64,000 bases of DNA. It comes from Daedaleopsis sinensis. Lineage: Eukaryota; Basidiomycota; Agaricomycetes; Polyporales; Polyporaceae. A program made the translations under genes and the position numbers. Location of the stretch: positions 868,001 to 932,000 of the forward strand of contig CM066304.1 in the NCBI GenBank assembly GCA_033807695.1, given 5' to 3'. Positions 1 to 64,000 of the stretch are shown piece by piece; position 1 is the first letter of the stretch; each line of letters begins with the position of its first letter. The notes beneath the pieces were generated by a model, which searched no databases, had not been told where the DNA came from, and worked only from the letters and a program-made list of their open reading frames with translations.

Positions 1-72
1 ATCCCCTTCTCATCTCTCTCTCATCTCGTACGCTAGACGCACGGCTCCTAGGAATCTGATACCAACGCTAAA

Positions 73-2327
73 ATGGACGCAGTCGCCGTGCTTCAAACCG
101 TTCTCGCTGCTATACAATCTGGCTCAGTAGCCTTGAACGGCTCCGAGGCCTTTGCTACCAACGCCACCGCCCAAGCAGCTCCGACCGCGATCAGTCCTCT
201 ATCCATTCTCCAAATCCCCACCCTCGTCGCGCACCTATTGTCTCTTTCCGCTGTCAGAGACTGGCTCAAGCTCCTGCTCATCGGAGCTGTCCTCGAGTCC
301 TGTCGACGATCTTTGACGTCGTTTTGGACAACTATCAAGAACTACTTCTGGATCACTGTGACGCTCGATGAGGGAGATGATTGTGGCAGTGAGTACACGA
401 CCACTCTAACTGCGCATCACACCAACCTCAACTATGTAAATCCCCTAGACTGGCTGATGTATTGGCTTTCAAAACACCAGGTCTTCCGTGAGTACCGCTT
501 AATATCATGACTTCCGGTGTGGCGCTCACAGTCCTTCCTGTAGGCACTGCCCGGACCCTTGATGTGAGCTCCAGGCATTTTGGACTGGACGCCCCGGTAT
601 TGTCGGAATCGAGCGGAGTCGACGACACCGGGAAAGGACGAAACATCACATTCCTCCCCTCGCTGAACACGACCTACACTCTGTGGTACAAGTACCGCTA
701 TGTGACCGTCACCCGCCACCAGACGAACGACGGCCCATGGCAGACGAAGCAAACCCTGAACATTCGGTGAGCACAGCGTCATACCGTCGAATCAGCCATC
801 CGCTGACCCCCCGCGTGCAGTATGTTGACGCGCAATCACGAGCTGCTTCGCGACCTTCTTCTCGAAGCGAAGAAGCAGTATCTTAGCGCAAGCCAGAACA
901 TGATCTCGGTCTACGTCTCTTCTTCGTGAGCCACTCGGATACACTCGCGTAAAGCTTGTACTGATCCAGGCACAGTGACTACTGGAAGCTGATGTGCACT
1001 CAACACAAGCGTTCCATGAAGTCTATCATCCTAGATCCTGGTGTCATCGATCTCGTAATGAACGACGCAAAGGACTTCCTCGCCAGCAAGGAATGGTACG
1101 CTGAGCGAGGTACACCCGATCATGTTCGTTAACGGTCCACTGCTAATAAGAACACGTTTAGGTATCCCTCACCGCCGTGGATACCTTCTGTACGGCGCGC
1201 CAGGCGCAGGAAAGACGTCTTTGATCCACAGCATCGCGGGCGAACTCGACCTGGACGTCTACATCCTGTCGCTGACGCGGCTCGGGATGGACGACTCCAC
1301 ACTCAACTCGATCATCGCCGACCTCCCAGACAAGTGCATCGTCCTCATCGAGGACGTCGATGCCGCCTTCCACCAAGGTATCAAGCGCGACATCGTCGAC
1401 CCCGAGAAGCGTAGGCCGGAAGACAAGGAGAAGCCGCCACAGCCCGAGAAGGACAGCAGCGAGTCGATATCGCGCATCACGCTCAGCGGGCTGCTCAACG
1501 CGCTGGACGGTATCGGCGCTCAAGAGGGCCGGATCCTCTTCGCGACGACCAACGACTATACGGCGCTCGACCCTGCTCTGTGCCGCTCTGGACGTCTCGA
1601 TCTGCACATCGAGTTCAAGCTCGCGAGCAAGTACCAGTGCCGCGAGCTATTCCGGCGGTTCTACCTCCCCTCTGGCGCCGCCGACGAGAAGGAGCAGGAC
1701 GATGAGACGGAGGAAGCGAGCGAGAAGGACCCGGAGTCCTTCTCACGTACGGACACCCCGCTCGCCTCGACCCCGGCCCCGACCCCAACTTCGGCATCTT
1801 CGTCCTCATCCTCGTCCTCCACCGACGGCGCCGACGCCAGCTCCAGCTCCTCCAGCACATCCGCGACCTACGTCGGCATTGCGCACTCGACGCGCGCTCC
1901 CAAGCTCTCCCGGCGGCAGGCGGCGGAGCTCGCGGACCGCTTCGCCGCGCTCCTCCCGCACCGCGCGTTCTCGATGGCGACGCTGCAGGGGTATCTGATG
2001 ACGTACAAGGCGCGCCCGCACGACGCCGTCGACGCGCTCCCCGTGTGGGTCGCGCGCAAGCTGCGCGAGAAGTCGGGCGGGACGCGCTCGGACGCGCCGC
2101 TCGCGGAGAACGAGGCTGCTCCCAGCCCTCCCGCCGCCGACGCCGCTACCCCCGACGCGGACGGTGCGCAGGCTGCGTCTCCTGTGCCTTCGTCCTCGCC
2201 CGCGGACGCTACAGCGTCTGCGGGGGAGGAGAGGAAGGTTGAGAAGGTCGACGTGGCCGTCGATGCGTCTTCACATTTGCGCGCACTGTTGGAGGACTCG
2301 GTCGCGGCCCCGAGCGTCGCGGCGTGA
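73..2327 (+). CDS. BCS1: BCS1-type mitochondrial AAA ATPase
   Basis: Six exons read in one phase: 73-388, 449-487, 544-766, 821-925, 976-1109, 1162-2327 (660 aa). Order: an N-terminal hydrophobic segment around residues 50-75, a BCS1-specific N domain that includes the WLMYWLSKHQ-like stretch, a segment reading ILDPG just before the AAA module, then Walker A GAPGAGKTS and Walker B VLIEDVDAAF, followed by ATTNDYTALDPALCRSGRLD. BCS1 proteins are inner-membrane AAA ATPases; the founding member inserts the Rieske Fe-S protein into complex III. The C-terminal third after the AAA core is long, Ser/Ala/Pro rich and low complexity, unlike the compact yeast protein, so this may be one of the expanded fungal BCS1 paralogs rather than the complex III assembly factor. 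Introns are 50-60 nt; a branch-point-like CTAATAAG lies before the last acceptor. Confidence 0.9.
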
Positions 2328-2880
2328 ACGCCGCTCAATGGTCAAAAGGCGAATGCGACTCTCGCTTGTATTTTTGTGGGCTTTTCTCTTGGTAGAAGAT
2401 CTGGACCCGGGACCTTTTGTTGGGCCTAGTATCTTGCTGGCTATACCCGTTGGATCTGCTCGGTTTAAATATCTCCCTCTCTTCCCGCGTCCGTGTACAG
2501 AACCAGAACACTGCTTGGTGTGCGCTGTATCTCATAGCACAGACGACCTTGGTGTACAGTACCGATTACCTTCTTGTCGCGCTGGAATGACGAATTGCCC
2601 CGATGGCGGCATGGGTTGTGACCTCTGATGCCTGTGACCTCGGAAACGCCCGTTCGGGCTGTTCCGCAGACGACTGTGACGCCCTTCAAATAGATCGACT
2701 CGGAACTCACTGAGCTTGAGTTCAACTTGCTGCCACGAACCGTTCGGCTATATAGGCTCACACAAGATGTGATCTGACTGATGCCATGATCATGGTCTGC
2801 GGCGGCAGAGGTATTGCGTTAACTTCGTGGATCCCGTCAGCGCGTTTTCTCATTTGACTTCCGTCCCGTAATCTTTATAG
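2328..2880. other. 3' flank of BCS1; no gene recognised
   Basis: This stretch holds the BCS1 3' region and sequence before the membrane-protein remnant. No open frame here carries recognisable domains. A possible short upstream exon of the remnant could end at the GTATTG near 2811, but nothing conserved supports it. Confidence 0.5.
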
Positions 2881-3636
2881 GCTTGATCATATCAAGAGTC
2901 AGCCTCATTCTTTCTGATGCATTTTTGCTAAGCATTACATTGTGGAGCATTCGACGCACTAGCGGTAACAGGGTGCTATCAGTACACTTCAGCGAACCTC
3001 GCTCACTGCAAGAGTTACTGGTTCGAGATGGTGCGTCAAGTCCCTCAAAAGGCTGTGTAGTAGTAACCTCTCTATTCTAACTTTTTGAATAGGCATTACT
3101 TACTTCATGTGCGTGACACTACGGCGGTTTAGCGGTATAGTAGTGCCACTATGATCACTAAATCAAGTCTCCGATGTGCAGAGTCATGCTCATAATCAAC
3201 ACACTCCATCTGACCCTCAGCCTTACAAGCGTATGTTTACGAGTGTTCGCGGCGCTCAGGATCATGAATCTGATGCCTTATTCATACAACAGATGTTTGG
3301 TCGGAGTGACGTTGGGAGCTATCTCGGCATTTTGCGGAGTCGTAAGGATGCATGCACCTGATTTTCTCGCGGAACTGACTGTGAATAACATCGGTCCCTT
3401 GCTATAGATCATGCACCGGAGTTCTCATCAATCGTTTCATTCTCCACCTCCAAGAGGCAGGCAGTCGAAAGGTGCAGGTAGATACGGAAATGGACAACAA
3501 CTCTGACACGCACTCACCCGAGTCGGAGTCATTGGCCTTCACGTCCGTTGGCATACCCACTGCCAGTGGCAGCTTTGTGTCTATGGTTGTTAGCTCCATT
3601 TCTCATCGTGAGCGTGATGACAATGTAGAGTTGTGA
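2881..3636 (+). pseudogene. 3' remnant of a DUF6533-type seven-helix membrane protein
   Basis: Three separate stretches match, in order, the C-terminal third of the basidiomycete DUF6533-type membrane protein family as I know it: a helix segment with SLILSDAFLLSITLW then ELLVRDG (2881-3030), the next helix IINTLHLTLSLTS (about 3183-3230), and the cytosolic tail VLINRFILHLQEAGSRKVQVD running to a stop at 3636. They are separated by GT...AG intervals. The first four or five membrane segments that normally precede are absent upstream, where only the BCS1 3' flank lies. I therefore call it a truncated copy. It could still be a poorly spliced live gene with a diverged 5' end. Function of the family is unknown. 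Confidence 0.45.
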
Positions 3637-3971
3637 CTGAGTAGCAGCGACTCGGAGTATTCCTATATTTCAGCCATTCTACTCGAACTTGTATCTATTC
3701 CGATTCGTCGTGTTTCAATCACTACTACGTCTGGCAGCCATTTATTATGTAGAATGATTCGCAGTAGAAGCTTGCGAAACCTTAAACTTATTCCGTTGAC
3801 GTCAATTTGTTGACGGTGGCGAATGCACTCAGTTCACGCGCTACGTACTGATAGATCGAGAATTTTGTCTGCATCGTTCACAACGCTGCTCTACGTACCC
3901 GGGCCACTGTCAGAGGCATACCTAAGAGATAGGGAGGTCTCGGAAGGTACATTGACAGTACACTTTGAAGC

Positions 3972-3995
3972 TTAGGGTTAGGGTTTAGGGTTAGG
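3972..3995 (+). repeat. Interstitial telomere-type TTAGGG tract
   Basis: The tract reads TTAGGG, TTAGGG, TTTAGGG, TTAGG, the vertebrate/fungal telomere unit, about 4 units with one extra T. It lies inside the chromosome arm sequence, not at a window end. Its last bases contain the stop codon of the minus-strand BTB gene. Confidence 0.85.
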
Positions 3996-5148
3996 CCCAC
4001 CCATCATCCATCTCACTGGCACTGTCGACGTCGCTCTCATCCTCAGAGTCGGGTTCAAGTTCCCAAAACTTGATCTACATTCAATAGTTACGCGACATCG
4101 TTGCATGTGGAGCTGGCACAAGACTTACCTCCATGACCGCATCATGTATGCACCCTGCCAACTTGTCAAAGAAGTCCTCGAAGTACCTCAATCCCTTGAT
4201 GAGGCATTTGGTGCAGAAGATGCACATGGGCCCTAGCAACTCTTCGAGAAGGCATTTCGGGACCCGGAAATGGGTGACATCGGGTACGTCCTTCAGCTGC
4301 TTTATCAGGCTCCTGAGTACATCCTGGCTGCCCATGTTGATATGGTGCGGAACACCCCATTCGGGATCCCATGCCCATCTACCCGCCCTCTTGTGGTGGT
4401 CTTCTCTCAACCATTCTAGGGGGAGGACCACGCCATCAAAGTTCTCAGGAAATCCCCAGTTTGTGTGCAGAGCGTCATTGCTGTACGTCTCATTGTGGTC
4501 CAGCAGGATGTCCGAAACAGAGTAGAACTCCCAGTGATTGGTGTTGACGGCGACCGCAACCGCAGCGGAGTGCGCACGCCTGCGGTAGTCGAGGTACTGG
4601 AACAACGCGTCCGGGGAAACGTCTCGGAGCCCGTCGGGCAACGTCGATCCCAATGCGATGCTCAGCGTCCGTCTGGCCGCGCGCTCCATCACGTCTCGCA
4701 AGCCCAGCTGGCTAGCAGCAACGTACGCGCGCAGCGCCGAGTTGCGCTCGGTGCACCATCCCTCCAAGATTGCTACCCCACGCGCAAGGACGCCGCACAT
4801 GTCGTACTTCTTTGCCGCCTCCACGACCTGCACGACGTCCGCGACCGAGTCGAGCACAGGATCGATCGTGGGATAGCATATGCGGAGGAGGTGGTCCAGC
4901 GTGCGGGCCGTCTCAGACAGCTCGACCACGGGCAATGTGGGAGAGTTGAGGTCGCTTGGGTCCTGTGAGGGGGGCCCGGGCAGGGGCTGGGGGAGGGATA
5001 CCATGTCTGCGAAGACGGGCGAGGCTTCGGAGAGGATGAGCTTGTGGACGCGAAACTCGACGCGGTCGCAGGAACGGAGGACGATGTCTGCGTTGGGTTT
5101 GGTGAACGAGTGCTCGAAGGCTGGGCGCGCAGGCTCCAGTTCCGCCAT
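3991..5148 (-). CDS. BTB/POZ domain protein
   Basis: Two exons on the minus strand, 5148-4129 and 4074-3991, joined in phase 0 by a 54-nt GTAAGT...TAG intron, giving 367 aa. The BTB fold begins near residue 15 with ADIVLRSCDRVEFRVHKLIL, followed by SPVFADM and a VVELSETARTLDHLLR segment, the typical fungal BTB order. The middle has an acidic, helical region; the last exon adds a very acidic tail ending DDGWA. The longer open frame upstream of 5148 lacks family features, so I start at 5148. BTB domains mediate dimerisation and Cullin-3 binding; the substrate here is unknown. The final codons and stop run into the telomere-type repeat. Confidence 0.8.
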
Positions 5149-5684
5149 CGCCGCTAACGAGATGGAGGAGGAGGAGGATAAGGTACTGAGTACGTTTAGC
5201 GCGCTGCCGGATCGCGGTGAGAACACCCGTGAGAAATTAGAATGGTTGAACTGACTTGTCACGCACAGCATATAGTCACGCCTCTTCTCTGTTCGTCGTC
5301 GACCTTCAATCTGCATTCCAGACTGCCAGTTGGTTCTTCGTGAAGTGCGCATTACGCTATTCTCTCTCCCGCTAACATTCAAATGCCCGACTGACAAGGT
5401 CAGTCGAGCTCCAAGTCGCATACAGGTCAAACATATACAATCTAGACATCCACGAGGGTCAAACCTGGGAACGTAGTAATATCCTTCTACAATATGGCAT
5501 ACAGTGAGTGTTGTTTTCTTCAAACGTACATGCGAGGGGGAGCACAGGTCAGGCGTGTCCTGCCAGAGTCGCGCATTTTAGTGGAATGGGACCCCACTGA
5601 GCTGCGCTCCTCCATAGAACGTACCCTCGGCCGGATGTATAGTACTGCAACAATGGACCGTGTCCAGACGGGAGCGCAGGCCAG

Positions 5685-5753
5685 GCGTGCCCTGACGGAG
5701 TCGTTTGTCTGTGAGCACTCCGCTCACAGACAAGCTTCTCAGTCCGGGCACGC
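5685..5753. repeat. Fold-back hairpin, copy 1
   Basis: An imperfect inverted repeat of about 32 nt per arm with a perfect 12-bp core, TTGTCTGTGAGC at 5705-5716 facing GCTCACAGACAA at 5722-5733, loop 5 nt. The outer arms both carry GCGTGCCC-like ends. Confidence 0.8.
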
Positions 5754-5838
5754 GCGTCCGTCTCCGCTCCCTGTCCGGCGCCGCATCGTTCTATCGCTCT
5801 ATCGTTCTGGGAGGACCTCCCACGCCCGCGGTGTGTGC

Positions 5839-5913
5839 GCGCGCATGCCCCGACGGAGTCGTCTATCTGTGAGCATCTCTCACAGATAAACTCCTCAGTC
5901 GGGACGTGCGCGC
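5839..5913. repeat. Fold-back hairpin, copy 2
   Basis: A diverged second copy of the hairpin 85 nt downstream: arms of about 35 nt with core ATCTGTGAG (5865-5873) facing CTCACAGAT (5879-5887), loop 5 nt. Both copies share GACGGAGTCG before the core, so they are related, not chance palindromes. Confidence 0.75.
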
Positions 5914-7314
5914 CCGACGCGTCCTCCCTGCTACGAATGTATACATACCCATAACTGCTGCCCCCGCCGCGCGCCGCCCGTGTGCGGTCGGACGGGCGAG
6001 CGTGAGTACGATAGAGTACCATCTCTGCGTGCGGAGTAGAGACTAGTAGAGAGTCGAGAGTCGAAAGTCGAGGAGGAGGAGATCAGTCCGGAGAAGCGAG
6101 TGGTGGTGGTGCAGCCCCGGGTGCGTCGTGCGCGTACTTATACCGCGCGCGCAGGTGCAGCTTTGCCTCCCCGCCACAGGCAACAGGACACAGGACGCAG
6201 CGGCCACTGGCACGCTTTGTCGCTTTGTGCATGTCTTGTCCCGCCCCGCCACCCGCCACCCGACGGTCAAAGCGGCGCTTGCCGCCCGGTGGGGGTCTTG
6301 TTGTGATTGCGGTCGCATGCCTCTGCTGGTACGGTCTTGTGCTGTGGGGTCTGAAGCTGCTGATGCGACGGCGCATGCTGCGCGGCCGCTCTTACAAAAG
6401 TACTTAACGTCTCTGCCCATGGTGCCGCCGCGGGTTTGCGCGTTTGTGCGTACCATGGCCCCTTTGGACCTCGCGCACGGGTGGCGGGGTTGGCACGTAC
6501 GCCCTTTGTCGGGGGGCGCTTTGTGCGTGTCTTGCCTGCGGGCTTTGTGTGCGTGTGTGCTAACTGCTCATGACATACGCAGGCGGGTGCGCGCGTGGGC
6601 TGCATTGTTTCGACTTTCGTGATCACTCTCCCGGGGTGTAGTTCGGACGGCGTCACGGACTTGCGCTCACTGCTAGTGGGGGCAGGTGCGTGGAGACTAC
6701 CGACGCGGCCACAGGCCTAGGAGTCAACGCGGATCTGCATCTGCTGCTTGTGCTCGAGTGAGCGGTGCTTTGAGCCTCAGACCATCCCGAATCCCGATTG
6801 ACATCGCGTACGTCGGTGACCTCTAGCGTTCAAGATGTCTGTACAGCCACTCATTGAACTTGAGCCTGGCCTACTAGTAAGTGCGGCATGACGGACGGTT
6901 TTGCTAAATCGAAAGTTTCGGGATGAGTTCTGACGATTCGTATGCAGCGATCGCGCGTACGGCACCCTAGGGCACCCTCGATGCTCGCCGTGAAGCGTAC
7001 AAATCACGGTCATTGCCTAAACACTACCTGCTCATTCGTATCGTGCCTGGCCAATGTGCAACCGCACTGGTGCGAGCCGTAGTCTCGGTCAAGCATAGTC
7101 AACGACTGGTGGTAAGTTCCATCTGTTCCTCTTTTCCACCCTTTCTCACTATATGGCCAACACATCTCAAGACGATTCGACGGAATTCCACTCAACATAA
7201 GCACGATTCGATATATAGCGCAGCGTCGCGTTCATTAGATGTGGGTATCGCTATACAGGTACTCATACAACCAGAATTACTACTTCTTCAACTCGACGAC
7301 AAGGAGCTCGGCTT

Positions 7315-7784
7315 TCACACAGATGGCTTGTTGATCTCCTGCTGGGCCTGGCCTTTGTCATGGCGGATATTGCCTGCGAAGTCATCGTCAGCAACCCCGT
7401 CGGCCGGTCACGACACACAAAGGGAGGGGAACGTACCGGCGATCTCCTGCTGGCGGTCGCCTGTGACGGCGCCGACGACGGCGTCGACCTTTCCGCCGAC
7501 GCGGTCACCGACCCCCTCGACGTACTGCTTCGCCTGCGCGGCGTTGTACTCGGCCTCGCCCTGGGCGTGCTCGTCCTTGCCGGACTGCTGCCACGTCTGG
7601 GCGCCGGTGAGGTCACCGATCGTCTCGACGACGGTGCCCTTCAGGGAGTGGTACTGCCCGCTAGCCTTGCTGTGGGAAGACGGTGACATCGTCAGTGCGG
7701 GTGTCCCGAGTGCCCGGGGCCGGGTGCGGGCAGAGCGCGGCGGTGTGCGTACCTGGGCTCATCGACGTTGGCCTTGTAGGACAT
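7315..7784 (-). CDS. CsbD-like stress protein, left copy
   Basis: Three exons on the minus strand: 7784-7753, 7669-7437, 7373-7315 (107 aa). The protein is small, hydrophilic and glycine/glutamine rich, with [19 protein letters not shown], a [14 protein letters not shown] segment, and [15 protein letters not shown] at the end, the pattern of the CsbD-like superfamily, whose members are abundant general-stress proteins of unknown biochemical role. The gene pairs with 14424-14857: same three-exon structure and an identical 233-nt central exon length. The two genes lie head to head with a transposon between them. A TATATAAC motif sits about 100 bp upstream at 7886-7893. Confidence 0.9.
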
Positions 7785-7885
7785 GATGGTGATCAGATCG
7801 TGCTAGTGTTGGAAATACTGGGGGTGCGGGTGCCGGCAGAGTTGGGTGCGTATGTGATTATGACTGGGAGACGTGGTCGATGGCG

Positions 7886-7893
7886 TTATATAC
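7886..7893 (-). promoter_or_regulatory. TATA-like element of left CsbD gene
   Basis: TATATAAC on the minus strand, about 102 bp before the ATG at 7784; the right CsbD gene has a TATAAA at nearly the same distance (about 95 bp), which supports both. Confidence 0.5.
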
Positions 7894-7982
7894 TGCGCTG
7901 CGAGGCTGGGAACTGCGTCATAATGCAGCTCCAATAACGCGCCGCAGCGGGCCGCGCGCGTTTGGACCGCTGTCGGCCGCCA

Positions 7983-8015
7983 CAGGACCCGTGCAACTCC
8001 ACCAGATGTTTGTCC
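7983..8015 (+). repeat. Left terminal inverted repeat
   Basis: 33 bp identical to the reverse complement of 14064-14096; begins CAGGACCC and ends GTTTGTCC. Confidence 0.92.
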
Positions 8016-8278
8016 ATCGAGACCCCCGATTTTTGCCCTCAAATACGCAAACTTTTCGACCTCCGGTACGCAAAGTTGGACAGGGTCAGTCACGTGAGAC
8101 GGGCGCTTGTGTACTCGGTGAGCGCTAGAGCGTTCCATGGCGGTTGTCAAGTACTATCATCTCCTCGAGTGCACTCTTCGAGCTTCAATTCTTCACTATC
8201 TGTGCTAGGACTACACTGTGTCTATGGCTACAAATGTCTTCGTATCTGTACTCTGCTGATCAATTCTTGAAGCTACTC

Positions 8279-11200
8279 TTAGGACCTTCTACCGGCTGCT
8301 TTGGTGCCCGGTTTCACGACCTGCTTCTTCGTCAACCTCAGCACCGCTGGCTTCGCAAGCAAGCTCCACCGGGAGGTGTATTCGGGCTTGAGTGTGGCAT
8401 TATCCGGCGGACCTGCCAATGCCGATGGGCCTAGATGATAGAGGAGTTGTCGAGCAGGTGCGTGTGTGTATAGATCACCGGCACCGTATCTGCATGAGAA
8501 GTTTGGGGCTGGAAGTATTGCCTCGTTTCCGTCGTCGTCATCCGACTGCTCGCCCTCATCCTCGCTGATTCCTCCACTCTATGATAGTAAGTGTCAATAT
8601 TCTATCACGCAGCAGAGGATGAGCACGCACCACCATGAGAGGGAGGTACACCCGAAGAGAGAGATGGGATAAACCCGCGCAGCTAGTCGCCGTTTCGACT
8701 GACCCATGCCGACCTCTGCTTTTCTTGTAGATGTCAAGAACCTCCCCGATGTACATGCGGACGTGATTCCGCACGATCACGAAATGTCCTGGGCGGAGTG
8801 GGAAGACTCCGTTGATGTTCTTCTCGGCGAGATTAGGCAGCGCTGCTGTAGTCCCGAGTCAGCGTATGTGCATATTTAACTGTTGCTATGAGACGTACTG
8901 TTACCAGGTTGGGTGACTGCTTGAATAGATTGGACTGTGCTTTGCCATCGGAGCTCACGGGCTGTCTTTGCGGGCTTGCCACCCATCACGAGAGCTTGAA
9001 CGACACGTACATGATGTGAGCCCTCCTTCACAGACATGGTGTTTTTCTCCGGGTTCTCCAAGCGTGACAAAGCAAAGCGAGGGTCGATTGCGATTACACG
9101 CTCTGAACGTGTCTGTGCGCGACCCAAGTGTTCTAAACGCGACTCGAGCATGAGAGATATGTCGATCTTCTGGTCTTCATTCAAGATCTTGCTCTGAGGA
9201 GCAGTGGGCTCGGACTCGAAGGTCATGGGTTGGATGACAGGAGCACCGGGAACGGGCGGAAATGATGTGTCATGAGCCTGAAGCTCATCCACGGTATGCT
9301 CGAAGTCGTCACAAAGAGCAGCATATCGTGCTGTGAAGTGAGCCGCATCTTCAGCAGCAGTGGGTTGCCTATCTGTGTAAGTCGGATTGCCATCCCCGTG
9401 TTCTCCCTCCGAGTCGTCGTCTTCATCATCGGAAAGATCAGAGTCGACATCTGACTCATCTCTGTCTTGCACATTGGCTGCTTTTCTCCTTCGTCGGGCA
9501 GCTGGGGGCTCCAGGGGCGAGAGCTTAAGTGGGCGCGTGAGAGATGGTGAAGGAAGGCCGAGAAGCTGCTTGGCAATCTGGCAAGCCTCATCGAAAGCAA
9601 GCTCTACAAGTTGGTTGAGGAGGCTGTCCGGCATGACCACGCGCGAGGCAACGAGTTCGTCCGGTGTAAGCGGAGTGGCGTCGTAGTCTAGGATATAGCC
9701 AGCCCTCGAGTTACGCTCCTTCTTGACCTTGAACTGACCGGAAAGTAGGATATGCTGGCGCAGCATCACATGCTTCACGAGCTTCAACAGCTCAGCGTAG
9801 GCAAAGTCCGGAAGCAGTGAGCGTGCAAGTCCAAAGAAATGCTCGACGAACTCGGTCCCGAAAAGCCATGGGCAGAATGGTTGCGTCGGATAGTACCGTG
9901 CAAAGGCGAGTATAAGTAGGAGCATCGAATCACATAGGCGGTTCAGAATGTGGAAGCTGGCGGAAGAGATGAAGGAGCGAGACTGATGATATAGGTCTGG
10001 GAAGCGTTTGGCCATATTCTGGGTATGAGTCCGGCAAATGTGGAGGAAGAAGCGAGCACGGAGTACTTCTTGGGCCCGGTCCTGTATTGTCATGCGTCGA
10101 TTGGTCCATGCTTCGAACAGCTTGGCTACACATAATGAGATGAGCTTCTTCAACACTCAGTAATTATGATATACGTACCAAATACCCATATATATGGATA
10201 CAGCCCTTGGAATTCTTCGCGCACCTCGATGTGCCCATTCTTTTCATGGGTCATCGCGTTCAGGGCCATGTGGTGAAAGAGACGACGAGCTGCTCCGTCA
10301 TCCTGCTTGTCCACGTCCTGTACATCCCGGAGCTGCAGACCAGAGCTTCCCGTGCGGTACAGCAGAAGAAGTGACCTGTTAACCAGATATCCACGGCCAA
10401 GGCTGCAGGTGTGAGTACCATGCTGTGGCTGGTTACGGCAAGTCTTCCGAGCATGTAGTGGATCCTGTACCGAGACGAGTGGACCAGTGATCGGGAAAAC
10501 GGGGGTGCGAAGGTGGATGCCGTAGCGGGGGTAGTCGTACTTCAACGGAGGGAGATCACTCTGTTCATGGTCCATCAGATTCTGTGCACCGAGCTCGGAT
10601 GCAGCACCATCAGCAGCCATTGATATCACGGCCATGTTCAGCTGTGCTGCCATCTTCAGAAAGAGCATGTGGTGTGCGTGTATGTCGGCCGCAGTCTCAT
10701 TACCCTTAGTAGCAATGAGGGCGACAGCGAGAGGTGGAAACTCTGGTAGAGGTATCTGCATAGATAAGTCAATTTCTATCAATCTAATATGTCACCAGAC
10801 GAGATTCAAACCTTCGCTAGACTTGCTCGTGTTTGGGTAGCAACCTGGTTCTCTTCAGCTACTCGCGCAACGAATTTGTCGATGTCTTCCACATCTTCGA
10901 CCTCGCATTCTTCTAGAGGTAGCACTGAGCCAAGAACATGACTCCCAAAGTCGTTGGAGTATGTGAGTCGTTGTCGGACCTTGGTACAGTCGCTTGCAAA
11001 TACCACTGGCCCGGTGTACTTAACGGAATCTGCGAGACGCTTCACTCGAGCGACATTTTCGAAGTCTAGCTCAGGATTACTGAGACAGTCGGGAGAGCGC
11101 ATGACGAGGTTCCTACAATATAAAATGGTCTGTCAGCTCAAAGACGGAAGCCTTTAGATTGGGATAGAATATACCGAAGGGTACGAGGGCAAGGGCCACC

Positions 11201-13836
11201 AATTGCTGCTCGTAAAATGCTGTACTGTTCGGAGGATTTCTGGCCGTACGAACGCATGAGAATCATAAAGTTGAGGTAGTCTTGTGGATATCGTATCCCA
11301 TGCTTGAGTTTGCCATTAGAGTCAGTCTGTCGTCGAACCTGCTCGGCTAGCATGGTGCAGATCTTGAGAAACATGCTATGTTCCTCGAGTTTACCATCCC
11401 GCGCATGCTGGTGTAGCTGAAGGAATGTTCCGAGACTGTCGTTTCTCTCCAGAGAGTTCCACAGACTATATGTAAGTGCATCGGACGTGATTATTGCTTG
11501 GAGATTGCGGGCATCGGTCGTTCGAAATGTCCTGCCGGTGTGCTTCTCACGGGCCTCCTGTTTCGCACGTTGATCCTCGATAGGTAACTCAGCCTCCTCC
11601 ATCTTCTACTCACGCTGACGATCAGCCTGGAACAACTTGTCACTCGACACACACTGGCACTCACCCTGTTCAGAGACTTCTTGAAACCCGCATCGTGCAC
11701 CGCAAGCTCCTGACATGCATCACACACATTCGATAAGTTGCGTGTCGTCCCACTACACCGTTTCGACTTCACGAAGCGTTGGTCTATATTGACCTCCCAA
11801 CGAGCCCATCCCTCAAGATGGAGATCCAGCTGTCGTTGCTCCGGGTGCGTCCATTTTCTTTCTTCTACCTCTCTATTGCCTGTCGATGGAGGTTCAGGGA
11901 GTGGGCCGATGGCGACAGATATAGGGCACGTCTTGGTCTTGGTAAAGGGCTTGTACGGGAACAGCTCACGAACAACACGAGCACGAAGGCGTGGTGAAAC
12001 ACCACCCAGTGACCGTGTATATGTACGCAGGATGTACTCGAGATATGGCTCGCCACTCAGATGCTGACATGCTCTCTCAGGTCCCTCAGACGATCGAGCA
12101 ATTTGAGCAGCCCCGGACGGCGATGGACGGAATCCGGGAGTACCTTGTTGAGCGTGGTTTGCTGCTGACCCAGAGGCATTGAAGAAAGATTCAAGCATTG
12201 GAGCCTACATTTCATAGATTGAGTGCGCAATTTATCTCTCACTATAGGATATGGACCTACCACTGAGACTTTCTTGGTCGTGTAATGCACACTGGCGGAG
12301 CCATGCTTGGTAGTGTTCACAGCGGACGACCGAGAAGTCTCGCTCATAGGCTGGGAACGAGGAGAGCTCTGAGCCTGAAAGAACGCATGAAGTGGTCCAG
12401 TCACCTACAACACATCGGTCAGTACGCTTACTCCAAGTACGAGTCATGCCCGGTGTATATTGAAACATACATTCTTGAAAGCTTCCTTGATAGGCTTGAC
12501 TGCAATTCGCCGGTTCGTCATCCCAATGATTCTGCTACACTTGCGTCGATGCTTCTCCCAGTTTCCAAGCTCGTAGCTCCGCTTTGCATGCAAGGAGATC
12601 CATTTCCCGCAGCCATGGCACTGTGCACGATGAGGCTCAGCTTGACGAACCCACTCGTCATCTTCGAGGGCTTGACGCCGCTGGTCCGTCGACTTGCGAG
12701 GTTTCTTCGACCGCCGCCCTGCCTGCTGAGCTTCGTCGCTCTCGTCCGGTGAGTCTTCATCTCTAGAACCCCACGTTCTTGAGGTTCCTGCCTGCTTTGA
12801 CGGGTCTGGATTGGTTATGTGTACAGGGACCGTCGAAGTGGCAGGCTGGCTATCATCACGGTCGATCTCCATAGTACAGGATGACTCCGAGTCAGCTCCA
12901 AGCCGAGGTCGGCGAGGCAGCCGCGGCGGGGCCACACTATTGAAAGGTATTGTATCAGACGTAGTGACTGACTGCGGGCATGGATTAATACTTACGCAAC
13001 ATCACACAGAGCATGAAGAGCCCCTACACGTGCAGCTTCTTGCACACTCCGTCCGAGTAATGGGCCCTCGCACCTCTCGGCGAAGTGCTGCATAGCAATC
13101 ATCACGAATAGCCCGCACGACCACGAGTCGATTTGGCACTCTGCCTCCGAAGCCGGTGAGTGTACAGAAAAGGGAACAGTTGTCCATGCGAAGGGTGGTA
13201 GATCTAGGACAGCTCGGATGGCGTCGAATGCTCCAGTAAGGTACTGGTTCACAGTATAAGTGGTGGTTACGTGCAATATAGCTGACTGACTTACTTGTTT
13301 TGCCCACGTCTCAGAATCTAGCTCTGGTATACTGTCGGTGATGCCATATGAGGGTAACACGGCCTCGGTGAGGTCTAACCATCCCAAGACCCAATGTGGA
13401 CTGACAGTGCCGCCGCACAGAGGTATTGCCCACCGTTTTCGCGACAGCAGTTGTGCTTTATCTCCGGAAGAGGACTAGGAATATATAGGTGAGTTACGCA
13501 TGACAATCACATAAAGTATGGCATCCAAATCTGACGTACTGCAGCGAGGACATGTGCTTCAATAGACTCCTCATGTGTTGGACTCACAACACCTGCTGCC
13601 AATGCTGCGATGCGTGACGAGAAGATACAGTAATCTGTGTTCACAGATTCAGAGCATTCAGATGCTTGCTGTATAACGGCTCCAAACGCGTCGACAGTGG
13701 TGGCCGAAAGCTTCTCGCGATGCCCTGGTAGGAGTGGCTCGAGATCTTGACGGCAGAAGTGGATATTCCGGATGCATCGTAATGGTGACAGATCAGGTGT
13801 ACTATCCAGCATGGAATGAGGTATCACAGAGTCCAT
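8279..13836 (-). CDS. Transposon protein: Ulp1-like protease, zinc finger and DDE-type transposase fusion
   Basis: Twelve exons close in phase: 13836-13540, 13474-13295, 13243-12996, 12936-12471, 12404-12261, 12204-11665, 11605-11175, 11112-10812, 10755-10179, 10125-8899, 8845-8631, 8578-8279 (1641 aa). Residues about 100-240 look like a C48/Ulp1 cysteine protease: H126-W127, D146, Q196 and C202 in QIDSWSCG. A C-x2-C-x19-H-x3-C finger follows (C348, C351, H371, C375). The core has three conserved acidic sites that could form a DDE triad: D810 (FASDCTKV), D967 (VSVQDPLHARK), E1152 or E1155 (GTEFVEHFFG). The tail carries VRMYIGEVLDIYKK. The family recurs in polypore genomes as transposon protein; the DDE assignment is my inference. 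Start ATG is the first in frame, not proven. Confidence 0.85.
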
Positions 13837-14063
13837 GTTGTGTAGCTCGAGTGGTCATGGATGTAGTAGCAGTAGTACCGTACAATAGAACATGTTCGAC
13901 CACCATAACCAAGTTGTGTCGGCTAATGCGAATACCATTTTGGGAAGTCAAAATACGCAAAGTCGGACAAGGCTCTGGGCGCTTGACCCTCTGAAGACCC
14001 CTCAAGTACGCAAACTCGGACAAGGTTACCTACCATATATAGAAGTCAAAATACGCAACTTTC

Positions 14064-14096
14064 GGACAAACATCTGGTGGAGTTGCACGGGTCCTG
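14064..14096 (-). repeat. Right terminal inverted repeat
   Basis: 33 bp, perfect inverse of 7983-8015; followed by the CCGCCA duplication. Confidence 0.92.
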
Positions 14097-14322
14097 CCGC
14101 CACCGTCCCAGCGACCGCTCTGGCGCGCTCGAGATGCACAGGAACCCGTCCGAGATGGCCGTGACGTAGTTTATTGCGCATGGGGTACTCGATGACGACG
14201 ATGGTTTCAGATCTGATCTCACGTCATTAACCCAACTACGCCCGTGACGTCACTGCACTTGGCCATTCGTCACGACTCACGAGTCTGGCGTTCCTCGCGC
14301 GCTTACGCCCGTCGCGCGGGCA

Positions 14323-14328
14323 TATAAA
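14323..14328 (+). promoter_or_regulatory. TATA box of right CsbD gene
   Basis: TATAAA, 95 bp before the ATG at 14424, followed by a CT-rich leader (TCATCCACTCTCACTTCC), the usual layout of strongly expressed fungal genes. Confidence 0.65.
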
Positions 14329-14423
14329 CCCCAGCGGGTCGCTGTCGGTCCCCACCAATCTCATCCCACTCATCCACTCTCACTTCCCTCATCACCCGTC
14401 TCACCCCACCCCACATCATCACC

Positions 14424-14857
14424 ATGACCAACACCGGCGAGCCCAAGTGAGTCTCCTATACGTCGAGCACCCTTTGAGGACCGTGTGCTGACTATGTGCG
14501 TCGTCCTGCAGCAAGACCACCGGCCAGTACCACTCCCTGAAGGGCAACGTGGTCGAGGCCGTCGGCAACGTCACCGGCGCCGAGTCGTGGCAAACCTCCG
14601 GCAAGGAGGAGCACGCAGCGGGCGAGACCGAGTACAAGGCCGCGCAGGCCAAGGGCTACGCAGAGGGCACCATCGACCGCATCGGCGGCAAGAAGGACGC
14701 CGTCCTCGGTGCCGTTACTGGCGACCGTCAGCAGGAGGTCTCAGGTATGCATTCTCCGTGCACGTTGTCGTCGGTCTGGCTGGCTAACTCATCACGGCGC
14801 GCTGTAGGCAACCTCCGTCAGGACAAGGGCGAGGCGCAGCAAGAAATCAACAAGTGA
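14424..14857 (+). CDS. CsbD-like stress protein, right copy
   Basis: Exons 14424-14446, 14512-14744, 14808-14857 (101 aa). The sequence keeps [38 protein letters not shown] repeats, [13 protein letters not shown] and [15 protein letters not shown]. It is a close paralog of the gene at 7315-7784; exon 2 is the same length in both. CsbD-like proteins are small hydrophilic stress proteins; no enzymatic role is known. Promoter shows a TATA box and a pyrimidine-rich leader. The divergent arrangement implies an inverted duplication that originally shared one promoter region, later split by the transposon. Confidence 0.9.
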
Positions 14858-15918
14858 ACTTAATCGATATGCGATCTATCCTGTATTTTTCACCATTTGC
14901 TCTACGGGGAATCGTGTTGTCAGATAGAATGTATTGTATGATACAGTAATCAACGCTATCAATCACGGACAGCTCGCAGTGATTGCAATCAGATTATGAC
15001 CGTGGCGTTAACGCCATTAACGCCTCAAAATACACTCACTGTTAACGTTCGACTTCCTCTCGACACCTCAACGCCTCGGCCCTCTCAGGCCCTCTCTCTC
15101 TCGTCGTGACTCAGATTTCGACCTCAAGTTGCGCGATGGTCGAGAATTTGAAAGGCCCGGAATTTATGCCGTATACATCTCTATACATGAGCGGGTGGGC
15201 CGCAGCACATAGCGCTTTTACTGCTGCAGATGAGACGGAGACTCGAGCGTGGTCCGTCCGGCGTCGGTATGCACGCTAGCGTCTGCGACTAAGTCATCGA
15301 TATCGGCCGTAGCGGCAATACCGAACCGAACGATATCACTTGCCCCTCAGTAGTATTCCAGGCCTCACTAGTCCGCACCGTCAGTGGAGGCTCGCCTAGA
15401 GCGTGCGGGTGTTATATCACAGAATCGGCGAGCAAGAGCCGACCTCCGAGTCGAGCTCTGTCACTGGCCATGGGCCCGGCGAGAGGCAGACTGTGCGCCT
15501 CAAAGCTAGCTCAAAGCACCGAGCCTTAAGCTTGCGAGGAAGTTAGTGGACGAGTTGCTGCGGCGTCCACTGGGCTGTCTTGCAGAGCAGCGCTAGCCAC
15601 CGGGGTCAGAGAGTTCGGACTCGCACGCTCCGGACAGTGAGTCTGACTGGTGACTAGTGAGGGGCGGCGACTGCCCCAATTGCAAGGGGATCATGATGCC
15701 GCAGTCACTGGCAGCGACTCGCGGGTGGATGCTTGACACGGCGCGGTGGCCATGGGGCGAGTCGGTGGTAGCCCGGCCGACATCCGCGTCCGGCGCACAA
15801 GCTTAAGGGTGACTGAGGGAGATGGGACACGGACACTAGCAAATAATTAAAATCGCCGGGGCAACGAGACACAAGGTACTATAGGGACAAACGAAGAACT
15901 GTCGCGGCCTCGAGTCTA
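14858..15918. other. Intergenic, nothing recognised
   Basis: About 1.06 kb with no supported coding region on either strand. Short AT-rich 3' flank of the CsbD gene, then mixed sequence with GTTAACGCC/ATTAACGCC repeats near 15008-15025. The right part is the 3' flank of the secreted-protein gene. Confidence 0.5.
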
Positions 15919-16700
15919 TCATGCGAGAACCGCAATGGCCGCGCCAAGCGCCCCGACCAGCGTGCCGGCGAAGAGCGCGATGCCTGGGGTGCTGCCGTTC
16001 TTCTCGGGCGCGTTCGTCGGGGTGCTGCCCCCGCTCGTGTTGGTCTCCGAGAGCGGGAAAGCGGGAACGGCCCGCCCCTGGTCGTTGCACGTGCTCTCGT
16101 AGTCTGTGGGCAAGCCCGCAGTGAGTATGCGAGATCGCGGTCGATGGACGGAGGAGTACTCACTGCGGAGCTGGCTCGTCAGCGAGCCCTCGCGCACGCT
16201 GTCCGCGCTGGCCGTGCAGGCGAGGCAGTTCGTGAACGCGCGGTGGAAGTTGTCTCCGCAGAAGCAGTCCAGGAAGTCCGAGCGTGAGGTGTTGGTGTTG
16301 GGGTCGATCTTCGAACACGTTGAAAGGAGCTATAGTCAAGTGAACGGTCAGCATGGCCTAGCCGGGCCCAACCGTGGGATTTAGAACTTGAGGCCTCCTA
16401 CCTTGTCGAGATTAGAGCATGTATCCTCGCACTGCGTGGTAGCACCACACAGTACCGTAGGTGAGCAATGTTATGATTACACTCTTCTAGAATGCGACGT
16501 ACTGCTGCTGGAACATCTTCCACTGAGACTTCTGCCGACCGCTTGACGAGGGAGTCGGTTGAAGAGAAGGCACTCGCCACAGCTGAAAGCGACGCCCGAC
16601 ACAGAGTGAGTATAGATAGTCGACAATGTGACTCGGATTAGGTAGTTTACTGACCTTGACCAGCAAGGAGGGCGGCGACAGCGAGGATAGACGTGAGCAT
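15919..16700 (-). CDS. Cysteine-rich secreted protein, probably GPI-anchored
   Basis: Five exons on the minus strand close in phase: 16700-16655, 16582-16503, 16431-16402, 16329-16164, 16103-15919 (168 aa). Residues 1-15, MLTSILAVAALLAGQ, form a signal peptide. The mature part has paired cysteines (CEDTCSNLDK, CSKID, DCFCGDNF, NCLACTAS, TCNDQG), a Thr/Ser/Pro-rich linker with TNTSGG, and a hydrophobic C-terminus (ALFAGTLVGALGAAIAVLA) without a basic tail, as in GPI-anchored fungal wall proteins. The family is common and uncharacterised in basidiomycetes. A cell-surface location is inferred from these signals only. Confidence 0.8.
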
Positions 16701-16825
16701 CACAACGATCGTAACTGATGAGGAGTTGAATAATAGGGATTCAGCGGGAGGCGGATTGGGGATAATAAGATGAAGACGTTGAGGTACATTGTATATATAC
16801 TTGCGGTGGTTATGGAAGACGACGG

Positions 16826-17018
16826 AGTGCGGCACTGTTGGCCAAGTTGCCCGGCTTGGCACGTCTCATGCCCGGAGTACGCTCACCTTCGCCCCCATAC
16901 GCAACGGAACAGAATATGTGCTCTCGAAGACGGTGTTCCATTGTGTAAAGGTCCGATGGTGACCGTACTCCGGGCAGGACACGTGCCAAGCCGGGCGACT
17001 TGGCTAACAGCCGCACTG
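16826..17018. repeat. MITE-like fold-back element
   Basis: Arms of about 58 nt (16826-16887 and about 16958-17018) are inverted copies with a few mismatches and one 2-nt gap; both contain CCCGGCTTGGCACGT and GCCCGGAGTACG. A 70-nt non-repeated core lies between. Total about 193 bp. No clear target duplication. Confidence 0.75.
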
Positions 17019-17778
17019 TGTGAGCAGTGGGATATACGTGAACGCTGATCGTTGAACACTCACTGCTTTGATAAAGTCACCGCCCGGGTTGATTTCCAAT
17101 ATGCACTCGGATGTGTGGCTGTACCAAGATGAATTGACGGACGAGCGGACTGTGGAGGCCAAACTCGAACACGGTGACGACCAGTACGCGTCGACAGTGT
17201 AGAGGCATCTGGGATTGGAGCAACGTGCGGCCATTGAGCAGGACGTAGAGCTACTGGTCGCGGCCTCGAATACTGCGACATCCGTGATACATTGTACGGG
17301 TGCGCGACGTGCCCGACAATGGATGTGTGATGCATGCGTGGGCTAATCCATTGGGTCTCCTTGCGTGAGTACCACTAATACACTTCTACTCGTGAAGCTC
17401 CTAGTTGTGAACCGCACATTCACCGCTTGCACAGGTTGCCCACATAGGAACAACAATGCGTGATGATCTGCCAAAGTATGAGGTGAGCGCTCGCTATCTC
17501 CGGACCTGCTGACCTGCGAATGTGCATTTGAAAACTGTTCAGTAACCACGTCTAGGTATGAAGTCCTCGGGGAGAGAAGCCGGATATTGAGGCACAAGTA
17601 ACAGCAGTCCTTTGTGTTCCCTTTCGAAGAAGATCGTCGTCGGACTAATATCGTCGGAGGCAGACCAGCTACGTGGCACTGGCAGTAAGCGTTCGTTAGG
17701 CAAGAGATTGGAGAACCCTAATGTACGTGCGGATGATGGACCGATGGCCACCGTCTCATCGAGATGGGCACCGCCCCA
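17019..17778. other. Unresolved region downstream of dolichyldiphosphatase
   Basis: Several minus-strand frames of 60-90 codons (for example 17751-17539 and 17335-17060) are broken by stops and show no domain I recognise. They could be a decayed gene or chance frames. No clear exon chain could be built. Confidence 0.4.
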
Positions 17779-18750
17779 CTACTGTGTTTTCTTCGAGCCC
17801 GCTACAGACCTGTTCCTACCCGACTCCCAGTCGTTCCTCCACCGCCAATACTGCGCTTCGGTCCCGGCATCGGGCCACACCGCCCAGCCGTCGCGCAGTC
17901 TGAACCATGCACTGACCGGGTTCGTGAGCAACGCCGTGCGCAGCCGCCCGAGAAAGGAGTCCGGCCAGCGCGTCGGGATGTACTCCACCAGGAGGTAGTA
18001 GCCGGATCCGAAGAGGACGCCGATGCCAAAGCCCCATAGCACTTGCGGGATGGAATGGTATGCGAGGTAGTAGCTGCGGCGCGGACGTCTTGAGGAACAC
18101 TGGCATGTCTGGGAGATCGAGGGAGGACATACCGAGAGAAGGCTACCGCGCCCGACACGGCGACGATGCAGACGAGCAATAGGGTGTCGCGCGCGTAGTC
18201 GAGCAGAGGGAAGCCGGTCGAGACGAAGCGGTGGCGGAGGGAGAAGTGGAGGACGAGGAAGCTTGCGAAGTACCCCATCCACTGGCTGTGCGACGAGGGG
18301 AAGCCGTACCCGTCACCCAGCTCCGCTGCAACAGCCCATCCATATGCATATGCCGCGCACGCAAGAGGAGAAAAGACACGCACTGGTAGGTCGCTCTTGC
18401 TGGATGATGTGCTTCAGCACGTAGTTGAACGTCTCACACAACATTTGCCCCGCCCACATCTCGAGGAAGACAAGCTCGCGCGTCCATACCGACAATGCTG
18501 CATACGCTGGCTGCTCGCTAGGTCAGCTGTACTGGGTGCGCGAAGGGAACGAAGCGGCTCACGTTGAGCAGTATCGGGGTCAGCGTGAGCAAGGCAAGCA
18601 CTTGCGCGAGGGTGGATGATTCGTCGTCTGCAGTTCAACTCACTGTTAATGCAATGTACTTAGTGAGAGTCCCTTCATCTCTCTCGAGCACGTACATAGC
18701 ACATGGGTTAGATCAAGTGCAGCTCTTGAAACAACGGCTGGCTCTGGCAT
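17779..18750 (-). CDS. CAX4: Dolichyldiphosphatase
   Basis: Five exons close in phase on the minus strand: 18750-18696, 18627-18563, 18510-18384, 18325-18133, 18073-17779 (244 aa). It hydrolyses dolichyl diphosphate to dolichyl phosphate at the lumenal face of the ER, recycling the lipid carrier of N-glycosylation. The PAP2 phosphatase motifs are all present: K-x6-RP in KHIIQQERP, PSSH in GYGFPSSHSQ, and SR-x5-H in SRYYLAYHS. The N-terminus LDLTHVLYDDESSTLAQVLALLTLTPILLN is typical of DOLPP1/CAX4, and several hydrophobic helices follow. The first splice (CTA T|GTACGT) restores THVLYDD across what otherwise looks like a frameshift. Confidence 0.92.
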
Positions 18751-18867
18751 AGATAATAATGAGTGGGCAAGGAAGGACTGAGAATCCAGAAATCGTGTAT
18801 TAGGCTGCACGCGAGCGATAACATGGGAGCTGAGGGGATCTGAAAAACATGGAGTAGGTTCTAACAC

Positions 18868-18941
18868 GGGTCGGTGGCGTAGTTGGTTATCGCATCTGTC
18901 TAACACACAGAAGGTCCTCAGTTCGATCCTGGGCCGACTCA
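18868..18941 (+). tRNA. tRNA-Val (anticodon AAC)
   Basis: 74 nt without intron. Acceptor GGGTCGG pairs with CCGACTC (one G-T pair), discriminator A; anticodon stem TCTGT/ACAGA encloses the loop CTAACAC with anticodon AAC; T arm CTCAG-TTCGATC-CTGGG gives the B box. A short T run at 18943-18947 acts as Pol III terminator. It lies between the dolichyldiphosphatase and F-box genes. Confidence 0.93.
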
Positions 18942-19226
18942 CTTTTTGACCTCCTTTACAACGACCGTGTCCTCAGTATTAGTTCTGCTTTCTACGAGGC
19001 TTGCAGCGTGTAGTGTTGCGCCAGGTAGGATACGATTTGGATGGTTTCAATCGGCAAGGCTGACAGTAACGATAGGTTAACACGCACCGAACACTTGGTC
19101 AGTAGACCGTTCTGAGAATCTCACACGTCTAGTCTTAGAATACAAATTACAAGACGCTAGCATACAATGGGAGACCCTACGTCGACACTTGCGATTCACT
19201 CCATTCGTATACTTCGTGAACACTTG

Positions 19227-20749
19227 TCACTGGCATTTGCGGAACGAAAGGGGATTTGCCTCGATCCGGGTCGCCAACACCGGCGACCCCTCCGCCATGT
19301 CCTTCAAGTCCTTCTCGCACAACGTCAGACTCTCCCCCTGAGGCGCAAGAGACAGCCGGACGTCTCTCATACCCCGTATCTTCGCGACCGGTTCCAACCG
19401 GTCGACCAGCAGCGCCTCCGAGTCCAGCCCGCCCGACAGGCCGAACCCGTAGAGGGACACCACGAGCTCGCGCAGCGTGCGCCGGAACCGCGAATGAAGG
19501 ATTGTGCAGAGGTCGCGGAGCGTGCTGCCCAGCACGTCCGTCCTGCACCCGAAGCCCTCGACGTGCAGCGTCTCGAAGAACGGCGAGGAGACCGCGCACA
19601 CGAGCCCGAGCGCCGCATCCAGAGGCGTGTACGACCCCTTGAGGTGCAGCGCGCGCAGGGCGGGGAACCCTCCAGCCAGAGCCAGAGGACCGCCGTCCGC
19701 GAACGTGCGGTCTGCAGGCTGAGCGGCGCACCCTGGCCGGAGGTGCACCGAGAGCATCCGGAGGCGCGGGAGCGCAGCGAGCGAGCGGAGGAGGGACGAG
19801 TCGGACAGCACGTCCTGCGTCGGCTCGAGGATGTCGAGCGTCTCGAGCTGCGCGAAGCAGCGTATGGGGTGCAGCCACGGCTCTGGGATCCGGCTCGTGC
19901 GCGTGCAGCGAAAGTACGTGAGGTTGGGGGCGTGCGCTGCGACGGTCGCGAGGAACGTCTCGACAAACGTCTGATACTGATGCTCTCGGTCTGCGGATGG
20001 ACCGTGGGCGCGGGCGCTGATGTGGGGGTGGGTGAATATGATGTGCAGGGATTGGAGTGAGGGTGAGAGAAGGGAGAGAAGTGGGAGCAAGCGGTCGCAG
20101 TGCGCGCCCTTATCCTCCTCGGGTACCTCCTGCACCCATCGTAATCTCGTGAGCCTTAGCGAAGACTCGAATGAGAGATTGGTCTGGTGATTATCGCAGA
20201 GTGGGAGTCCAAAGAGCACGGGAGGTAGGGAATCGTGGACGCGTTGTGCGGGTTTTTGTACCGTTCTAACGTGTGCAAGATAGCGCGTGCGCCTGTGGAG
20301 GAAACCTTGTCCTTGACCGCGGGCATGCGAGGAAACTGCCTGCAACGAAACGGGTTGTTGTGTCAGCGTGCAACGGTCACAGCCGGTGAACGAACGACCA
20401 TGCATGACTCGGTATTCACCAATTGTGACGCCTCGGGCGGGGTGCTGCCCTTGGCAGAAGCGTCTTCACGCTGGTTCAACGCAAAGATAGCCTTTAGGTG
20501 GTCTATGTCCCTCCATAGCACAGATACAGCGGGCTCGAAGAAAGCTCTGCACACGCGCGCGCATGTAGCCAGCGTCGCCTTGTTCACCGCTCCTCTGTGG
20601 CCTTCTTCTGTCATTTGTCCGCCAGGTGGCTCTAACCGCTTAGACACGTCATAGTCGAACCATGCTCCGTCTGGGACCGCAAGCTGCTCGAAGATCGCAT
20701 AGAGGACGTCTTCATGAAGTCGTACAGCAGTGTGAGCGAGTTTATCCAT
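19227..20749 (-). CDS. F-box protein with leucine-rich-like repeats, copy 1
   Basis: Two exons, 20749-20420 and 20339-19227, phase 0 (480 aa). Residues 10-80 fit a basidiomycete F-box: VLYAIFEQL ... LATCARVCRAFFEPAVSVLWRDID. The rest is a chain of irregular leucine-rich segments such as LTRLRWVQEV, LLSPSLQSLHIIF, LRSLAALPRLRMLSV and FPALRALHLKG. Such proteins act as substrate receptors of SCF ubiquitin ligases; the target is not predictable. A paralog with the same layout follows at 21402-23158. The strong open frames on the opposite strand (for example 19167-20060) are GC-driven shadows. Confidence 0.82.
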
Positions 20750-21401
20750 GTTGCACGAGACCTATCAGACGCATCATCAAAACCTGGAGGGGGCAAACAT
20801 ACGGATATCTACCTCGACTTGAAGCTTGAAGCCTTGCCTGAAGAATGAGGACTCGGGGCACTAAGAAGTGCTGTTATATAAGATGAGGTGGGGCGTGCTG
20901 CGTGCAGAGGCGCGGACACTACTCACGCTATAGGTTAGCCTCCTTGATTGGCAGGGCATACCAAAACCTTAGCTTCAAACGTCTCCCAGAGGCGGACTCG
21001 GGGTCGGTCGGGACTCGGAGATGCATGCACACATGATATGACCGCGTTATATCCTATCGGTCAATCGTACTGAACAACCGGTAAGGACGGGCGGTTGATT
21101 CGAACGTTTGGGCGCCAATGGTTTACTGTACATTGTCAATGTCACTGCGCAGTGGATGAAAGCTCTCCTACGTCTGATCGTAGCTTGGGGGCAGCGTGGA
21201 AGCGGAACGAGTCAGCGATAAAGGTATATATCCTGTGAGCTCGCTCTTGAGCTTGAGCCTGGTACAGGAGTGGCGACTAACAGGCGCGGGCGGTCACCTG
21301 GGCACAATCTGCTGCATATCCCGTACTCATAGCTGACAGCGCGCCAGATCAGCTGAGCGGTCCGATACCGTGACAGATATGGAGAACGCTGCGGGCTCAC
21401 C
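20750..21401. other. Intergenic between the two F-box genes
   Basis: About 650 bp containing the promoter side of copy 1 and the 3' flank of copy 2. A TATATAAG-like word lies near 20874. No coding region supported. Confidence 0.5.
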
Positions 21402-23158
21402 TCAGACACCTCCAACGTCTCTCAGCAGCAACCTCGCAATCCTCAACCTGACCATCTCCTCGATCGTCTCGCGCCACTGGTCAGATGCGAGTGGTGCACA
21501 CCGCCACTCTACTTCGGGGAACAGAGTGTCCAAGAACCCCGCGAGACGCGCCGGGTCGGGTATCTTGGAGTTCCACCCGTGGTCGGACAGCGACAATGAA
21601 CGCAGTCCGTGCCCGCACCCGCGTCCTGTCCCAGACTTCGCATGTGATCCTGTCGGACCAGACGGGCACGCCGCGCCTGGACGGTCGGCACTGAGCTGAC
21701 CACTGGCACTGGACGAACCCGACGCGTCGATTCCTGGGAGCACGAGGTCGGTCAGTCCGGGACAACGCTGCGCGAACGTGGCGACGTCCTGCAGCGACGG
21801 GGAGACGGAGGAAGGGAAGTAGCAGAGGTGGACGCGCGTCGCGTTCGGCCACGCGTCCGCGATTTTCTCCAGATCGTGCTCGGACGCGGGGACAGCGACA
21901 GTCTCCGGCGTGATCGCGATCTGGACGTCTTCGAGGTTGTGCATATCGAGCAGCGGCTCGATGGTGCGGATGAACGGCTGGCCGTCTGCGGTGCTCTGGA
22001 TCGGTCCCACGTTACGTAGGGATAGTTCCAGCTTGCTGAGGGACGATGCGAAGCGGGCGCGGATGACGTCGCAGATGGCGTGGATTCCGACACCCACTGC
22101 GCCTGTCGTACACTCGCAGTTCTGGATGGAGAGCGAGTGTAACTGACTCGATGTGATTGTTGAGATGAACTCGGAGATGGTGTGGAGATGGGAGAACATA
22201 GCGTCTAGCATTAGGGTTTGAAGGGATGGGAACGCGCCGCAAAACACATTTGCGGATGGTACCTCGGAAGGAAGGCGAATCTTGAGGTGCTGCAAAGACT
22301 GCATCGAGGCAAGCGAACGAAGTAGGGGCATGGTCGTGACCTCGGAGTGGATCCTTGAGAGCAGGTCGGCGGTTTGCAACTCGCGGAAGCCTGTCACCGA
22401 CTCTAGCCACGACTCTTTGATGTCTCCTGTGGTGCTTACGCGGAGATAGCGTAGATTAGGCGCCTTGGCGACTATACTAGTGAGCAGATCGCGCACAAAC
22501 GTCTCGCACACGGACGGAGCATCGTCCAGCGTGACTTTGTCATGCGACTGTGGCGTCCTCTGGAAGACGATGTGCAGGCTGCGAAGAGAAGGAGATATGA
22601 TGTGGAGCAACTCCATCCCAGAAGGCACAAGCTGTACCCAGCGCATACGGCGCAGGTGCGGAAGAGGCGACATGCCTTCTCGGAGGAGCTCGGCGCAGTA
22701 GGGTCGCTCAGGCGAAGACGAGGCAGTGCCGAGTCCATGAATGGCACGTACGTAACGCGCATACTCGAGACTTCGCCTGCTCGAGATTAATCGGGTCTAT
22801 GAAATGCCGTAAATGAGCGCAGAGGAGTGAGTACACGGGAGAAGGGTCGCACCTGTGCCGTAAATGGCTCGGGCACGCGAATGGCAGGTATGAGATGCGC
22901 GACATTGTCGATGTCCCGCCATAGGACAGACACGGCGGGCGTGAAAAATGCTTTGCACACGCGTGCGCATCGTGCAAGGGTTCTCCGATGCTGCGAGTCA
23001 GCTTTGCGAGCGAACCAGCGATGGGCGTCATTGGTGGAGACGTCGTAGTCGTACCAGGAGTGTTCCGTAGCTGCGAGCTGGTCGAAGACACAACAGAGGA
23101 GGTCGTAGCACTGCAGGGCTCTGAACGGGGATGGCATGGGAATCTGTTGGGCGAGCAT
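21402..23158 (-). CDS. F-box protein with leucine-rich-like repeats, copy 2
   Basis: Exons 23158-22853 and 22796-21402, phase 0 (566 aa), start chosen at MLAQQIP because the frame upstream looks like an intron ending TCTCTCACAG. F-box: DLLCCVFDQL ... RTLARCARVCKAFFTPAVSVLWRDID. After the splice the SLEYARYVRAIHGLG segment corresponds to RYLAHVRTV in copy 1. LRR-like segments follow (ISPSLRSLHIVF, LRSLASMQSLQHLKI, FPSLQTLML). A Gly/Ser-rich stretch near 21,600-21,720 that copy 1 lacks may be an unrecognised in-frame intron. Probable SCF substrate receptor; target unknown. Confidence 0.8.
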
Positions 23159-24710
23159 TAAGGTATCCTGTGAGAGAGAAGTCTTAGTAAAATTGTTTGA
23201 TTTGCGGGAGGAATACAAGACTTTCCCGCACCTGTGAGTTCGAGTGGTACTGGAGGGAGGTCGATAGTATGTGTAGTACGGCCGGGTCTTTATAGCACGG
23301 CGTCCCTGAGACTTGGGCCGATCGAGTGCTTCGACTGAACTGAATTGATCCCGAGGGCAGGAAGCTGCTCAGTAAGTCGCTCGGCGGAATGACGTCTGTC
23401 TCAAATCGGTGCGCTTGAGTTTACGAAGAACCAGAATGCCACCTTCCGGCGGATCCGAAGAACAATGGTCGCCAGTTGGAGAGCACTCATAGCGCCTTCG
23501 TGCGATGAATTGATATTGATGTGCTTCGATTGGAGCCCTCCAGCAGCCTATGCCTAACTCTTCGCAATGAGGCATCCGGCGTGCCAGAAAATCGCAGGAG
23601 GGAGTTCCCGAAACGCGGATCGGAGTGCGCGTTTTCGCTCTGGGCACCTGGAAGTGCCGTGTTAGTATTGGACTGGGCCAGCTGACGGCGTCCCGCAGTT
23701 CTTTCCCCACCACGGGGCCTGCGGGCCCGGGGTCTGTACTAGTCTCTATGTGCGCAGTGAGTACAAGACCAAATCCAATAACAAAAACAATTGGAAGGCG
23801 AGTGATGGCAAGATAGGTACATGAGAGACGCTGTATCTTTGATTGACGTACAGAGACTATCCTGAAGCTGGAGGCCCATATTGAGCGTAACGTGGCCAGC
23901 GCCCCGTCGCCGGACTCGGACTCGGAGTTGGTGCGTCCGACACTTGGATGAAGGCGGTGGTCATTCGCTTGGTCCCTGCAGCGCCTCTCGATGACTTCCA
24001 TGCGATGATGTTACATACCTCTCAATACGGCGTTGTTTTGGGCTTGGCGAATTCCGTACGGGCGCGGGCAACGACGCCGTATCATATCCCAAATGCACGT
24101 TGCACTCCCTTCAGCGTTCCCCCAATCTCCAGCAGGGCTGTCCGACGGTGAAATGGGCCAATCTCCTGTCTCGCATGCGAGTCTTGCGCACGGAAACCTC
24201 AGGCTCACTTCGGCCGCACGAATCCTCTCTTTCTCCCTAACTGCGGGGCTACATACCTGAACAACATTGGCAATCGCATACGCGCAAGCAGTTGTGTTTC
24301 AGTGCCAAACTCTTCGCACTTTGAGCCTGACAGCAGTGAGATGTTTACGAAAACCAGAGGAGGGGTTGATCCAGGGTTGATCATAAGGGTTTGAGTAAAG
24401 GAGCAAACTGAGAAGCGCCCAAACGCGACCCGCCGCGTTTGGGCGGCTACGACCCTTTGTACTGAACGCCGACGGTGACCGTGACTCGGAACCGCGCTTG
24501 AACAGAAGCTCGACAAAGGCCAAAAGTACTGCTGCTTGGTATACTAGTAAGTCTCGCTTGAATGACCACTACAAGAACGTGATACTTAGGTGTTCTCGCT
24601 GACCATTATCTGCTCACACAGCTATATATCGCAACTGTCATCCAACTGAAAGTTGAACGTTGAAGCTTCAAACATCTACAAACCAAACGGCGCGCGCAAA
24701 TTTTCTATAA
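23159..24710. other. Unresolved region, possible decayed or small-exon gene on the minus strand
   Basis: Minus-strand frames at 24001-23369 (210 codons), 24208-24011 and 24523-24299 are open but do not join into a protein I recognise; GTATGT-like donors occur near 24013 and 24254. A perfect 12-bp palindrome (CGCCCAAACGCG, loop 6) sits at 24416-24445. I see no domain and leave it unassigned. Confidence 0.35.
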
Positions 24711-26436
24711 TGGCACCCGAGAGCCGACGGACTATAGTGACCAGCGGAACGAACACGCCCAGGGTCCGTGCTATCGCACAGTCGCGTCCATTCACGCAAC
24801 AGGAAGGTGACCTTTCCTCGCGTATCGCCCACGCCATAAGCTCACCCGCCGGCCTTGGCTCAGGTCGACGTGCTCTTCCCTGCAAACACATCCCTGCAGA
24901 ACGCGCTCGGAAACCTCCAGCTCACGTACCACACGTGTGAATCCTCGCTGAGCGACTTCCTGCAGTTCGCCAAGCCGCACATCAACCAAGTCGCCCCCGA
25001 GAGGTGCCGTCTCGTCCTGATGACCGCTGCTCCCCCGCACTGACGCTTCCTCTTTATCTCTACGGGTAACTCCCTCTCTCACTCTCATCTAGCAAGATCG
25101 TAGCCCTTGGCCTTGCGGGTCCGGTAGAAGACGACGTATGGTCCCTTGACTCGAGCGGCGTGTTAACCATCGCAGCGTGCAAACAGACGTACGAGTCCCT
25201 CGGCCTCCCTGGCGAGCGGCTGCCCTGGAAAGAATGCCAAAACACGCACCGTTCGTACTCCAGCGCTCTGTACATGTTTTCAGGGTCCCTCCTGCTCACT
25301 GCGCTCGCCTGCACAGTGATCCACATCTCGGTCAGAGAGGCGCGCCCGACTGCGACCAAGTGGCTGACGTGTGGCGCGAAAGAGAGCGCGGCGCTGCGTG
25401 CATGGGACGCGCGCAGAGGTCCGTGGAAAATTGCGTACCATCTGCAAGACCCAGGTGCGTCGGGCGTTGGTGCTAGCCTACATGCGGCTGCTGCATGCTT
25501 GATAGGTTATCCGTGGATGTCGGTGACGAAGGTTACCGCCTAACCTTGCGTCCGATTCCGAGGCCTTGCTTAGATGATCATAGATCATGACAAGGCTGCT
25601 GTGATCGGATATCTGAGCAGCCTGCAGGGCACGGACGTGACACCCCGCATGTGCTCCATGAACCCACCATATCTGCGGGACAATACGATTTGTTTTCTCG
25701 ACCCTGACTTGATTGAACCTTACCATTTACCACCGGAGCTCATCTCATACGTAATTCAGGAGGCGACCTGCCTGCGGACAGCGTCGCACACGAGCTTGAG
25801 CGAAGCGAGAACACACGAGCCAATGTGCACATCCCAGTATTGAAATCCGGCGACCTGGTCCTTGCCGGCAGCGAGAAAGAAGACGGAGAAGAATGGGAAG
25901 AGCGTGTCTCCTCGTTGTTCGAATGGGTCGGCATGGCTAGCCTCGGCTCGCAGAGGTAAGTGACCTTCGCGCTCTTCCGAGCAAATCAACTGATGCTTCC
26001 CTAGACTGTCGGCTGCCGACAGGTGCGATCCGTACATTTCTGTGTACGCACCCCCAGAGCCTGCATCGGTGGGCGAACTCACCGTGATGCGCTGGAGAGG
26101 CCTCATCCCTTCGTCGTTCGTGCAAGGCATCATGGATACTATTCTGTGAGAGCTTCCCTTCGCTCCGGCACCTCACACCATACTCATGTGCGCTGCAGCT
26201 CGCCCAATATGCCTTGCCCCAGCTTTGCGTCGGTAACCGTGCATAGTGTCCCGACATCTCCCGTGACGTACATTCCTGCGGGGGGCGTTAAGGGGCCTCC
26301 GTTGCGTGCCCCTCGACCAGAATCCGAGGATACGTTGACACTGCTGTACTCACGAGAGGGTATTGCGGGCTCGCCACAAGGCTGCTGCTGGGTGATTGGC
26401 GAAAGTGTAGGGAGGTGGGACAGACGATGGGGTTAA
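24711..26436 (+). CDS. RPP40: RNase P/MRP subunit, Rpp40-like
   Basis: Multi-exon plus-strand gene. Well-supported exons: about 24867-25003, 25093-25250, 25317-25454, from 25585, up to 25955, 26005-26145 and 26199-26436. Family signatures: YHTCESSLSDFL near the N-terminus, KIVALGLAGPVED with VLTIAACKQTYESLGLPG, VIHISVREARP, then LFEWVGMASLGSQR, YISVYAPPEPASVGELTVMRW and ASVTVHSVPTSPV. In fungi and animals Rpp40 is a protein of nuclear RNase P and/or MRP, which process tRNA and rRNA precursors. The first exon (from ATG 24711, ending PFTQQE) does not join the second in phase with a normal-length intron, and the junction around 25,650-25,780 is also unresolved. Confidence 0.7.
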
Positions 26437-26728
26437 ATTCAGGTCGTTGAGGATTTGTTTCGACATGTTGACTCCATGGGGCTGTCTTGGATCCGTTTCT
26501 GCTACTCTTGCAACGGCGTATTCACACACCCAACCGCCGTACAAGACTCCGAACTTCGCGGAATGGGCCTCCGAACTAGACTTCGGAAAATCACGTGTCG
26601 CGCTATTCTGCTGTGATCGTCGGCCGATCCGGAATCTGAGCATGGATTTTCTGCTCATCCGACACGGATTCGACAGCCATGTCGTCTCCTGACTCGACGC
26701 CGCGCCCTCCCGCTCCTCTCTTGCTCGT

Positions 26729-26734
26729 ATATAT
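26729..26734 (+). promoter_or_regulatory. TATA box of pantothenate synthetase gene
   Basis: TATATA 9 nt before an upstream in-frame ATG (26743) and 99 nt before the ATG at 26833. This spacing favours 26833 as the translation start. Confidence 0.55.
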
Positions 26735-26832
26735 CCCGCCTTATGCTTCCGTATACCCAACCTAGTTCCCGCCTCTCCAGATATCTCGCTCGGTCCACTC
26801 GTACCCATCTGCACACCATCCTACGACGGAGC

Positions 26833-28055
26833 ATGTCTATCGATCTACCGCCCTCCTCAATCCCCCTCTTTCCAACCGTCGCTGGATACCGCGAGTGGAG
26901 GCGGAAGGCATATGATGAAAAGAAGTCGGTCGGGTTCGTCGCGACGATGGGTGCGCTGCACGAGGGGCACCTTTCTCTCGGTGCGTAGCATCCGTCTTCG
27001 TGCCATCTCCGTACTCACATCCGCGCCTGCTACCAGTCAGACGGTCGCTCGCGGAGAACGACCTGACCGTGCTCTCGATCTTCGTGAACCCGGCACAGTT
27101 CGCGCCGCACGAAGACCTCGCGACGTACCCGCGCACGCTCCCGCGCGACCTCGAGCTCCTTACGCAAGTCTCGGTCGCGGACCGCACAGCTGCCGCCGTG
27201 TTCGTCCCGAACGTGTTCGAGATGTACCCAAACGGGATCTCGCAGGACGTGGCGGAACAGAAGGGCACTTTCATTGAAGTGAAGGGCTACTCGCACCAGA
27301 TGGAGGGTAAGACGCGTCCGACCTTCTTCCGCGGCGTCGCGACGGTGGTCACAAAGCTCTTCAATGTCATCGAGGTATGCCCACGTCCTGTCTTTCCTCT
27401 CCACGTGCCCGCATCTCGCGCGGAGAACGCGATCGAGTCGCTGATGGACCTCCCGCCAGCCGACGCGCACGTACTTCGGGCAGAAGGACATCCAACAAGC
27501 CCTGCTCCTTCGTCGAATGACGCGCGACCTCCTCCTCTCGCACCCCGAGCCCGATAACCTCTTCATCGTTCCCACCGCACGGTTCGTGCTGCCTCCTCTC
27601 CTCCGGATCCCGACAGTCCGGGGGAGCTCTCGCCACGCTTACTGACCCTGCTCTACAGCGACCCGACGACGTCCCTCGCTCTCTCTTCCCGGAACGCGTA
27701 CCTCACGGACCACGAGCGCGCCAGCGCCGCACCCACGCTCTTCGCTGCCCTGCAGGAAGCGAAGGCAGCCTGGGAGACAGGCCTCCCCAAGGCCGAGTGC
27801 GTAGTGCGCGCACAGGCTACGATCGAGCGGAAGCAGCGCGAGCTCGGGGGCGAGGTCGATCTGCGGTACGACTACATCGAGATGAACGACCCGGATTCGT
27901 TCGATGTGCTCCCGGACGGGACGTCGCGGCCGCAGTGGGAGGCGGAGGTCGCAGGGCGTCCTGTCATCTTGAGCGGGGCGATGTGGGTCGGGAAAACGAG
28001 GTTGATCGACAATATTGTCCTGGGGGCGAGGAGGACGTTAAACATAGTAGAGTAG
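26833..28055 (+). CDS. PAN6: Pantoate--beta-alanine ligase (pantothenate synthetase)
   Basis: Exons 26833-26980, 27037-27374, 27460-27581, 27659-28055 (334 aa). It joins pantoate and beta-alanine using ATP to make pantothenate, the coenzyme A precursor. Signatures in order: GFVATMGALHEGHLSLV (nucleotide-binding HxGH-type motif HEGH), IFVNPAQFAPHEDL, PRTLPRDL, FFRGVATVVTKLFN, YFGQKDIQQALLLRRM, IVPTARDPTTSLALSSRNAYL, and RYDYIEMND near the end. Residues from 26743 would add a 30-aa Arg/Ser-rich extension resembling a mitochondrial presequence, but the TATA box lies too close to that ATG. Canonical proline in FVPTMG is alanine here. Confidence 0.93.
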
Positions 28056-28618
28056 TCCACACTGCAGTGCTTACTAGTACTTACTAGTTACTACTATCAT
28101 CGGTTTCGGTAAGTGTCGGCAGGCACTGCACGCAGAGCTAGCGCATGTGCCCCCGCGAGCTCGCATAGGAACTCCGGAGGCCCGGCGAATTGTCGAGTAG
28201 GACGGATCCAACCGCGTCCGGTGGGGCGAGGGAAGAACACGGCAGTGTAAACGAGTACACCTGTGCAGCGCTAAACCGTGCAGGTTCTATGCGGCTTTGA
28301 AACTCGTCAGTGAGTCGCATGGAGGGTGGAAGGGCGTACATTCTGCGGAAACAATGTGAAGCGTCGGCGTGGTCGTTGATGTTCCGATTGACGACGGTCT
28401 TGAATCGCGCCGCACAGGCAGTGCCCTTCGAGTGGAGAAATCGTGATGAGAATGGAAGGGGATAGAGCACTGACCGGTGACCGTCCACGGACATCCCGCC
28501 AACCTGACTAGTATTCGTGTTCATATACACTATGACGTCATGCACAGGCGACTGTGTTAAAGAATAATCGAGTCGACACCGGGAGACTTCTAGTCCATGT
28601 CGGTTTGTGAGGTACACA
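28056..28618. other. Convergent intergenic region
   Basis: 3' flanks of the pantothenate synthetase and GMC oxidoreductase genes, which converge here. Open frames on the minus strand carry no domain. A short TACTAGTACTTACTAGTTACTA direct repeat lies near 28070-28095. Confidence 0.5.
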
Positions 28619-30876
28619 CTACGCTTCGCAATCGAACAGATCAGGGTATGCAGCCTTTATGATATCAGCCGCCTTCTCCGCAACACCATAGACAGCCGCA
28701 GAAGTGTGCGCGGCAGGCAACCTCGGCTACATCATGATCAGCACCGTCCATGCGACCACCCAAAACCAACACTCACCACGACGGATGCATCCACGACGCG
28801 CAGCCCGCGGACACCCTTCACGCGCAGGCTCGGATCGACGACGCCCCAGGACGCGTTCGCGGGGGACATCGCCGCCGTCGCGACCGGGTGGAAGAAGCTG
28901 ACAGCGTGCTCGCGGATGTACTGGTCGATCTCCTCGTCCGTCGTCAGGTTCGCGAGCGGGCGCACGAAGTACCCCTCCCACGCCTGCGCCGCGACGAAGC
29001 GCATGCCGGCCTTGATCCCGTGCCGCACGACGTACAGGTCGATGTCCTCGGACAGGAGCTTCGGGTCGATCAGCGGCGGCGCGAACGGGTCGCTCGAGTT
29101 GATCGTGATGAGCCCGCGCGAGGCTGGGGAGACGGCGCCGACGGGGAGGTTGAAGTAGTTGCCGGTGCTCATGGTCGGGTACACGCCGTTCTGAAAAAGG
29201 AACTCGAAGTGCGCGGTCGTCGGTCCACTTGCGGGGTCTTCGTGGGACTCCCAGATCGGGTCGTCCTCGGGCAGGCGCAGGAATGCGACGTGGTTCTCGG
29301 ACGTGTCGACGAGCAGCCCAGTCTTGTTCTCGCGCCACTCCGCGAGGAGCGCGTCCTTGAGTGACTCGCTCCGCCAGAGTTCGTCCAGAGTCTTAGTAGA
29401 GTTAACTTCGAATGTGATACTGCAGCCGACGTGGTCGGTCAGATTCTTTCCGACGGAGGGGTTGTCCACGAGGACGGGTATCCCAAGCGGGGCCAGGACA
29501 TCGGCGTCACCGATACCCGAGTGCATGAGAATGACAGGCGTGTGTACGGAACCAGCGGAGAGAATGACCTCCTTCTTGGCGGTCAGGATCTTGAATGCAC
29601 CCCCTTCGCCGTCCTGGAATTCGACGCTGTTCAGTGACAGCGCTCCATCTGTAGGCAGGACACGCGACACGCGTGCATGGAGCAGGACGTCAAGGTTTTT
29701 GCGATGGAGGTACTTCGGCGCAAGGTATGCCTTCGAGCTTGACCGCACTCCCCTGTCGATGAGCGCCTGCGTCCAACCTGCCAAAGGATATCCGAAGTCA
29801 GTGGAGGCATGAAGCTAAACGCGTCATGCATACGTACCGATACCAAGGTGCTCGCCAGAGTTCATGTCAATTTGGAACGGGAACTCTTCAAGCTCTTGCG
29901 TAACGGCAATGACACGGTTGTCAATCGCCCGCGCAGCGCCGGGCACGCTCACTCCAATAACACCTTTGAAGCCGTGCACTTCGGGAGTGAACTGCCCTGT
30001 TACGTTGTGGCCGTCGACAGGGAGATTGAACTTCTCGCTCTAGATAAAATTATGATCAGCAAAAGGACTCTAGGGGGTCTGAAGCGGCGGAGAGAACAAT
30101 CGTCTCTAAGCAAGTTATCCGTTGTCGCTCATCTCAATTTGTTCGGTGTCTAACCTCTGGGAACGGAGTAGAGACGTGCCGACAACAGCCAGCTACGAGC
30201 TTATCCCCGATCGGATGACAAGGAAGCAGCCAGGAATTACGTACCTTCTTGAAGAATGGCAGCACACCGTCCCATCCCCAGCTTTCGTCGCCCGAAAGGG
30301 CAGCCCAAGTGTCGATGTCAGACTTTGTGCCGCGAGTGTAGACGAGACAGTCTAAGTAAATCCGGTCTGTGAGCACATGACACGCTCACAGGGTGCAAGA
30401 GCCTGAGGGTACGTACTGACAGCACTCGTACCGCCCAAGCCGATACCGCGCGGGAAGGGCGGTGTACGCCCGAGCAGACCAGGTTGCGGAACGGTCGTGA
30501 AGTTCCAGTCCCATGGGGTGCTCGGAGTGAGCGTCACACACAGTTGCGGCACGTCGATTTCGAGCACCCCGTTGTTACTATATGCACATTTAGCATACGG
30601 ACGCACAATCGCAGTGAGCAAGGGGACTTACGCCCCACCCGCTTCCAGGAGGAGGACATTCACGTCTGGGCTCTCGGTCAGACGGTTGGCAGTGGTCGCA
30701 CCTCCGGGACCCGCTGTAGAGGTATAAATACGAAGTCAAAATTTGCGAAGGCTCAACGCACCTCCTACTATGATGAAGTCATACGAGTGCTTCAAGTGCG
30801 ACGAATCCTTGAGGATGACCGCGACTGAGAGCCCGACAAGGATGGTCGAGAGCAGCAGCTGGTGGTGGAGCTTCAT
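28619..30876 (-). CDS. Secreted GMC oxidoreductase, aryl-alcohol oxidase/glucose oxidase type
   Basis: Seven exons close in phase: 30876-30762, 30713-30632, 30577-30417, 30351-30245, 30039-29838, 29777-28777, 28726-28619 (591 aa, usual family length). Residues 1-20 form a signal peptide. FAD-binding GAGPGG follows YDFIIV, with LLLEAGG at the end of the Rossmann fold. GIGLGGTSAVN and the second signature GSVHTPVILMHSGIG are present. The catalytic pair is probably the His in SFFHPVATAAM and the His in PAAHTSAAVYG, as in aryl-alcohol oxidases. Such enzymes supply H2O2 to peroxidases in wood decay; the substrate cannot be read from sequence. The fourth intron (205 nt) is about four times the local norm. 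Confidence 0.92.
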
Positions 30877-32094
30877 CGGGAGCAGGGGAGAAATGGGCAG
30901 GGAGGTTCACCCCACTCGTAGCTTTTATACGAGCGAAGAAAGGAATTCAGAGAACGCCATCACGCACGGGTCAAGTGAGCAGCGTGACAGAGCTTCGAAG
31001 CCGACGCGCGATGGAAGCGCGATGGCATGACCCCGTTGCCAGCCGTGCGCCCGGTGTTATTCACAGATAGTCGGGCTATCGTTTTCGCTACACGCTTGCG
31101 AGAAAGACGAGGTAGCAGACGATGTTGGTAATGATTTTCGCACCACGTACGGCCTGCCAGTGCTGCGAAAGCGAGGGTACTCCGAGTCGAATTGCATTTT
31201 CAGGAAAGTGTATTGAGCAATCACGAGCGTTCCCGGTCACTCCGCAGAGCGTGGGCGGGTATATATTGTTGTCGGCGACGGGGATGGCAGAGGTTACCGG
31301 TTGGGTACGATGTGGAAGAGGACAAGGATTCAGACATATGTGCTCGCCCGGCCCGCACTGAGATTGTGTGAATTTGATCGACAGAGATTAGATAGGCGCC
31401 CGCTGAAACTCACCATCTCCCGCCGTCAATACCTTGTCTCCCCTAGGCAGACGATGTACAGGTCCTATTGAACGGGGGCAGGACGGACCTGTCGTCAATA
31501 CCTTGCCAGTGAAGTGACCACAGCTACCACAGGGTGCAATTAGGAATTTCAGGACCCCTGACATCGCCGAGAAATGTGCGAGCGATCTTACCGGATGTCA
31601 ACCATATCACGTCGTATTCACGGCGACTGATGGTTAAACGATCCTAATAACTTCCCGCCTATATCAAGGGTATGTACATCTTACGACGTCCATAAGCAGG
31701 AAATTGTCGCGACTTGTAAAGAGACGCGTCCATTGACATACAAAGGAAATGATTGTGCTATGTCGGATATCTAGTTCAATGACTGTTAAAGTACCCTATT
31801 CACATCGTGTCAATACAAATGTAATCTATCTTTCTACAGGAGATTCACGAGGTGAGCAATGTGTCTAGACAATGTCGCTTGCAAGGAAATGGTACCCATT
31901 TTCTCATGACAGGATATGATTCGGTCAGGCGCTGTGGCAAGGCGCAGGACATTGCCGATAAATATTTGACCATTTCACGTAGTCTGATATACTACGTACA
32001 ACAAACATATCACGGCAGTATCCCACCAAGCGAGATGGTTCACGGGATATCGCCGTGATATTTTTGGTATATGTTGTGTGTCTCGCGCCATGAA
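30877..32094. other. Intergenic with GMC promoter
   Basis: A TATAAAAG box on the minus strand at about 30923-30929 lies 47 bp before the GMC ATG, inside a small CTCGTA/TACGAG palindrome. The rest, 31.0-32.1 kb, shows no supported gene; a CGTCAATACCTTG word occurs twice near 31425 and 31493. Confidence 0.5.
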
Positions 32095-32230
32095 ATACAA
32101 CATATCAGCCTGGTTCAGGCGCAATCGCGCACAAGGCCACACACTCGCGCACAAGGCCACGCACTCGCGCACACAGTCACGCACTCGCGCACAATAGCAC
32201 ACAACGCTGCGCGATCGCGCACATTGTCGG
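32095..32230. repeat. Short tandem repeats of GCGCACA type
   Basis: About five imperfect 20-21-nt units of the form CACTCGCGCACAAGGCCACA between 32128 and 32225, degenerating to the right. Confidence 0.7.
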
Positions 32231-32639
32231 ACACTCAGGTACGGCTGAGCACACTGTGTAGGACCGCGATCTCAAAGGACGCATGTTGCGCACCACACTT
32301 TGCGCCGCGCGTCATCCGGACCACGAGGCTACTCACCGTCTGGGGCGCGCTGTCCTCGTACAAGGCTGCCCACATCGATTGTGCAGCCTCGTACGAGGAC
32401 GTTTGTGGGGACCGAAGAAGCGGAGTGCCAGCCAGGATGCACCCGACTCGCCGAGGGGCATGTATCATGTGGGCTCGAAGGGAGGGCGGCGGGATCACCG
32501 TGCGCGCGCGCCGAGTGCGCGTCGGCGAACCTCGCTGAGCGCACGAGAACCGAGGGTATGTAGTCATCTACGCCTTTCTGAGCACCCACGCGACTCCCGA
32601 CACACATGGGCGCACACCGTACGCGCGCTGAGGGGCCAT

Positions 32640-33450
32640 GTGCGAACAGAGGCTGCGGCTCATCGAGCGCGGACGCGCCTCCCGGGACTCTTAGGGGCGC
32701 CCGAGGGACAATACGCGCGTAGAGTGCGCTTTTGCGCACAAAGGCTGCGCCTCGAATGGCGCGCGCGCGCGAACGGGCACGCATACGCACGCATGCGGGC
32801 GCATAAAGAAGCCGCTCGAGGCGCGAACGCGCGCCGAGGGCCCTCTTGCGCACAGAGGCTGCGCCCCGAATGGCGCGTGTGCGTACCCCGACGCGCTGGT
32901 GAGCTCGAAGACAGGGCGGCCACGGGACCGTACGCGCACTGAGGGCGCGGGTGCGCATCACGGGTGCGCCTCCCCGCCCCGCGCGCAAGTTCCGGCACGC
33001 ACGCAGTCACGGAGGGAAGACGGCAGGACGCATGAGCACGCATGCGGGCGCAGAAAGAGGCCACTCGAGGCGCGAACGCGCGCCGAGGGCCCTCTTGCGC
33101 ACAGAGGCTGCGCCCCAAATGGCGCGTGTGCGTACTCCGACGCGCTGGTGAGCTCGAAGACGGGGCGGCCGCGGGACCGTACGCGCACTGAGGGCGCGGG
33201 TGCGCATCACGGGTGCGCCTCCCCGCCCCGCGCGCAAGTTCCGGCACGCACGCAGTCACGGAGGGAAGACGGCAGGACGCATGAGCACGCGCCGAGGGCC
33301 CTCTTGCGCACAGAGGCTGCGCCTCAAATAGCGCGCGTGCGTACTCCGACGCGCTGGTGAGCTCGAAGACGGGGCGGCCGCGGGACCGTACGCGCACTGA
33401 GGGCGCGGATGCGCATCACGGGTGCGCCTCCCCGCCCCGGCTGCGCGCAG
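32640..33450. repeat. CpG-rich tandem array with units of about 249 bp
   Basis: The anchor GCGTACYCCGACGCGCTGG occurs at 32881, 33130 and 33339. The first interval is 249 bp, the second 209 bp because of a 40-bp deletion. Shorter, related GC-rich pieces (CACAGAGGCTGCGCC) precede it from 32650. Long open frames on both strands here are products of the extreme GC content and in-phase repetition, not genes. A 17-bp inverted repeat with one mismatch lies just upstream (32353-32369 and 32383-32399). Confidence 0.85.
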
Positions 33451-33766
33451 TCACGGAGGGAGGACAGGGCACCCATACGCCGAGGGTGCGTCTGCCTACA
33501 GAAACGCCATACAACGGGGCCAACGGAGGCCTGAGGGCATCAAACGAACACATCCGCCCCACAACGCACGACCAGGGGGCTTACAGTGTGTACTCAGAGC
33601 TCTACACCCGGGCTCTGAGCGCACACTGTAACTGGGCGAGCGTGAGCGTACTAGATGAAATGCAGATACTCACCAGCTGTGTTACGTGTGACGTTTAAGC
33701 CGGTGTCGTCACCAGGACTGTGGCGAAAACTCGCATTGTAACCTAGAATACATCGAGAACCGTCCG

Positions 33767-36700
33767 TTAGTCCTCCTCTATCCCTTCTTGTGATCGCACT
33801 TTCATCGTCAACCGGTCGTAGACCTCCTTCGCCTGCTCCTCCGGCACCCCGTCCTTGGAGAAACTCAGGGTGAAGTCGTAGTCCTCGTCGATAACGTAGA
33901 GCTCCTCTATCTTCCACGGCGGCTGCTTATTGAGCCAAGCTTGATCGTAGCAGTTCCTCCACAGCCCGGCCGGAGCCTCTGAGTCCACCACTGTTGCACC
34001 TTCGATCCGGATGCGTTGGCGAGGACCTCGGCCGCCGCGGCGTCTGGCAGAGGTGTCGACGAAGTACTGGGCATCAATGTGAGCGAAGAAGTCTCTCAAC
34101 TCCATGCTTTGCCAGGCCGCCTCGATGATAACGAACTTCCCTTCGGCGTGAGCTTGATCGTTCGGCGCCTCGTCTCCACTCATGTGGACCGTCGTGATCA
34201 GCGCGAACAAATCATAATGCTGCTCTAGTTTGTAGGCTGCAATGATCCAGCAACGATTCACATAGGTCTAATGCAGCAGTTAGCATGTGTTTGCATATCG
34301 AATGGACGCGAAACTGACCGTTTTCTTACGACTATTGATCTGGGTCTGCGTTTGCCGCCTATCGAGAAGCTCCTGAGGGGGAGGCTTGAACGATCGCCGC
34401 CATTTGAGCCGCGCATGGTCCATATGAGCGTCAAGGGCCAATGCTATCTGCTCGAGGGTGAAGAACCGCGCAGGGATGGGAGGGGCATGACGATACGATC
34501 CACCCGCCACGGATTCAAGCATGTGTCGCGACAAAAAGCTACGCGCTCCACGATTGAAGTCGTCTCGGTTCCAGCCAGCTTGGAAATCGATGCGGAAGTT
34601 CTTCCTGTTGAAGTAGTTGCCATTCGCTTCCTTGAACTTCGTGCGCTCCTCTTCCGGTACCGGGGGACAAGACTTGCCGATGTCATTGAGGCTCGAACAG
34701 CACAGAAGCCACAACATGTGTGTGCGTACGGCGGCCTGTAACCACATTAGATCTTATTCTCTTGCCGACTTACATGCGTCAACGCTCACCTGTAAGCGAT
34801 TCAGAAACGTACGATTGGGATCAGTACGCTCGCTTGGGGTCATCTGGGCAATCATGACCGCTTCTTCCTCGACGGATGTGGGCGAAATGTACGGCATCGT
34901 CCACCCGTCGACGCAGACGAACTTTGCCGTTTTCGGAGGCTTCTTAGGAGCGCGAGGACGAGTGGGAGTCTCATGCTGTTCCGGCATGTCCTCATCGTCG
35001 TCAGAGGACACGGCTGCGATTTCTGCAGAGAAGTCTTCGCGAGGTGTTGACGCTAGGTACATGCGAGACGCCTTTGATCGCGGCGCCCTACCGCTCCGCA
35101 ATGGCGTCGGGGAGGTCGCTGCCGGATGGAAAGGTCTCCTCGGAGTCTTCGGGGACGCCAGGTTGCTAATCTGGCTGCTCATGGCATTGAGACTCTCTAG
35201 CACCTGTGATCTAAGACAGTACAGCTGTCAAGCAATGATTAAACAGACGATACACTGAGGCGCTTACTGTAGCTTGCTATGGCTGTCGAGGCTCTCTTCT
35301 ATGTTATCCATCCGGTTCATGAGGAATAGAGTTAATTGCGACTTGGGGAGATCCTGACAACAGAGCTTGTGAGTCTTTCGTGTCCGCACCCGAAGACAGA
35401 ACTACTACGTACCTGCTGTAGCGGATGGGGCTCCGTGTTAGCACGGCCTTTACCTTTGCCTTTGGAAGGCCCGGCGTCGTTGGACGAGGAGGACGTTGTG
35501 GTCGGCTCCATCGCAGGCCACGACTCGGGCTCGTCTCCCATGGAATCATCCTAGTAATCGTCCATTGTCAGATCAATAACGGACCCATAAGACACGTAGG
35601 ATCGAACCTCATCCATTAGACCTTGCGACGACGCCCCATTCTCGTGATCGTCGGTGAAGCGGACGGTCTTACCAGGCGGAGGCAGATTCGCGAACGAGAC
35701 GCCGAAACCTTCATGAGGTTGTACGCCAGCCTTAGGTTGTGACGCTGGGGGCGGCTGGTTCGGTGGCTGGCCGTGTTTGTTGTGCGAAGAATCATGTCGA
35801 GATGCAGACTGCCCTGCTCCTTGGAACGAGGCCTGAGGTTGTTGAGATTGAACGCGAGTGTGTTCAGCGAGTGCAGACACTTGCTGGGATGGGTGCAGAG
35901 GCTGCGAAAAGTCTGGGGCGTATTGAGAGCCCTGAGACCATGCGGCGGGATGCGACACCACTGGTTGCGACTGCGACGGCGCAGGCGCGTAGCTAGTGTG
36001 AGGACGCGATGGCGGGGGCCCGTATCCAGCCACATGGTGCGACGGCGGGAGTGCATACCCGTCCGGGGGGTGCGACGGCGGGAGTGCATACCCGTCCGGC
36101 GGGTGCGACGGCCGGCGTCCATACTCGGCGGGAGGGTTCACTGGCGCAGACACATATCCAGCAGGAAGTTGGACGTGGACGTGCCCGTCCAGCGGGTGCG
36201 AAGGCGCGCGTCCATACTCGACGGGCTGTCGCGACGGTGCAGGCGCATAGCCAGTAGGAAAATGTGACGCCGCTTGGACGTGGACGTGGACGTCCGGCGG
36301 GTGCGATGGCGCATGTCCGTACTCGGCCGGAAGTTGCGATGCCACAGGCGCAAAGCCAGCAGGAAGTTGCGATGGTGCTTGGATATGCCCGTCCGGCGGG
36401 TGCGATGGTGCGCGTCCATATTCGGAGGGATGTCGCGATGGCGCGCGTCCATACTCAGCGGGGTGTTGCGATGGAGCGCGTCCATACTCGGCGGGAGGAC
36501 GCGATGGTGCAGGTGTATAGCCAGCAGGAACATGGGACGGGACGCTGGCGTATCCGTCCGGTGGATGCGATGGCACGCGTCCGTACTCCGTGGGATGTTG
36601 TGATGGCGCGGGTACATGGCTAGCCGGAGGGAGTGGCGGCGCGAGGGCGTACCCGTCCGGCGGGTGCGATGGTGCGCGACTGTACCCGTCGTTTGGCAAG

Positions 36701-37671
36701 GGCGCTAGGTAGTACTGCCTGCTTGCTTGAGATACCTGTTGAGATGTCGGTGTATGCTGAGCGGGAGGACGTGGCTGACTAGATAGCTGACGAGCGGAGC
36801 GAATGACATTGGATGGATAGTCGATGTCACGAGCAGATGTTCGCGGGTCCCGAGATTGTCCAGGATAATCTGGAGCGTCAGCACCGGTCGTGCCTTCGCT
36901 GAAGTCGATTAACATAGCATCACCGTCGGGCCGTGTGTCTGCTACCGGGGTGAAGGCCATCAACGACTGACCAGCAGCCGCACGCGCAGATTCCTGTTCT
37001 TTAGCTCGAAGTTCTGTCCGGCCGAATGCATCCCAAAAGGCGGACGTGCGTGCCTGGCATGCGATGAGGATGAGTGAGCACACAACCGGACGCATTGCTC
37101 CCACTACTAAGCATACCTGGACGTCTGGAGGTATATCCATCCGTGGCGGAGGGTCAATAGATTCTTCGAGCTTCGCTGGCTTCCGCGGTCGGCGTATTTC
37201 GACTTTGCTCTTCGGTATTCTGATCTTAGGTCTGTGATCTATAGGACCGGCCCAAGCCTAACGGGAGGAACAGATGTGAATACGTAAAGGGAGATTGGAC
37301 GGAGAACTTACTGCAAAATGGAACTTGGCAGACTTGTCGTTAACAACTTCTTCGCGCCTGAACTGTTTGTGCTTCAAGCCGGCTATCGGTGCAGGATTTT
37401 TGACGACGAAGTTAGTTGGGGCGTCGACGGTGACGATGCCCCGGGCTTGGACAGTAGCTGGAACTTCGACGGTAGCTGGGACTTCAACGGTAGCTGGGAC
37501 TTCGAAGGGCTCCGGTAAGTGACCAGCGAAGCCACCGGTTTCTGCAGGGAGCTGGTCGACGACTTCACTCTCCGCTGGTACGGTTGGCTGTTGTTCAATT
37601 GTGGCCCCTGGGCTGGTAGAGGAGGTATTCGAGGTGGCGTTGTGATCGTGGTCTGAGATGTCGACGTCCAT
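33767..37671 (-). CDS. Hypothetical protein with tandem proline-rich repeats
   Basis: Eight exons close in phase: 37671-37312, 37257-37117, 37053-35608 (or 35596), 35550-35413, 35353-35268, 35210-34790, 34735-34319, 34267-33767 (about 1169 aa). I do not recognise a family. Residues about 60-80 hold a triple VEVPATVEVPAT repeat. Between about 310 and 530 lie some twenty 11-14-residue units of the type APSHPPDGY / APSRPPAEYGR. The C-terminal third is globular-looking: CVDGWTMPYISPTSVEEE, FLNRLQAAVRTHMLWLL, NYFNRKNFRIDFQAGWNRDDF, ARFFTLEQIALALDAHMDHARLKWRR. Low-complexity N-terminus plus a conserved-looking tail is common in transposon-linked basidiomycete proteins, but no transposase domain is visible. 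It ends just before the GC-rich array. Confidence 0.6.
36000..36720 (-). repeat. Coding minisatellite encoding proline/tyrosine repeats
   Basis: Tandem units of 33-42 nt with shared GTGCGA..GGCGGG..GCG words, in frame with the protein at 33767-37671. Units are diverged from each other, so the array is old or under selection for reading frame. Confidence 0.75.
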
Positions 37672-37900
37672 GGGGAAGATGACGGTTACGTCGATCAGCG
37701 TTCTTCTTATTGTACTTACCGATGTGTAATCGGGCTTTCAAACAGTCCGGCTTTCACATGAGTGGCGTGCAAGACCGCTTTACTTATCGCGAAAAGCACA
37801 AGGCATAGCATTGTACAACGGTTACATGAAAGCGCCGGGCCTTAAACGTAGGGCATTAACATGGGGGAATCGAGATAATGTGCGTGCATGTACTGACCAA

Positions 37901-38931
37901 CTACCCTTCGGACTCAGACAGGTTGCCGTGGACGCGAACCCTATACATACACGTAGATGCAGACCCCCAATTATCCACGATCTCGAGGACGACCAATCCG
38001 AAGTCGAGCGTGACTTCGCGGAAGATGGAGAGAACTGGGAAGGTTTGTACCGGAGGCGAGGCTTCGATGTTGTACGTGAAGTTTGCCAGAACTACGAAGT
38101 TTGCGGGGGTTCTCCCAGTCTGAGGAGGTTCATGACGCTCACCCGGTTCGTCCGTCTGAAGAAGGGCACGGTGATCCTCCAGAAGACGCTCATTGCGGTC
38201 GCCGTCTACAACACCCCACAGTACCATGTGCGAAGGCGTCTCTCCGGGATCCGCTGCGAGCTCTTGAGGGATATGATCTATGGTCACAGCGGTAGGGTGG
38301 ATGAATCCGGGTAGCACGATGCCAAGCTGCCCGTGCTTAGCAGGAATCCGCCAGCAATTGCCTATATGGTTGTCATCCGTGAGAGCAAGAGTCGGGCGAG
38401 CGAAGGTGTGTGTAGTAAGCTCTTCATCGACAAGAGCCCCGTCTGCAAGCAGGGCATGATCTCGGAGAAGGACGGGACCTTTGAGGGCGAGGGCGATGCG
38501 ATTGTCGACGTGGCGCGTGAGCTCGGGAGACAGGGATTGTGATGGAAGCATCCGGTACCAGTGAGTTGGAGGACCGAGACGCGACGTGTTCGAGGCGATG
38601 AGTCCGGCGAGCAGGCTAAGCCACCCATCACGTACAAGCAAGTATGCTACGATGATGAGGACGGGCCAGGAAAAGAATTGACGTGCAACAGAGCGCCAGA
38701 AGGGCCATGCAAGGGACGACGACGAAGAGTTAGAAGTCGCAGGGGTTGACGATGAGCTTGGGGCGGCATGTTCTGCTGGATCATCCGGCCACCGCACGCC
38801 TTTACGCTCTGAGCGTAGTGGTCAGAGGAGGATGCTTGGTTCAAGTCCACATACGTACTCTGAGTGGCCTCTTTTCCACCTCCAAATCGCTCTGGCTTGA
38901 ATCGAGCGAGATCGTCCTCTCTAGCGGTCAT
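37901..38931 (-). CDS. SUN-domain membrane protein
   Basis: Two exons, 38931-38859 and 38808-37901 (326 aa). N-terminal hydrophilic region, then one membrane helix near residues 60-75 (FFSWPVLIIVAYLLV), then a SUN domain from about residue 170: NHIGNCWRIPAKHGQLGIVLPGFIHPTAVTIDHIP and MVLWGVVDGD, ending YRVRVHG. SUN proteins sit in the inner nuclear membrane or ER and bind KASH or related partners in the perinuclear space. This is a short SUN protein without an extended coiled coil, closer to the Slp1/short-SUN type found in many copies in polypores. The first splice was chosen because it links MTAREDDLARF to VRWPDDPAEH in phase. Confidence 0.8.
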
Positions 38932-39299
38932 GTTGCAATTGACCGAGGTGGGGTACGAGACTACGAGTGGAAGGTTGGGCGCGAGCGTACGTCGTGGAGA
39001 ACAAAGAAGATGAGCGCCGCCAGAGCGCCGCGACGCGCTGAGGCGCGCTCCGGCGCTCCATGGGCGTACGGGCAATTTAGCGCACACGAGATCGTATTAT
39101 ATGCAGCATATATACCGAGAAACATCATGAAGTGAGAGTCGTTCTGTGAAACGACATAACGAGAGCTTGGAACGGGGACGGAGAGTGTACGACACGGATA
39201 ACTAAGACGGCGAGCTACAGGTAAGAGTAGCGCAGATCTACGACTCCTCACGGTAGAACGAAGACTTTAACTGGAACGGCAGGCGTGAGTTATCATAAG

Positions 39300-40503
39300 T
39301 TACGTCGACAACATGCACGACGGACCTTTCAGCTCGTCCATCTGCCTCTTGTACCAACCGCCGTGTACAAACGAGGGGTTCTGGGACGGGGTGAGACTTA
39401 ACACACGTCCGTCTGACTCCCGGACGTGTCCCAGCAGGATGGGTTGCCAGATGCCCTGAGAGGTCGGGCTCTCGGACCACAACCAGACCTGGATACCATC
39501 GACGGAGCGATGAACGAAGAGGTCGCCAAGTTGTAACTCATCGGAGGACCTGAGGTCGGGGGGGTGCGCAAGGGCTCTGCTCGCAACCTTGATAGACTCA
39601 GTCTTCTTCTTGCGCAGTTCCCACCATGCGGTCTCGAACGCCTGGCAGCTCTTCTTCCCTTTGCGAGCTACGGACTTCTCCTCGTCGCTGGGCTGACATG
39701 CTCGACGATTGCGCTTGTACGCCTGTGGTGGGTGGGTCAGCGTCGATAACTACACGAACTTCGTGATGAAATCGAACATACACTGGCGTCGACAGGTAAC
39801 ATAGCATCAGCTTGTCCTCGAGGAGGAGCCTGGCTAGCGGCGCCTGCAGCACCGGCTCGGGCGCTGCGAGTCGAGATCGAGCGCGTCACCACACCGGAGT
39901 GAGACCGAGGCGGGAGGAAGTCTTCAAAATTCTCGGGAGGGAAGTCGCGCCCTGGAGTTCCTTGACGGCTCGCGGAGGGCGGTTGTGGGTAAAGACGAGC
40001 AGAGCTTGCGCGAGACAGCGGCAACGTCGTCACGGTGCTAGAGGCACGCAAAATGGAAGAGCGGACCCCGGTACCAGTGGTCATGGGTGTGGAACTACGC
40101 GAAGGGGCGACAGATGAACTGCGGTTCTCCGAAGGGAACCTCACCGGCGAATTTCTGGATCCTTCTCCTTCGTAGTCCACCAGGGAGGCAGGTAGATCAG
40201 GTTCTTCCTTAATGCCTGGTCTAAAGAGTGACAAGATATTAATGCGGACTCATAAGAGGAACGGTACGAGACTACGTACACAGGATGCGCTTGCATCACG
40301 TCTCTCAAGACCGTCGGGGTGCGAGGTCGCGGGTGATAAACAGACAAGGGGGCGGCGTACTCCAAGAACGTCGGTCCTAGCTTCTCTTTGAGAACTCGAG
40401 CTTGAAACACATAGTCCGGGCGATTCTTTGCAATGGCAGGCATGAGTATGCGCGATGAGTGTGCGGTAGAGGTGGCGAGTGGCGACGACGGGGTGGTAGG
40501 CAT
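39300..40503 (-). CDS. Hypothetical basic protein
   Basis: Three exons close in phase: 40503-40280, 40220-39782, 39722-39300 (361 aa). No recognised family. The middle is Ser/Arg rich (SSSVAPSRSSTP), the third exon basic with spaced cysteines (NRRACQPSDEE, KKSCQAFETAWWELRKKKT), then a compact ending with LQLGDLFVHRSVDGIQVWLW and FVHGGWYKRQMDELK. The latter looks folded and may be a small DNA- or protein-binding module; that is a guess. It lies in tandem with the SUN gene and the proline-repeat gene on the same strand. Confidence 0.55.
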
Positions 40504-40836
40504 AGAGAAGAGCTCACCGGAGTCTCCGGGTCACGGAGCTGGCCTGCCTGCCAAAGAGTGTCGACAAACTATTGGCCACCAGACAAAGCATGGTGGAACG
40601 TGGTAAAGGGTGCGTCTACGAGTGACGACTGTTCTAACACGCGCCTGCATGTGCACAGCCACGCGCCTTCGCGCCCTTGAGGGCGCAGCACGCCGACGCC
40701 GGGGCGCGCTGGTACAATACCTTTCGCCTTCACGTCAGATTGCAACAAAGTCTTTTCTCAATGCCGCACCGTTTTATAGGCCCGTTTTTGCGATGTCAGC
40801 TTCATCTACTGCAGCTCCTACTCCACCGTCCGCATC

Positions 40837-41345
40837 ATGCCCTTACCTGCTGAGCTCGTGCCTCGTCCACCGCCGCGGTACTACCGTCTGGGCCTGGGCA
40901 AAGTGTTATTCGCGATACTTCTCGTGTTGTTCTGCAGACTGCTCAGCCTGGTTTCTGAGATTGAAGAGCGCATGAAGGCGGACTCCCTCGGAAGGGCTCC
41001 GGTGGAGGTGTTCGAGATTACTACTAGAGCGTCTGGAGATGGTGCGTGCATCTTAGTGTGTTTAGTGCACATGAACACCACTGATTAGTATTGCGCAGTT
41101 GTCGTCTGCTCGTCGACTATCGACGGGAGTGGCACGGCAAAGAGCCGACCGGTTGTACTAGGACCTCAACATGGCTGCTCGGATGCTTCGGTAAGTACGG
41201 TTACTCCTGCTCATGGGTTTGTTAGCTCACTGCTTTGTAGCGTACCTATGTTCGCAAGTTTCGCAACGGCAAGCAGGGCTGTCTCGCCTTCCCCGACGGA
41301 GCGTCGGCCGATCAATTCATGACCTGTTATGCTGAGAGCGTTTAG
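40837..41345 (+). CDS. Small single-pass membrane protein, hypothetical
   Basis: Three exons: 40837-41041, 41099-41190, 41241-41345 (133 aa). One clear membrane helix at residues 20-40 (LGKVLFAILLVLFCRLLSLV) follows a proline-rich N-terminus. After it come EIEERMKADSLGRAPVEVFEITTR and a C-terminal YVRKFRNGKQGCLAFPDGA. Splice phases agree throughout. No family recognised. Confidence 0.5.
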
Positions 41346-41484
41346 CACTGGTGTTGTCGTCTTGTCACCGCCGCTATCATGTTCCATACGCCGCTATCAT
41401 GTTCCATACAAGCTACATCTCGTTACAATTCCGAATCATTGCGGGGCATCAGAGAGCACGTATACATAAGCGCCGCGATACATA

Positions 41485-42900
41485 TCAGCGCGACCGTCCA
41501 AGGAAAGCATCCCGAGCACGCCTGCCGGGCAAATGCTCGGGTTGCGGAAACAGCTGCGCCGCCTGCTGGTTGAGTATTCTCTGGGCAAGTATGAGCAGGG
41601 ACGCCTATGATGCACTAGCTGTTCCACTTACGTGTGTGCTCCTCGGCCTTCCAGATGTGGCATGTCGATGAGCCGTTGACGTTCAGCGTGCCCGCTGCGA
41701 TATAGAACACGTCTTTCTGCCTGTTGTAGTGCGCCTGTAATCACAATGAGGAGTGAGGCACAGGCGACAGGCATGAAGAGGAACGCACTGCAATTGCGAT
41801 GACCTCAGCCTGCTGGGGAACAGGGAGTCTATACAGGACATTCGCGGTGGTCGGTTGCCTGTCTTCGTTGCGGGTGTCCTGAATACGCATGACATCCCAC
41901 AACGTGAGCTGTCCCGCGGTGCTACCCCCAAGTAGAGCCAGGCCGCCGTGAATCCAGATAGCAGGTGTTGCAATGCCGCGACGAATATCATGATCTACAG
42001 TACAGAGGGGGTCTCCGGTGGCGAGGGAGTATATATCGAACCCACGGACCCCATTAGAGATAACGATGCGCGTGCCATCAGGAGACACATTGGCGCATTG
42101 GCTTTGAGCAGGTGAGTCGATTGTCATAACTCGAGAGACGTGTGTACGTACATGATACCGTTGAGAGAGAAGGTGCGGATTCGGGCCCAAGTCTCGGTAT
42201 CGAGAAGCCTTCGAGACACTGCGTCAATATTACGAGGAGCAGCTGAGAGAAAGCTGAAGCGTACACAATTCCATGGTTCATATACGTGACAGCCAGCGCG
42301 GATGGATATTGCGTCGAGGAGATCCAGTGGACGCTCGTCACAAGTGTTTGCTTGGCTTCGTTATAGGAACTTTTAGGAGGATTTTCTATGTCCATCTTGC
42401 GAGCATATTTGCTTTCTAGTAGCGACTGAGTTGTAGGAGAAGAACGAGCTGTGAGAACACGTACCTTCTTCCTTCCAAACCCAAATAGACAGCTCAGCTC
42501 CCGCACCGGATGCGAGCCTGACAGCCCGGTCGGAGTCCAACGCAAGACATTCTACGGGATTCAAGTGCGCAAGAAACCCGGTAACTTCAATGAATGACTA
42601 GAGGTGTGCATGAGTATGAGGAGTGAGCCTCGGCACTGGGAACATACCCCGCCGATGCTATACTTCGCAATATATCCATCCCCAGAGCCGCAGAGAAGAG
42701 AATTCTCGTCCGAGCCCACCCATTCGATTGCAAGAGCGGGGCTGGCACCCTTAAAGCTGCAAAGAAGCTCTCCTCCAGCCAGATTCCAAACGCAAACGCG
42801 GCCGTCAAGGCCAGCCGTAGCTAGGTAGGTGCCGTTGTAGCTAAAGGCCGCCTTGAGTATGCCTTCCGTGTCAGTGCATGAAGCAAAGATATCTAGTATA
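41485..42900 (-). pseudogene. WD40-repeat protein lacking its 5' end
   Basis: Exons (approximate) 42900-42648, about 42580-42470, 42385-42270, 42190-41790 and 41720-41640 encode WD40-like blades: LKAAFSYNGTYLATAGLDGRVCVWNLAGGELL, AIEWVGSDENSLLCGSGDGYIAKY, ECLALDSDRAVRLASGAGAELSIWVW, CANVSPDGTRIVISNGVRGFDIYSLATG and GGLALLGGSTAGQLTLWDV. The first exon begins at an acceptor (GTTAG at 42901) and no start codon or upstream coding exon exists; instead the satellite array begins within about 10 bp. I infer the gene was cut by the repeat or by the element beyond it. A far upstream exon beyond the array is possible but unlikely. Confidence 0.6.
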
Positions 42901-42909
42901 CTAACCACT

Positions 42910-44350
42910 TAGATGTGCCAAAGCCCCACTGCAGTAGGCCAGTTGGCCTTATTAGAGATGCTAGACTCCAAGTACGCTTACCCAATCGAGGGGTCCAGAG
43001 CCCCACTGTAATACTCTGATTGGGGCCCATGTACCCACCTATTTTGATTACCCTAATTTGAATTGAACTACTACCTGGATTGTTTCTATTCATTGATTAT
43101 TGATTATTACTACTGGTGAGGATTCACTTTGTAGCAGTTACCAATTGGATACTGACAGCACCCCTATAGTTGGTCAATCAGATGTCCATAACACCACTGT
43201 GGTCCACCAATTGAGACATAGTATTCTATATTAGCTGGTAACAGGCACTGTATTTACCCGATTGAGCGTTCATACTGCCTCCACAGTGCACCAATCCGGG
43301 GTATATACAAGCACTCTGGTCTGCTGATTGAGATCCGGTTTTTTCCCGTCGCCGCACTCCCCAAGCACTGTTACTCCTCAGAATGAACAAAATGCGGAGT
43401 AAATCATGCTGCATGTATGCACAGTTGCCGGTCGGAACATTGTAGGTAACGACCACTGTACTCGCCCAATCGAGCGCACATACCGCCTCTGTAGTGCACC
43501 AATCCGGGGTATATACAAGCACTCTGGTCTGCTGATTGAGATCCGGTTTTTTCCCGTCGCCGCACTCCCCAAGCACTGTTACTCCTCAGAATGAACAAAA
43601 TGCGGAGTAAATCATGCTGCATGTATGCACAGTTGCCGGTCGGAACATTGTAGGTAACGACCACTGTACTCGCCCAATCGAGCGCACATACCGCCTCTGT
43701 AGTGCACCAATCCGGGGTATATACAAGCACTCTGGTCTGCTGATTGAGATCCGGTTTTTTCCCGTCGCCGCACTCCCCAAGCACTGTTACTCCTCAGAAT
43801 GAACAAAATGCGGAGTAAATCATGCTGCATGTATGCACAGTTGCCGGTCGGAACATTGTAGGTAACGACCACTGTACTCGCCCAATCGAGCGCACATACC
43901 GCCTCTGTAGTGCACCAATCCGGGGTATATACAAGCACTCTGGTCTGCTGATTGAGATCCGGTTTTTTCCCGTCGCCGCACTCCCCAAAAACTGTTACTC
44001 CTCAGAAACAATAAAATACGGAGTAAATCATGCTGCATGTATGCACAGTTGCCGGTCGGAACATTGTAGGTAACGACCACTGTACTCGCCCAATCGAGCG
44101 CACATACCGCCTCTGTAGTGCACCAATCCGGGGTATATATCCGCAGTGGTGTCCCAATTGAGACCAGTCTTTCATCTGCACTCGTAGTGTAACCTCTGTT
44201 TGCAGCTAAACTCTATAAAATAGACACTAAATCATGCTAAAAGTATGCACAATCACTGGTTGGAAGAAGGTCTGTAATTACCACTGCACTCACCCAATTG
44301 CGCGAACATAGCCCTTCCTCAGTGCGCGAAGCAGAGGTATGTACAGCCAC
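42910..44350. repeat. Satellite array with 208-bp unit
   Basis: The anchor TCCGGGGTATATA recurs at 43296, 43503, 43711, 43919 and 44127: three exact 208-bp steps after one of 207. Central copies are nearly identical; flanks (42910-43240 and 44140-44350) are diverged monomers with CCAATTGAG and CACTGT words. Each unit contains two TCCGG motifs, the same word that fills the neighbouring KDZ block. Overlapping 60-126-codon frames inside the array repeat with the unit and are not genes. Confidence 0.92.
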
Positions 44351-44539
44351 TATAGTGTGCCAATTGAGATCAGCTGGTCCACAGTTTACACGTACCCTCT
44401 GTCGTCAGTCTACCTTCCAGTCCCCCATATGAACACCATGTCGGCATCACTTTCACTAGTCTTTGTTGACCGGGCTCACTGCACAGGCCGCCAGGCGCGA
44501 AGGCGACCTGTACTGAACTGTAGGTGAATCCCAGCGGAG

Positions 44540-44820
44540 ATTATGTCCGACGGACATCATAGTCCGACGGACTTCACAGTCCGACGGACAACATCAGCCA
44601 CCCCACGGACATCATAGTCCGACGGACTTCAACATCAGCCACCCCCAGGTGGAGGATACGATCCCCCGCTCTGCGTGCATCCCACTTTTGATGCTCGCCG
44701 ACCAGCCCTGATGACTGGCTGTCATTACCTCAAGCGGATATAACGGATGTCGGTCGTTAACTCTGGCGGACATTAAGTCCACCGGACATTGAGTCCGATA
44801 GATGTCAATGTCCGTCACCC
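44540..44820. repeat. Array of palindromic GTCCGACGGAC motifs
   Basis: At least five copies of GTCCGACGGAC or one-base variants between 44548 and 44630, with further TCCGA/CGGAC words at 44777-44812. The motif is an 11-bp odd palindrome containing CCG-A-CGG. Confidence 0.85.
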
Positions 44821-45016
44821 CTCAAGCCCAGCGTGCCACCTGATAACTTTGCGCCTGACATTCTTGTTGTCTTATCCCTCATGCAGGATGACGTTCAAGT
44901 GGTTCAACATGCTATCAGCGCCGCACAAGGAGAAATACATGAAGGACCTGTGTTACGAGTCCACATGGCTCAATATCTAGCTGGACTTCCCCTGGGTGTC
45001 CTATCACGCACCTAAC

Positions 45017-45791
45017 TCAGATCGCCTCCTCTTCACGCGAGGGAATGTTGTTGTTCGGGGTAGAGGATCGTTTTGTAACCACTTCGATGCGTCTGCGGTG
45101 CTCGGCCTCGTCACCTAGGTGGGCGCGTAGCCGTTGCCTTTGCGTACTGGCAGTGTGGATAATCGACTCTGACAAGCAGCGGAGCTGACAGATGTCTGAG
45201 ACTGACACGTTCATGGGTCGGGGCTTGCAGATTATCATCAGCAGAGAACTAAAGTAACCAGTGCTTTAATGTGAACGTACCACAGCACTTGGCGGTGATG
45301 TCCACCAGGCAGGATAGCTCACGTCATCAGACGTGGCAGATGACCACTCCCACCATTTAGGCATTGGCTGCGGTGTGCTGCAGTAGTTGGGCAAAGTGGA
45401 AAGGTAGGCTGCCATTCGGCCGCGGTTCAATCCATTGAAGTCCACTGAAATGGCCAGACCTTTGAACTTCGTCGCACGCACACAGTCTACCAGCGGCCGG
45501 CACAACATCTCCAAATTGACGGGTTGATTTTTGACGGCGGCAACCATTGTTAGAATGCCCAGGGAGCTACAGGCATTCCACTGTTGGGCATTACCTGTCA
45601 AACTGATACCATTGCTGAAGTTGACTACTTACGACCTCGTATGACAACCCTGCCATCCATCTCCTCTTTGTTATTGAGTCTGCCGGCCGGGGTAGAGATA
45701 CACAGGCGGTTGCGATTCGCCACCCAATGATTTCGGACTCGACTTCCATGGCTTCAGCAAGAGTATCCGGCAGGGTGAACGAGGTGGTCAT
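45017..45791 (-). CDS. Element accessory protein A (unknown family)
   Basis: Three exons close in phase: 45791-45633, 45580-45281, 45223-45017 (221 aa). No known domain. It is a paralog of 46300-47088: both begin M-T/S-x-F-T-x-P-[DE]-T-x-A-x-A-M, share RWMAGLSYEVV / RWRAGLAQEVV, a FKGLAISVD / FHGLAISVN block, PKWWEWS / PRWWTWA and PAWWTSPPSAV / PSWWVTPPAAI, then a HTA-x-x-Q-containing tail. Exon 1 is 159 nt in both. The aromatic WW pairs suggest a folded domain. Located left of the transposase on the same strand. Confidence 0.65.
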
Positions 45792-45829
45792 GGTGCGTGA
45801 GTGAGTTATGCTTGGGGTTCACCGCAACT

Positions 45830-46180
45830 CAGGCGCTGTCTGCTGGAGTACACGTGGCTTTGGTAACCGGGCCTGTGAAAAGCCCATCGGAGTTCCCACC
45901 AGGAATGCCCGCCGGACTTTGTAGTGAAAAGCCCATCGGACTTCTCACCAGGAATGCCCGCCGGACTTTGTATCACCGGTAACAACCATGGACTTCATTA
46001 ACAGGGTTTCCCTATACATCTGGATGCTAGGGGGTTCATTGGACTTTGCATGCAGCATGCCTCGAGAGCGGACTTTTGTAGTCATGTCCGACGGACTTTG
46101 GAGCTCATGTCCGACGGACCTTGGAGGTCATGTCCGACGGACTTTGGTGGGCAATGCACTCTGGACTTTGTAGGATCTTC
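45830..46180. repeat. Intergenic CGGACTTT repeats
   Basis: Two 47-50-nt direct copies (AAAGCCCATCGGA...CCCGCCGGACTTTGTA) between 45877 and 45972, then three units of about 25 nt with CATGTCCGACGGACTTTGG between 46083 and 46150. Confidence 0.8.
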
Positions 46181-46299
46181 TCACTGGTGCGCTGACGGCT
46201 GGACTTCATGAATGGTGTACCCCGTCTGAATACAGCTACATAGAGGTACTACTGAAGAGGATGGCTTCATCTGCCTGCATGCCACTGGCCGCAATTCTA

Positions 46300-47088
46300 T
46301 TACCGTCCGCCACCTCCCTGGGCCGGCTGCTGGGCAGCCTTTCCCGTACGAGGAGGGAGTGACCCGGAGGCCGCCAAAGTGGTCCTGTGATGTTGTCCCA
46401 ACTCCCGCGAGGCTTGCTCGCGGAGATCCTTCTCTTGTACCTCGGCAGTATGCACCACAGCTTCAGAGAAGCTGTAGAGGCGCATGATGTCGGCCACAGA
46501 AGTAGGCATTGGCCGGGCCTATCGGAGATGATAAGTGGTCGGACATGGGGCATAGTTAACACTTACAATAGCTGCGGGAGGGGTCACCCACCATGAGGGA
46601 AGATTCTTCTCCTCCACTTCCCCGGCAGCCCATGTCCACCAGCGAGGATAAGGGAAGGGAGCCGTGGAGTAGTCCGGGGATTTCTGAAGATATTTCTTCA
46701 TCGAAGATCGATCGATTGAGTCAATATTGACGGAGATGGCGAGCCCATGGAATTGCGAGACCCGAATGCATTCAAGGACAGGATCGGGGGGTCGGTTGAT
46801 ATCCACGAACTCGCCCTCAGGCTCTTCGGGAGACGCTATAGCGCAAAGGGCAAGGATACCAATACAGTTACTCGCATGCCACTAAGGCTGCATTAGAACT
46901 GTGAGGATGGCATGAGTAAAAGAACGTACCACTTCTTGTGCCAGCCCAGCCCTCCAACGCCAAATAGTCAGATTGTCCGGAGCTGCGGGGAAGGCGAGGA
47001 CAGCAGTGGCCATCCTCCACGCAATGATGGCCGCATCTTCATGCATGGCTTTCGCGACTGTTTCAGGAGGTGTAAATGGAGTTGACAT
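46300..47088 (-). CDS. Element accessory protein B, paralog of A
   Basis: Three exons: 47088-46930, 46881-46567, 46518-46300 (230 aa). Same architecture and exon-1 length as gene A at 45017-45791; about a third of positions agree by eye, so the duplication is not recent. Exon 2 holds NCIGILALCAIA, FHGLAISVNIDSIDRSSMKKYL and PRWWTWAAGE. Exon 3 holds VADIMRLYSFSEAVVHTAEVQEKDLREQA, likely helical. Function unknown. It lies between gene A and the KDZ transposase on the same strand. Confidence 0.65.
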
Positions 47089-47521
47089 GGCGAGATAATG
47101 CGCGTGTTCAAGGGGAGATGAGTGTGGAAGAGAAGTTTTCTTTTGCGGGCGCTTGTTCGTTCTGTGGAGTTAGGAGTGACATCCGGCAAGTCCGGTATCG
47201 CAGAACCCGGCAAAAAAAAACAATGTCCGGAAATATCTAATGTCCGGGGGCGATCCAGTGTCCGGGGCTAATCTAATATTCAGCAGGGTTCAGGATTTTC
47301 GGCCACCATTACTGCAATGAATGCCTTCTAGAGGCTGCTATAGATGTAAATGAAATGGTCTCAACAGTCTGGCCAGCTTCCATGAGAATAGATTTGTCCA
47401 GGCACATGAATGTATTCGTTCGGGCATTGGTATAAGTCCGAGAACACCAGCACTAGTGCCGATATTCATATAATTCCTCCACATGATGCGCGCACACTGC
47501 ACATGTCTACTAATCATATAA
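47089..47521. other. Intergenic with TCCGG words
   Basis: Promoter side of accessory gene B and 3' flank of the transposase. Four spaced words of the form AATGTCCGG / GTGTCCGGGG occur between 47170 and 47265, next to a run of nine A. Confidence 0.6.
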
Positions 47522-50500
47522 TCATACGAGAAGAATATCTGCTGGAGCCTTATGCTTCGCTTTGACTTGGGAGAAGAGTGTGTCAGCATGGGACCGGAGA
47601 CCATCCCAGAGCTCAGCTTGCCGTGCCGCAAAGGCCCGGTGCCCTGCTCGCACCTCCCGCTCGCCGCGCCTAATCCACTGCTTCCTCCATGTTTCCAAAG
47701 TGCAGACAGTACGTCCCATCTCCAGCCACACCAAAACAATCTCCTCTTCCCACCTGCTCTTGCGGGCATGAGCTCGAAGCCACACGACTCGGTACACTGC
47801 CAGGAGAGAGCTTGGTGAGGATAACCGGACATTGACCGCACTGACTCACTTTCAGCCATCCATTCGCTGTTATCTGTGTCCCCAGGCACATCAATGCTCC
47901 AGAACCATGGCAGATGCAAGTGGCGGACTCCGCGGACTCCCTGCTCGATGATAGCCGTGTTTGCCTTGAGGTCGGACTTCTCCAAAGTCCGGTAGCGCGC
48001 CCGGAGTTCATTGAGCGCCTCTAGCTCTTCTGCTTGGTCCACGGAGTAAAGAGCTTCGCACGCGGTCCAGGCAGTTGAGTAAACCCGGGCATTGTTGAGC
48101 ACATTGTTGTCGGCCAGATGGACGTCGTCAAAGCTCCGCAATCTTTGCCGATACGAAGTGGCTTTGCGAACTCCGTGGCGGAACAGGAAGGACTTGTATC
48201 CTACTGCAACCCGGACATTGTGAAGAGCATCGTTCATCTGGCCCACTCGTAGCTGTCTTTCGGTTTCAACCAGATCCATGAGTCCGTGTTGCCTGCAGAA
48301 TGAGACACCCAGACTAGATGGTAAGGCGATTCTCAACCGCTCAGGTACCACCGGTGAGCCAGGCTCGCTATCATCTCCATTTCTGTCTCGTTGGGCTGGG
48401 GGCCCTCCAGCGTTGTCGGGGCTGGGACCGTCTTCATCGATAGTGTCCCACTCCACTCCCATGGTAGAGAGATCGGGTGCGAGTGCCATCGCAGTTGAGA
48501 GAGTTCCGGTGTTGATATAAGTTGAAGCAGTGGAGTTGAACCGCTCAATGTCCTTGAGCAGCTTTGTTCGCATCTGCTCCACGGCCAGCTTGTCAGTCAT
48601 TGGACTGTGGGGGCGCACAGCCCGTGCTTTGGCGGCAATGGACAATCTGACATGGACATCAGCTAGTGTCCGAGGCTCGCGTTCCGGGTCACACTCACTT
48701 GGTCTCCTCAATTTTCAGTCCTTGTGCAATCCACGACGCAGCCCCTTTGAGCCTCCGATTGCTTTCATTCTCTTTGCGAGTCAGATCGTGCTGAATTTGA
48801 GCTCGCGTGGGTACTATAATCAGCAGTCAGCATGCAAGTTCACGTAGCCGGAGGCTTGAAGTCATTGGGCGTACGCTTTTTAGTCTCCAGCTCATAGACA
48901 TCCATGGACTTGATATCTGCATTCCGTCTGTCTGCAGCCTGCTTGGCTATGGCTTCCCATTCACGGCGAGTGCCTTCACCGACATTCTGACCAGCGTCTT
49001 TGAGAGCCTCTCTAGCAGGTTCGACTTCTGCACAAGCGACCCGCCATTTACGAGACAAGGCTGGGGCTATGACATTATCGGAATAAGCGCAGCACTCCTT
49101 CTGTAAGGCTAGCAGGTCAAATCACTTACCAATTCTCAGAAGCTTCATCCAGTTTGAGTCCTCCATGATATCATCGATAGATTCTTGCCGGTGGCCCGTG
49201 GTCATCCCGCGGGTGCTGCTCGAGATCTCGTTGGTGTTAATCCATAATGTCTCTAGGACGTCACCATCTTGAACACCAGCTCCGGGAATAAAATTGGGGG
49301 AGTAGCGAGCGTAGCACTCCCGGACGTGCCCGTGGACGTGAAATTGATCTATGCCGCCAGTAACCGTGAGCTCCGCGGGTTTGTGAAGTCCAGGACTAAG
49401 CTCGAAACGTTTTTCAAGGTGGATGGAGTAGTGGCACCAGATGTCGTAGAGGATGAGCATTAATAATAGCCCCATCAGAAACATTTGGATCTGAAAGAGG
49501 CAGTAGTCCATGTTGAGCTGCCTGTCCGGACATTGAAGACGAAGTCCGGAGTTGGACATAGTGATTCGGACATTGGTATGGAGTCCGGAGGACGGAGATT
49601 GTCAGCACAATACGTTCACTGATGAGCACTGCATTACGACGCACCCTTCACCTGCCTGGAAGTCCACCGTCGCATGGGGCACAAAGAAACCATGACGGCT
49701 GCAGGCTGCAGATCCTATACCGGTTGATTCCAAGGGCCCACGCTCAGAAGATGCACTCAGGATTGCTCGGTGGTCATTGCAGAGCAGTTGCTATAAAATA
49801 CGTTAACGCACGGTTCTTAATCATGTCACCGCAATAATATGCTAACCTGTCTGAACTTAACACCACTGCGAAGATGTTCTTTGTATGGAGCATCGGTCAC
49901 CATGAATCCATGTCCGTCGGCAAGGCGGACATCCATCTCCGGCCGCTTCATATGCTGATGTTGCGCGCTGAAGTTACCATCCAAAATGAAGCTCGCCATA
50001 TGCTTCCATCTGCAGGTACGTGAATGATATGTGGCTGCCGTGAACAGCAGTACTGCTTACCTGTCTTGATCCTGCTGCCAGCCCGGAGGAAGATTCAAGC
50101 CCGGGCGTGGACATGCCGGACAGGAGGTCACAAGACCGCCTGGGCGGATATCTGGCTCTCCTTGATATCCGACCCCATTCCGCTTGCGTGCTTTCAGGTT
50201 CCGCCACTGCCTAGAGACACGTAGCAGGTCGCGGTATCGATCCTAAGAAAAGAGGTTACCATTCAGTCATACACCGGTAACTTGAACGTGCAACGCACAG
50301 GCACCATATGCGGGAACACCTCATTAGTTACACGTCGTAACTTGTTGAAATAGTTCATCGTGGTGGTATGACATTCTTTGTTGGTGAGCAGGAAGTCATC
50401 CAGACCGCGCGCCGTGAAAACTGTCTTTGGACGCTTTGGTGTGGCAGGATAGAATCCCATCCGCAGCAACTGAATGTCCCTGTCTTCGCAACCGTCGCAT

Positions 50501-52113
50501 TCGCAAAACACGAATACAATCTCGTGCACGCCTGAGGTATCAATGACGACCATCATGGTAGATGTCCGGGCTGGACGGAAAGCGACAGGTTCAGGGGTCC
50601 GAGTTATACGCCGCCGCGGAAGGTCTTCGCCCAAGTGAAGCAGAAAAGGACGGGTGGGTGCAGGCTCGGGGGGGTGGGACATGAGAGGACGCAGCACTTC
50701 TTCCCCCTGGCGTGGCATGGTCAATGCATCCTCAGGTTGGAGGATGTACGGGCTTTGATCGTACTCGGATTGGTCCTCAGGGTCTTCTTCGATGACGTCT
50801 TCCCATTCGGTATTTGCATCATCGGGATGAGCGAGAGGAATCCGGACTTCATTGTCCGGGGCAATGTCCGGGGGTGACTCTGCACGTCGCTTCCCCTTGC
50901 GCTGCAGTGAGCTGGTCCCAGCAGAGAGACTAGAGGGGGTCCCGGAACGGGCGGTACTCGCGCTATGAGGAAGTGAGAGTGAGTTGCTCTTGGTTGTCGG
51001 GGGTCCCAAGGAATGACCAGACACCAGTGCTGGAGTCCGCTTCTTAGACGGTGTGTCTCCGGTCTCGGAGTCGGATGCATCACTGCCTGTAGAGCGTCTA
51101 GTTGGAAGACGTCGAATAGCACGAGTGGGTGTACGATCCACGACTAGTGGCAGATAAATCAGATATTGGAATATGGGGACAAGGAGAAGACAAACCGGAA
51201 AAATTGGGACTGCTTGACTGTCCACTGTCAGTTCCAAGGGGTGAAGAGAGTGGTGGTGGAGTAGCGGCAGAGACAGTGTCGGGAGACAGGGGAGATGCTG
51301 GGGCGGTTTCGTGAACGGGCAACAGACTTGAAGGACAGTGTCCTCCACCATGTCCTAGGTGCACACGGACACCGACTGAGCGTAGCCATGCACCGGTGTA
51401 GTGAGTGCCGGTCCACATCTCAACACGATGAAATGGGAGCAGCTCATGCTGGCTTGCCAAGCATGAACAACACGACTTCGGCCACCCCAGACAGTCGAGA
51501 CACCGCCATAGCGCCGGACTTCCGCATTTGCACATTGCACTGTCTCCTCCGCTTTCCTGGTCATATAGAACGTGGAGATACGGCTCCCGATAATGCTTCT
51601 TCCATAATTTCTGATAGTCATTCGGTGTCTGGAAGAAATATGGATTAGAGTCACGGTTTCATTTGGGAGCGGGCCCGAAATCCGAATACAGGCCCCCGGA
51701 CTTCAACCCCCGGATAGGCCCCCGGACATCAACCCCCGGATTGCATCCCGGACTTCAACCCCGGACTTCAATCCCCAGACCGCATCCTGGACTTCAATCC
51801 CTGGACCGTATTCCGGACGGCACACGGGACTTTAACAGAGCGACACACGCACCCGACATGGCTTGTTCAGCAGATCGTCATCAAATGTGAAAGTGAATTC
51901 GTTTGCATCGCTGATCAATCCCCCAGGCCCGAATGGCAGAGGTTTCTGGGAAGGTGGAGTGCCTGCATTTTTCGAAGGTGTTGCTGGGGAGTGGATGACC
52001 GGGGTAGGGTCCTTGACTTTACTGAGTGTCCACTTTGTTCCTCGGCGAGTGGCTTTAGGAACTACTTCACGGAGAGTGAGTGGTTGATATTTGCTCAATC
52101 GTGGGCGGGCCAT
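47522..52113 (-). CDS. KDZ transposase (CxC2 type)
   Basis: Eleven exons close in phase: 52113-51853, 51628-51145, 51086-50299, 50242-50061, 50009-49847, 49790-49645, 49521-49130, 49066-48875, 48813-48699, 48646-47850, 47796-47522 (1264 aa). The CxC2 zinc domain starts at about residue 118 (C120, C122, C130, C133, C140, C143, then PFHRVEMW and LGHGG), is interrupted by about 240 Ser/acidic residues, and resumes at 426 (MMVVIDTSGVHE, CECDGC, LLRMGFYPAT). Then CPACPRPGLNLP, and a catalytic core with candidate D582 (LDGNFS), D701 (YDIWCHY) and E765 (LETLW), plus TGIGSAACSRHG and GHRQESIDD. The helical C-terminus with GDTDNSEWM is typical. A DNA cut-and-paste transposase; no disabling change seen. 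Intron 1 is filled with TCCGGGG repeats. Confidence 0.93.
51661..51852 (-). repeat. TCCGGGGG repeat array inside KDZ intron 1
   Basis: About nine units of 17-24 nt of the form TCCGGGGGTTGAAG (minus strand), including GATTGAAGTCC and GGGATGCAATCC variants. They fill most of a 224-nt intron, long for this window. Confidence 0.85.
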
Positions 52114-52161
52114 AGGGAGCACAGGAAGATTAATGGGTTCAGAAATCTTCCACTGCATCAT

Positions 52162-53497
52162 TTATATCGAGGGATAGTACGTAGTGGACATCCACGGCAC
52201 TCTGCCAATATCATGGTTGACATGAGGCGCATCAGTCATGAACCAGGAGTAACATAGTCTGTCGGGTTCCACCTTGGCCACCCCATGATGCACTAAGAAT
52301 CCACCCAATAGCACCCCCGACCCCGGGCCGTATGCCACCTGTATCCCGAGGTTCCGAAACACTATTGTACCCTCGCTGTAATCGCCAAGGGATATCAGGA
52401 GATCCAGCCACGTTGCCTGACCAGAAGTGTCCCGATGGAACGGGGTTTCGCGATTGCTGATGAGCTGCACTGCATTGAAAACAGCAGGCCAGATAGCCAG
52501 TGCTTCGGCGACAGCAGGATGTCCGGACATTGCATAGAGCGACTGGCGCCCCGCCCTGTAAAGATCAGGGTGCGCAACATATAGGATTGCACTCAGAAGT
52601 GCCCCGGACTCCTTCATTGTTCGTGCCCACTCGTGTGCTTGTTCGGAGCGCAATGTCCGACTGGGGGCCGGGTCAAAATTCCGGGTCTATTAGAATGTCA
52701 GCAAGGTAAGATACGATACCACGGCACGGGCATTGAAGCCCGGACACGGACTTGCCTTCCGACCAACAGAGTAGGCTCCGGGGGAGGCCAACCAACATCC
52801 AGGTGTCCAATTCTTTCCGTCGCTGTAGTATGTTGGAGCATCGCGCCAGCGAGTCGAAGGGTCTGTGACCGGTGCAGTCATTGATAGCTGCCCTTTGATA
52901 TGGCCGGTAGACTCAAGGATCTGTGCCTGAACGAGACGCAGTGAGCGCCATAGTGACTATTGAGTTATCACTCTGGACATACCTGACGTGATCTGGAGAG
53001 CAGGCCTGGCAATGCCCATGCTATGATATGCCCTGACGTATCCACCACCAATCCAGGCCTTGAGAGGACTGGGAACTCGTTCCTGCGGACCGCCGAGGCT
53101 TCACAGAAGGGAGGGAAAACATCGAGGAGCTCCTCTTCACGCTCCCAATTCAGGCCATGTTGCTTTTTTGTCATTGATGCCACAAGGTCCTCCACATCCC
53201 ACTCTATAGGAACTGACGAGACGCATCAGACAATCTGAGACCACTGCGCATAGGTTAGCAGGACGCACCCCGAAATGACCAGGCAGCGGCTAAAATCCGA
53301 GCCGCCCTGACAAGGTCTTTGTCCAAAGCCACGGACCAAGACTTGTTGCATGCTCTCCGAGCCCTGGACATCAGCGCCGGACTCTGTGGATTCTTCCTGG
53401 CCTCATCAAAGAGGCTTTTCAGACATACTGCCACGGAGTCCTGAAAGCGAAAAGTATCGTCCATCACTGAGATGGGTATGACCAAGCCACGACACAT
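52162..53497 (-). CDS. TET/JBP-family 2-oxoglutarate/Fe(II) dioxygenase
   Basis: Four exons close in phase: 53497-53269, 53212-52983, 52926-52756, 52686-52162 (384 aa). The double-stranded beta-helix core holds the iron ligands H294 and D296 (FHRDTSG) and H344 (VHHGV), with R353 (PDR) as likely 2-oxoglutarate ligand; LGDYSEGTIVF and YGPGSGVLL are typical of fungal TET/JBP. The upstream GLVVDTSGHIIAWALPGLL block is a fungal TET/JBP feature. Family members oxidise 5-methylcytosine or thymine in DNA. Intron 3 has a GC donor (AAG|GCAAGT). The ATG at 53497 is chosen; 53464 is an alternative. Its stop is 48 bp from the transposase start, same strand; upstream it faces gene 53721-57335. Confidence 0.9.
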
Positions 53498-53720
53498 CCT
53501 CGAGCCAGAGGTCAGTGTCCGATATTGGAACTCCGCATGATCATGCACCTCGTACCCGGCCCCAATGTTGCACTAGGCTGATAAAGTCCGGCGCCCATCA
53601 GAATGCCTGTAGGGCCTTGGAAACTCCTTGGAAACTCCCCGCTAAGGTATCGTGTTTTTATTCCCAAGTCGGACTCTCAGACTGCCCCCGGACTTCTGCC
53701 GCTCTCCGTCACGGACTACT
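53498..53720. promoter_or_regulatory. Divergent promoter between dioxygenase and HMG-like gene
   Basis: 223 bp separate the two opposed start codons. It contains CGGACTTCTGCCG, TCCGGCGCCC and CACGGACTACTATGTCCG words, so the element motif lies in the shared control region. No TATA box stands out. Confidence 0.5.
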
Positions 53721-56700
53721 ATGTCCGATCCTGCTGAGTTCACCAAAGCTGAGGTCGCTCTTCTGACTGACCTTGCCAACTCATGGGCCGAAAAAACTCG
53801 CAAGCAGAAGACCGCTGCTAAGGACGCCATGCTCGACCAGTTACTGGAGGCCCGTGGTGTTGCGCACGATCACAAGATCACCCGGACATACTTTGCGACG
53901 GTGCGTTGTCCGGTGTATCTGACTCAGTTGTCCTAGTCTCAGACTTGCCTGTGCCCAGAAAATCACCAGCTTCATCTCCGCATCGGGCACGAGCAACGAG
54001 ACTCGCCTGCCAAAGTCTGTGAAGACCACCTGGTCCGGATACGACGTCTTTTGTCATCTGGAAGACCCACAGTGCATTGAGCGCCGTGACGAGCTACTTC
54101 GTGAAGACCGCCACAAGCCTCGAAAGCGTGGCCAGAAACTCGCACCCATTGCCGCCATCAACATCGCACGCTCTGAGCTTTGGGGTGAGCTCTCCGATGA
54201 CGAGCAGCAGAAGTTTCAGACCATTGCCGACGCGTGGTCTGAGGAAGGACCAGATGAGAAGGATCGTGCCGGGTGCGTCAAATGTCCTTCCAGTGAACGC
54301 CGGGGGCTAACCTTGAACACTACAGCATTGCTGAGAGGCGAGTGCCACAATGGGCCAAGTCGGCAGTGGAGCTGGTGTGGAAGCAGGGAGGGGCTCTGAG
54401 TCTGTTTCTTTTCTACTTCAAGAATAGGAAGGGTGAGATTGTCACGGGGAGGTGAGTACTCTCCGCTAGTTGAAGCCCGGAAGTTGTCGAATCCCGGCCA
54501 TGTCGTCTACCGTCAGCTCCTGCTGTCCAGCTGCTCCGTCCGCTACCCGTTTGATCTAGGGTGGCTTCTCGATGCATGCAGTGACATGCATCTCCATGCT
54601 GGACTTCATGAGCCCCGTCCCGGACTTTATGGTTGCCGTCCCGGACTTTATGGTTGCCGTCCCGGACTTTATGGTTGTCGTCCCGGGCAACAGGTGATGT
54701 CTGGCGTGGACGTGAAGTCCGGGAGGGGGACATGGTGTCCGGCTGGTGTCCGGCTATCCTCCTAATGGTCTGCAACATGAGCTGACACTGCTCTTCTAGA
54801 ATCGACACTAGTCAGCTCTGGGATGCAGACTTGCCAAAGTTCATTGATTCGTACCCTGACTGGCAGGAGAACACCGTTGCGACCTTTGGTCGATGGTCGC
54901 AGGACATGTTACTTCCCGGAATGAATCCCGTGGCTGCGAAGCCTCAGCAGGCGGCGGCACGCCCGGTGGAGTTCGCTCGCTACGATGACGGATTACCTAT
55001 TCTTCCCTCTGAAGAGGATGGCGAGGTCATCAAAGACCTTGAACGCCAGAAGACAATCCTGCGTCAATTTGTCAACGACGTATACTGTATGCTTTAAGTT
55101 TCGTTTTCATTGTCCCCTACGGTTACTGAATCAGAATGCAGCGCGCGCCCATGGGACACCCAATACTCCTGTTCCTTGGAGTACCCTCGTGCAGAGGCCC
55201 GATGACTTTGTCGACCCTGACATCTGGCCCGAGGGCCAGCAGTACGTCCGGAACCATGAGCTCAGACAGCCTGGCCAGATGAAGAAGGACGTGGCTGCTC
55301 GCCTGTGGCGGTCTATACACGAGATTCAAAATCGAGACGGCAACTCTGGTTTCCGCTTCACGGGTGTTCTCAAAGGGAACGATGTCGTTCAAGCTGAGTA
55401 TCCCCCTTTCGAACCTGCCGCTGTCGGGAAGAAGGGGAAGAGGAAAGCGCGCACGAAGGCGATACAACTCCCTCCCGGTCTCTCTAACCTCGGCAAGAAG
55501 CGGACTGGGGAGGTCGGTCCAGGCGAGCAGGGCCCAGCTCTTCCACCTCGGCCAACGAGGAAGCGCAAGCGACGTGCACTCCCAGGCAAGACGAAGAAGA
55601 AGGCGAAGAAGTCCGGATCCGACGAGGAGGAGGAGGCGATGGAGAGTGGGGCCGAAGAGTCTCCGGACGATGAGCCGGAGCTCAGCGATACATCCGGCCC
55701 TGATGTTGGCGACGATGTGGAGAAGAACCTCGGGGACAACGAGCTATGGCGTGGAGAGCCGAGTCCGTTCAGAAACTCTCGCAGCCCAAGTCCCGTCGGA
55801 CCTGAAGTCCGGAAGTCGCAACCCAAGCCCCGCCCAGCCCACAAGACTGTCGCTGACTATGTCCGCATGACTGCCGCTGTGGCCATTCCACCTCCATCCC
55901 ATGATGTTGAAGCCGCCAAGTACAAGAAACCGAATTGGGTGGATGATGATTCCAAGGTGTTTCCATATCTCTGGGCTTTGGGAGCAGAGCCCGAGTATCA
56001 ACGTCTTCTAGTCTCCTGGCGCCACCTAGTAAGCCGTCTCAGAACGGTTGTGTGTTGTCTAATGCTGACATGTAGCAGTTGCAGCGACGTGCCGACATCG
56101 AACCTCAGCTGCCAGTGTCCTGGGCGACTTGGGATTACGTCGAGGTGTCCTGCCCGCGCGCTGTTCACCGGGACGCCAAGAGATGGGACAATTTCTTGAG
56201 CTGGATCATCGAAAACTGCCCTCAGAAAGGCTCTTCGGACACCGATGTGCAGAGGTGGTTCCTAGCCGCAGGCATGGCTATCCGTGACACTCACATGTCC
56301 ATTGGACTCGAGGACGATGAGCCTGTTCCACATGGTGGAGCTGAATACCTCCGGCACAGTCCAGCAGAGGTGGAGGCACATGTGAACAAGATCCTTGAGC
56401 CGCACGCAGCCACAGCGCATCATGCTCTTCCTGACCCCACATCCGCCATGCATTCACCTTCATCCGTGCCGGGAGAGGGCTCAGGAGTTCCTCAGGGATC
56501 GAAGACCGGGAGCAGGTTGAAGTCCGGCGAGGGACCGAAGTCCGGCGAGGGTTCGAAGTCCGGGCCGGTGTCGAAGTCCGGGCCGGTGTCGAAGTCCGGG
56601 CAGGTGTCGAAGTCCGGGCAGGTGTCGAAGTCCGGGCAAGGGTCGAAGTCCGGATCGAAATCCACTTCGGAGAAGACTGCATCGCAGGTTGAGCGAGGGA

Positions 56701-57335
56701 GAGTTATTGTCAAGGCACCCCGTGGTCGGCCACCGGGAGTTCCTGCCAAGGAGCTTCAGGTCCAAGCCTCGGACCGTGGAGATGAGTCGGACAGCTCTGT
56801 CAAAGAGGTTGAGGACGTTGTCATGGGTGATGGGACCTCGGACGACCCCTCCAAGAGCATACTGCCCAACAGCCTGGCTAAAGCCCGCTCCATGACCCCC
56901 TTCGTTCTACTCCCCATGCGTAAGAAGCACGAGGAATCTTTTAAGCAGCAGACAGCGGACCTGGAAGATCAGTCTGGGAGCATGGCGGATGACGAACCTG
57001 ATACTGGTATGGACCCCCAGTTAGGAAAGGACAAGGGCAAGGCAGTGGTCAGAACCAGAGCAATGACCGCCCAACCCCAACCGCAGGAACTCAATGCACC
57101 TCATCACTCCCCTGATCCTCAGCCTGGCAGTTCTGGTATCGACAAACCCCGTGGTGACTTGGAGGCGATGGATGTAGATCCCGCTCACGAAGCGGGACCT
57201 AGTGGGGGTGACCAGGAAGGAGACAAGGCCGCTGCCAGGCGGGGACGTTCGCGTAAGCAACTTTCTGTGCCTCCTGAGCAGCTCAGACGTGGAACGAGGG
57301 CGCGTGTCCCTAGACACCCACATGAGCCGTATTAA
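53721..57335 (+). CDS. Element accessory protein with HMG-box-like segment
   Basis: Six exons close in phase: 53721-53900, 53959-54272, 54326-54451, 54800-55086, 55142-56028, 56076-57335 (1017 aa). Residues about 84-155 (WSGYDVFCHLED ... AINIARSELWGELSDDEQQKFQTIADAW) have the spacing of an HMG box; this is a by-eye call. Residues 180-300 look folded (SLFLFYFKNRKGE, WQENTVATFGRWSQDML). Then a Lys/Arg-rich, nuclear-signal-like block near 350-370, long acidic runs, and near 640-700 a tandem of KSG-containing units whose codons spell AAGTCCGG. The C-terminus ends RRGTRARVPRHPHEPY. Probably a nuclear DNA-associated partner of the transposase. Intron 3 is 348 nt and carries a 21-nt repeat array. 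Confidence 0.8.
54616..54690 (+). repeat. 21-nt tandem repeat in intron 3
   Basis: Units CGTCCCGGACTTTATGGTTG(C/T) start at 54616, 54637 and 54658 with a partial fourth at 54679. Each has CCCGGACTTT, a variant of the element word. Array lies inside the 348-nt intron. Confidence 0.9.
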
Positions 57336-57411
57336 CATGTTCGCTGCTTGACATGTACCCTTGATAGACGTGGAGGAAGAATGCATCTATGTGGCCGTTG
57401 TTTGCTCTCTT

Positions 57412-57620
57412 GATGTCCGTCCCTATGATGTCCGTCCCTATGATGTCCGTCCCTACGATGTCCGTCCCTACGATGTCCGTCCCTACGATGTCCGTCCCGA
57501 TGATGTCCGTCCCTATGATGTCTGCCCGATGATGTCCGTCCCTATGATGTCCGTCCCGATGATGTCCGTCCCTATAATGTCCGTCCCTATAATGTCCGTA
57601 CGGCTGATGTCCGTGTTGCT
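57412..57620 (+). repeat. 15-nt GATGTCCGTCCCTAT tandem array
   Basis: About thirteen units, mostly 15 nt with a few of 12, between the convergent ends of two element genes. The frame reading DVRPYDVRPY is a by-product. Confidence 0.92.
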
Positions 57621-57968
57621 GATAAGCTTGGGCACAGCTCAACTATCAGGTCAACGGCTTATATTCTGAGTGCCTGACATACGTGATAAAATATAGATTT
57701 CCCGGGTGTCAGTGAGCTTGGAATCATGGAATCTATTTCTCGGAGTTTAATGTCCGGGGCGGACTTAAACCAGTTACCATTGGGGATCAGTGGCTTCACT
57801 GGAGTTCGCTTGCTGTCGGCATATTTACCAATAAATAGGCAATGAGCACACAGTCAGATGGTTCGACAACGTATACAAATATGCATTGAAATAGTCCATC
57901 ACGAAAACAAGCAGGTAATACATGAGGGCTGCAGACAGCGCGACAGTGTCCAAGTCCACGAGAGAGCA
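57621..57968. other. Convergent 3' flanks of two element genes
   Basis: About 350 bp, moderately AT-rich, with one AATGTCCGGGGCGGACTT motif near 57750. No coding region. Confidence 0.5.
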
Positions 57969-60900
57969 TCACTCCGACATGTCCATCTCTGCCTCTCCCT
58001 CGGGCACTTCACCGTCCTCAACCTCGCCCTCTGTGACGTCCTCCTCTTGCATCTGAGTGGCAGTATCATTGCGTTGCTCAGCGGACAGGTCGCCGCCTTC
58101 GTCCGAGACCTCTGTGGGCAGAGTCCGAGACCCGCTCAACTCAGTCTCTGAGGTGACAATGGACAGGGTTAAAAGCTTACCAGTCATGGGATCCTCCACT
58201 GCGGCGGCCCCAGTGGAGGTGCAATCCACATCATCCTCGCCTGGCACGCTGCTACCCCGCTCATTGGATGCTTGTGAGCCGATGTTGTTGACCTGAGCAC
58301 CTAGGACGTCGGTCTCCACAGCTGCCTCTTTGTCGTCGCTCCTGGAGGCATGGTCGTCAGCCTTGGAGATGGGGTCATCCGTGTTCGAGACGAGATTGGT
58401 GGAGACGGGGGGCTGGTCACCGGACTTCAAGGCGGGATTGTCGGACTTCGACGTGGATTCGTCGGACTTCGAGACGGAGTCCTCAGATATTGAGGCCGGA
58501 TTCAAGGCACGGTCGGTCGATGAGACTGCGACCAGCGCAACTTCCCTCCTGGCTTCAGAGTTCACATGCGGGAGGGTAAGATCACCGGAACCAAGAGGTG
58601 GGATGACTGTCGTACCTATGCCGGACATTGTTGACGATCCGGACATTGTCGACGACCCGATGAGGGCGGTGTCCGCCATCTCAGATTGAACTGGATGGCC
58701 CACGGCATGGCTCGACGTGGTGTCTTGCATCTCGTAGTCGATGCTGTCGTAGACTGAGTACGGGGTCGAGGACGATTGGGCTAGGCGGCGCGATCTGGCA
58801 TGACCGATTGGGCCACCCTGCGACCCTGCGTTGATTCCCAGTGATTGCTGAAGACGAGCAAAGGCGCCAGGCATGTAAGGCTGCTTGCTGTTGCTGACGA
58901 AAAATCCAGAGAGGGAAGTCTTCCTCTCATCGTCAGGGAATAGGTCGGAGTCGCTTTGAAGCAACTATAGGAGGCAATAGAGATGAGAGACCTGTGCATG
59001 AAGTCAAAACATGAATCACTCACCGAGGTCCTTAGGTCCGGGCCTAACTGCTTCACGATGTTCTCCAGCAACACCTTGTGGTCGTGCACGGTGTCCTCGA
59101 TGATGATCATGCGGTCTTCTACATCCTTGACACGAGCTTTGAGTGCGTCGAACTTGTCGGTGATGAACTTCTCCATCTCGTTGAACTTAGAAGTGACCGA
59201 CCGATCCAGCGTTGAGAGCTCGTGCATCACCCGAGTCTCTGCGTTGAGGAGATAGAAGTCCTCACCCTCCGGTGACAACTCGAGATCTCCTTCGGGAGCA
59301 TGGGGGAAAGGGAGTTCAAGTTCTTGAGAGGGGTCGTTCGACACGTTGGTGAGAGAGATGTCGTCGTGAATTGAACTATCTGCTTGGAACAAAAGAGGTA
59401 GCTGGTGTCAGTAATGTGAAGTCCGAGGGATGGAGTCCGAATGAAGTCCGAGGTATGAAGTCCGTGAACCCGTACCTCTCCGATGCCCATAGGTCTTGAC
59501 CTGCGCAGCAGCTTTGCGCTGAGCCATGACAGCTTGCACTGTAGGAACAAGAACCCAGGGTCCTGGTCAGCGAGTGAGAGGTCTGCGCAGATGAGCGAAA
59601 AGGAGAGTACGGACTCTGTTCGGGAGGAACACGAACGGCTGCCCGAGTTCCACCAGCCGTCGGCCCTTCTGTCCTACCTTGCTTGGGTGCCTCATTACCA
59701 CCTGCGCGAGTAGAGGCACGCGTACGCTTGGCTGGTGGGGCATCTGGACTGTCGGTCACGCGCGCACGCTTCTTCTCCTCAGTCATGACCTTTGCGGACT
59801 TCGGCGGTTTCTCGGACTTTGGCCCGGGCTTTGGCTCCCGGGATGCGGACGGACCGGGTTTCAAACCTGCTGGGCCGGGCTTGGAGCCTGAGGCCTTTGG
59901 AGGGCCGGCGGTCCTCCTCGCAGTAAGCTTCTTTGGGGGAGCGGCGGCAGTGGATTTGGAGGAGGGGGCAATGGAGGACGCCGTCCTGGATGACGAGGCC
60001 TTGGGCTTCTGCTCCTCATCAATGTCAGAGCTGGACTCCTCATCTGCGTTGTCGTGGGGGAAGGAAGTGACGGCATTGGCCCTGTCTCTGCGAGCGAGCT
60101 TCTTGAAGGCAGAAGTAAAGGCCTTGGGGGGGGCATAGTCGGTTCGGGTGACGAAGCTCGGCAGTCCCTCCTGCGGGTGGGTTGATTGCTCAGTCGCAGT
60201 GGACACCCACCTCCAGACTATGTACGCCTCTTGAAGGCGGGACCATCCCTTCGGCTCCCCTGGCGCAGGGGCAACTGCACGGACTGGCTGCCTGACACGA
60301 AACGAGCACTTGATGGCCTTCAACTTGCACGCGAGACACGTCACTCCTCGTACAAACTGTACAACGCACCGACGTCCCATCTCATTGCACTCGTGGCACG
60401 AAATACGCTGAAAGGAGAGATAAGTAAGCTCTGCGAAATATTTGAGGTGACATACCATCTCAATGCCCTCTTTGCGCAATCCCCAATCCTTCTTCCGCCA
60501 TGGGACCACCTTCACGTTCTCGTTCTTGAACTGGAAGGGCGGGAGGGTATCGGTATCCTCACTGCCAGACGTACCGGACTCTTCAGACTCCTCGGACGCT
60601 GCCTCGGGCTCCTCAGATTGGAGACGAGCTTTCCCCTTGTCTTTCCGGGGAGTTGCCACTGGCTTCTCGGATGTCTTTGCACGATCGGACTTTGTCTTCG
60701 CGGGCTCGGACTTCGTGGCCACGGACGCGGCTGTCGTTCTCGACTTTTCGTCAGCTGCAGGGGGCGCAACCTCACCAGTCTTGGACTTGAGTTTCTTCTT
60801 GCTCGGAGCGACGGGAGGGGGACTAGGCAGGGTGTTGTCTTGCTCGAGCTCATCGACGTGATCTGCCTGCGGCTCGTCCTCAGGTGCTTGAGAACTGGCA

Positions 60901-61421
60901 ATGGGCTGGGAATGAGGGGCAGGCTTGGGGACAGATGAGGGGTTCGGGTTTGATGAAGATGGAAGGGTTGAGGAGCTGGTAGAAGTGGAGGGACCGGATA
61001 CTATAGGCCTAGAGGTCAGTAATGTCCGGGGAGATGAGCATTTTTCGAACGCACTCTGAGGGTTCTCCCACCAACCCCTTCTAGCCGGCAATTGATATTC
61101 CTCCATTCGAATCCAGCAGCCCACTACCTCTGGGGCCAAGGCAGGGTCCAAACGTTCGATGTCGAAGTCGTTGGGGCAGGACCATGTCCGGTTGTGCTCG
61201 GCGACCCAAGAGAGAGCAAAGGGCGGAGCCAGAAAGTCGGACGTCTGGTCGCGGCTGTATATATCGAAGGCGGCTTGACCAAGATGCAAGAGGTCCTGTT
61301 GAAAACGGGCGATCCAAAGGGGGTTGTAAGGTGGATGCGGCCGGACTAGCCACGCGTGTTGGCAGATGGAAGAGCGGTCGTAAAGACGTTCGAGCAGATC
61401 ATCGAGTTGGTGGTGAGACAT
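57969..61421 (-). CDS. Element accessory protein with Zn(II)2Cys6-type cluster
   Basis: Five exons close in phase: 61421-60456, 60407-59615, 59538-59476, 59382-59024, 58964-57969 (1058 aa). Residues 1-125 look folded and tryptophan-rich (LDDLLERLYDRSS, WIRMEEYQLPARRGWWENP). At 326-356 the cysteines are spaced C-x2-C-x6-C-x9-C-x2-C-x6-C (SCHECNEMGRRC ... CLACKLKAIKC), the pattern of the fungal binuclear zinc cluster. That cluster binds CGG half-sites. Next come Lys/Pro-rich and Ser-rich linkers, a predicted coiled coil about 770-830 (KFNEMEKFITDKFDALKARV), and a Glu-rich acidic tail ending EAEMDMSE, suggestive of transcription activation. It diverges from 61758-63318. I infer an element-specific DNA-binding regulator. 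Confidence 0.82.
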
Positions 61422-61757
61422 AGCAACAGAGAGGAGTGAAGAGAACGAGGAACAAGCAGGGGAAGCAGAGGGCACTTGCAGTAGGATATGGTGGGGGATC
61501 AAGCAGGTCAAGAGTTGAAGTCCAGTCCAATATCCGCCCGGCGCCAAGCGCCAATATCCGAGCGCCGTGGGAAAGTCAATGCCGGACTTCGTCTTGTCAC
61601 TTGATCTCGGTGCGACCACCTCCCCAGTGACCACCACTACAGCCTTGGTGAGTAACTGACTCATTCACCGCCTAGGCTGCATGGAGCTCTGACTTACCAG
61701 GGTTCTGTGTTTTCTAGTGCGATTCAAAGTTTCAGATTCACAGTCCGGACTCTAACA
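61422..61757. promoter_or_regulatory. Divergent promoter between Zn-cluster gene and proline-rich gene
   Basis: 336 bp between opposed start codons. Contains CCAATATCC twice (61535 and 61553 area), ATGCCGGACTTCGTC and CAGTCCGGACTC words. The element motif again lies in a shared control region. Confidence 0.5.
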
Positions 61758-63318
61758 ATGCCCGCCAGAGCACAACACGTCCGGGTAAGCTCGGTTCCAA
61801 TTGCACTAACTACAGCTATAAAGTACTCACAACCTGAGATAGTTCACTGCGGTATCCCAGGAGGCCGACAGCTCTTATGAAGAGCCGGAGATTAGGGATT
61901 CAGTGAGCCCCGAGGTGGAGGACCTTCCCCAAGAGAAGCCCGGCAGAAATCCGGTCAATGTAAGTCTGCAAGCGCTCAACCATTCAATGTCCGAAGACTG
62001 ATCTATATTTCTACGATGTACGATGGTGCCACCACTGACCACAGCTTCAGCTATTTGACAGCTCAGTCGCTGGAGTCGCGAGTATGCTCCGTGTCCCGCC
62101 CATGGACAGGCGGCCTATGGGCGATGCGACGCAGCCTCGTTTGCCCCCTATGGTGCGGTCCCCTCCTGGTGCTTCCACTATACCCCACATCCCCCCCATG
62201 GTGCGTCGTACCGCTGCGCCAGCCAACAGCTCACTGCCTGGTATTCCACCCACGGCAGCTGCGGGTCCTCGTTTCCCGCGTATGACCCGGACTCCCGGAC
62301 TTCACCCGAATGTGTCGCACATCCCACCCATGACCCGGTCTGCTCAACTCAACGTGAGCACAGCCCATATTCCGCCCATAGAGAAACCTGCTGCCTCGAT
62401 GGACTCCTCCCAACGTCTCCCACCGATCAAGACCCCTTCCATCACAACTACAAACACGGCTCCATTCCCACCCATGACACGGTCTGCTAGACTCGACGTG
62501 ACTGCTTCCACCACCTCACAGAGTCTCCCGCGGATGGACGCTGTCTCTGGCAGTACACCCAATGTCCATCGTATCCCCTTGATGGAACGGATGCATCCCC
62601 CTACAACATCCTCGTCGCATATCCCACCAATGATCCGTCCTTCCGTGGTGAATTCGAGTACCAGTAGTCTGCGTCCTGCTCCCGCTGCTCCCGCTGCTCC
62701 CGCTGCTCCCGCTGCTCCCGCTGCTCCCGCTGCTCCCGCTGCTCCCGCTGCTCCTGCAGACCTGCATACGACCGCGCCACAGGTGTTCATCTCTGGTAAC
62801 ACAACTGCATCGACATCGCAGCCAGCGACATCTCACGAAGATGCTCCTCGCTATGCTACTCGGTCAACATCGGCTGCCGCAACAAAACATCGACACGATG
62901 CCGCTCGGGATTCGGCAGCGAAAGCGATTCGCCAGCAAAGGGCTAGAACTTCTAATGTCCGGTCCGGGACTATGACACTGCCTACGATCCAGGAGAGCGA
63001 AACATCCACCTCTGGATCGAACACGGATGGATACCCTCCCCCTCCACTGGTAATATTACTGCTATATGTACGCAAGGCAAACTGACAATGTCTTTGCAGA
63101 GAATGAGTACTCCACTCGAAGACTGGCGCCGATTGACTGGAGAATATCTTGTCGCAGGTGCCCAGCGTTGGAGTGTCATTGACGGTGATCGTGCAGCATG
63201 GCGTCGTGCTAGCGCGAATGCAGAAGGGATTATTGACGGTCTGAGACGTTTAAATGGTCAGGGCTGGGTAGACTACAATTTGTGGCTGATGGATCGAGTG
63301 CAGGGTGAAGATGCTTAG
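61758..63318 (+). CDS. Element accessory protein, proline-rich with PPM repeats
   Basis: Four exons close in phase: 61758-61784, 61843-61959, 62045-63049, 63100-63318 (455 aa). No known family. The long exon carries about fourteen spaced units of the form H-I-P-P-M-x-R or R-L-P-P-M, a 9-bp microsatellite coding PAA repeats, then a basic segment (KHRHDAARDSAAKAIRQQRAR). The last exon looks folded: EDWRRLTGEYLVAGAQRWSVIDGDRAAWRRASANAEG. The evenly spaced PPM-R motifs suggest a multivalent partner for another protein of the element; that is inference. It is transcribed away from the Zn-cluster gene. Confidence 0.7.
62675..62757 (+). repeat. 9-bp coding microsatellite
   Basis: About nine copies of CCCGCTGCT, in frame, coding Pro-Ala-Ala in the protein at 61758-63318. 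Confidence 0.95.
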
Positions 63319-63446
63319 AAGTCTTAAGCAATTAAACGGTTCATGTGGATGGTGATGTTATTGTAAGCCACTGTGATGTCCGCACAGCGTAGAGACAATG
63401 TCCGATATTAAATTGTCTGGTAAGTTTTCACGCTATACCTCACACA

Positions 63447-64000
63447 CCGGACATCGACACCGGACTTCTGACGACGGCTCTCGGACTTTGCCTCCACGGA
63501 GTCACAATGTCCGGTTCAACGCACCGAGCCCAGATTTCTGATCATTCTGATCATTCTGCTCGAATGCTAATTTCTATGCCTGATACAAGATTTTTGATCT
63601 TGTCGAACTCTTGCAACGCAGCGGGACTTGTCGAACTCTTGCAACGCAGCGGCCACCGGACTTCTGACGACGGCTCTCGGACTTTGCCTCCCCGGAGTCA
63701 CAATGTCCGGTTCAACGCACCGAGCCCAGATTTCTGATCATTCTGCCGGAATGCTAATTTCTATGCCTGATACAGGATTCTTGATCTTGTCGAACTCTTG
63801 CAACGCAGCGGCCACCGGACTTCTGACGACGGCTCTCGGACTTTGCCTCCCCGGAGTCACAATGTCCGGTTCAACGCACCGAGCCCAGATTTCTGATCAT
63901 TCTGATCATTCTGCTCAAATGCTAATTTCTATGCCTGAGACAAGATTTTTGATCTTGTGGAACTCTTGCAACGCAGCGGGACTTGTCGAACTCTTGCAAC
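63447..64000. repeat. Tandem array at the right edge of the window
   Basis: The anchor CGGACTTCTGACGACGG recurs at 63461, 63657 and 63816 (steps 196 and 159). Units carry ATGTCCGGTTCAACGC and a 28-nt sub-duplication GACTTGTCGAACTCTTGC in units 1 and 3. The array continues past the window end. Confidence 0.9.

Follow-up and report, generated by a model that had tools for sequence, protein, structure and literature searches.

Why do fungal transposons bear a TET dioxygenase, and how could such an enzyme favour its own element over all transposons? The question is raised by one end of the window, by which we mean the whole 64,000-nucleotide stretch of Daedaleopsis sinensis contig CM066304.1 that was analysed. 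A reading made from the sequence alone had proposed that a block at this end carries its own address sites, a protein that reads them and a demethylating enzyme.

A TET-bearing KDZ transposon marked by one short word

The block is a single TET-positive KDZ (Kyakuja-like) transposon of about 22 kb, here called element A, which continues for about 2 kb past the window end. The transposase gene region (47530-51649, minus strand) includes a KDZ transposase domain (PF18758, 106.4 bits, cut-off 26.6) in 49122-49559 and a CxC2 cysteine cluster (PF18803, 79.7 bits, cut-off 27) in the open reading frame at 50263-51351. The TET/JBP dioxygenase exons (52168-53476, minus strand) gave a PF12851 match in the open reading frame at 52162-52653 (55.9 bits, cut-off 34.9), and the HxD...H...R pattern is kept as HRD...HHGV...DR. 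On the plus strand, an HMG-box-like gene with downstream conserved exons (53718-56450) scored 17.9 bits for HMG_box_2 against a cut-off of 22.4; an HMG-like gene was reportedly noted in TET-positive KDZ transposons by Iyer in 2014, as here. A zinc-cluster gene occupies 60054-61400 on the minus strand as two conserved exon blocks (60054-60467 and 61050-61400). Two left-end gene pieces (45089-47112, minus strand) are conserved with two other elements, B and C, and a Pfam scan of one of their peptides found no match above cut-off. The exon map was inferred from homologous open reading frames in this one genome.

Kyakuja ends are described in the main text of Kojima 2025 as having a 7-bp target site duplication, CA..TG termini and no terminal inverted repeats (PMC12730594). 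Terminal inverted repeats were looked for at the ends of element A and none was found. A 7-bp repeat, AATCCCA, stands at the edges (44527-44533 and 66207-66213), without CA..TG and within chance, and an alternative 6-bp pair with CA..TG (44338-44343 and 66503-66508) is not better than chance.

The element is marked by the word A[AT]GTCCG (complement CGGAC[AT]T; full form the asymmetric A(A/T)GTCCG(G)). The site list holds 140 sites on both strands, covering 44543 to the window end at 64000 and running on to 66119 in window coordinates (21,673 nt), so that the limit of the block is not at 64000 as previously read. Their density was 6.46/kb in the element versus 0.22/kb in 73.2 kb of host DNA, and Markov models of order 1, 2 and 3 built from the element itself predicted 6.0, 11.5 and 25.4 sites, respectively. 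The sites stop sharply at both edges, with a mean spacing of 155 bases and a largest gap of 1.3 kb, coding sequence included. They occur in arrays, exons, gaps between exons and both divergent gene-start regions (53584, 53689 and 61987). Across the 51.6 Mb genome, 56 of the 188 close same-strand pairs of the word fall within this 21.7 kb. Window positions 1-44000 hold seven sites in total, none of them in the adjoining satellite (43246-44139), which had been thought to share the motif. All sites are CpGs within transposon DNA.

Tandem arrays hold 95 of the 140 sites; the other 45 amount to 2.48/kb, about 11 times the host density. The left-end array (44545-44645) and a 23-bp array (46069-46147) contain GTCCGACGGAC palindromes. 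A 26/13-bp array of CCCGGACTT units lies between the TET and transposase exons (51687-51818), tandem AAGTCCGG repeats (56493-56653, plus strand) are read as K-S-G repeats in the open frame 56079-57335, and a 15-bp array of TGATGTCCGTCCCTA (13.7 copies, 57411-57614) separates converging genes. The right-end array, delimited by eye on the site list, starts at 63370 and passes 64000 to reach about 65900, in units of about 160-220 bp that mostly hold two CGGACTT and one ATGTCCG.

The sequence-only reading was thus right that a CCG/CGG word spans the block and is rare outside, but it had named TCCGG, which is only about 3-fold enriched (7.52/kb in the element versus 2.49/kb in the same 73.2 kb of host DNA). 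CCGNCGG, for which the same inside-outside difference had been predicted, was found at 0.60/kb versus 0.48/kb, and GTCCGGAC in three copies versus 1.3 expected. TCCGG, GTCCGGAC and CCGNCGG were rejected as the address, being too weak or limited to two arrays. The back-to-back CCG-A-CGG palindrome does not hold as a general site either, because the seven copies of GTCCGACGGAC in the block fall in two arrays only (44545-44627 and 46086-46142), with 48 copies genome-wide versus 35 for a reversed control.

Sister elements and the word in coding exons

Eight further TET-positive KDZ elements of the same genome (B to I; 17-20 kb of each read) bear different words that share a CCG core, and all nine encode a KDZ transposase. 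The sister words include AAGCCCG, AAACCCG, GGGCCCG/GCCCGCC (three elements), CACCCGG/TATCCGG and others. In longer form the word is AWGTCCGG in A, AWGCCCGG in B and C, and CGGGCCCGCC in E and F, the last being shared by D. The CCG core is constant and the 5' bases are family-specific. The words for D, F and G came from k-mer counts, their EM motif models having collapsed to GC-rich noise. KDZ cores without a listed nearby TET match had top words without the CCG core (seven distinct loci of 3.4-3.8 kb each, one further locus, L010, being a copy of L009). In L009, CCGGCG ranks fourth (z 4.2), and a weak, scattered AACGTA/ACGTTC is present.

The word is kept in coding exons at the DNA level. The conserved exons of A contain it 22 times, versus 4.6 in synonymous-codon shuffles (0/300), and each of the nine elements exceeded its global synonymous shuffles with its own word (0/300 in eight, 1/300 in I), the words being taken from whole-element counts for A to F and picked after seeing the exons for G to I. 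As a hold-out, words were drawn solely from sequence that lies outside the conserved exons and were tested, pooled, within the exons. A to F and H passed this test (0/400 shuffles each), H mainly via one word and D with one of five words alone reaching 0/400; G (3 versus 4.0 expected) and I (5 versus 7.3) failed it. When the transposase, CxC2 and TET exons were taken alone, the excess was 17 versus 2.9 in A, 25 versus 4.9 in B, 36 versus 8.3 in C and 9 versus 0.9 in E (0/500 each), and was weaker in D (8/500) and F (9/500). In the HMG and zinc exons the word was not significant in A (89/500) or D (110/500) and weak in F (29/500). In B, C, E and F, some segments treated as exons run antisense to genes, and part of these remained in the shuffles; the A segments look clean. 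None of the controls, 29 host open reading frames and 30 from the seven TET-less KDZ loci, exceeded z 1.8.

Exonic words stand in several frames and both orientations. Among aligned A sites, 6 of 16 are identical in B (other CpG 7-mers, 3.8%) and a B word stands at 9 of the 16; only 2 of 19 are identical in C (other CpG 7-mers, 4.6%). The proposal of element-borne address sites is thus strengthened: the sites are element-wide, differ between families and exceed synonymous expectation in exons.

A zinc-cluster protein as candidate reader

The exact Zn2Cys6 spacing noted earlier in the block was confirmed, as C-x2-C-x6-C-x9-C-x2-C-x6-C at 60300-60398 on the minus strand. A zinc-cluster (Zn2Cys6-like) gene is present at the syntenic place in all nine TET-positive elements read, and the six cysteines are invariant across eight aligned families. 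The Zn(II)2Cys6 pattern, C-x2-C-x6-C-x5-12-C-x2-C-x6-8-C, fits A to F and I, while G and H have seven, not six, residues in the first loop. Fungal Zn2Cys6 transcription factors of the Gal4 type recognise CGG, and the constant CCG core fits the prediction for such a reader. The cluster resembles these factors in cysteine spacing; it differs in scoring below the Pfam Zn_clus cut-off of 21 (PF00172; best 15.4 bits in I, 15.2 in H and 10.7 in A), in being transposon-encoded and in having sites that are scattered by the hundred. The zinc domain (residues 395-535) had no homologue at E 1e-3 in a set of 5.8 billion proteins and no sequence match up to E 10 among solved Zn2Cys6 structures, and its single-sequence fold was too poor a model (pLDDT 47.1). 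It is plausible, from the gene's presence in all nine elements and the constant CCG core, that this protein reads the word.

Possible roles of the word

The reading we prefer, at about an even chance, is that the word is a family-specific address code, which the element's own zinc-cluster protein would read to bring or keep anti-silencing, through TET, on its own DNA only. Selection in DNA would keep one short family-specific word along the whole TET-positive KDZ transposon, exons included, and sister elements would have shifted to different words built on that CCG core, giving each family an address of its own. The reader, most likely the zinc-cluster protein, would recognise the CCG/CGG core plus the family-specific 5' bases. 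The activity brought or kept there would most simply be that of the TET dioxygenase, the likely effector at word-bearing DNA. More tentatively, and at rather less than an even chance, we propose a self-addressed eraser, whose barcode is kept against synonymous drift and whose co-evolving zinc-cluster reader sends TET to its own family alone; it would be independent of VANDAL/VANC and comprise at least four address types (A; B/C; D/E/F; H) in one genome.

The closest known system is VANDAL/VANC of Arabidopsis. There, family words (YAGTATTAY; AGTTGTCC/AGTTGTAC) are built up by tandem repeats, and the element-encoded anti-silencing protein VANC binds its own family's word, both binding and demethylation having been shown (Hosaka et al. 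2017, PMC5735166; Sasaki et al. 2023, PMC10398659). As here, short family-specific words differ between related elements; unlike here, where exonic words exceed synonymous expectation, VANC words occur in non-coding sequence and were absent from the coding probes examined (PMC5735166; PMC10398659). Furthermore, the transposase here is KDZ rather than VANDAL/MULE-type (Mutator-like), the host is a fungus rather than a plant, a TET dioxygenase is on board, and the reader is putative whereas VANC binding is demonstrated. In maize, En/Spm encodes TnpA, a protein that binds a short word recurring in the element and that reportedly reactivates this element and removes its methylation; unlike element A, En/Spm is a CACTA element with subterminal words, none in exons, and no TET.

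TET-positive Kyakuja/KDZ elements of mushrooms share the KDZ transposase, CxC cluster and TET/JBP dioxygenase with element A, but the main text of Kojima 2025 describes no internal word, zinc-cluster gene or reader (zinc, HMG, tandem repeat and subterminal, 0 mentions each; PMC12730594). Within that text each TET is argued to help its own family, and Agaricomycotina TET is speculated to act without target specificity (PMC12730594). With a family address word and a candidate reader side by side, the self-benefit question can be tested directly. If the preferred reading is true, sequence-specific anti-silencing also arose outside plants, protein-coding sequence can be under constraint from a DNA address instead of from its protein, and natural reader/word pairs exist for programmable 5mC erasure.

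The word might instead be a transposase site, with the KDZ transposase (through its CxC clusters) or an accessory protein coating the element for excision or transposition, unrelated to silencing. Subterminal motifs serve transposition in other DNA transposons, all nine elements encode the transposase, CxC2 was scored in A, and arrays are found close to both ends and also internally. We consider this unlikely: the sites run over 22 kb, exons included, rather than at the ends alone, and the seven TET-less KDZ loci, only 3.4-3.8 kb each, lack such words. Moreover, the D transposase groups with A to C and not with E and F (AU p 0.017 against D+E+F), yet D has the E/F word. As to which protein tracks the word, the TET and HMG trees were neutral and the zinc tree (six taxa, no outgroup) gave no verdict.

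Just as improbable is an ordinary role in transcription, in which the zinc-cluster protein binds the word to activate element genes and the exon sites are a surplus from turnover. The gene is in all nine elements, sites stand in the divergent gene-start regions and the CCG core suits a Zn2Cys6 factor, but promoter use alone needs neither the transposase/TET exon excess nor the partial retention of sites at homologous positions in different families.

That a host defence factor recognises a word which the elements are unable to lose is very doubtful; the one support found here is that the sites in this transposon DNA are CpGs, but the words are family-specific and some persist at homologous positions in exons, a host target should be purged by selection on the element, and several words would presumably call for several host readers. 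Least probable of all is a functionless by-product of slippage in tandem repeats and biased mutation (in CpG context, for instance), which would suit the 95 array sites but not the density of the 45 others or the exon excess in several frames, nor the different words of families that share one genome and thus one mutation regime.

As to methylation, two results favour the preferred reading: DNA methylase matches exist in this genome, and the CpG observed/expected ratio was 0.81-0.85 in A to C, versus 1.10 in host DNA. Against it, D to I had little or no CpG depletion (0.99-1.05).

The word of element A

The sequence-only reading had proposed that the block carries its own address sites. The word A[AT]GTCCG (complement CGGAC[AT]T) was found at 140 sites between 44543 and 66119 in element A, a TET+ KDZ transposon block, at 6.46/kb versus 0.22/kb in host DNA (73.2 kb). 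In a k-mer comparison, ATGTCCG occurred 53 times in 44501-64000 versus 3 times in the left 43.2 kb, and AAGTCCG 54 versus 4 times. Tandem arrays (TRF arrays, plus a right-end array delimited by eye) hold 95 of the 140 sites; the 45 outside arrays amount to 2.48/kb, and 22 sites lie in conserved exons. Every 1-kb bin of A has at least one site, the widest gap is 1,315 bp, and density drops at the left and right edges. An EM motif model gave (C/T)(A/G)A(A/T)GTCCG(G), with 193 sites and 11.8 bits. Across the genome, the word forms 188 close pairs on one strand (spacing 3-30 bp), versus 69 for the reversed control, and 56 of the 188 begin inside A.

Element A spans 44.5-66.1 kb, its last 2 kb lying outside the window and read in an extension (L017). 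Two left-end gene pieces (45089-45770 and 46354-47112) come first, followed to the right by the KDZ transposase, which includes a CxC2 cluster, the TET/JBP dioxygenase, an HMG-like gene in the opposite orientation, the Zn2Cys6-spaced zinc-cluster gene (60054-61400, minus strand) and the right-end array. Both left-end pieces resemble single-copy stretches of elements B and C. The genome (51.6 Mb, 24 contigs) returned 22 TET matches and 175 KDZ matches, the latter counted exon by exon; these two kinds of gene suggest that it is a basidiomycete. With the zinc-cluster protein of A as query, no second copy of A was found in the genome, the next best matches being 39-41% identical. Left of A lies a 208-bp satellite (4.3 copies, 43246-44139) with no A[AT]GTCCG site. 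Candidate target-site duplications or termini are weak (44338-44343 with 66503-66508; 44527-44533 with 66207-66213), and a 125-bp direct repeat lies at about 66470-66700, just right of the motif block.

Words of the other TET+ elements

Eight further TET+ elements were read at 17-20 kb each: B (C8:189-209k), C (C3:3179-3199k), D (C2:4799-4816k), E (C3:4772-4789k), F (C4:3018-3035k), G (C5:4301-4319k), H (C3:189-206k) and I (C4:3434-3451k). With a tenth, J, read over 5 kb only, they cover 10 of the 22 TET matches; nine of the other 12 equal a sampled one in score and frame length, C3:4.50M is close to H, and two (C8:554k/600k) fall outside the sample. Every family word contains CCG or its complement. 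A[AT]GCCCG reached 4.35/kb in B and 3.95 in C, versus 0.74 in A. C and B also carry A[AT]ACCCG (1.90 and 1.70/kb, respectively), and B has the word of A itself at 2.55. CGGGCCC marks E and F (3.12/kb in each) as well as D (2.12), and stays at 0.22 or less in A, B, C, G, H and I. The words of H were CA[CG]CCGG (2.59/kb) and [CT]ATCCGG (2.00), that of I TTCCGGA (1.00), that of G GAGCCGG (1.33) and those of J CGGAGC, AGTCCG and TTCCGG, while host densities of family words were 0.10-0.33/kb. In B-F, word density fell to 0-2/kb over the final 2-4 kb of the fetched stretch. No dispersed motif was found in the host slices, where the top word, CCATCGCA (z 15.8), stems from a local array (4/17 bins). 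Two KDZ loci with no TET match nearby (L009 and L010) carry a weak dispersed AACGTA/ACGTTC (8 occurrences in 3.8 kb, for expectations of 1.0 and 1.8), which may be another code or chance. The accessible part of PMC8889193 (oxi-mC) does not mention a sequence word at TET+ elements, and our literature search, with subscription papers mostly outside its coverage, turned up no description of a word of this kind for KDZ elements.

Word sites in coding DNA

Stretches of ORF that could be aligned between families served as conserved exons, inferred here from homology. In the shuffles, codons for the same amino acid were exchanged within an element. The exons of A held 22 own-word sites versus 4.6 expected (0/300 shuffles), and three control words were not enriched there (z ≤1.1, although in other elements z reached 2.3). 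Confining the shuffles to 40-codon blocks left the own-word excess in place (0/300 in A-G, 1/300 in H and 3/300 in I). We then scored in exons words picked solely from non-exon DNA (five words summed, 400 shuffles). Observed and expected counts were 33/9.1 in A, 59/12.0 in B, 47/12.9 in C, 30/11.8 in D, 77/15.4 in E, 74/23.9 in F and 17/5.9 in H, each at 0/400, although in D just one of five words reached 0/400 singly and the result for H was carried mainly by CGGATAC. This hold-out failed in two of nine families (G, 3 versus 4.0 expected; I, 5 versus 7.3), for which words chosen post hoc gave 24 versus 8.8 and 9 versus 1.9.

The nine-by-nine table of elements and words was diagonal save for the related groups A/B/C and D/E/F, the word class of B including the word of A; outside these groups off-diagonal z was at most 2.3. 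In transposase, CxC2 and TET exons common to at least six families (500 shuffles), counts were 17/2.9 in A, 25/4.9 in B, 36/8.3 in C and 9/0.9 in E (each 0/500), 4/1.0 in D (8/500) and 4/0.9 in F (9/500). HMG and zinc exons gave 0/500 in B, C and E, 29/500 in F, 89/500 in A and 110/500 in D. Exonic sites lay in sense and antisense and in all three phases. No enrichment was seen in control coding DNA, either in 31 kb of host sequence (29 ORFs) or in 19 kb from seven TET-less KDZ loci (30 ORFs); the highest z, 1.8, was that of the word of E in host. Protein repeats mirror the word, as K-S-G in one ORF of A, from AAGTCCGG, and K-P-E in the zinc-cluster gene ORF of B, read as AAGCCCGAG from three overlapping frames.

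Word sites evolve as a class. Aligned sites were identical in 6/16 cases from A to B (3.8% of other CpG 7-mers), 2/19 from A to C (4.6%), 13/59 from B to C (7.0%), 7/39 from B to A (3.6%) and 19/73 from C to B (7.0%). Those in class, a wider measure than identity since any word of the partner's class counts, were 9/16, 8/19, 25/59, 8/39 and 26/73, respectively. Several aligned sites had switched words in place, e.g. AAGTCCG/AAGCCCG and ATGTCCG/ATGCCCG. Identity from E to F was 11/41 and 12/23 (versus 14.3%) and from F to E 9/25 and 10/19 (versus 13.8%). In nucleotide alignments of E and F, with small samples, CGGGCCCG was unchanged in 9/14 cases (permuted words with two CpGs 3/15, all permutations 17/48) and GCCCGCC in 14/19 (controls 11/29).

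The zinc-cluster protein as candidate reader, and methylation

The zinc-cluster gene occupies the same place in all nine elements A-I. In an alignment of eight families (A-H) the invariant residues are six Cys, a G, W, H, P and P, and the loops vary. CKDKACKC is common to B and C, whose words are similar, and C(T/S)x(K/R)QK(G/K)C to D, E and F, whose words are also similar; A has CKLKAIKC. This correspondence is suggestive only: the transposase tree groups D with A-C and not with E+F (AU p 0.017 against D+E+F), the TET and HMG trees do not discriminate between the two placements (AU p 0.32 and 0.25 for the less favoured one), and the zinc tree, lacking an outgroup, does not allow the comparison. 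The pattern would be explained with no swap of reader if the GC-rich word of D, E and F were ancestral. We infer, from one genome, both that the zinc-cluster protein is the reader and that it affects the element: the word would be bound by this protein, which would probably bring TET or a chromatin factor onto the element's own DNA.

CpG observed/expected was 0.81-0.85 in A-C, 0.99-1.05 in D-I and 1.10 in host. The depletion in A-C and the five C5-methylase (PF00145) matches of the genome make methylation plausible. One PF00145 exon match lies about 23 kb right of A, at C5:956905-957285.
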